The notes beneath the pieces were generated by a model. That model did not search any database. It saw nothing but the letters and a program-made list of their open reading frames with translations, and was not told where the DNA came from. A stretch of 31,378 bases of DNA from a virus. Where the stretch lies: the IMG/VR virus record IMGVR_UViG_3300042888_000215, positions 1-31,378 of that record; one strand, written 5' to 3'. This document shows positions 1-31,378 of this stretch, piece after piece. A program made the position numbers and the translations under genes. Position 1 is the stretch's first letter; each line of letters opens with the position of its first letter.

Positions 1-33
1 TAATTGCACCTAGGTCTATCTCTTTTGTTGTAC

Positions 34-240
34 TCACTTGCTGTTCCTCTCGTTTGTTATTTCTATTTCTCCACATTTAATACAAGCAAGATCTGGACAA
101 TCTTTCTTGTACCTTGCACAAGCAATCCATCTATATGTGTTGTCTTCTCCACAGCTATTACACTCTGGACTATAGATATGATTGCACTTAGTAAACGCAT
201 AGCTTTCTACCGACTTAGTAATCACGTTGGTTTCTACCAT
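34..240 (-). CDS. Small zinc-ribbon-like protein
   Basis: A 68-aa protein with seven cysteines between residues 19 and 56, including two CxxC knuckles (CNSC at 27-30, CIKC at 53-56). This spacing suggests a single zinc-ribbon fold. It lies at the leftward end of a run of four minus-strand genes and begins just after the hairpin at 251-286. The ribosome binding site is weak (only AAAG directly before the ATG), so expression may depend on readthrough or an upstream transcript. No catalytic motif is visible. The function is unknown; small phage zinc ribbons often act in nucleic-acid binding or host takeover, but that is inference. A long reading frame lies opposite on the plus strand, but the Cys pattern and gene direction favour this strand. 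Confidence 0.55.
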   Translation of the reverse strand: MVETNVITKSVESYAFTKCNHIYSPECNSCGEDNTYRWIACARYKKDCPDLACIKCGEIEITNERNSK

Positions 241-250
241 CTTTAAAAGA

Positions 251-286
251 GAGAGAGGACCAGGGCGAATGCCCCAGTCCTCTCTC
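251..286 (-). terminator. Hairpin terminator after the OB-fold-like gene
   Basis: A perfect 10-bp stem (GAGAGAGGAC at 251-260 with GTCCTCTCTC at 277-286) encloses a two-base mismatch and an inner GGGC-GAAT-GCCC hairpin (263-274). Read on the minus strand it follows the stop of the gene at 294-620 and is trailed by TCTTTT, a short U-tract. It could terminate or attenuate transcription into the zinc-ribbon gene at 34-240. Confidence 0.6.
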
Positions 287-293
287 GGTTCAA

Positions 294-620
294 CTAGACT
301 TCTGCTAGTTCAACGGACTTGATAAGGATGCGTGTCAAAGGTGCACGACGATCATTCAACTCAACACCTGGGCGAGTATCGAACTTGGTGTCTAATTCAC
401 CTACGATATTCACTACTGGTGTGAAGCCGTTGCCGTCTTGCATCTCACGTAGTCCTCGTAGTGTGCTTGCAATACTTGAATCGAAACACGCTACTGGGAT
501 AGTGAACTTGGCTCGTTCGCTTCCAACTTTCTGGGTCAACTGACCTACGATCATCAAGCCGTACTGATCGAACTCCTTGATGTTCTTCAACTTACCTGTC
601 ACTGTTAGTTCGTTATTCAT
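294..620 (-). CDS. Small protein, possible OB-fold single-strand DNA-binding protein
   Basis: A 108-aa protein starting at an ATG preceded by AAAGGAGCAAGG, a strong ribosome binding site. Its predicted strand pattern (VTGKLKNI near residues 6-13, LMIVGQL at 22-28, FTIPVACF near 39-46, VVNIVGELDTKF near 68-79, LTRILIKSVEL near the C-terminus) resembles an OB-fold ssDNA-binding protein: a first strand ending in a GKL turn and a late VxVxGxL strand. No acidic SSB-type tail is present. The assignment rests on pattern resemblance only, so it could be another small beta-barrel protein. It sits in the small leftward cluster, which could belong to the early or DNA-metabolism half of the genome. Confidence 0.45.
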   Translation of the reverse strand: MNNELTVTGKLKNIKEFDQYGLMIVGQLTQKVGSERAKFTIPVACFDSSIASTLRGLREMQDGNGFTPVVNIVGELDTKFDTRPGVELNDRRAPLTRILIKSVELAEV

Positions 621-647
621 TCCTTGCTCCTTTGTATCTGTTGAGTG

Positions 648-679
648 GCTGACGCCCCCCGCGAAGCAGGGGCGTTAGC
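648..679 (-). promoter_or_regulatory. GC-rich hairpin between leftward genes
   Basis: An 11-bp stem with one G-U pair (GCTGACGCCCC at 648-658, GGGGCGTTAGC at 669-679) and a 10-nt loop. On the minus strand it follows the stop of the gene at 687 and precedes the ribosome binding site of the gene starting at 620. No U-tract follows on that strand, so a processing, stability or weak termination role is as likely as a classical terminator. Confidence 0.5.
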
Positions 680-686
680 CTATTTG

Positions 687-1286
687 TTATTTGGAAACTA
701 GAACTCTGTCGCAGTTCTGACACAGTTCTAATCTTGATGGTGTGTACAGATTGCAGTCACTGCACACAGTGTTGAGACGAGTGAAGTGTTGCTGATCACT
801 CTCTATGTAACGAAGACCTGGTAACCCCATAAAGAAGTTCTCTGTTGGTCTGTCAGCCATTGAGTTCCAATCTTGCTTGAACTCATAGCGTTCCTCGTCC
901 TGTTCTTCTAGGACTGGTACGTGCCTGCAAGAAGCGTCAAAACAATCCGCTTCCTTTAGTCCACACAGTGCTTGGACTCCAGTTACTACGTAGATCTTGC
1001 GACCTGTGCTGGTGACTGGAGATACCCAGTCGTGTCCTGATACAGGTTCAGTCTCTGTTGAGATAGTGCCTGCTCTAGATTCTGAACGGTCACCAAAGAC
1101 ATAGTCCGTGGTGTCGTGTCCGTACTTGGTTTGTACGTCCACCCAGTCCTCGTCCTCTGTGTCTAAGTCATCGTCATCTACTAGCGACTTGACTGCGACA
1201 ATACGGTCAAATAGACCTGCTTGCTTGAGTACATCTAAGATGCTTGAGAGTTTCTCATCATCTCCGTACGTTGTTAAATCAGTCAT
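687..1286 (-). CDS. Acidic protein with C-terminal zinc ribbon, function unknown
   Basis: The ATG at 1286 is chosen because AACAGGAGA lies seven bases upstream; a longer frame reaching 1346 has no such site and would run into a hairpin. The 199-aa product has a very acidic stretch near residues 37-50 (DDDDLDTEDEDW) and a middle segment with three cysteines (CGLKEADCFDASC). The C-terminus carries two CxxC knuckles (CSDC and CQNC, about 13 residues apart), a typical zinc-ribbon arrangement. No enzyme family is recognised. Two of the four genes in this leftward run carry zinc ribbons, which suggests roles in binding nucleic acid or host proteins (inference). Confidence 0.6.
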   Translation of the reverse strand: MTDLTTYGDDEKLSSILDVLKQAGLFDRIVAVKSLVDDDDLDTEDEDWVDVQTKYGHDTTDYVFGDRSESRAGTISTETEPVSGHDWVSPVTSTGRKIYVVTGVQALCGLKEADCFDASCRHVPVLEEQDEERYEFKQDWNSMADRPTENFFMGLPGLRYIESDQQHFTRLNTVCSDCNLYTPSRLELCQNCDRVLVSK

Positions 1287-1333
1287 TGTATTCTCCTGTT
1301 CTGTGACTGAGGACTCATCAAGAATCCATAGCA

Positions 1334-1365
1334 ACGACCACACCACGCGAAGTCGGGGTGGTCGT
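1334..1365 (-). promoter_or_regulatory. Hairpin between leftward genes
   Basis: An inverted repeat ACGACCAC (1334-1341) / GTGGTCGT (1358-1365), extendable by two more pairs past a mismatch. It lies between the stop of the membrane-protein gene (1377) and the start of the acidic protein (1286). No U-tract follows on the minus strand. Confidence 0.45.
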
Positions 1366-1376
1366 CACTAAAGAAT

Positions 1377-1622
1377 CTAGAAGTCGTCACAAGTACATCT
1401 TGGGTAGATTTCTATTGGCTTTGCTTCTGTGCAGTAGTCGCAGTATCCGTAATCTGGATTAGAAGGGTATAACTTCTCGGTTACTTTCTGAAGATCCCAA
1501 GATACTTCGAGGATCTGGCGTACGTAATCCTCACACTCACGGTTGAGTCTGAAGGCGCGGTATGCCAGAGCTATGATCACAAGGACTAGAAGAAGGTCGA
1601 AACCATTGATAGTTTGTAGCAC
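1377..1622 (-). CDS. Single-span membrane protein with C-terminal cysteines
   Basis: An 81-aa protein starting with GTG at 1622, supported by AAAGGAG seven bases upstream. Residues about 8-22 (DLLLVLVIIALAYRAF) form one transmembrane segment, followed by a positively charged turn and a helical, probably coiled region. A C-terminal segment has CDYC and CTC cysteines. The topology (short N-terminus, one span, longer soluble tail) fits a small phage membrane protein, but no family is recognised. It is the first gene of the leftward run, and its leader lies in the divergent control region at 1623-2171. Confidence 0.6.
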   Translation of the reverse strand: MLQTINGFDLLLVLVIIALAYRAFRLNRECEDYVRQILEVSWDLQKVTEKLYPSNPDYGYCDYCTEAKPIEIYPRCTCDDF

Positions 1623-1698
1623 GATAGTCTCCTTTCAAAAGACTAAAAATAAATACACTCTTTATGAAACATAAGTTAGCCCCCTAGTTTTGTATGGA

Positions 1699-1727
1699 CT
1701 AGACAGTCAACAGTCCGAACAGTCTAG
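1699..1727. repeat. ACAGTC triple repeat inside an inverted repeat
   Basis: ACAGTC occurs at 1703-1708, 1710-1715 and 1719-1724. The block is bounded by CTAGAC (1699-1704) and GTCTAG (1722-1727), which can pair. The minus strand at 1710-1705 reads TTGACT, a fair -35 for the leftward genes, but no good -10 follows at normal spacing. The arrangement resembles an operator or iteron block. Confidence 0.5.
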
Positions 1728-1793
1728 GTCTTTGGTCTTTAAACTAAACCATTAGTTAAAGTTATATACTCCCCCCTCTCTCTACCCCTATGG

Positions 1794-1881
1794 GGGGGTC
1801 GTCTAGCTCGCTTGAAAAGCGAGAAGCAGACTTGTTCTGCCGAGTCCCGAAGGGACGAGACTAGTGCAGTCCTTGACCCCC
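1794..1881 (+). ncRNA. Candidate structured RNA: closed multi-hairpin element
   Basis: A 7-bp closing helix GGGGGTC (1794-1800) / GACCCCC (1875-1881) encloses four consecutive small hairpins. They are CTCGCTT-GAA-AAGCGAG (1807-1823), GCAGA-CTTGT-TCTGC (1826-1840), GTCCC-GAA-GGGAC (1844-1856) and GACT-AGTGC-AGTC (1859-1871). The overall size (88 nt) and multibranch shape are tRNA-like, but there is no T-loop consensus and no valid anticodon loop, so it is not a normal tRNA. Because the stems are near-perfect, the strand is not certain. It could be a structured leader, a small RNA or a protein-binding DNA cruciform site. Confidence 0.4.
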
Positions 1882-1921
1882 AGTGTTTAATAGCGGACTG
1901 TAGTAATACTGTAGAGTCAGT

Positions 1922-1927
1922 TATAAT
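1922..1927 (+). promoter_or_regulatory. Possible -10 element for rightward transcription
   Basis: A perfect TATAAT hexamer about 245 bases before the terminase start. The hexamer 17 bases upstream (1899-1904, TGTAGT) is a poor match to TTGACA, so the site would be weak for a primary sigma factor or would need an activator. Confidence 0.3.
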
Positions 1928-2014
1928 TTATTGTTAGTTGTTTGCCCATAGTATTATCTATTTGTTTTGTTTATAACAATCTATGTGATTTAGGTAACAA
2001 TTTGGTAACAGAGC

Positions 2015-2033
2015 GTTACAAGTGTTCTGTAAC
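2015..2033. repeat. GTTACA / TGTAAC inverted repeat next to GGTAACA direct repeats
   Basis: GTTACA (2015-2020) and TGTAAC (2028-2033) form a 6-bp inverted repeat with a 7-base spacer. Just upstream, GGTAACA occurs twice at 1993-1999 and 2004-2010, exactly 11 bases apart, so both lie on the same face of the helix. This is operator-like geometry; no binding protein can be named. Confidence 0.4.
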
Positions 2034-2095
2034 AGGGTTAGTATTAGTAGAGGTTATAAATAAAGCAAGCTTGCCTTATGGCTTGCCTGTTAATT

Positions 2096-2118
2096 GTAAC
2101 CCCCTTTGGAGGGGTTAC
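2096..2118 (+). promoter_or_regulatory. Hairpin upstream of terminase
   Basis: GTAACCCC (2096-2103) pairs perfectly with GGGGTTAC (2111-2118) around a 7-base loop. It is followed by an ACTA-rich stretch with the perfect palindrome ATTACTAGTAAT (2124-2135) and the pair ACTATTA (2121-2127) / TAATAGT (2141-2147). There is no U-tract. It may shape the terminase leader or be part of the packaging recognition site (inference). Confidence 0.4.
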
Positions 2119-2171
2119 TTACTATTACTAGTAATACTACTAATAGTACTACTAGGATAATTAGGTTTATT

Positions 2172-4064
2172 ATGGCTGCTAAAGCTGGAGATCAACACCA
2201 CACCAGACTTCGGCAAATTGAAGATCAGAGAAAGTTTATTTCTTTTCTTAAGCAGGGCATAGATATGGATTCCGCCCTTGCTGCTGTGGGGAAGAAGCGG
2301 ACCTCTCTTAGATCTTGGCTCCTAGATGGGGAATTCGCGGCACAGGTCGAGGAAGCTTCTAACTTTGGATCCAATGCCATTGCTGCTTCACTAGGTGAGA
2401 ATAAACATAAAATAGATTTTGCCACGTTCTCCAGAGAGTTCTTGAACACCGAGGTATTCCCTCATCAGCAAAACTGGATTGACGTTCTTGAGGGTCACGA
2501 CCCGACGTGGCAACACCCTTCGTTCACATATGAGCCAGGTAGCCGTCGTAGGCTTTTAATTAACGTGCCACCTGAACACGCCAAATCAACCACAATGACG
2601 GTTAACTACGCAATGTACAAAATTGCCATGAACCCTAATATCCGCATTGTTCTTATTTCTCAGACCCAGACCCGTGCCAAGGAGTTCTTGTACTCCCTAA
2701 AGCAGCGCATGACTGAAGAGCCGTGGCTTAAGATGCAACAGGTGTATGGACCTTCTGGGGGCTATAAGGAGACGGCAGACCAATGGACTGCAGACAGAAT
2801 TTATCTCGAACGCGAATCAGGAGAGAAGGACCCGACGGTTCAAGCTCTTGGTATTGGACAACAGATCTACGGTACTCGTGCGGATCTAATCATCATGGAC
2901 GATATTGTCTCAACGACAAACGCGCACGAATGGGAGAAGCAGCTCAACTGGTTGCAGAAGATGGTAGTTACCCGTGTGGGTTCGACTGGGACGCTTCTGA
3001 TTGCAGGGACTAGAGTTTCCTCAATAGATCTATATAAAGAAATAAGAAATCCAGAGCACTGGACTGGCGGTAAGTCACCTTTCACATATCTTGCCATGCC
3101 AGCTGTACTTGAGTTTGACGATAAGCCTGAGAAGTGGAAAACACTCTGGGCACGATCTGATAGACCGCTGGATGGGGCTGACGAGTTTGACGATCCAGAA
3201 TTGCTTACACCCGATAGTAACGGGCACTTTGTAAAGTGGGATGGTAGGCGACTGTTTGAGCGTCGTAGTGAGGTTAGCCCCTCCACGTGGGCACTTGTTT
3301 ATCAACAGCAAGATGTCGAAGAAGATGCAATCTTCCCCCTTCCCATTGTTAACGGTTCAATCAACCGAATGCGTAAGGTCGGGAAACTTAACTTTAACGC
3401 GCCTGGTCACCCTAGTTCTCAGGGTTCTTGGTTTGTTATCATGGGACTTGATCCTGCAATGTCAGGCAAGACTGCTATGGTTGCTTATGCAATCAATCGA
3501 GAGACTAATAAGCGGTATGTGCTTGATGTGCATAACATGGCTGAATCTACGCCACAGAAAATTGATAGCTTAATCAAAGAATGGGTAGAACTATACAACC
3601 CACAAGAGCTACGCATTGAAATCAACGCTTACCAGAAAGCCTTCTCGCTTGATAATGATCTGCGAATGTGGCTTGCCAGCCGTGGTACTGCACTACGGGA
3701 ACACTTCACCAGCAAGAACAAGTGGGATGTTAACTTTGGTGTAGCTGCAATGTCTTCCCTATTTGGTAGTATGCGAGATGGAAAGTACAATAGAGATAAC
3801 CTTATTGAGCTTCCCGATAACTCTAACGAACACGTTAAGGCTTTAGTTAACCAGTTAATTACCTGGAAAGCTGATACTAAAGGACCAACCGACTGTGTTA
3901 TGGCACTGTGGTTCTGCGAGATCAGAGCAAAAGAATTAATTCAACAAAGTAATTTCAGAACGGCTCATGCAAATAACAAGTGGGCAACAAGAAGAAACGT
4001 TGCTATGCAAGGTATTGTAAACCTTGACGAAATGGCAATGGAATCATTGTCAGGTCTATACTAG
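2172..4064 (+). CDS. terL: Terminase large subunit
   Basis: The DNA-packaging motor: an ATPase pumps DNA through the portal and a nuclease cuts the concatemer. The 630-aa protein has a Walker A-type motif VPPEHAKST (132-140), Walker B LIIMDD (239-244) and an AGTR coupling motif (278-281). A C-terminal RNase H-like nuclease follows, with probable metal ligands D427 (GLDPA), E483 (RIEIN) and D574 (TDCVMA). Residues about 22-56 look like a helix-turn-helix, as in small terminases. The ATG at 2172 is preferred over a TTG at 2106: the TTG would add 22 low-complexity residues translated from an ACTA repeat and overlap a hairpin. The ribosome binding site is weak (TTAGG). The portal gene follows after 8 bases. 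Confidence 0.95.
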   Translation: MAAKAGDQHHTRLRQIEDQRKFISFLKQGIDMDSALAAVGKKRTSLRSWLLDGEFAAQVEEASNFGSNAIAASLGENKHKIDFATFSREFLNTEVFPHQQNWIDVLEGHDPTWQHPSFTYEPGSRRRLLINVPPEHAKSTTMTVNYAMYKIAMNPNIRIVLISQTQTRAKEFLYSLKQRMTEEPWLKMQQVYGPSGGYKETADQWTADRIYLERESGEKDPTVQALGIGQQIYGTRADLIIMDDIVSTTNAHEWEKQLNWLQKMVVTRVGSTGTLLIAGTRVSSIDLYKEIRNPEHWTGGKSPFTYLAMPAVLEFDDKPEKWKTLWARSDRPLDGADEFDDPELLTPDSNGHFVKWDGRRLFERRSEVSPSTWALVYQQQDVEEDAIFPLPIVNGSINRMRKVGKLNFNAPGHPSSQGSWFVIMGLDPAMSGKTAMVAYAINRETNKRYVLDVHNMAESTPQKIDSLIKEWVELYNPQELRIEINAYQKAFSLDNDLRMWLASRGTALREHFTSKNKWDVNFGVAAMSSLFGSMRDGKYNRDNLIELPDNSNEHVKALVNQLITWKADTKGPTDCVMALWFCEIRAKELIQQSNFRTAHANNKWATRRNVAMQGIVNLDEMAMESLSGLY

Positions 4065-4072
4065 GAAATTAA

Positions 4073-5824
4073 ATGGCATTATCAACCGAGCAAGTTACCA
4101 ATAAGGTATTAGCTCTAACACGGCGATATAGCGCACGTGACTACAGAATGGCAGATATTACTGCTGTTCGTCGTGGCAACATGGAGTCCGTGTATCCAGA
4201 TATGTTCCCAGAGGGCATGTCTCGTCCAATGATTGCCAACTTTGTTGATGTTGCTGCTCGTGACATTGCTGAAGTTCTTGCTCCACTTCCTTCCTTTAAC
4301 TGCTCAACACCAAGCATTAACTCCGATAAGGCAAAGAAGTTCTCTGACAAGCGAACTATTATTGCTAACAACTACGTTGAGTTCTCTAGCCTTCAGACCC
4401 AGATGTACACAGGTGCTGACTGGTACTTGACTTATGGCTTCCTTCCAATCTTTGTTGATGCCAACTTTGATGCCAAGATGCCACACATTCGCATTGAGAA
4501 TCCGATGGGTTCCTACCCAGAGTTTGATCGCTTTGGTCGTTGTGTTTCATTTACCAAGAAGTACATTAAAACAATTCGTGAATTAATTCTTGACTTCCCT
4601 GAATACGAAAGCGCAATTGTTGGAAGTCTTGGTCGTGACATGACTGACTATGACACCAATATGGAACTAATGCGTTATGAAGATGCTGATCAGATAGTTC
4701 TTTTCTTACCTCAACGTGGTAACTTAGTTCTTCGCAAAGCTAAGAATCCAATTGGAATGCTTTCCGTTATTGTTGCTCGTCGTCCAGGACTTGACCTAGA
4801 TGACCCACGTGGTCAATTTGATGACGTACTTTGGGCACAGATTGCACGTGCTCGCTTTAGCATGTTGGCTATGGAAGCTGCAGAAAAATCTGTACAAGCT
4901 CCATTGGTTCTACCTAATGACGTATCTGAATTTGCCTTTGGTCCTGACTCTGTTATCCGCACTAACAACCCTGCTGGTGTACGTCGTGTAGCTCTTGAAT
5001 TACCTACTGGTGCGTTTACCGAACAGCAACTACTTGAGCAAGAAATGCGTATGGGTGCTCGTTACCCAGAGGGAAGATCAGGTAACATTGATGCGTCTAT
5101 TATTACAGGTTCTGGAGTTCAAGCACTTCTTGGTGGCTTTGATTCGCAAATAAAAGCTGGTCAGCAAATTCTTGCTGAAACCTTCCAGAAGGTTATGGAA
5201 CTTTGTTTCCACATTGATCAGACCCTATTTGACGAAGATAAGACTATGGCTGGTATCTATCAAGGTGCGCCATACGAAATTAGTTACAAGCCATCTAAAG
5301 ACATTAAGAGCGACTACAGCATTCAGGTTCGTTATGGTGTTATGGCTGGACTTGATCCATCACGCGCACTTATCTTCTCACTACAGGCTTTGCAAGCTGG
5401 CTTGCTATCTCGTGAGTTTGTAATGAGCGAGCTACCTTGGAGCATGAATGTTGGTCTTGAAAAGGATCGCATTGATATTGAGCGAATGCGAGATGCTCTT
5501 TCTGGATCTATTGGAGCATTAACTCAAGCAATTCCACAAATGGCTTCTAATGGTGCAGATCCTTCAGAAATTATTGAAAAGATTGCTACAGTAATTGACA
5601 TGAAAAAGAAGGGCACCTCTATTGAAGATGCCGTTATGAAAATTTTTAAGAAAGAAGAAACTGAAGTAGAAGAAGCTCCAGGAATGGCTGAACAACCTGA
5701 AGCTCCTGAAGGAATGCAACAGGGTGCTCCACCTGCTCCTATGCCAGAACAACAAGCAGGTCAGCCAGCAGGACCACCACCAGATGTTGCTAGTATTCTA
5801 GCTCGTCTGGGTGGCGGGGCATGA
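4073..5824 (+). CDS. Portal protein
   Basis: The 583-aa protein directly after the terminase is the expected portal: the dodecameric ring at the capsid vertex that docks the motor and later the tail. Supporting features are size, position, a mixed alpha/beta body, a long helical stretch around residues 340-390 (SGVQALLGGFDSQIKAGQQI) typical of the portal stem and wing, and a proline- and glutamine-rich, acidic C-terminal tail (about 530-583) ending in DVASILARLGGGA. AGGAAA lies just before the ATG. Its stop overlaps the next start in ATGA, so the next protein is probably made by translational coupling. No protease domain is seen. Confidence 0.85.
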   Translation: MALSTEQVTNKVLALTRRYSARDYRMADITAVRRGNMESVYPDMFPEGMSRPMIANFVDVAARDIAEVLAPLPSFNCSTPSINSDKAKKFSDKRTIIANNYVEFSSLQTQMYTGADWYLTYGFLPIFVDANFDAKMPHIRIENPMGSYPEFDRFGRCVSFTKKYIKTIRELILDFPEYESAIVGSLGRDMTDYDTNMELMRYEDADQIVLFLPQRGNLVLRKAKNPIGMLSVIVARRPGLDLDDPRGQFDDVLWAQIARARFSMLAMEAAEKSVQAPLVLPNDVSEFAFGPDSVIRTNNPAGVRRVALELPTGAFTEQQLLEQEMRMGARYPEGRSGNIDASIITGSGVQALLGGFDSQIKAGQQILAETFQKVMELCFHIDQTLFDEDKTMAGIYQGAPYEISYKPSKDIKSDYSIQVRYGVMAGLDPSRALIFSLQALQAGLLSREFVMSELPWSMNVGLEKDRIDIERMRDALSGSIGALTQAIPQMASNGADPSEIIEKIATVIDMKKKGTSIEDAVMKIFKKEETEVEEAPGMAEQPEAPEGMQQGAPPAPMPEQQAGQPAGPPPDVASILARLGGGA

Positions 5825-6069
5825 CAGAAGAAGAACGCTTAGCTTTATTTAGAAGTAAATTAAAAGATCTACTAGATGATTATGGTAGAACATTTCATCA
5901 AGATGGTGCATTTTGCACTACATATTTTGTTACTGCAGAATTTTTTGATGGTGACGGTCAGTATTGGGCAAGCACAATATTTGATGATAAGTCACCAATA
6001 TGGCATGTAACTGGATTAATTCAACATGCATTAGAAAATGATTTTAATGAAGAAGAAGAAGAGGATTAG
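5821..6069 (+). CDS. Small acidic protein, function unknown
   Basis: An 82-aa acidic protein whose ATG overlaps the portal stop (ATGA). It begins with a charged helix (TEEERLALFRSKLKDLL), has an aromatic middle (TYFVTAEFFDGDGQYWAST) and ends in a run of glutamates (NEEEEED). There is no Cys motif, membrane span or known domain. Its place between portal and structural genes and its coupling to the portal suggest a minor head or assembly factor (inference). Confidence 0.6.
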   Translation: MTEEERLALFRSKLKDLLDDYGRTFHQDGAFCTTYFVTAEFFDGDGQYWASTIFDDKSPIWHVTGLIQHALENDFNEEEEED

Positions 6070-6071
6070 TT

Positions 6072-6476
6072 ATGGCACAGCAAGGTGGTAAGCGACCAGT
6101 TCGCACTAATACTCAAGCTAAGCCAGTATCTGGACCAGGTGCTTTGTCACAGCGTACTGATATGATGACTGCAAGTGATCCCAATGTTTATGGTGATCGC
6201 AAAGCTACTGAAGAACTAATGGCTGGTGCTCAAATGGCAAAGCAACAACCAATGCCATCTGCTCCTCCTCTTACTGGATTGTTTGAACCAACCACTAGAC
6301 CAGATGAACCAGTTACTGCTGGAAATCCTTTTGGTCCTGGACCAGGTCCTGAAGCACTTGTGTTACCTGCACGTACATTTAATCCTACAGAAATTCTTAC
6401 ACGCTTGGCACAAAGTGATCCAAGTGGTGAAGTAGAAATGATACTTCGTGAACTAAACAGTAAGGGTATTGTTTAG
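6072..6476 (+). CDS. Proline-rich small protein after portal
   Basis: A 134-aa protein with a basic start, a disordered proline- and glycine-rich middle (PTTRPDEPVTAGNPFGPGPG near residues 77-96) and a helical C-terminus (NPTEILTRLAQ ... MILRELNSKGIV). I recall proteins with the same RPDEPVTAG...FGPGPGPE core just after the portal in actinobacteriophages, always of unknown function; this is memory, not a search. The C-terminal helix resembles the last residues of the portal (DVASILARL), perhaps a shared binding peptide. Its stop overlaps the next gene's GTG start (TAGTG). Confidence 0.6.
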   Translation: MAQQGGKRPVRTNTQAKPVSGPGALSQRTDMMTASDPNVYGDRKATEELMAGAQMAKQQPMPSAPPLTGLFEPTTRPDEPVTAGNPFGPGPGPEALVLPARTFNPTEILTRLAQSDPSGEVEMILRELNSKGIV

Positions 6477-9400
6477 TGACAATTCAACCAATGGGACTTC
6501 CTGAAGAACAGAGTGGTTTAACCCAAGTTGGAGACTTAACTCAGGTTTCAGGTTTAACTCAAACTCAAAGCATATTTAATAAAACTCAAAGCGATCCCTC
6601 AACTGCTGCTAAACGTACTCTAGATGCATCTGTTGCGCGTGTTTCTCCTGCTCTTTATGCTGCTGGTTCACGTGCTTCTTTAACTCGTGAAGAAAAAAAC
6701 CTTATTGAAAACTGGTCGCAGGTTCGTGAGAAGCATCAGCAATTAATGAAGATGAGCAATAAAGATGCTGCTGACTCTTTTACTAAGCTTGAACCTGGTT
6801 TTCAGGAAGCTTTAAAACAATATTACAAAATTGATTATGCTAAGAAAAATGATGGTCAAGTATTAATTCAAAACGATGATGTTCGTAAAGCTCTTGGTAT
6901 TGAAAATAGTACTGGTGATGGAAATATTAGTTATGGTGATGTAGCAAAAAGTCCATTTCAATTTTTAATGGGTGCTGCTACTCAGTATGGTAAATTTATT
7001 AATACTCCTGGCAGTATGCTGCAAAACTCTGTTGTTAATAAAGAATCTTTCTGGAGCCGTAGTAACGGTGAAGTAGCCTTTGATGGTAAGTATCTTTATG
7101 ACAATGATTTAGCTGATGAATTAGTTAACAAGTATGGTGGCGCAGAAAGCTTTGTAGCCATGCATGTACTTGCTGGTGATACTCCTGGTGAAATCATTGA
7201 CGCATGGGGTCCTAATGATCCAGCAATTCTTGCTGCAGTTAACACAATGTTTAACGAACAAGAAGCATTTAATGTAATGCTTGGTGAATTTTCAAGAGCA
7301 CAATTATCTCCTGGTCGTATTGCTGGTCGTTTTCTTAATGAAAAATTAGGAATTGATACAAACAACAACACAGCATGGTTTAGTGTTGGAACTGGTGCTA
7401 TTGACTTTGCTTACCAAATTTTTGCTGATCCATTAACCTATTTAACTCTTGGTGCTTCCGCTGTTATTAAGGGTGCAAGCAAAGCAGAAAAACTTGCTAA
7501 CATGGTTAAGTCTGGTGCCGATGTAAATATGCTTCTTGGTATTCCTGAGGTTGCAAGTTACTACGGTAGGTACACTAAGTTAATTGGTGAACTTGGTGGG
7601 GCAATGGCTATTAATGCTACTACTAGTGCAGCTAAAGCAGCTAAGGCTAGTCAAGTTGCACAAATCACAAGAAAAATTGAAATGGATCATGCTGACATTG
7701 CATCTCCAGATGATATTAAAACTTGGCTAGATTATGGTGTAACAGATCTTGATAGTTTTAAAAATCTTTTTGCAGGAGAAGGTGCAAAGGAATGGACTAG
7801 GTTAATTCGCGGTAAAACAGTAAGTACTGTTTATGCACGTGAAGGAGTTGCTTATTCTAAGCGTTCTCGTGAATCTACTATTAAAGTTAAAAAGAATTTA
7901 CGAAATATTTTTCTTGGCAAAGAAGAAGATATAGCTACTGGTACAAGTGATTATGAAAAAGTTAGAGCAGGTTTATTAGGTGACGAACCTTTAGACATTG
8001 AAATTGCAATTAATAAAAAGCAAAATACTTTTCAGCGTTTTATTGAAAGACAAACAAGACTGCATCCTGGGCGTTCTGTTGTCTATCACGATGATGCAAA
8101 TCTAGATAGAACAATAGATGTTTTTAATAAGCAGGCATTCTTAGCTCTTGGTCGTAGAGATCTTGCTGACATGGCTACTGCTGAATTTAGATACCTTCCG
8201 CAAGCTGAACGCTTTGCAATGCATCGTTCTATTTTTGAAATGATTATGCGACGTGAAGGTATTCATGGTTTAGATGGTGGTCAAGCATTTATTGACAATG
8301 CGCTTGAACTACATTTTGGTTCTAAAAATACTTGGACAACCGCAGAAGAATTAGCAATACCTTCTAGGTCTGGAATTACTAACCGACCAATGAGCATTGC
8401 CGTAACTGGACCGCTACATTCTTCTCAGTTTCAAAACTTTGTAACTGCTCCAGACTGGAGAGGTATATCAGAATTTGTTGCTTCAAAGTCTTTGAAAAAA
8501 AATAAAGACGAAAGCTTAGTTGATTACATTCCAAAATTAATTGGTGGTGCCTACAATTCTAGAGCAACTGGTATTGGTACAGATCTTTGGACAACGCTAA
8601 CTCTTATTCCTCAATTGGGTATTCGTACTGCAATTGAAGAAGGCTTTATGTTTTTTATGTATGCCAAAGCTGGCATGATTAGAAATTACAGAACCTCTAA
8701 GCAATATCAGCGTATTTGGCGAGCAGCTAAAGGTGAAGATGATAAGTCTGGTGCAGGACCTATTAAAGCTGGAGTTGAAACACTTTTAGATAAAACACTT
8801 GGTAAAACACTTGGCAGAAGTTTTGGTGTATCTAGATCAATTAGCCAAGAAACGCGAGCAAGACTCCGTAAAGATGTTTTAGAAAACAATAAGGATCTTC
8901 CAAAATGGAAGCAAGATGAACTTATTGGCGAAACCATTCTTGATGCTGCAATCTTTATGCATGGAACAAAACTAGCTCCAGCACAAACTAGATGGTTTAA
9001 AGAACTAGTAATGGAAAACCCACAAGTTCTTCATAGTATTTCACAAAAGAATGTTACAGATAGTTTGCAAGGCAAAACTGCCATACAAGAATTTGGTGAC
9101 TTGTTAAGTGATAGTCAGTTAGATATGGCTATGGACGAGCTTGGTCTTATAGCTCAAGGAGCTATTAAGTCTTTTCAAGTTTCTTCAATGAAAGATTCTC
9201 ATCGCGATATTGCAATGTTTAGAAACTTTACCCGTATCTTTAATGACAAGGGATTTGAAGCACGTAATGGAAAAGATGTAACTAGATTTAGTTTTGCTTC
9301 TGTACTTCTAAAGCACAACGCTGGATTCTCTTCAACTGACTGGGCTAATGCAAGCGATGAATTAATGCGATTAATGGGTTTTGTAAAAAATTCAGATAAT

Positions 9401-11722
9401 GCTTGGGTTGTTGGATTAGGTAAAGAAGATCAAGTTAAAAAGATTTTAGAAGGAAGTCGCTTCTTTGATCAATGGAAAGATCTAGCTAATCCTGCAGATA
9501 AGATGCAAGAATTTATTATTGCTGGTTTATCAGATACTTACGTTACTCTTCATGGTAGTTCAGAAGTTTTTAATCCTAAAATAGCTGAACTGTTTCAAGA
9601 TGTTGCAAAAGGTAAAGATCACCGAAAGATCATGGGTGACATCAGCTTTGAAGATTATGTAGAAGCTACTAAAGGATTTAAAGTTCAAGGTCATATTATG
9701 ACTGATATTAAATTTGATGGCGTAGCTACTGATTTAAGAACTGCAATTCAAAAGTATGGTCAAGATCAAGCCTTTGATTTAATGGCTCGTCAAACTGATG
9801 CTATTACTCGTCTACCTGTAACTCATATGCATTATATTGCGTTCCGAAAGCAGTATGAAGAAACAGAATTTAAGATGGCTGAAGATCTACATAGTGCTTG
9901 GTTAGCAGAAAATAAACTTGCTTCAGAATCTGCGATTAAAAGAAATAAAGAAATAGCAGAAGAGCAAGCTTCAAAGTTTTTTACTAATAAAGCAATTAAC
10001 GATGCAGCTGGACATGTATTAAAGTTCTCTGATAACCCTGCCATGCAAACTGTATTTGCTTACAACATGAGAACTGTTGGTCGTTTCTATCGTGCAGTCG
10101 AAGACTTCCATCGTCGCATGTACCGTCTTGTTAAAGATCACCCACTAGATGTAATCTATCGCTTGCGTTTAATGAATCAAGGTCTTGATGCAGTTGGAGA
10201 TGTACACACAGACGATGATGGCAACAAGTATGTTGTGCTTCCAATGGATGATGTTATCTATAGTGCGGTAGACACAACAATTCGTACATTAACAAATGAG
10301 ACTGCTTCTATTAACCAGCCATTATTTAACGATATTACTTTTAAGTTAACTGCTGGTAACCCTTCATTCCAGGATGATGCTGGTATGCCTTATCTTTCTG
10401 GACCAATGGGTTCCCTTTCCGTTGTTGCCGCTAAATCAATGCTTGGAATATTACCTTTTGATGAAACAAAGAACATTTCTGAAGATTTAGACAACTGGTT
10501 TATGGGTAGCATGGGAGATAATGCAACAATAAGCAAGTCATTAACTCCAAAGTTTGCTAGAAACATATGGTCAATGTTAAATGTTGACGAACAATCTACT
10601 CAAGAAATTTCTGCGCTAACTCAAGCAATTAGTTACAATGAAGCAAACAATATAAAGATTAATCCAGATGATCCTAAGTACAAGTACGCTGATGGAACTC
10701 TTAATGAAGCTTTGTTAAATGAAGATAAAGTTAAATATCTAAGAGATCTACGTATTGGTGCACATAACATTATTGTTACTCGTGCTTTATTGGGAATGAT
10801 TCTTCCATTCTCTGTTCAAACAAAGAACACAAAGGATGTACCTCCATACTTACTTGATAGTGGTATTACCTCTATGCAACAAAGCTTTTATGAAGTGTTA
10901 GATCAAGTAAAAGATAAGTATCCTGATGCTAACGATCATTACGAAATGGCTTTAGCTACATGGATGGGTGAAAATCCTGGTAAGGCTGCCTATCTTGTGT
11001 CTAAGAAGTCTAAAGAAATTCAACCAATTGTTAATTACTCAAATGAAATGCAAGATTGGACTATTGCAAATCAAGATGCAGTAGATCAGTACGGAGCAGG
11101 AGCTTTACTTTTTGCTCCTAAGATTGGTGAGTTCAGTCCAGGTGTTTGGCAATGGGCTTCTGCTGCTGGAATTGCAAAGAACGTAGACATTGATAGTTAC
11201 TATCAAAAAGTCTGGATGCAAGAGTATGTTAATAACTATTACGATCTAGGCGATCAAGAAGCACTAGAACTTAAAGCTATTCCGTTGCATTACACTGCAG
11301 AACGTCGTGCGTTATTAGCAAAGTACGATAAAAAGAAAGCAGAGTTAAAGCAGGGTGTTCCTGGTTTAGAGTTTTATATTCAAAACACAGACAACAACGA
11401 AGCTTACGATTTTGTAAATAACGCTTACAACTATGTTACTTCTCCTGGTGCAGATGCTCCTGAAGATATTAAACAAGATATAGCTGCTGCTTATAATCTG
11501 TACACAGATTTTATTTATAGAACAAATTATATTGATTCCTTAAATGCTGCTAATGGAACAGAACTAAAACGAGCTGAAAAAGAAAAAACAGTTAATGCAA
11601 TTAAAGAACTAATTAAATCTGATTCTACTAGAACTATTGAGCAGTATTACAACTACGGACTAAAAAAATTAATTAATGCTACAACAAGAGATGCTAAAGC
11701 TGGAATTTGGAGAAATGAATAA
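6476..11722 (+). CDS. Giant structural protein, putative internal/ejection protein
   Basis: A 1748-aa protein, the largest in the window, starting with GTG in a TAGTG overlap. The N-terminus has a short repeat (LTQV, LTQVS, LTQTQ within residues 15-32). The body is mostly helical, with hydrophobic or amphipathic stretches near residues 305-327 (AIDFAYQIFADPLTYLTLG), 700-735 (LWTTLTLIPQLGIRTAIEEG, then FMFFMYAKAG) and about 1430 (IIVTRALLGMILPFS). I see no lysozyme, RNA polymerase or tape-measure repeat. Large helical proteins with scattered membrane-active segments fit virion proteins that enter the cell with the DNA, such as T7 gp16 or N4-type internal proteins, but homology to those is not visible. 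The 434-aa gene follows in a TAATG overlap. The function is inference from size, place and composition. Confidence 0.6.
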   Translation: MTIQPMGLPEEQSGLTQVGDLTQVSGLTQTQSIFNKTQSDPSTAAKRTLDASVARVSPALYAAGSRASLTREEKNLIENWSQVREKHQQLMKMSNKDAADSFTKLEPGFQEALKQYYKIDYAKKNDGQVLIQNDDVRKALGIENSTGDGNISYGDVAKSPFQFLMGAATQYGKFINTPGSMLQNSVVNKESFWSRSNGEVAFDGKYLYDNDLADELVNKYGGAESFVAMHVLAGDTPGEIIDAWGPNDPAILAAVNTMFNEQEAFNVMLGEFSRAQLSPGRIAGRFLNEKLGIDTNNNTAWFSVGTGAIDFAYQIFADPLTYLTLGASAVIKGASKAEKLANMVKSGADVNMLLGIPEVASYYGRYTKLIGELGGAMAINATTSAAKAAKASQVAQITRKIEMDHADIASPDDIKTWLDYGVTDLDSFKNLFAGEGAKEWTRLIRGKTVSTVYAREGVAYSKRSRESTIKVKKNLRNIFLGKEEDIATGTSDYEKVRAGLLGDEPLDIEIAINKKQNTFQRFIERQTRLHPGRSVVYHDDANLDRTIDVFNKQAFLALGRRDLADMATAEFRYLPQAERFAMHRSIFEMIMRREGIHGLDGGQAFIDNALELHFGSKNTWTTAEELAIPSRSGITNRPMSIAVTGPLHSSQFQNFVTAPDWRGISEFVASKSLKKNKDESLVDYIPKLIGGAYNSRATGIGTDLWTTLTLIPQLGIRTAIEEGFMFFMYAKAGMIRNYRTSKQYQRIWRAAKGEDDKSGAGPIKAGVETLLDKTLGKTLGRSFGVSRSISQETRARLRKDVLENNKDLPKWKQDELIGETILDAAIFMHGTKLAPAQTRWFKELVMENPQVLHSISQKNVTDSLQGKTAIQEFGDLLSDSQLDMAMDELGLIAQGAIKSFQVSSMKDSHRDIAMFRNFTRIFNDKGFEARNGKDVTRFSFASVLLKHNAGFSSTDWANASDELMRLMGFVKNSDNAWVVGLGKEDQVKKILEGSRFFDQWKDLANPADKMQEFIIAGLSDTYVTLHGSSEVFNPKIAELFQDVAKGKDHRKIMGDISFEDYVEATKGFKVQGHIMTDIKFDGVATDLRTAIQKYGQDQAFDLMARQTDAITRLPVTHMHYIAFRKQYEETEFKMAEDLHSAWLAENKLASESAIKRNKEIAEEQASKFFTNKAINDAAGHVLKFSDNPAMQTVFAYNMRTVGRFYRAVEDFHRRMYRLVKDHPLDVIYRLRLMNQGLDAVGDVHTDDDGNKYVVLPMDDVIYSAVDTTIRTLTNETASINQPLFNDITFKLTAGNPSFQDDAGMPYLSGPMGSLSVVAAKSMLGILPFDETKNISEDLDNWFMGSMGDNATISKSLTPKFARNIWSMLNVDEQSTQEISALTQAISYNEANNIKINPDDPKYKYADGTLNEALLNEDKVKYLRDLRIGAHNIIVTRALLGMILPFSVQTKNTKDVPPYLLDSGITSMQQSFYEVLDQVKDKYPDANDHYEMALATWMGENPGKAAYLVSKKSKEIQPIVNYSNEMQDWTIANQDAVDQYGAGALLFAPKIGEFSPGVWQWASAAGIAKNVDIDSYYQKVWMQEYVNNYYDLGDQEALELKAIPLHYTAERRALLAKYDKKKAELKQGVPGLEFYIQNTDNNEAYDFVNNAYNYVTSPGADAPEDIKQDIAAAYNLYTDFIYRTNYIDSLNAANGTELKRAEKEKTVNAIKELIKSDSTRTIEQYYNYGLKKLINATTRDAKAGIWRNE

Positions 11723-13026
11723 TGGCTAATGAAAATGAATATGATCCATTAGAAGAAGCCAGACGCAAAGAAGCTGAAAAAAAGGCAAAGAAAGATGCTG
11801 AAGATAGGGCTCGTAAAAATTCTGGCAGAGATCAAGAAACTCAACAACAAGAGTTATCTCTTACATTTGTAAGACTAGAACAAACTCAAGCAAAAGAACA
11901 ATATGATTTGGCTGCTGAAAAATATGCTGCTTCAAATTCTTCTAAAGATAAAAAAGCTTATGAAGATGCTGAACGTAGGTACTATCAAGCAAATGCTGCA
12001 CTAAGAAGTGCTGGAGTTGACGTAGATCCAGCAACTGGAAAACAGGGAAGCACTATTCCCAAGTATACTGATCGACCTTCTAATCCAGTGGCAAGAGGTT
12101 TTGATCCTTATACAAATACTGGTGCTGCTGGTGCAGATAATCCAGCTGAACGTGCAAAGACTGCTGCAACTGGTCTAGCACCAAATTACATTACAGTTAA
12201 TCCATTAGATAACAATCGTTGGAATAATGCGTTTGAACTTATTCCAGGTACATTTGATCATTACTGGAAACAAGACGATACAATGTCAGTTCCTATTTCT
12301 TTCTTTCCTAACACTGTTGGATCAATTTACCAAAAAGAAGATGGAAGTCCAGAAACTCAAAACGAAGCAGTGACTCGTATTGTTGATGAGTATGCTAACG
12401 CTGGCAAGATGAATGAACTTCGTGATTTATTTGTAACTAGCAAAATTGCAAACAGTCCAGCCGAACAATTTCTTATGGCTCAAGCAAGCAAGGCTCCTAA
12501 TTCGGGATACAGTATAGATCAAAATACAAGAGAACTACTTGTACGAGCACTTCAATTTGGAACTCACTATAACGCAACCGCATTAAGAGCAGGTCAAAAG
12601 CCTGCAACTTTTATTGATTTCTTAAAGGCTTACAAGGGTGAGTTAAATCAAAAGTATGGTAGCGAAGGTGGCGGTGGTGGTACACCAAGACGTACCGTTA
12701 GCATTAACAAACAAGTATTTACTCCAGAAGAACTTGAATTAAATATTGATGCGTTCTTCCAAGAATACACTGGTCAAGGTGCAAGTAAAGAAGATGTTGA
12801 CTACCTTACTAGGCGGTTAAATGCTCAACCTTCACAAAAAACTGTGACTACTCGTAGCGGTAATACAACAACATCTACTACTAGTGGTGGAGTTTCCCAA
12901 CAAGAACAACAGTTGGCAATGCGAGAGATGGCTTTAGAGGATCCTGAAGCAGAGTCTTATAACAAAGCAACTACATATTTAAATTACTTCCGCGAAGCTC
13001 TAGCTTCTCCGATTCAGCTAGGTTAA
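11722..13026 (+). CDS. Putative internal virion protein (434 aa)
   Basis: The N-terminus (residues 5-90) is a highly charged helix, probably a coiled coil (EEARRKEAEKKAKKDAED). A mixed middle domain follows, then a pentaglycine linker (about residues 313-320), a helical segment (FTPEELELNIDAFFQEYTGQ) and a Ser/Thr-rich stretch (TTRSGNTTTSTTSGG). It is coupled to the giant gene upstream by TAATG, and the next ATG follows one base after its stop. The four-gene block 6476-14904 looks like one functional unit made in fixed ratio. No known domain is recognised; internal core or ejection protein is the likeliest role. Confidence 0.5.
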   Translation: MANENEYDPLEEARRKEAEKKAKKDAEDRARKNSGRDQETQQQELSLTFVRLEQTQAKEQYDLAAEKYAASNSSKDKKAYEDAERRYYQANAALRSAGVDVDPATGKQGSTIPKYTDRPSNPVARGFDPYTNTGAAGADNPAERAKTAATGLAPNYITVNPLDNNRWNNAFELIPGTFDHYWKQDDTMSVPISFFPNTVGSIYQKEDGSPETQNEAVTRIVDEYANAGKMNELRDLFVTSKIANSPAEQFLMAQASKAPNSGYSIDQNTRELLVRALQFGTHYNATALRAGQKPATFIDFLKAYKGELNQKYGSEGGGGGTPRRTVSINKQVFTPEELELNIDAFFQEYTGQGASKEDVDYLTRRLNAQPSQKTVTTRSGNTTTSTTSGGVSQQEQQLAMREMALEDPEAESYNKATTYLNYFREALASPIQLG

Positions 13027-13027
13027 T

Positions 13028-14095
13028 ATGTCATCTACTACAGTAACTACGACTAAAGGTAACAAGACTGTCTCTAAGACAACTACCAATGAGCAGCCTG
13101 GCAAAGCGTGGATTAAGAAAAAAGGTAAATGGGTTAAGCCACCTATGCCAGCAGGTAATCCAGCTGATTACGCCTGGGATAATGCTGATGGTTGGGTAAG
13201 TAAAGAAACTGCTGCAGAAGTATATGCTTATCCATTAGCTGTAATTAAATCTGATCCAGAACTTGAAGCTCTTTTTAATGAAGCATGGGCTGCACAAAAA
13301 AGTGGTCAAGAGTGGAATAAAGAAAAGTTTACTGTAAGGCTTCAAGGCACTAGATGGTACAGTTCAAAAAGTGTAAAAGAACGAGAGTACTACACTTTAG
13401 CAAATGATCCTGCTCAAGCAGCAGAATTCAGCAGGCAAGTTAATGCTAAAAAACAAAGTGTTGTTTCTTCAGCAAGAGCAAGTGGTATTAATTTATCTGA
13501 TGCTCAAATTAATACTTTAACAACTGATGCTTTGCGTCTAGGTCAAACAGACGAACAACTTGCTTCCATTCTTGTTGACTATGTTAACTATCAAACTTCA
13601 GACGTTACTCAAGCTGCTGGATCTTTGTTTGGTAAAGCAGGCGATGCAGAAGACAGCATTAGAAACTGGGCTAAGCGTAATGGTGTTACTGTTTCTGATA
13701 CTTATGTTCTTAATCAGGTACGTCAAGCTGGTAGGAATGTAGTTGATGGTGCATGGGATACCAGTACAGCACAAGATTCAATTACTAATATGGCTAAGCA
13801 ACAGTACTCTCATTGGGCTACTCAACTAGATGGTATTACATCTTTAGATGATTTAGCTCAAGGTTTTAAAAATACTATTTCTACTGAAATGGATATGGAC
13901 TTTAATAACTTAGACATGGATAACGAATTAGTTAGAAATGCAATGCTTGCTAAAGATGATAGAGATCAACCAATTAATCAGGAAGCTTTACGTAAGACAC
14001 TACGTAAGACGGATGATTGGGCAAACGTATCAAAGAATAAAGAAAAAATTTATGGTTTAGCAAATGATATTTTAACTAAGTTTGGAATGAGATAA
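13028..14095 (+). CDS. Putative internal virion protein (355 aa)
   Basis: The N-terminal 25 residues are rich in Ser/Thr (SSTTVTTTKGNKTVSKTTTN), echoing the C-terminal STT-rich stretch of the preceding protein. Then come a WIKKKGKWVKPPMP segment and a helical body with IKSDPELEALFNEAW, TRWYSSKSVKEREYYTLAND and LASILVDYVNY. I recall similar 'PEL..LF..A' plus 'T.WY' segments in unclassified actinophage and aquatic phage virion proteins (memory only). The end overlaps the next gene (TAATG). No enzyme motif is seen. Confidence 0.5.
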   Translation: MSSTTVTTTKGNKTVSKTTTNEQPGKAWIKKKGKWVKPPMPAGNPADYAWDNADGWVSKETAAEVYAYPLAVIKSDPELEALFNEAWAAQKSGQEWNKEKFTVRLQGTRWYSSKSVKEREYYTLANDPAQAAEFSRQVNAKKQSVVSSARASGINLSDAQINTLTTDALRLGQTDEQLASILVDYVNYQTSDVTQAAGSLFGKAGDAEDSIRNWAKRNGVTVSDTYVLNQVRQAGRNVVDGAWDTSTAQDSITNMAKQQYSHWATQLDGITSLDDLAQGFKNTISTEMDMDFNNLDMDNELVRNAMLAKDDRDQPINQEALRKTLRKTDDWANVSKNKEKIYGLANDILTKFGMR

Positions 14096-14904
14096 TGGCT
14101 GGTTGGGAAGATCTTAGACAAGTATTTATTGATAACGGTTTAGGTGAACTTGCTGGAATTATTGCTGAACTTGCACAAGATAATTTAGATGCTCCTACTG
14201 TTATCTATGAACGACTTAGAGAAACAGAAACTTATAAAAATAGATTTCAAGGAAATGCTCAGCGTCGCGCTGCTGGTTTAGTTCCACTTACTGAAGCTGA
14301 ATACTTAAATCAAGAGCAACAGTATGCAAGAACATTAACGGCATACTCAGCTGGTAGCCTAGCTAATAGAGAAACTTATGCAAGAATGATTGGTGGAGAC
14401 ATATCTCCAATAGAACTAAATGATAGATTTGATGTTTCATACGAAAGAGTTACTAAGGCTACTTCTGGACAGGACCAAGCTTTACTTGATGAATTAAAGA
14501 AAATGTATCCTGGAGTAACTAATAATGAATTAGCAACCAGTCTTATTCTTGGACGAGAAGGATCTAAGTTCCTTGATACCCGTCTTAATATTGCAGAAGT
14601 TAAAGCAGCAGAAACTGAAGTTGGTATTACATCCGTTCTTGGAGCTGAATCACTTTCTAACCTTAGCCGTTCTGAAGCACGTGTCGGACTATCTAAGGTT
14701 GCTGCACAAAAATCTGGCATTGAACAAGCATCTCGTGCGTTTGGTGAAGTTAGCACTGAAGGTTTGCAACGAGAACTTGAGCAGGAAAATCTTCTTGGCA
14801 TGCAGAGTAAGCGTACAAAGCGTTTAGCTTCTCAAGCTAGAGCAGAATTTACTGGAACTTCAGGCGTTAAAACTGGATCATTGGGTCGTAAGGCTCAAGT
14901 ATAA
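14095..14904 (+). CDS. Putative internal virion protein (269 aa)
   Basis: A helical protein, hydrophobic near the N-terminus (LGELAGIIAEL), with a characteristic segment around residues 42-80: YERLRETETYKNRFQGN, then RRAAGLVPLTEAEYLNQEQQ. This 'YK.RF...R..GL..L.EAEYL..E' pattern recurs, as I remember it, in virion proteins of many unclassified phages. The C-terminal third is repetitive in Ala, Glu and Ser helices and ends basic (KRTKRLASQARAEF, GRKAQV). It closes the internal-protein block; a 117-base leader with two stem-loops separates it from the scaffold gene. Confidence 0.5.
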   Translation: MAGWEDLRQVFIDNGLGELAGIIAELAQDNLDAPTVIYERLRETETYKNRFQGNAQRRAAGLVPLTEAEYLNQEQQYARTLTAYSAGSLANRETYARMIGGDISPIELNDRFDVSYERVTKATSGQDQALLDELKKMYPGVTNNELATSLILGREGSKFLDTRLNIAEVKAAETEVGITSVLGAESLSNLSRSEARVGLSKVAAQKSGIEQASRAFGEVSTEGLQRELEQENLLGMQSKRTKRLASQARAEFTGTSGVKTGSLGRKAQV

Positions 14905-14909
14905 ACTCT

Positions 14910-14980
14910 CGTTGGATCAACCAGCCCCAACGATGTAACAGACTGGTAGTGGAAGCCAAGCTATATTCCCCGTATAGCTT
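14910..14980 (+). promoter_or_regulatory. Two stem-loops in the scaffold/capsid leader
   Basis: CGTTGG (14910-14915) pairs with CCAACG (14927-14932). AAGCTATA (14958-14965) pairs perfectly with TATAGCTT (14973-14980) around TTCCCCG. Neither is followed by a U-tract. This is one of the few real gaps in the late operon (14905-15021) and sits just before the two genes needed in highest amount, so a processing or stability role for the scaffold-capsid transcript is plausible. No convincing -35/-10 pair is seen. Confidence 0.45.
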
Positions 14981-15021
14981 TGTGGTCTGCGCTCAACTAA
15001 TGAATAAGGGAGATAGTTACG

Positions 15022-15486
15022 ATGAGTAACAACAATGAATGGTACGACGAAGATGACGACTTCTCAGAAGATGATCAAACTGGTGGGTTACAAAACCTAC
15101 GTAAGGCTGATCGCGCTAAGTCTAAGCGTATCAAGGAACTAGAAGCTGAATTAGATGGTTTACGTAGCTTTCAACGTCAGTCTGTCGTCAGTTCCGTTCT
15201 AAATGAAAGAGGAGTTAATCCTAAGATCGCTACATTTATTCCATCAGATGTTGCTAATGATTCAGAATCAATTGGCAAATGGTTGGATGAGCATGGAGAG
15301 ATCTTTGGTGTTCAGCAACAAGTACAACAGCCTATGGTAGACCAAGAAAATCTATCTACACTGCGACAGATTGATGCTGTAACAGGCTCTGCTCTTTCTC
15401 CTGACGATGTTAATGACATTTTTTCACGTCTTAACAATGCTCAGAGTGCTGATGAATTAATGGAAATGATTTACGGCACAGAATAA
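15022..15486 (+). CDS. Capsid scaffolding protein
   Basis: A 154-aa protein immediately before the major capsid gene. It has a strongly acidic N-terminus (YDEDDDFSEDDQ, residues 8-19), a charged coiled-coil helix at about 27-52 (KADRAKSKRIKELEAELDGL) and a helical C-terminus (NDIFSRLNNAQSADELMEMI). Size, acidity, coiled coil and position match scaffolds that template procapsid assembly and then leave. AGGGAGA lies about 8 bases before the ATG. No protease is present, so the scaffold is probably released whole. The assignment rests on these general features, not on a conserved motif. Confidence 0.75.
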   Translation: MSNNNEWYDEDDDFSEDDQTGGLQNLRKADRAKSKRIKELEAELDGLRSFQRQSVVSSVLNERGVNPKIATFIPSDVANDSESIGKWLDEHGEIFGVQQQVQQPMVDQENLSTLRQIDAVTGSALSPDDVNDIFSRLNNAQSADELMEMIYGTE

Positions 15487-15520
15487 TCGTAATCAATCAC
15501 ACAACCCCTAAGGAATAATC

Positions 15521-16534
15521 ATGGCTGTAACAGGCTTATCGGGTGGTACCGCTGATACTAACGGCGGTCTCGGTGGTGGAGCGTACTCAGGTGCGTCCAA
15601 CACTGGAACATTCACCCCATCTAACGGTGCTGGTCTAGTTCAGAAGGCGTATGATCGCCTTGTTGAATTTGAACTACGCGCTACTCCATTGCTACGTTCA
15701 GTAGCAGACAAGAAGCCTGCTCGTCAGGCAATGCCAGGTTCGTCTATCGCTCTACAGATCTATAACGACATGGCAAAGGCTACTTCAGTTCTTTCTGAAG
15801 AAGTCGATCCAAGTGCAGTAGCACTTGGTACTCCAGATATCGTAACCATTACTCTAAACGAATATGGTAACGCTACTTTGGTTAGCAAGAAGCTTGGTCT
15901 TCTATCACTTGCTGATGTAGATCCTGCTGTTGCTAACATCATTGCATTCAACATGGCTGATAGCATTGATGATCTAGCACAGACTGCCCTACTTACAGGT
16001 ACTAATGTAATCCGTGGAACAACTGCTGCAGGTTCAACTGCTGCTGCCACTGCTAACATTACTGCAGCTCATATGCTTCGTGCTGCTGATGTTCGTAAGG
16101 CTATTGCTAAGTTGCGTAGCAACAAGGCTAATGGTCGTAAGGGATCACTATACTGGTGTGGTATTCACCCAGAAGTATCTCACGATCTTCGTGCTGAAAC
16201 TGGTGCTGCTTCATGGCGTAACCCGCATGAGTACCAGAGCAACGATGCAATCTGGGCTGGCGAAATTGGTCAGTTTGAAGGTGCATACTTTATTGAGTCT
16301 CCTCGTCTGTACACTGCTACAGATGGTGCTTCTTCAGCTAAGGTATACCGTACTTTCATTGCAGGACAGCAAGCACTTGCTGAAGCTGTAGCCGAAGAGC
16401 CACATGTGGTTATCGGTCCAGTCGTTGATCGCTTGATGCGTCAGCGTCCAATCGGTTGGTACGGTGTTCTAGGACACGCTATCTACCGTAACGAAGCTCT
16501 ATACCGTATCGAAACTGGTTCCAGTATCGCTTAG
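15521..16534 (+). CDS. Major capsid protein
   Basis: A 337-aa protein right after the scaffold, with AAGGAA before the ATG. The first 35 residues are Gly/Ser/Thr-rich and flexible. A long helix region follows (VQKAYDRLVEFELRATPLLR, about 41-60), then a segment with EEVDPSAVALGTPDIVTITL and EYGNATLVSKKLGLLSL, typical of the E-loop and P-domain of HK97-fold capsid proteins. The overall pattern is closest, from memory, to the N4-gp56-type major capsid family. The C-terminus (RLMRQRPIGWYGVLGHAIYR) is also usual in that group. Codon use is slightly richer in C-ending codons than its neighbours, as expected for a highly expressed gene. It forms the capsid shell. Confidence 0.85.
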   Translation: MAVTGLSGGTADTNGGLGGGAYSGASNTGTFTPSNGAGLVQKAYDRLVEFELRATPLLRSVADKKPARQAMPGSSIALQIYNDMAKATSVLSEEVDPSAVALGTPDIVTITLNEYGNATLVSKKLGLLSLADVDPAVANIIAFNMADSIDDLAQTALLTGTNVIRGTTAAGSTAAATANITAAHMLRAADVRKAIAKLRSNKANGRKGSLYWCGIHPEVSHDLRAETGAASWRNPHEYQSNDAIWAGEIGQFEGAYFIESPRLYTATDGASSAKVYRTFIAGQQALAEAVAEEPHVVIGPVVDRLMRQRPIGWYGVLGHAIYRNEALYRIETGSSIA

Positions 16535-16542
16535 TTTAGTAG

Positions 16543-16581
16543 CTAACTTCACTCCCACCCACAAGGTGGGGGTGTTGTTAG
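16543..16581 (+). terminator. Long stem-loop after the capsid gene
   Basis: CACTCCCACC (16550-16559) pairs with GGTGGGGGTG (16565-16574) with one G-U pair around a 5-base loop. Outside a TT/TT internal loop, CTAAC (16543-16547) pairs with GTTAG (16577-16581). The bases after the inner stem are TTGTT, a poor U-tract. It is probably a partial terminator or an mRNA 3'-end stabiliser that raises capsid expression relative to the genes downstream. Confidence 0.55.
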
Positions 16582-16598
16582 GTACTGAAAGGACTTAA

Positions 16599-16850
16599 AT
16601 GCCATACCTATTTGTACCACCAGTGGAGAACGAAGGACCTATGGGTGGTAACCACCTATTTGCTCGCTACACACGTAAGCAAGGTGTAACTGTTTACCGT
16701 CTTGATGGTGAGTTTTATGAGGATAGATTTCCAGCACAAGACGATCTTATTGACGCTGATTTAGTTTATCTTGGTGGACATGAGTATGTTGTTAATGCTA
16801 CTGAAAAAGCAGCTCTTGAATCGGTGGGCTATACGGTGATTACGACATGA
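16599..16850 (+). CDS. Small structural protein, function unknown
   Basis: An 83-aa protein after the capsid stem-loop, with AAAGGA before the ATG. It is rich in aromatic and acidic residues (MPYLFVPPVENEGPMGGN, VYRLDGEFYEDRF, DADLVYLGGHEYVV), suggesting a compact beta-rich fold. It overlaps the next gene by ATGA. Its place directly after the capsid gene suggests a head-decoration or head-completion protein, but no motif supports a specific call. Confidence 0.5.
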   Translation: MPYLFVPPVENEGPMGGNHLFARYTRKQGVTVYRLDGEFYEDRFPAQDDLIDADLVYLGGHEYVVNATEKAALESVGYTVITT

Positions 16851-17077
16851 CACTGTTAGAATCTTTATCTGTTGTATCGTTATCTCTTGGCATTATTGCT
16901 ATATTGGGTAAGTGGTTAATTGTTAATCCACTAAAAAGATTTATTAAAGATCAGACATATCCTATCCAGCCTTCGGCTAATGGTGGTCGTAGTCTTCCAG
17001 ACATTGCCCGTACGGTGGACAGGATTGAAAAGCGTTTAGATGAGCATATTACATTACATCTTAAGGATGAACTATGA
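16847..17077 (+). CDS. Small membrane protein with coiled-coil tail
   Basis: A 76-aa protein with one transmembrane segment (about residues 7-24, SVVSLSLGIIAILGKWLIVN), a basic stretch (PLKRFIKDQ) and an amphipathic C-terminal helix (IARTVDRIEKRLDEHITL) that may oligomerise. It overlaps both neighbours by ATGA. The topology resembles small phage membrane proteins often labelled holin-like, but the lysis genes lie 12 kb away, so a virion-associated or second holin-like role is only possible. Confidence 0.5.
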   Translation: MTLLESLSVVSLSLGIIAILGKWLIVNPLKRFIKDQTYPIQPSANGGRSLPDIARTVDRIEKRLDEHITLHLKDEL

Positions 17078-17403
17078 GTGGTAAGTACAATATTGTAGCT
17101 GAACAAGGTGCTACCTTTAATCTAAACTTTCGCGTTGAGACTGATGGTACTCCGTGGAATCTAACTGGCTATACATTTGCTATGCAAGTTCGTCGTTCTG
17201 CTAACGATGCAACAACTTTACTTAATCTTACTACTGCTACTATGACATCAGTTGGTCATGTTACGGCAACTGTTAATGCTACTACCATGTCTAGTGTACC
17301 TGCTGGTCGTTGGGTTTATGATATTGAATTAACATCTTCAGGTGGAGAAGTTACACGTATTCTGGAAGGTCGGTTTATTGTTACACCTGAGGTGACACAG
17401 TAA
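17074..17403 (+). CDS. Beta-sandwich adhesin-type domain protein
   Basis: A 109-aa all-beta protein. The pattern of GATFNLNFRVETDGTPWNLTG, then FAMQVRRSANDATTLL, GHVTATVNATTMSSVPAG and RWVYDIELTSSGGEVTRILEG closely resembles the N-terminal domain of BppU-type baseplate/receptor-binding proteins (family memory). It begins in an ATGA overlap and is itself overlapped by the fibre gene (TAATG), so it is probably the anchor or collar component of the fibre that follows. Confidence 0.55.
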   Translation: MSGKYNIVAEQGATFNLNFRVETDGTPWNLTGYTFAMQVRRSANDATTLLNLTTATMTSVGHVTATVNATTMSSVPAGRWVYDIELTSSGGEVTRILEGRFIVTPEVTQ

Positions 17404-19310
17404 TGCCAGACTATACAGTAATCATTGAAGAAGAAGTTACTGCTACTACAGTTACTATTGAAGAGACTGTCACTGACATTATTCTTGGTACTGAATCTCT
17501 GCAGGAAACTGTTGTTATTGTTGATAACGCTCAAGGTCCTCAAGGAACTACTGGCTTAGCTGCAACCATTCAAGTTGGAAATGTAACTACAGTTGATACT
17601 GGTGATCCAGCAACTGTAACAAATACTGGTACCGTAAATAATGCAGTGTTTGATTTTGAATTACCTGAAGGACCTGCTGCTACCGTAGCTGTTGGTACTG
17701 TAACTACTGGTTCTGCAGGAACTAGCGCAGTTATAACTAATGCTGGCACAACAAGTAATGCTGTATTTAATTTTACTATACCTAAAGGTGACCAAGGTAT
17801 TCAAGGTATTCAGGGTATCCAAGGTATTCAGGGTATCAAGGGAGATACAGGTAATACAGGAGCAACTGGTACTGCTGCTACCATAGCTGCTGGAACTACC
17901 ACTACAGGAGCAGCAGGGACCTCTGCCAGTGTTACTAACGCAGGTACTAGTTCAGCTGCTGTATTTGACTTCACTGTCCCTAGAGGCGATACAGGGGCTA
18001 CAGGAGCCACAGGATCTACTGGTGCTACAGGAACTGCAGCAACTATTGCTGCTGGTACAACGACTACTGGAGCTGCTGGTACTACTGCTAGTGTCAACAA
18101 TACTGGTACTTCTAGTGCAGCCGTCTTTGATTTTACTATACCAAGAGGTGACACAGGTGCTACTGGCGCAACAGGTGCTACTGGATCTACGGGAGCAACA
18201 GGTGCTACTGGTCCTGGTGTTGTAGTAGGTGGTACTGCTGGTCAGTATCTAACTAAGATTGACGGTACTAACTACAATACACAGTGGTCTACTTTGTCAC
18301 TACCTGCTGGTATTGTAACTACATCCGATACTGGAACTGTTACTAGTACCATGATTTCTAATGGTACAATAGTTGATGCAGATGTTAATGCTTCTGCAGC
18401 TATTGATAAAACTAAAATTTCTGGTACTGCGATTACTGCTGCTGATACTGGAACTGTTACTTCTACAATGATTGCTAATGCAACTATTGTTGCTGGAGAC
18501 ATTGCTCCTACTACAATTACAGACGCTCAGATTGCTTTAACTGCAAACATTGATGCAACTAAAGTTCAAGGAACTGTAGCTACTGGCGGTACTGCCAACC
18601 AAGTCTTAAAGAAAATTGATAGCACTGACTACAACACTACATGGGGAACTATTGCTGGTGCTGTGTACCAGGCATCTGCACCATCCTCACCGCAGACTGG
18701 TGACGTATGGGTAGATAGCGATGCTGTTGCTGGTGTACTTAATCAAAATGACTACTTGCTGAAGGCTGACTTTGAATTAGTTTCTATACCTGTTGGTGGT
18801 GTAACTCAATACGCTGGTTCTACTGCACCTAGCGTTAACTACGCCATCTGTGATGGTGCTGCTGTAAACCGTACAACGTATGCAACATTGTTTGCTCGCA
18901 TTGGAACTACCTACGGTGTTGGCAATGGTTCAACTACATTTAATTTACCAAACCTTAAGGGTAGAGTTCCTGTCGGATTAGACTCAAGTCAGACAGAATT
19001 TGATGCACTTGCTGAAACTGGTGGTGCTAAGACACATACCTTGACTAGCGCAGAAATGCCAAGTCACACTCACCCAATTACTGACCCAGGACATGCGCAT
19101 ACATTTACAACTGACTCGTCTGGTGGCTCCTCTGGATGGGGTGGAGTTAGTAGCGCCGTTAGGTCGGCTGGTTACGCTTACACAGCATATCCTGCAACAA
19201 GTAGTGCTACCACTGGTATTACAGTTAATGGTCAATCAGGAACCATAGGTCAGGCTCACAATAACCTTCAGCCTTACATTGTTATGAACTACTTGATTAG
19301 GATTCTATAA
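17403..19310 (+). CDS. Collagen-like tail fibre with phage collar domain
   Basis: A 635-aa fibre. Residues 1-45 are beta-rich and probably dock on the virion. Four copies of a ~38-aa module follow (53-90, 92-129, 158-195, 213-249; pattern AAT-x6-TG-x-AGT...AVFDFTIPRG), separated by collagen-like G-x-y runs (129-157 with GIQ repeats, 195-212 and 249-271 with GAT/GST repeats). Residues 280-420 hold two QYLTKIDGTNYNTQW-type copies. The C-terminus is a Phage Tail Collar domain: AGSTAPSVNYAICDGAAVNR (471-490), FNLPNLKGRVPVG (513-525), SHTHPI (554-559) and QAHNNLQPYIVMNYLIRI at the end. It is a trimeric receptor-binding fibre. The coding repeats are prone to copy-number change. Confidence 0.85.
   Translation: MPDYTVIIEEEVTATTVTIEETVTDIILGTESLQETVVIVDNAQGPQGTTGLAATIQVGNVTTVDTGDPATVTNTGTVNNAVFDFELPEGPAATVAVGTVTTGSAGTSAVITNAGTTSNAVFNFTIPKGDQGIQGIQGIQGIQGIKGDTGNTGATGTAATIAAGTTTTGAAGTSASVTNAGTSSAAVFDFTVPRGDTGATGATGSTGATGTAATIAAGTTTTGAAGTTASVNNTGTSSAAVFDFTIPRGDTGATGATGATGSTGATGATGPGVVVGGTAGQYLTKIDGTNYNTQWSTLSLPAGIVTTSDTGTVTSTMISNGTIVDADVNASAAIDKTKISGTAITAADTGTVTSTMIANATIVAGDIAPTTITDAQIALTANIDATKVQGTVATGGTANQVLKKIDSTDYNTTWGTIAGAVYQASAPSSPQTGDVWVDSDAVAGVLNQNDYLLKADFELVSIPVGGVTQYAGSTAPSVNYAICDGAAVNRTTYATLFARIGTTYGVGNGSTTFNLPNLKGRVPVGLDSSQTEFDALAETGGAKTHTLTSAEMPSHTHPITDPGHAHTFTTDSSGGSSGWGGVSSAVRSAGYAYTAYPATSSATTGITVNGQSGTIGQAHNNLQPYIVMNYLIRIL
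17874..18215 (+). repeat. Tandem coding repeat in the fibre gene
   Basis: Two adjacent copies of a ~165-base unit (17874-18038 and from 18039) encode module plus collagen-like run. The protein copies are nearly identical (TAATIAAGTTTTGAAGT then SSAAVFDFT-PRGDTGATGAT), while codon choice differs between copies. That indicates an old duplication kept at the protein level rather than a recent one. Confidence 0.7.
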
Positions 19311-20185
19311 TGCCAACAACTAGACCAGGATTTATTTGGAGTGGCACTGAATGGGTTGCCATTGGACAAGAAGCTGTAGTCAATCCTTTTTACTACCAAG
19401 CAACAGCGCCAACTGGTGCTGCTACTGGTGCGATCTGGATTGAGTCTGACGTAGACGTACCAAGCATTGACTCATCACAGTTCCTGCGCTGGCGTAAGAC
19501 AATGACAGGTGGAGAAACTTCCCTGTCAGGTAACGATGATTCATCTCTACCGCTTGCTTACACTCCAGGATACGAACAGTTATACATCAACGGTGTATTG
19601 CAAGTACGTGGTGGTGACTACACCGCAACTACTGGCACTACAGTTACTGGACTTACAGCATTGGTAGCCAATGATGTTGTTGAAATCTTTAGCGCAGTTG
19701 CTCGTACCGTTGCTGATGTTTACACGCAGACTCAGAGTGATTCTAAATATGCTTTAAGAACTGGTCCTGCATTTAGTGCTTATGCTTCCGCTGCTACAAA
19801 TATTGCTACGGGAGCAACTGTAAAGATAGGATTTCAAACAGAAGAGTTTGATACCAATAATAATTACGACACTACTTTGTCTAGGTTTACCCCAACTGTT
19901 GCTGGCTATTACCAGATAACTTCTCTTGTAAGTTTGGCTGTTGCTTCTGCTGGAATTTTTACTCCATTTATTTACAAAAATGGTACTGAGTTCAAACTAG
20001 GAGCAACTCAAACTGGAAGTGGAACTAACTTCCCTAGAGGTTATGTTACTGCGTTAGTTTATGCAAATGGAACTACTGATTATTTTGAAATCTTTGCAGG
20101 TCATGGTTATGCAGCAACTGTTTCTTCATATGCACTTGCATCTCAAACATACTTTTCCGCATCATACGCAAGAGGAGTTAACTAA
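19310..20185 (+). CDS. Tail fibre protein with C1q-like tip
   Basis: A 291-aa protein coupled to the collar fibre (TAATG). Its N-terminus has FIWSGTEWVAIG and an APTGAATGAIWIESD motif that also occurs in the preceding fibre (APSSPQTGDVWVDSD). A beta-rich middle contains YEQLYINGVLQVRGGDYT, a common fibre strand pattern. Residues about 155-290 form a C1q/TNF-like globular domain (FDTNNNYDTTLSRFTPTVAG, YYQITSLVSLAVA, FIYKNGTEF). Such domains trimerise and bind ligands, so this is a likely receptor-binding tip or side fibre. Confidence 0.7.
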   Translation: MPTTRPGFIWSGTEWVAIGQEAVVNPFYYQATAPTGAATGAIWIESDVDVPSIDSSQFLRWRKTMTGGETSLSGNDDSSLPLAYTPGYEQLYINGVLQVRGGDYTATTGTTVTGLTALVANDVVEIFSAVARTVADVYTQTQSDSKYALRTGPAFSAYASAATNIATGATVKIGFQTEEFDTNNNYDTTLSRFTPTVAGYYQITSLVSLAVASAGIFTPFIYKNGTEFKLGATQTGSGTNFPRGYVTALVYANGTTDYFEIFAGHGYAATVSSYALASQTYFSASYARGVN

Positions 20186-20628
20186 TGACTAAAGCAAGAG
20201 ACTTAGCAAACTTTTCAAAAGGTCTTGTTACTGTAGACCGTCCAGTATTTTCAGTTCAACAAAATGGTGGCACATGGACTAGTGGGCAAGTTATCGTATT
20301 TAATACTACTGTAAACGCAAATGTTGGAAGCAACTATAATACATCTACTGGTAGGTTTACTGCACCTATTTCTGGCATGTATTATTTTTCTTGTGGATTT
20401 TTAAGTCCACCATCTGCTGCAACTTTTGACTTTAGATTTAGAAAAAATGGAACTACGTTAACTGGTGGTGCTTATTCTGGAGATAGCGTTTCTTCATATA
20501 AGCAAGGTCATGGCTCTTGTTCTACGTATTTAGCAGCAGGAGAGTATATGGAAATGGTTTCTCTTGGAACATCAGTACTTCACGTTGACCCTCCTCACAA
20601 CGTATTCTCTGGATTCTTGATAGGTTAA
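20185..20628 (+). CDS. C1q-like fibre tip protein
   Basis: A 147-aa protein with a short docking N-terminus (MTKARDLANFSKG) and then an almost complete C1q-like domain: FNTTVNANVGSNYNTSTG, RFTAPISGMYYFSCGF, FRFRKNGTTL and, near the end, VFSGFLIG. It is coupled to the preceding gene by TAATG. It shares the C1q-like fold with the preceding protein but diverges strongly in sequence, which fits a rapidly varying cassette of alternative or stacked receptor-binding tips. Confidence 0.7.
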   Translation: MTKARDLANFSKGLVTVDRPVFSVQQNGGTWTSGQVIVFNTTVNANVGSNYNTSTGRFTAPISGMYYFSCGFLSPPSAATFDFRFRKNGTTLTGGAYSGDSVSSYKQGHGSCSTYLAAGEYMEMVSLGTSVLHVDPPHNVFSGFLIG

Positions 20629-20630
20629 TT

Positions 20631-21251
20631 ATGGCTAAAAAAGCATTTGTCTATGACGGCACTAACTGGATTGACATAGCGCAGTCCACGGCTGACTTGT
20701 CTACATACCAGAAATCTAACCGCACTGGGTTACAAATTGTAGTACCTACATCTGTAACTGGTGGAACTGTAAATGCCAACGGTGCAATCACTATTGGTTC
20801 AGCAGTTTCAAGCGTAAATGTGACTGGAGTTTTTAGTTCCAATTATGATGTTTACAAGATAATCATTGCAGGCGGTGTTGCAAGTGGCGCACCTGATTTA
20901 CAAGTATCCTTAGATGGTATAACTACTGGTTACTATTCAACACTTACTTATCAGGCTTTTGGCTCAACAACGGTAGTCGGCGCTGTTGCAAATAACGCGG
21001 CTCGCTGGTCTTGGACTGGTGCTGGTACTACTGCATCATTAAACATGAACTTAGAATTACATTCACCAAATCTAGCAAAACCTAAAACTGCTAGTAATTT
21101 TTATAATGAAATGGGAATCAGCGCGACTAATGGTTTATCACGCCAATTCAATGCTTCAACAACGCAAGCCACAGGTTTTACAATTACACCTTCAACAGGG
21201 ACAATTACTGGTGGCACCATTCGCATTTATGGTTACAATAACGGAGTATAA
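20631..21251 (+). CDS. Fibre-tip-like beta protein
   Basis: A 206-aa protein starting with MAKKAFVYDGTNWIDIAQST, the same 'W/Y-DG-x-x-W' opening seen in other fibre proteins here, then LSTYQKSNRTG. The remainder is Gly/Thr/Ser-rich beta structure (NYDVYKIIIAGGVASGAPDL, LNMNLELHSPNLAKPKT), ending in GGTIRIYGYNNGV. This C-terminal arrangement is typical of phage fibre heads that bind surface glycans, although no catalytic residues are visible. It is the last member of the fibre cassette before the Cys-rich mini-genes. Confidence 0.65.
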   Translation: MAKKAFVYDGTNWIDIAQSTADLSTYQKSNRTGLQIVVPTSVTGGTVNANGAITIGSAVSSVNVTGVFSSNYDVYKIIIAGGVASGAPDLQVSLDGITTGYYSTLTYQAFGSTTVVGAVANNAARWSWTGAGTTASLNMNLELHSPNLAKPKTASNFYNEMGISATNGLSRQFNASTTQATGFTITPSTGTITGGTIRIYGYNNGV

Positions 21252-21253
21252 CA

Positions 21254-21349
21254 ATGGCTTGTAGAACAGGATGCCCAACTCAAGACTGTGAATCATACGC
21301 AGACTGCTGTAAGGGTGTAGCTATAAACAAATCTTCTTTACGTCCATAG
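21254..21349 (+). CDS. Cys-rich 31-aa peptide, short paralogue of the next gene
   Basis: A short gene beginning MACRTGCPTQD, identical over its first 11 residues to the next gene. The whole peptide is 31 residues with cysteines at 3, 7, 12, 18 and 19. It starts two bases after the stop of the fibre gene and ends 13 bases before the ATG of its longer paralogue. It is either a genuine mini-protein or a remnant of a duplication; the intact frame, extra cysteines and conserved start favour a real product. Confidence 0.5.
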   Translation: MACRTGCPTQDCESYADCCKGVAINKSSLRP

Positions 21350-21362
21350 AAAAGGATTGACA

Positions 21363-21629
21363 ATGGCTTGCAGAACTGGCTGTCCCACTCAAGATCACGA
21401 CTCTTGGGGTGATTGCTTACGAGCATCAAACATACAGATGGCAACTGGTGACGCTAATGGCGGACTAGTTGATAGTGGTTGGACCAATAAGAAATGGGAC
21501 AACGAACTAAATCTATACCGTGAAGCTCGTGCTCAGGGTATACAACCAGAAGGAACTTCCACAGCTAAGATTCGCAAAGCTATGGATGTATCAGACAAAA
21601 CAGGACACGCATTCGGTTCTGCTCTATAA
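21363..21629 (+). CDS. Conserved small protein with MACRTGCPTQD N-terminus
   Basis: An 88-aa protein with AAAGGA seven bases before the ATG at 21363; a TTG two codons earlier would overlap that site and is rejected. It has Cys at 3, 7 and 18 (CRTGCPTQ...WGDCLRAS), then a helical region (NKKWDNELNLYREARAQGIQ) and TSTAKIRKAMDVSDKTGHAF. I remember this family as common in uncultured aquatic phage contigs with no assigned role. The N-terminal Cys cluster suggests metal binding or a disulfide cap. It lies between fibres and the basic-protein cluster. Confidence 0.65.
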   Translation: MACRTGCPTQDHDSWGDCLRASNIQMATGDANGGLVDSGWTNKKWDNELNLYREARAQGIQPEGTSTAKIRKAMDVSDKTGHAFGSAL

Positions 21630-21640
21630 AGGAAAACAAT

Positions 21641-22105
21641 ATGGCAAAAGGTGACAAGCAAGATGTAGCTAAGGCTAAGGCAGCAGTTGCTGCTAAGAAG
21701 CCAGGAGCTGGTCGTCGTGCAACTAATCAAGTAAAGAATACAGCTAAACTTTCTAGAGATCCTAACGCTCCGCGTGGTGGACGTGCTGCTGGTGGTTACT
21801 ACGGTGAAGCTTATGGTGCAATTACCAACAAAGAAAAAAAGAAGATTCAGTTAAAAGGATCTTTAGGAAAAAAGACTGTTGGAAAAGCTGAAAGAAAAGC
21901 AATTAACAGTGAACGCAACATGACAGATCGAATGGTTAAAGATGCAGTAAAGCGTGGTGCAACTAAGTATGGTAGTGGTCCACTTAAAGATGGTGCACGT
22001 AAGCCGTCAGTTGCTTCTAAGGCTAATGCTAAAAACAAGATGAAAGCACAAGGAGCAAAGATTAATTCTTCTGCTACTTCAAACTACAATAGGAGAAGCA
22101 AATAA
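21641..22105 (+). CDS. Very basic small protein (154 aa)
   Basis: Rich in Lys, Arg, Ala and Gly: about 28 Lys plus 12 Arg against about 10 acidic residues by hand count. The N-terminus is histone-H1-like (MAKGDKQDVAKAKAAVAAKK), the middle has GGRAAGGYYGEAYGA, and the end is NYNRRSK. AAAGGAAAAC precedes the ATG. It overlaps the next gene by TAATG. The composition fits a DNA- or RNA-binding, DNA-neutralising protein packaged in the virion or acting on host nucleic acid, but there is no recognisable domain. Confidence 0.6.
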   Translation: MAKGDKQDVAKAKAAVAAKKPGAGRRATNQVKNTAKLSRDPNAPRGGRAAGGYYGEAYGAITNKEKKKIQLKGSLGKKTVGKAERKAINSERNMTDRMVKDAVKRGATKYGSGPLKDGARKPSVASKANAKNKMKAQGAKINSSATSNYNRRSK

Positions 22106-22257
22106 TGTGTGCTTCATGTGGATGTAATCACGTTAACTACAATCACGAAATGCCTTCTATGCCAGGTTCGGCTAAAGGTATCGACAAAGTAAATTACAAC
22201 ATGCCGAAGGTACCAGCAGTTCCTGCTATGCCTAAGTCAACTAAGAAGGGTAAGTAA
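22105..22257 (+). CDS. 50-aa Cys/Pro/Lys peptide
   Basis: A short gene in a TAATG overlap with the preceding stop and one base before the next ATG. The N-terminus carries three cysteines (MCASCGCNH) and then a histidine/methionine-rich run (NYNHEMPSMPG), which could bind metal. The rest has repeated MP and VPA elements (NMPKVPAVPAMP) and a basic end (STKKGK). AGGAGAAGC upstream is a good ribosome binding site. It is too short for family assignment, but the tight junctions on both sides argue that it is translated. Confidence 0.55.
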   Translation: MCASCGCNHVNYNHEMPSMPGSAKGIDKVNYNMPKVPAVPAMPKSTKKGK

Positions 22258-22258
22258 C

Positions 22259-22723
22259 ATGGCAATGAAAAAAATGACTGGTGGTAAGAAGCCAGTAGCA
22301 AAGATGGCAGCAAAGGCTAAGCCCAAGACTGTGGCAACCAAGTCACGTGGTGCTGAAACAAAGCCATCACGTGGTAGCAAAACTGATAAGCAAATGGGTG
22401 ATATGAATCAACGTGAATCATACAATTCCCAGCGCGATAAAAACAATAAGATAGTTAAACAATGGGCTCCACTTAAAGTTTCAACTAGTGCAGATAAAGT
22501 TACCAAATCACGTGCTGGTATAAAAGTAAAAGGTGAAACATCTCTTGATCCTAATCATCAACTAGTAAAAGAATCACGTAAATTACGTGAGCAACAACGT
22601 GCTGGTGGCAAAGTGGGCGTTACAAGTGCAGGTAAGTCTAACCCTAAAGCAAAAACCAGGGGTGGTTCTATGCCTAAGTACGTTCCAAAGACAACGTCAA
22701 AGCTACGAAAAAAGGCTGAGTAA
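22259..22723 (+). CDS. Very basic small protein, second (154 aa)
   Basis: Another Lys/Arg-rich, low-complexity protein (about 31 Lys and 10 Arg against about 11 acidic residues) with a start like a DNA-condensing tail (MAMKKMTGGKKPVAKMAAKA), a polar middle (DKQMGDMNQRESYNSQRDKN) and a basic end (KTTSKLRKKAE). It has the same length as the gene at 21641, and the shared composition suggests a related role, but the sequences do not align clearly. It may be a virion DNA-binding protein. Confidence 0.6.
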   Translation: MAMKKMTGGKKPVAKMAAKAKPKTVATKSRGAETKPSRGSKTDKQMGDMNQRESYNSQRDKNNKIVKQWAPLKVSTSADKVTKSRAGIKVKGETSLDPNHQLVKESRKLREQQRAGGKVGVTSAGKSNPKAKTRGGSMPKYVPKTTSKLRKKAE

Positions 22724-22725
22724 TC

Positions 22726-22761
22726 ATGGCTGCTAAAGGACAAGGTGGCGAGGACTTTTAA
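22726..22761 (+). CDS. Possible 11-aa mini-cistron
   Basis: An ATG two bases after the preceding stop opens an 11-residue frame (MAAKGQGGEDF) that ends two bases before the next ATG. Both junctions read TAATCATGG, so the unit looks like a spacer repeated between genes. It may be a real micropeptide, a coupling relay that passes ribosomes on, or the remnant of a lost gene. Confidence 0.3.
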   Translation: MAAKGQGGEDF

Positions 22762-22763
22762 TC

Positions 22764-23030
22764 ATGGTAGCAAAGAAGGACCCACGTTTAACACGTGCAG
22801 GTGTTTCTGGCTACAACAAGCCAAAGCGTACACCTAGCCATCCTACTAAGTCGCACGTTGTTGTGGCTAAAAAAGGTGCACAGGTTAAGACTATTCGTTT
22901 TGGACAACAAGGTGTGACGGGTGATAGACAACCTACTAAAAGGCAGGCTTCGTTTAAAGCCCGTCACGCTAAAAACATTGCTAAGGGCAACATGAGTGCA
23001 GCATACTGGGCAGACAAGGTTAAATGGTAA
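22764..23030 (+). CDS. Conserved basic phage protein (KARHAKNI family)
   Basis: An 88-aa basic protein with MVAKKDPRLTRAGVSGYNKP, HPTKSHVVVAKKG, KTIRFGQQGV and the C-terminal FKARHAKNIAKGNMSAAYWA, then DKVKW. I recall this exact pattern as a family of unknown function widespread in marine and freshwater phages and some eukaryotic viruses (annotated, as I remember, under DUF6321). The aromatic-basic C-terminus is its most conserved part. Its stop overlaps the next start. A nucleic-acid-related role is the usual guess and is not demonstrated. Confidence 0.7.
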   Translation: MVAKKDPRLTRAGVSGYNKPKRTPSHPTKSHVVVAKKGAQVKTIRFGQQGVTGDRQPTKRQASFKARHAKNIAKGNMSAAYWADKVKW

Positions 23031-24184
23031 TGGCTAATGTAATAACACCACCAATAGATCAGTATCGTGGTACAAACATAGTTGATGGCAAAGATAATTC
23101 TATGTTATGGGAAGTTGCTGATTTTTTATTTGGTGTTGAATCAATACAGAAGATTGCTAGTGGTAAGGGTTCATGGGGCGATGCACTTAACGTAGGTGTA
23201 AGTGCTGCTACATTTTTTATTCCTCCTGCAAAGTTATTAACACTTGGAAGTAAAGCATTAAGTAAGGTTATTATTAATGCTGAGAAAGCAGCAGCTAATG
23301 AAGTTACATCTACAGTAGCAAAGAAGGTAGCTTTACGTACTGCAGAAGAAGCTAAAGCTATTCGCGATACTGGGTTACCTTTAGCTCAAACTCCTACACG
23401 ACCAATGAGTGAAGCTCGTTTTAAAAAGATTACAGAGCCAGAACCAGAGACTGGATTTGTTCCTGAGAAGCCACCATTAGATACATTTGGAAAAGATTTA
23501 ATTGAAGATGTATCACCTTACACTGCAAAAGAAACTGCTATTCGTAAGTATGCATCTAAGAAAGAAAAAGAAGAACTTTATGGATCTACTGTTGAAGTTA
23601 AGAGAGCACCTAAGAAACCATTAACTAAAGAAGAAGAAGCAATAGTTAAACAGGTTGACGAAGAAATACCAGAGGTAATCCCTAAGGCAGAAGGTCAAGG
23701 TCAAGTTCCAGTAATCAATCGCAAGACTGGTGATCTTGAATTTGAAAACAGAATGGCTGAAAGAACTGAACTTCCATCTAACATTAGTGTATCTCCACGT
23801 GTTGATCGTTCTGCTTGGTTGCAAAATCAAATGGATAAGTTATCTCGCAAAAAGAATTCTCTTCCAAAGGAAGAACGAGCAGCAGTACAAGACAAGATAG
23901 ATAAGTATGATGCTGAGTTTAAAGGTCTAATGCGAAAGATGGATCAAGATGAACGTGCTGCATCTGGCAAACTAAAAGAACAACTAGATGAACTTGATAA
24001 AGCTAAGAGTGCAAAGACAAAGCTTAAGGTTGAAAAGTTTGATCCTAAAAAAGCAAAAGAAGAACTAGCTCGTCTTCGTGAAGAGTGGACCAAGACTCCA
24101 ATTCAAGATTTTGAAAAGCGCAATCAACTTAAGCAGCAAGGTAAAAATCTTGCAGCTAAAATTAAAAAGATGGAAGGCAACTAA
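23030..24184 (+). CDS. Charged coiled-coil protein, function unknown
   Basis: The ATG at 23030 forms a TAATG junction like most others here; a second ATG two codons upstream would add only MV. The 384-aa product has an N-terminal region with a hydrophobic helix (VSAATFFIPPAKLLTLG, about residues 62-80). A long, highly charged, probably coiled and partly disordered region follows to the end (KKEKEELYGSTVEVKRAPKK, RKKNSLPKEERAAVQDKIDK, EELARLREEW). There are few aromatics and no motif. Its position before the adaptor suggests a minor virion or assembly protein, perhaps membrane-associated through the N-terminus. Confidence 0.5.
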   Translation: MANVITPPIDQYRGTNIVDGKDNSMLWEVADFLFGVESIQKIASGKGSWGDALNVGVSAATFFIPPAKLLTLGSKALSKVIINAEKAAANEVTSTVAKKVALRTAEEAKAIRDTGLPLAQTPTRPMSEARFKKITEPEPETGFVPEKPPLDTFGKDLIEDVSPYTAKETAIRKYASKKEKEELYGSTVEVKRAPKKPLTKEEEAIVKQVDEEIPEVIPKAEGQGQVPVINRKTGDLEFENRMAERTELPSNISVSPRVDRSAWLQNQMDKLSRKKNSLPKEERAAVQDKIDKYDAEFKGLMRKMDQDERAASGKLKEQLDELDKAKSAKTKLKVEKFDPKKAKEELARLREEWTKTPIQDFEKRNQLKQQGKNLAAKIKKMEGN

Positions 24185-25083
24185 TGGCTACGTTTGGTCA
24201 AATGACTGATGAGGTATCAAGAAAATTAGCAGGCTTTACGCTGCGTCAAGATCGTCAGACGCACCTTACTGTTGCCGTTAATGCAACAGCAACTAGCATT
24301 ACTGTTGCTTCTGCTACTAACATTTCTACTGGTATTATTCAGATTGATGATGAACTAATCTATGTAGATTCATATGACCGCAATACTGGTGTACTTAGTA
24401 TTCCTCCTTATGGTCGTGGTTACAATGGCACATCTGCTGCTACTCACCAGAATGGTGCGCGTGTAATTGTATCTCCTACCTTCCCGTCTGTAGACATTAA
24501 GGAAGCTATTAACGATAGTATTCAGGCAGTGTTCCCAGATTTATATTCTACTGGTACTCATACATTCTCTTACTCAACTGCTAAGTCAACCTATCCACTA
24601 CCTGATGAAGTAGAAACTGTACTTGGAGTATCGTTTCAAACTACTGGTCCATCTAAAGAATGGCTTCCTATTCGTGGCTGGCGTGTTGATCCTATGGCTA
24701 ACACTACTGCTTTTAATTCTCGCAATAGCATTAGCCTTTACTCTGGTGTTGAGCCAGGAAGAACTGTACAAATATTTTATACATCTGCTCCAGCAATAAT
24801 GGATACTGATGATGATGATTTTGAAATTGTTACTGGTTTACCTACGTCTTGTAAAGATGTAATTGTTCTTGGTGCTTCAGCACGATTATCTTCATTCGTA
24901 GATCCTGGTCGCTTAACTTTTGGTTCTGCTGAGTCTGATCAACAGTCACAGATTGCTGGTCGTGCTTATGGTGCTGGTACTAACACATCTAAGTACTTAC
25001 TTGCATTATATGAAAAGAGACTTGCTGAAGAAAGTCGAAAGTTAACAGATCGCAACCCAACTAGAATCCACTTCACAAGATAG
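24184..25083 (+). CDS. Putative head-tail adaptor protein
   Basis: A 299-aa protein. The N-terminal helix (MATFGQMTDEVSRKLAG) and the C-terminal helices (SCKDVIVLGASARLSSFVDP, YLLALYEKRLAEESRKLTDR) frame the molecule as in ring-forming connector proteins under the portal. Residues about 25-98 form an inserted beta domain (IIQIDDELIYVDSYD, GRGYNGTSAATHQNGARVIV). This domain type, with a conserved 'DDE-x-x-x-V' strand and 'RG-x-x-GT-x-A-x-H-x-x-GA-x-V', is common in phage structural proteins. It is coupled to the preceding gene (TAATG) and followed by tail genes. The adaptor call rests on architecture and place, not on a signature motif. Confidence 0.55.
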   Translation: MATFGQMTDEVSRKLAGFTLRQDRQTHLTVAVNATATSITVASATNISTGIIQIDDELIYVDSYDRNTGVLSIPPYGRGYNGTSAATHQNGARVIVSPTFPSVDIKEAINDSIQAVFPDLYSTGTHTFSYSTAKSTYPLPDEVETVLGVSFQTTGPSKEWLPIRGWRVDPMANTTAFNSRNSISLYSGVEPGRTVQIFYTSAPAIMDTDDDDFEIVTGLPTSCKDVIVLGASARLSSFVDPGRLTFGSAESDQQSQIAGRAYGAGTNTSKYLLALYEKRLAEESRKLTDRNPTRIHFTR

Positions 25084-25090
25084 GTAAATC

Positions 25091-25921
25091 ATGGCACGTA
25101 ATTATTCTTCTATTGTTGAGCCTAAGACTCTTTCAGCAGACGTTCCAGCATCTGGAACAAACTCTGATCGAATTTCTTTATCTCCAAACATTGACGGACT
25201 TCCAAGCGCACCATTCGTTTTAGTATTAAATCCTGATACTTCTAATGAAGAAGTTGTTTTAGTTACCAGTCAAATATCTGGACCTACTTATGCAATAACA
25301 CGAAACATTGAAGGTGGCGGAGTTAAGTCACATACAGTTGGTCAAAGTGTTAAGCATATGATTGTTGGATCTGACTTACAAATTGTACATGATCACTTTA
25401 GTAATGTTAGTACTACTGCTGGTACTGCACATGGTGCAACTGGTGGTGTTGTTGGTCGCACTAACTCTCAGACATTAACCAATAAAGGAATAAGTCTTGC
25501 AGACAATACTCTAACTGGTACTAAAGCTCAGTTTAATGCAGCACTATCTGATGATGATTTTGCAACAGTTACTGGTACTGAAACATTAACTAATAAAACT
25601 TTAACTAGTCCTAAGCTTAATGAGAATGTTGTTCTTACTAGTTCGGCTACAGAGTTAAATGTTCTTGATGGAATTACAGCAACAACTGCCCAACTTAATT
25701 ATGTAACTGGTGTTACCTCTGCTATTCAAACACAGTTAGATGCAAAAACAACAGCACTTACAGCACACGAAGCAGACACTACTGCTATTCATGGTATTAC
25801 AGATACTTCTAAGCTGGCAACAATTGTTAGTGCAAGTGTTGGTAGAAAGCTTTCAGTTCAAGCTGTTGCTCCTACCTCACCTGCAATTGGAGATATCTGG
25901 TTCCAAGTAACAGGACTATAA
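25091..25921 (+). CDS. Beta-rich tail/fibre protein with repeat motifs
   Basis: A 276-aa protein. The N-terminal ~95 residues form a beta domain with LNPDTSNEEVVLVTSQ and VGQSVKHMIVGSDLQ, related in pattern to the insert of the adaptor. The middle has fibre repeats (SQTLTNKGISL, TETLTNKTLTSPKLN) and ATELNVLDGITATTAQLN, a familiar trimeric fibre shaft motif. The C-terminus carries VAPTSPAIGDIW, the same element found in the 635- and 291-aa fibre proteins. It likely forms a short fibre or spike attached near the adaptor. Confidence 0.7.
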   Translation: MARNYSSIVEPKTLSADVPASGTNSDRISLSPNIDGLPSAPFVLVLNPDTSNEEVVLVTSQISGPTYAITRNIEGGGVKSHTVGQSVKHMIVGSDLQIVHDHFSNVSTTAGTAHGATGGVVGRTNSQTLTNKGISLADNTLTGTKAQFNAALSDDDFATVTGTETLTNKTLTSPKLNENVVLTSSATELNVLDGITATTAQLNYVTGVTSAIQTQLDAKTTALTAHEADTTAIHGITDTSKLATIVSASVGRKLSVQAVAPTSPAIGDIWFQVTGL

Positions 25922-25922
25922 C

Positions 25923-26996
25923 ATGGCAGTTACTTGGGGTACGTGGAGATATGGTAACGCTGGATTATCTTCTGCTAATGGTATGCGCCTTGGTATGGAA
26001 GTTATGTCATGGTCAGCAGTTAATAGCGGTTCAGCAACTATAACTGTTACTGTTGATATATGGACTGAGAATCAATACACACATAGTGGTGATAGTCAAA
26101 GACTAAATTACAGTACAAATATTGGTACTGATAATACCTATACAAATAATTCTGGTGGAGCTCCAGTAAAACGTGCAACTAGAACTGCTGTATACACTTA
26201 TCCAGCAGGTTCGTACGGTTCAAGTCCTGGAACAATAACACTTACTGCTGAATTAACTGAACACTACTGGGATGATGGAACTAATCCTTCTATTTCTATA
26301 TCACCTGCTGTTCCTGCTCGTCCAGGTGGTCTACCTACTGTAGACACAGCTACTGCTACAGCAGGAATTAGATCTGCAACAGTATCATGGACTGGTAGCG
26401 GTGATCCTGGTATCTATCAGTACAATGTATATCGAAATAATGATGGCAATCAACTTATCTATGCAAGTACTGGTACATCTGTAACTGATACTGGTGCTGC
26501 TATTACACCATCTTATGGTATTGGTAATGGACAAAATCTCTACTACATCATCTATGCTTACAATGCTGCTGGCAATGGATACAGACTTACTAGTACTGTA
26601 ACTACTCCAAGTCTTCCTTCAACTCCAACAAGTTTAACTGCTGATGCAACCACATTTGGAACAGTTGGATTATCATGGACTGCATCTACTGGTAGTGGAT
26701 ATACAGTTACATATACAATTGCACGTGGTGGTACTGTATTAGGTACTACAACTGGTACTACATATAGTGACACTACAGTTGCTCCATCTACAGCATATAC
26801 ATACACAGTTACTCCAAGCACTGATGTTGGTAGTAACACTGCTGCTTCAGTATCTACTACTAGTCTTGGTGGTATTGCTCGTATCTACAATGGAACTGTT
26901 AGCGTAACTGCTCTTCCTCAAATTTGGAACGGTACTGCTTGGACAAATTCTCAGGCACGTGTCTGGGATGGCACAGAATGGAAGTACGGAAGTTAA
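25923..26996 (+). CDS. Fibronectin type III-containing tail protein
   Basis: A 357-aa protein. Residues 1-125 are beta-rich (MAVTWGTWRYGNAGLSSANG ... ELTEHYWDDGTNPSISI). Two fibronectin type III-like domains follow: about 131-229 (IRSATVSWTGSG, YQYNVYRNNDGNQLIY, YYIIYAYNAAGNG) and about 230-315 (TVGLSWTASTGSGYTVTYTI, STAYTYTVTPST). The C-terminal 23 residues hold two W-x-G-T-x-W elements (IWNGTAW, VWDGTEW) like the N-termini of the fibre proteins, possibly a docking or trimer-stabilising tag. The role is probably host-surface adhesion. It starts one base after the previous stop. Confidence 0.7.
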   Translation: MAVTWGTWRYGNAGLSSANGMRLGMEVMSWSAVNSGSATITVTVDIWTENQYTHSGDSQRLNYSTNIGTDNTYTNNSGGAPVKRATRTAVYTYPAGSYGSSPGTITLTAELTEHYWDDGTNPSISISPAVPARPGGLPTVDTATATAGIRSATVSWTGSGDPGIYQYNVYRNNDGNQLIYASTGTSVTDTGAAITPSYGIGNGQNLYYIIYAYNAAGNGYRLTSTVTTPSLPSTPTSLTADATTFGTVGLSWTASTGSGYTVTYTIARGGTVLGTTTGTTYSDTTVAPSTAYTYTVTPSTDVGSNTAASVSTTSLGGIARIYNGTVSVTALPQIWNGTAWTNSQARVWDGTEWKYGS

Positions 26997-29219
26997 ATGA
27001 CAACACCATATGATATCTCAGAAGATTTACCTTACGATATTTCTGCTGTAAGTACTGAAACTATATTTGAATTAACTGATATAGCTTACGATATTGTTAT
27101 TGATGATCTTCCATTTATTGTTAGTGTTAACAATCAGAACCCATACCGTCGTGAAACTGCACCGTATAAGAAGGATCAGTTTGATAATAGCCCAGAACCA
27201 GGTGAACAGTCACTTACTGGCTGGTGGTTACGATCACAAACATCATGGCACAATGGTGCTGGTATAGCATACTACGAACCAGGTACTGACTATCAACACG
27301 TAAGCCATAGGTTTGCAGATAGTCGTGGTATTGACGTATGGAATATTGGTGAAGCAACATTACTTCCAGAGATTGTTGATATCTATACTGGTAGTAATCT
27401 TATTAATGCTGCTACTGGTAATGATGGAACTGACGTTTTAGTTTTTGGTGATTCATCTGGCGGACTAAACAAGCTTGCTTTAAATGAAGACAATGAGATA
27501 ACTCCAACTCCATTTACTATTGCTAGTCATTCATCATTTCCATTTAGATCAGTAACAACTGATGGTTCTAAGTATTATGCTGCTTGTACTACATGTATTC
27601 ATACTGGTTTATTAAGTGCTAACTCTGATGTTGTTTCCTATAAGTTTTCTACTACTGCTACTAATGATGTATTTATAAAGTATGTAAAGGGATACGTTAT
27701 TCTTGGAAGCAAAAATGTTTTAACAAACTTGCACAACATTGATTCAGCAACTACTAATCATAGTGCTGGTAGTGCAAACATTCCAACAGTTGTAGCTGGT
27801 TACGGCAAGGTGCATTTAAATACTAATTGGAAATGGAATGATGCAGTAGCTTCACCTAGTGCTATTTATGTATCAGGTAATGGTGGTAATAACGGTGAAG
27901 TATGGCAAATTCTTTTTGATGAAGCGGCAAATTCTATTGATCTGCCTGGTGCTAGCATGGTTCTTAGTCTCCCAGATGGTGAACTTGTAAATGCACTAAC
28001 GTATTATCTTGGCTACTTAGTTCTTGGAACAAGTAGTGGTGTACGCATATGTCAAGTAGGTACTAATAATCAAGTTGTTCTTGGTCCTTTACTTTATGAG
28101 AACAGTGAGTATCCAGTAAACGGATTTACTCAACACGGTAGCTACATCTACGCAGCAACTAAAGTTGATAATGAAGCTGGTACATTTACTCACGCCTGCT
28201 TAGTTCGCATTGATTTATCTCAGCAATTTGATGATGGTACTTTTGCTTGGGCTTATGATCTTGAGTATCGTAGTTCTGTTAATGAATCTTATTCAGTTAA
28301 GACTAAAGCATTAACAAGTAATGTTGCTACATTAACTACACTTTTTCCACATGACTTTAGTGTTGGTAATACTATAATAATTGATGGAGTAGACGCTACG
28401 TTTAATGGTACATATACAGTTACTGCTAAAACATCTGACACTGTTTCTTATGCTAAGACTGCTTCTAATGTTACCTCGATAGATATATCACCATATGGTT
28501 CTGTAGTTGAAGCTTCAAGTAATAGTGAAGCAACAGAAGTATATGATCTTAATGATCGTAAAATTATGGTAGTTGAAGAAGAGAATGGTGCAGTAGATTC
28601 TGGTGAGCTACATGTTCAAAGCGAAACACGCAAACGAAATACTGGTTGGTTTACAACAGGTAAGATTCGTTATGGAACTATTGAACCAAAGTTTTTTAGA
28701 TACATAAATGTTCAGTGTAAGACTGGTCAAGGCGACAGTATCTCGGTATCAACTATTGATAAGAGTGGTCAAGAGAATTCTATTGCTAACCTATCTGAAG
28801 GTTTAAGTAATCAAGATATCTTTATTTCTATTCCATCTTCTAAGCAAGAGTACATGTCATTTAAGTTTGTATTTAATAACTCTACTGATGATCAACAGTT
28901 ACCAGTACTAGAAGCTTATCAAATCAAAGCTACTCCAGCTACTCGTCGCCAGCGTTTGTATCAGTATCCGCTGTCTTGTTACAACCACGAGATGGATAAG
29001 TTTAATTCTGTATTTGGTTACGATGGTCGCGCTATAGAAAACATACAGCGTCTTGAATCTATTGAAGAAACAGGTAAGTTTGTTAGCGTAACTGACTACC
29101 GCACGAACGAACAATACACAGGTGTAATTGAAGAAGTTAGATTTACAAATGAATCTTCTCCAGATAAAGACAGCAGCGGCTTTGGTGGCATGTTGCTAAT
29201 AACAATAAGGAAAATGTAA
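26997..29219 (+). CDS. Putative tail nozzle / beta-propeller structural protein
   Basis: A 740-aa protein, the second largest here. The N-terminus repeats YDIS (PYDISEDLPYDISAV). Then come WWLRSQTSWHNGAG and a propeller-like region with repeated 'LVFGDSSGGLNKL', 'VILGSKNVLTNLH' and 'LVLGTSSGVRICQVG' strands, consistent with blades. A beta domain near residues 440-500 (FSVGNTIIIDGVDATFNGTY) and a C-terminal beta region end the protein. Size, position after the adaptor and propeller-like content fit a short-tail nozzle such as T7 gp12 or P22 gp10 equivalents, but no sequence signature proves it. A peripheral tail protein is the alternative. The next gene overlaps in TAATG. Confidence 0.55.
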   Translation: MTTPYDISEDLPYDISAVSTETIFELTDIAYDIVIDDLPFIVSVNNQNPYRRETAPYKKDQFDNSPEPGEQSLTGWWLRSQTSWHNGAGIAYYEPGTDYQHVSHRFADSRGIDVWNIGEATLLPEIVDIYTGSNLINAATGNDGTDVLVFGDSSGGLNKLALNEDNEITPTPFTIASHSSFPFRSVTTDGSKYYAACTTCIHTGLLSANSDVVSYKFSTTATNDVFIKYVKGYVILGSKNVLTNLHNIDSATTNHSAGSANIPTVVAGYGKVHLNTNWKWNDAVASPSAIYVSGNGGNNGEVWQILFDEAANSIDLPGASMVLSLPDGELVNALTYYLGYLVLGTSSGVRICQVGTNNQVVLGPLLYENSEYPVNGFTQHGSYIYAATKVDNEAGTFTHACLVRIDLSQQFDDGTFAWAYDLEYRSSVNESYSVKTKALTSNVATLTTLFPHDFSVGNTIIIDGVDATFNGTYTVTAKTSDTVSYAKTASNVTSIDISPYGSVVEASSNSEATEVYDLNDRKIMVVEEENGAVDSGELHVQSETRKRNTGWFTTGKIRYGTIEPKFFRYINVQCKTGQGDSISVSTIDKSGQENSIANLSEGLSNQDIFISIPSSKQEYMSFKFVFNNSTDDQQLPVLEAYQIKATPATRRQRLYQYPLSCYNHEMDKFNSVFGYDGRAIENIQRLESIEETGKFVSVTDYRTNEQYTGVIEEVRFTNESSPDKDSSGFGGMLLITIRKM

Positions 29220-29431
29220 TGAGTAATTTTGGTACATGGTTAGCTAATAGTCCTATTGCATCTGCGTTAAAGATTGGATTAGCTGCTGCTCTTGGTTGGT
29301 TTATAGCTAACCCTCACACACTTAACGTCCATCCTGCATTTGCAATTGCAATTACTGCTGCACTGCCTGTTATAATCAACTGGTTAAACCCTGACGATTT
29401 ACGTTATGGTAATCTAGGAGAGATAGATTAA
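29219..29431 (+). CDS. Holin-like membrane protein
   Basis: A 70-aa protein with two transmembrane segments: about 15-31 (ALKIGLAAALGWFIANP) and about 40-56 (AFAIAITAALPVIINWL), separated by a short loop, with a charged C-terminus. It sits immediately before the M23 endolysin and overlaps it (TAATG). This is the classic holin position and topology: pores in the inner membrane release or activate the endolysin at lysis. Confidence 0.75.
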   Translation: MSNFGTWLANSPIASALKIGLAAALGWFIANPHTLNVHPAFAIAITAALPVIINWLNPDDLRYGNLGEID

Positions 29432-29832
29432 TGTACCCAGTAAAGAATGTAGTTATTTCCCAGAAGTATGGTGCTAAATCCAAGCGTTATAAAATTGGAT
29501 ATCACGATGGCGTTGACTTTGCCTGTAAGACTGGTACTTTAGTATACGCAGCACGTCGTGGTGTAATTGCTGCAGCTAACTGGGGTGCTGACTATGGCAA
29601 GCACATTGTGCAACGTAGAACATTTCCAGTAGGTACCAAGAACCACTTAGTATATGCTCATCTATCAAAAGTATTTGTACAAGCTGGTGATAAAATCACT
29701 AAGGGACAATTGATTGGTCTTAGTGGTAACACAGGTAATAGCACTGCTGCTCATCTTCACTTTGGTGAAAGGGATGGTGCTCGTTGGAGCACAAGCAAAC
29801 CAGTTAACCCACAAAAAACTTTGGATTCGTAA
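29431..29832 (+). CDS. M23 family peptidase endolysin
   Basis: A 133-aa zinc metallopeptidase that cuts peptide cross-links of peptidoglycan. Zinc ligands are visible: H25 and D29 in HDGVD, and H110 of the HLH motif (H108-L109-H110). H77 (YAHLS) and H108 are the usual catalytic histidines. TGNSTAAHLHFGER is the family hallmark. The protein is only the catalytic domain, with no signal peptide and no cell-wall-binding domain, so it depends on the preceding holin. The start is coupled (TAATG) to the holin stop. It is smaller than many M23 endolysins. Confidence 0.9.
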   Translation: MYPVKNVVISQKYGAKSKRYKIGYHDGVDFACKTGTLVYAARRGVIAAANWGADYGKHIVQRRTFPVGTKNHLVYAHLSKVFVQAGDKITKGQLIGLSGNTGNSTAAHLHFGERDGARWSTSKPVNPQKTLDS

Positions 29833-30218
29833 TGATTGCTAAAGTAGAATCAAATAAAGATAAGCAGTCTGTTATCTCAGGCAAGGCTGTTCTTGTTCGG
29901 ATTAATGGCAAGACATCTTGGAAGGGTTCAGTACGTCAAAGACGTAACCTATGGGAGACTACCGTACAGGTAGAACTACCAGGTGGTGGACTACCAAACG
30001 TAATTCGTTTCCGTTTCTGTCGTTATCCAGGAACTGACAAGGCTGACTACACTGGTCACTTCTCCTATCCTGTACATCCAGGGATGGCAGGTAAGACTAT
30101 CTGGGTAACCCTAGCTCATGGCTTCATTTCAGGTGGTGCTATGCCAGTAGGTATCTTCATTGACCATGATGGATCAGCTCCAATTGTACTGGATGGTCGT
30201 CAGATCAAGGCTAATTAG
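29832..30218 (+). CDS. Beta-rich protein in the lysis region, function unknown
   Basis: A 128-aa protein starting in a TAATG overlap with the endolysin and ending 30 bases before the operon terminator. It is beta-rich with many aromatics (GKTSWKGSVRQRRNLWETTV, RFRFCRYPGTDKADYTGHFS) and a loop AHGFISGGAMPVGIFIDHDG. No transmembrane segment or signal peptide. As the last late gene, coupled to a catalytic-domain-only endolysin, it could be a separate cell-wall-binding partner or a lysis accessory; equally it could be a virion protein. Confidence 0.5.
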   Translation: MIAKVESNKDKQSVISGKAVLVRINGKTSWKGSVRQRRNLWETTVQVELPGGGLPNVIRFRFCRYPGTDKADYTGHFSYPVHPGMAGKTIWVTLAHGFISGGAMPVGIFIDHDGSAPIVLDGRQIKAN

Positions 30219-30227
30219 AGGCTCTCA

Positions 30228-30247
30228 CAGCCACGTACAGCCACGTA
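30228..30247. repeat. Perfect tandem repeat CAGCCACGTA x2
   Basis: Two adjacent identical 10-base copies (30228-30237 and 30238-30247) lie between the last late gene and the first base of the terminator stem. The period of about one helical turn suggests a protein site, but this could be chance or slippage. Confidence 0.5.
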
Positions 30248-30309
30248 ATCCCCTCTGGGGTAGTAGAGTATGAACTTAGTACCTACTACCCTAAGAGGGG
30301 ATCTTTTTT
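30248..30309 (+). terminator. Strong intrinsic terminator ending the late operon
   Basis: A two-part stem: ATCCCCTCT (30248-30256) with AGAGGGGAT (30294-30302), then GGGTAGTAG (30258-30266) with CTACTACCC (30283-30291), with a small bulge between. One C and six T follow (30304-30309). It is oriented for rightward transcripts and protects the convergent minus-strand genes. Confidence 0.85.
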
Positions 30310-30325
30310 ATGTATTACGGATCGC

Positions 30326-30337
30326 ACTAAATTTAGT
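30326..30337. promoter_or_regulatory. Perfect palindrome in the convergent gap
   Basis: ACTAAATTTAGT is a perfect 12-base palindrome just past the 3' end of the sigma-like gene. ATGTATTAC flanks it as a direct repeat (30310-30318 and 30341-30349). It could be a protein site; no U-tract makes it a clear terminator for the minus-strand genes. Confidence 0.35.
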
Positions 30338-30338
30338 A

Positions 30339-30980
30339 CTATGTATTACTGTGGTAGTCCTCATCACGTACTGGTGGATTACCACCTAGTATCTTGACCA
30401 TCTTGTTGACTGCTCTGTTAGCTTCCATCATCACTGCTTTCTGTGACTTGTCAGCATCCATACGATCTCTTAGTTCTGCTCCATCTATCTGCTCTCCATA
30501 AAATAAATGAACTAATGATTTCTCTCTGTCATTTAGTTTATCGAAAGCAACCTTGACATCAGAACTAAATGCCATGAAGTCACCTGACTCTGCTAGTGCC
30601 TTACTAGTACGACCCATGTTGCTTAGTGTGTTGTTGAACTTAGTCCAATCGTCACTAAGTACAGCAGGAATCATAAGCTTAATGAACTGCTTGTTGTACC
30701 AGAAGTTATCTTCAGCATTGTAACCAGACTTATGTGCTTTCTCTTTGATGCAATAGTCTAGTGCTGAATTACGTAGTGACCTAGCGAATAGTTTATCTCT
30801 ATCTTTCTGATCAGGTAGAGCTAACCATTCATCTATCTTATTAGGATGTTCAGCAAACCATAGCCATAGTTGTTGTTCAATGTCTTCACGCTCAACCATC
30901 TGGTACTTACGTTTAAACTCTGAACCAATCTGCTTGACCATAGCATGGTACATCTCATAAACAATTCCATTAGAACTCAT
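30339..30980 (-). CDS. Sigma-70-like transcription factor
   Basis: A 213-aa protein with two recognisable parts. Residues about 7-85 resemble sigma region 2 (VEREDIEQQLWLWFAEH, DKLFARSLRNSALDYCIKEK). Residues about 143-197 resemble region 4 (FDKLNDREKSLVHLFYGEQI, then DGAELRDRM and EANRAVNKMVKIL), the -35-binding helix-turn-helix. The linker KAHKSGYNAEDNFWYN is, as I remember it, characteristic of sigma-like proteins in actinobacteriophages. It probably binds host RNA polymerase and redirects it to phage promoters. GAGGG lies about 8 bases before the ATG, and the start overlaps the upstream gene by 11 bases. It is convergent with the late operon. Confidence 0.7.
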   Translation of the reverse strand: MSSNGIVYEMYHAMVKQIGSEFKRKYQMVEREDIEQQLWLWFAEHPNKIDEWLALPDQKDRDKLFARSLRNSALDYCIKEKAHKSGYNAEDNFWYNKQFIKLMIPAVLSDDWTKFNNTLSNMGRTSKALAESGDFMAFSSDVKVAFDKLNDREKSLVHLFYGEQIDGAELRDRMDADKSQKAVMMEANRAVNKMVKILGGNPPVRDEDYHSNT

Positions 30981-31377
30981 ACGTCTTACCCTCGACTACA
31001 AAAGATCGTCCATTGATAGGTACAACAACAGGAGTTACGTTACCTCTACGTATGTAGAGAATAGTAAATGCTTGTTGCCAGTTAGCACTACCTGTATTTA
31101 GATACGACGCTTGGCTAAGATCCATAAGGTGTCCGACTTCAACTCCGTAGAGACGACTGTGAATCTTGCCGTTGTAGCCTTGGTGCTCATGCTGAATTCC
31201 CGCACGATGTGTATGCCCACAGACGATCGAAGACCCAATCTTGCGAGCCAAAGCCAGAGCCGTCCCACCAGCTTGCCTTGAGATGTTGCCTTCATCTCCA
31301 TGTGCCAGTACCCATCCTGGCGTAAACTCCCATAGTTTATCGTGATAGGTAATTTCGTTTTCGCTGTAATGTAAAAG
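30970..31377 (-). CDS. Metallophosphoesterase, 5' end cut by window edge
   Basis: The reading frame stays open to the right edge, so the true start lies outside the window; 135 residues are visible. Reading in from the edge: LLHYSENEITYHDKLWEF, then WVLAHGDEGN, then GGTALALARKIGSSIVCGHT and HRAG. GDE and GHTH are metal-binding motifs of calcineurin-like phosphoesterases; the upstream D-x-H and GNH/D motifs would lie beyond the edge. A TTG at 31251 is a false start that would remove the GDE motif. The enzyme hydrolyses phosphoester bonds in nucleic acid or nucleotides; the substrate is unknown. It overlaps the sigma-like gene by 11 bases, so the two are co-transcribed. Confidence 0.8.
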   Translation of the reverse strand, partial: LLHYSENEITYHDKLWEFTPGWVLAHGDEGNISRQAGGTALALARKIGSSIVCGHTHRAGIQHEHQGYNGKIHSRLYGVEVGHLMDLSQASYLNTGSANWQQAFTILYIRRGNVTPVVVPINGRSFVVEGKTYEF

Positions 31378-31378
31378 C

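What the first reader, a model, noticed from the sequence alone, without database searches (positions are those of the whole stretch)
6476..14904. 8.4-kb block of four coupled unknown proteins between portal and scaffold
The 1748-, 434-, 355- and 269-aa proteins are tightly coupled, mostly helical, lack known enzyme motifs, and the largest has scattered membrane-active segments. In T7-like phages the internal core genes follow the tail genes; here the block precedes scaffold and capsid. This could be an undescribed ejection apparatus or inner core that replaces the tape-measure/tail strategy.
Basis: inference. Interest (0 to 1): 0.75.

Follow-up and report, generated by a model that had tools for sequence, protein, structure and literature searches.

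The report
Actinophage podovirus DNA-ejection protein cassette
The four unknown proteins are very probably the internal "ejection" proteins that a short-tailed phage of Actinobacteria fires ahead of its DNA; they form a cysteine-free gene cassette, with no detectable sequence relation to the T7 or N4 ejection proteins, that close relatives swap as a block.

Summary
In detail: four coupled ORFs (1748, 434, 355, 269 aa) lie between portal and a scaffold-like gene. The same order (portal – 134-aa – giant – [434] – 355 – 269 – scaffold-like – capsid) recurs in about 140 metagenomic loci, in Streptomyces podoviruses (Beephvirinae), in the isolated Planktophila phages E7 and F5, and in a Herbidospora genome. 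Evidence for ejection proteins: (i) relatives of the 355-aa protein carry NlpC/P60 or SLT peptidoglycan-hydrolase domains, or sit beside a separate NlpC/P60 gene; (ii) the block is essentially cysteine-free (4 Cys in 216,648 aa, two of them NlpC/P60 active-site cysteines; about 626 expected), as are T7, P22, N4 and P-SSP7 ejection proteins; (iii) relatives are podoviruses by published TEM; (iv) between E7 and F5 exactly this block is replaced inside ~96–97% identical genomes, the "8-kb island" reported as lacking homologues. All 26 near-complete relatives tested encode WhiB, so hosts are Actinobacteria. No sequence match to T7 or N4 ejection proteins and no PDB fold match was found. "Membrane-active segments" are not supported. 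Virion proteomics and imaging remain untested. New variant of a known kind.

The parts
6072..6476 (+). 134-aa Pro/Gly-rich, cysteine-free protein (phrog_8200); first gene of the cassette, possibly a linker or chaperone
   Evidence: 120 complete ORFs of this family among the loci, in the same place; 0 Cys in 9,190 non-redundant aa. The E7/F5 replacement begins inside this gene
6476..11722 (+). 1748-aa giant ejection-protein candidate, mostly helical, no known fold
   Evidence: Homologues of 1514-1925 aa in the same place. Near and divergent giants homologous by profile-profile comparison, 100% probability, E 5.6e-59 over 1264 columns. AF2 pLDDT 68 for residues 556-1748, no PDB match
11722..13026 (+). 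434-aa accessory ejection-protein candidate, present in part of the family (196-452 aa)
   Evidence: Matches Manuel gp11 (phmmer 2.5e-8); cysteine-free in 41 non-redundant members
13028..14095 (+). 355-aa ejection-protein candidate whose relatives carry NlpC/P60 or SLT peptidoglycan-hydrolase domains; that domain is absent here
   Evidence: Match to the C-terminal parts of Manuel gp12 and gp13; PF00877 in gp12, SLT in L135, separate NlpC/P60 gene in Herbidospora. AF2 pLDDT 91, pTM 0.79, no PDB match
14095..14904 (+). 269-aa ejection-protein candidate, the most consistently conserved member of the cassette
   Evidence: phrog_8424 2.4e-39; found in 149 complete ORFs, 0 Cys in 34,335 non-redundant aa
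4073..5824 (+). Portal protein (upstream boundary of the cassette)
   Evidence: phrog_104 4.4e-23; 44% identity to Manuel portal
15022..15486 (+). Putative scaffold (downstream boundary of the cassette)
   Evidence: Directly before the capsid gene; acidic family (-7.9 net charge per 100 aa); phrog_7813 of unknown function
15521..16534 (+). Major capsid protein
   Evidence: phrog_1357 3.5e-79; 54% identity to Manuel MCP
24184..25083 (+). Short-tail adaptor (SU10-adaptor type by homologue)
   Evidence: 37% identity to Manuel gp56, which scores over the cut-off of PF24175 SU10_adaptor
26997..29219 (+). Probable tail nozzle (by position and size; no fold evidence)
   Evidence: Homologous to Manuel gp54, E 2.5e-40; phrog_11667 unknown; no PDB sequence match

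Best explanation
ORFs 6476-14904, with the 134-aa ORF at 6072-6476, encode the internal ejection proteins of a short-tailed actinobacteriophage. Inferred working: the proteins are assembled during head formation, probably on the portal. On adsorption they are threaded out through the portal, adaptor and nozzle before the DNA. They refold outside into a conduit that crosses the thick peptidoglycan and the single membrane of the actinobacterial host. The 355-type protein is the arm that carries a wall-cutting domain in some relatives (NlpC/P60 or SLT); in this phage that domain is missing and wall cutting must come from elsewhere or be unnecessary. The giant, 355 and 269 proteins are exchanged largely as one cassette, which suggests they contact one another and that the cassette is under selection to diversify, for example by host factors or superinfection exclusion. 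Shown: gene order and conservation, hydrolase fusions, cysteine absence, cassette replacement, actinobacterial hosts of relatives. Inferred: presence in the virion, ejection, conduit formation, membrane contact.
For: (1) Conserved order portal-134-giant-[434]-355-269-scaffold-like-MCP in about 140 loci, Beephvirinae, Planktophila phages E7 and F5 and a Herbidospora genome. (2) Peptidoglycan-hydrolase modules on or beside the 355 family: NlpC/P60 in Manuel gp12, SLT_3 and SLT over cut-off in L135, a separate NlpC/P60 gene overlapping the 355 gene in Herbidospora. T7 gp16 carries its hydrolase in the same N-terminal way (PMC8954989). (3) Cysteine: 4 in 216,648 non-redundant block residues against 95 in 32,854 of portal, TerL, MCP, adaptor, fibre and nozzle proteins, about 626 expected; two of the four are NlpC/P60 nucleophiles. 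Known ejection proteins match: T7 1/2261, P22 0/1309, N4 0/4294, P-SSP7 gp14-16 1/2282. Lack of Cys in N4 vRNAP was linked to entry (PMC2784036). (4) Relatives are podoviruses by TEM (PMC9753666). (5) E7 and F5 are 96.4% identical up to position 8372 and 97.5% from 16922, with no alignment between; both versions are remote homologues. P22-like ejection genes likewise work as an exchangeable set and are targets of SieA exclusion (PMC10883804). (6) WhiB in 26 of 26 near-complete relatives.
Against: No virion proteomics or imaging was found for any member. No detectable homology to T7 gp15/gp16 or N4 vRNAP and no PDB fold match, though the giant model is of low confidence. No transmembrane segments, whereas T7 gp14-like proteins have them (PMC8954989). 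Hydrolase domains were recognised in only a few relatives (2 of 58 scanned by Pfam) and not in this phage. Cysteine absence is not exclusive: scaffolds, some capsid proteins, P22 gp26 and lambda tape measure are also Cys-free.
Confidence: 0.82

Rival explanations
1. The proteins are tape-measure and tail proteins of a long-tailed phage; the giant sets tail length and carries wall hydrolases, as the 'minor tail protein' labels in Beephvirinae suggest.
For: Tape measures are long, helical and can carry NlpC/P60 or SLT domains; lambda gpH is also Cys-free. Nonsignificant BFVD hits include tape measures. Some relatives are annotated 'minor tail protein'.
Against: Cluster BF phages with the same module are podoviruses by TEM. 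No major tail protein of a long-tail set, tail terminator or tape-measure chaperone was recognised in the window. A SU10-type adaptor homologue is present. The genes lie before scaffold and capsid.
Confidence: 0.05
2. The proteins are internal head proteins for assembly or DNA organisation that stay in the capsid (core or scaffold-like) and are not ejected.
For: Location next to the scaffold-like and capsid genes; scaffolds are also Cys-free.
Against: Peptidoglycan hydrolase domains on the 355 family make sense only outside the head. Whole-block exchange with unchanged capsid and portal argues against tight fit to the shell.
Confidence: 0.07
3. The giant is an injected enzyme or effector (for example a virion RNA polymerase as in N4 or crAss-like phages) rather than part of a conduit.
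For: Giant, Cys-free, ejected-looking, like the N4 vRNAP; one well-predicted mixed alpha/beta region at about residues 885-1080.
Against: No RNA-polymerase or other enzyme family in Pfam or PHROGs; no hhalign match to N4 vRNAP; no PDB fold match; conserved positions are scattered, mostly Gly, Pro, Asp and Arg, without an evident catalytic cluster.
Confidence: 0.06

Closest known systems
Beephvirinae Streptomyces podoviruses (Manuel gp8, gp10-gp14; cluster BF)
   Same: Same gene order, homologous portal, capsid, adaptor and cassette proteins; podovirus morphology by TEM
   Different: Beephvirinae have two 355-type paralogues (gp12 with NlpC/P60, gp13 with a different N-terminus annotated 'glycosylase'), tRNA genes between cassette and scaffold, and no assigned ejection role
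Planktophila phages LanE43AprE7 and LanE43AprF5 (OX376640, OX376641; PMC10202952)
   Same: Same module; giant 25% identical to the window's (E7); actinobacterial host; cassette equals the published 8-kb island
   Different: The paper describes the island as hypothetical proteins without homologues; E7 and F5 have no separate 434-type gene recognised
T7 gp14-gp15-gp16 internal core / DNA ejectosome
   Same: Multi-gene set of long, nearly Cys-free proteins, one carrying a peptidoglycan hydrolase; rapid divergence
   Different: Genes follow the tail genes; Gram-negative host; T7 gp14 has TM helices; no detectable homology of the block to gp15 or gp16
P22 gp7-gp20-gp16 ejection proteins
   Same: Cys-free; function and are exchanged as a set; variation tied to superinfection exclusion
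   Different: Small proteins, genes placed after the tail needle gene; Gram-negative host; sequence homology to the block was not tested
N4 vRNAP (gp50) with gp51 and gp52
   Same: Giant Cys-free ejected protein with two smaller partners
   Different: gp50 is an RNA polymerase; the window giant shows no polymerase family and no profile match

Membership tests
Podophage ejection proteins (functional class) | Encoded in the structural module of a short-tailed phage | tested here: met
   Synteny with podoviruses confirmed by published TEM
Podophage ejection proteins (functional class) | Present inside the mature virion | not testable with these tools
   No virion proteomics or structure found for any member
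Podophage ejection proteins (functional class) | Ejected into the host envelope before DNA and required for infection | not testable with these tools
   Needs infection experiments
Podophage ejection proteins (functional class) | One member carries, or in some relatives carries, a peptidoglycan hydrolase domain | tested here: met
   NlpC/P60 and SLT on relatives of the 355-aa protein; absent in the window itself
Podophage ejection proteins (functional class) | Cysteine depletion seen in T7, P22, N4 and P-SSP7 ejection proteins | tested here: met
   4 Cys in 216,648 aa
T7-type core proteins (homology) | Sequence or profile similarity to T7 gp15 or gp16 | tested here: not met
   hhalign probabilities below 1%
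T7-type core proteins (homology) | gp14-like small protein with predicted TM helices | tested here: not met
   No hydropathy peaks above 1.6 in the four window proteins or in the 134-aa family
N4-type virion RNA polymerase | RNA polymerase domain | tested here: not met
   No Pfam or PHROG polymerase hit; no hhalign match
Siphophage tape-measure proteins | Long tail with major tail protein and tape-measure gene order | tested here: not met
   No tail-tube gene order recognised; podovirus relatives
Beephvirinae / Planktophila-phage cassette (phrog_8200, phrog_10618, phrog_6654, phrog_8424) | Homologous genes in the same order between portal and scaffold-like gene | tested here: met
   phrog_8200, phrog_6654 and phrog_8424 hits to window proteins; giant matches Manuel gp10 and E7 giant; phrog_10618 hits 13 of 27 giants, not the window giant itself

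The most novel reading that the evidence does not exclude
Actinobacterial podoviruses carry an independently evolved ejection apparatus, built from new folds around a 1.5-1.9 thousand residue giant, for crossing thick peptidoglycan and a single membrane. It is not homologous to the T7, P22 or N4 systems and diversifies by replacement of the whole cassette between near-identical phages that infect the same host strain.
Probability: 0.4. Interest if true: 0.75.

Novelty: new variant of a known kind. Interest (0 to 1): 0.63.

Why it matters
A 2022 review describes ejection-protein genes as a feature of podophages of Gram-negative hosts and absent from phi29-like phages of Gram-positives (PMC8954989). 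This lineage has what looks like a full ejection cassette and infects Actinobacteria, including the very abundant freshwater Nanopelagicales, so the idea that such proteins exist to cross a periplasm becomes directly testable. It turns a reported 'hypothetical 8-kb island' into an entry apparatus exchanged as a unit, pointing to selection at the DNA-entry step. The cysteine-free signature, shared by unrelated ejected proteins, may help to recognise ejection proteins in unannotated phage genomes, within the caveat that scaffolds and tape measures share it.

Tried and rejected
Membrane segments in the giant: rejected by hydropathy against shuffles. Homology to T7 gp15, T7 gp16 or N4 vRNAP: none by hhalign. 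Similarity of the 355 and 269 families to one another: none. PDB sequence search with giant, 355, nozzle, adaptor, portal and capsid: nothing meaningful. PDB fold search of giant 556-1748 and of the 355-aa protein: best probability 0.09 and 0.06. BFVD fold search found only uncharacterised phage proteins, presumably homologues, as significant hits. Lsr2 DNA-binding hit in the 355-aa protein: below the curated cut-off, treated as chance. Manuel gp13 N-terminus as a glycosylase: not confirmed by Pfam or PDB sequence search. WhiB in the window: not found, but the contig is about 31 kb where relatives are 34-43 kb. A clean genome-wide correlation test of cassette co-inheritance was only suggestive: truncated capsid genes inflate some pairs, and in several pairs the giant differs more than the 269 protein, so exchange is not always of the whole block. 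An attempted alignment with wrong coordinates failed.
Full report
WHAT IS THERE. The four ORFs exist at the stated coordinates, back to back with 1-bp overlaps or a 1-nt gap. Portal (phrog_104) precedes and major capsid protein (phrog_1357) follows; the 154-aa gene before the capsid is scaffold by position and acidity only. The window giant has no Pfam or PDB match, only insignificant PHROG matches, and one BLAST relative among 50,697 phage records, but the 355- and 269-aa proteins fall in phrog_6654 and phrog_8424, families of unknown function.

THE LINEAGE. The 355-aa protein led to 29 records of Streptomyces phages. Manuel (NC_048685, Beephvirinae) has the same module: TerL 43%, portal 44%, capsid 54% identity, with giant gp10, gp11, gp12/gp13 and gp14 matching the 1748-, 434-, 355- and 269-aa proteins. 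Scans of viral contigs with the 269-aa alignment and the capsid protein returned 160 loci. After profile building, 142 loci show the order portal – 134 – giant – [434] – 355 – 269 – scaffold-like – MCP or the part of it that the contig covers. A Herbidospora cretacea genome contig carries the same series. All 26 near-complete relatives tested (34-43 kb) encode WhiB, a regulator found only in Actinobacteria and their phages (PMC8612146). The window itself has no WhiB but is shorter; its 87%-identical relative L005 has one.

A LINK TO PUBLISHED ISOLATES. The single phage record that matched the giant, OX376640 (39,112 bp, titled LanE43-AprE7), fits Planktophila phage E7 (39.1 kb), isolated on a freshwater 'Ca. 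Nanopelagicales' strain (PMC10202952). [quoted passage not shown] Here E7 and F5 align at 96.4% identity up to E7 position 8372, inside the 134-aa-type gene. Nothing aligns from 8373 to 16921, and 97.5% identity resumes at 16922, at the end of the 269-type gene. The island is therefore this cassette. The two versions are remote homologues: the F5 proteins match the 355 (4.9e-14) and 269 (4.2e-43) profiles. The F5 giant matches the divergent-giant profile (9e-77), and the two giant groups are homologous at 100% probability, E 5.6e-59 over 1264 columns with 12% identity. In metagenomic pairs with near-identical capsid proteins the giants are often unalignable by BLAST (80 of 320 pairs); truncated capsids inflate that number, and exchange is not always of the whole block.

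WHY EJECTION PROTEINS. First, wall-cutting domains: the 355-type domain is fused to NlpC/P60 in Manuel gp12 (2.6e-29) and to SLT_3/SLT in metagenomic locus L135 (47 and 27 bits, over both cut-offs). In Herbidospora a separate NlpC/P60 gene overlaps the start of the 355-type gene. A removable peptidoglycan hydrolase on an internal protein is the pattern of T7 gp16, where the domain is likewise missing in P22-like phages (PMC8954989). Second, cysteine: non-redundant members of the cassette hold 4 Cys in 216,648 residues against 2.9 per 1000 in other virion proteins and TerL of the same loci. About 626 would be expected. Two of the four are the NlpC/P60 nucleophile in Manuel and Stella gp12; two lie in a single doubtful N-terminus. 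Tryptophan is not depleted (about 11 per 1000 in the giants). Controls from other phage groups agree: T7 gp14-16 1 in 2261, P22 gp7/20/16 0 in 1309, N4 gp50-52 0 in 4294, P-SSP7 gp14-16 1 in 2282, against about 6-8 per 1000 elsewhere in T7, P22 and N4. crAss001 cargo proteins are low but not free of Cys. The lack of Cys in N4-type polymerases was earlier linked to entry into the cell (PMC2784036). The signature is not exclusive: scaffolds, some capsid proteins, P22 gp26 and lambda gpH share it. Third, morphology: cluster BF phages are podoviruses with 50-61 nm capsids (PMC9753666), and an SU10-type adaptor homologue is present. Fourth, exchange as a set: P22 hybrids carrying whole foreign sets of gp7/20/16 work, single foreign gp16 or gp20 do not, and SieA exclusion acts on gp16 and gp20 (PMC10883804). 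The E7/F5 replacement fits that pattern.

STRUCTURE. The giant (residues 556-1748) is predicted overwhelmingly helical with one better-predicted mixed alpha/beta region near residues 885-1080 (pLDDT 68, pTM 0.42); it has no PDB match, so this says little beyond helicity. The 355-aa protein is predicted with confidence (pLDDT 91, pTM 0.79) as N-terminal beta hairpins plus a helical body; Foldseek finds nothing in the PDB (best probability 0.06), so the fold looks new at that sensitivity. There is no sign of transmembrane segments; hydrophobic stretches are rarer than in shuffled sequences.

MECHANISM. Most likely the proteins lie inside the head, leave through portal, adaptor and nozzle before the DNA, and refold into a conduit across peptidoglycan and the single membrane. 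The 355-type protein carries or recruits a wall-cutting domain where one exists. Location, ejection and conduit are inferred; no experiment on any member was found. In this phage no wall-cutting domain was found in the block. The M23 peptidase at 29431 could serve but is equally an endolysin candidate.

MEMBERSHIP. It is a member of the Beephvirinae/Planktophila-phage cassette (tested, met). It works like podophage ejection proteins (several features met, the two decisive ones untestable here). It is not shown to be homologous to T7 gp15/gp16 or N4 vRNAP (tested, not met); P22 proteins were compared only for cysteine content and exchange behaviour.

VERDICT. Observation confirmed; interpretation partly supported and improved. 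New variant of a known kind. Confidence that these are ejected internal virion proteins is 0.82.

Noticed in passing
window 21641-23030 (ORFs of 154, 154 and 88 aa): Three small, very basic, cysteine-free proteins between the fibre genes and the adaptor; the 88-aa one is strongly conserved in Planktophila phage E7 (84 aa). Candidates for DNA-binding or packaged proteins.
   Followed up: no
window 23024-24184 (386 aa): Lys-rich, cysteine-free protein of unknown family directly upstream of the adaptor, with a mildly hydrophobic N-terminal stretch; could be a further internal or tail protein.
   Followed up: no
window 29431-29832 (133 aa): Peptidase_M23 protein (2.5e-25); endolysin or virion wall enzyme.
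   Followed up: partly
window 17403-19310 (635 aa): Tail fibre with collagen-like repeats, phage collar domain and Gp10_C domain; probably corresponds to the second variable island (tail fibre and collagen-like proteins) described for E7 and F5.
   Followed up: partly
L093 and L054: The giant is split into two ORFs (913+740 and 831+740 aa); a natural gene split or a sequencing frameshift.
   Followed up: no
L004:15339-16931: The E7 homologue of the 269-aa protein contains a long Gly-Thr dipeptide repeat linker, a simple-sequence tract inside a structural gene.
   Followed up: no
lambda gpH (L170:10542-13103) and crAss001 cargo proteins (L171): Cysteine is absent from the lambda tape measure and scarce in crAss001 cargo proteins, suggesting depletion may be general for proteins that pass through a phage tail.
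   Followed up: partly
L174 (Herbidospora cretacea NZ_BBXG01000002.1): An actinobacterial genome contig carries the whole early structural module, possibly a prophage; integration genes and ends were not examined.
   Followed up: partly
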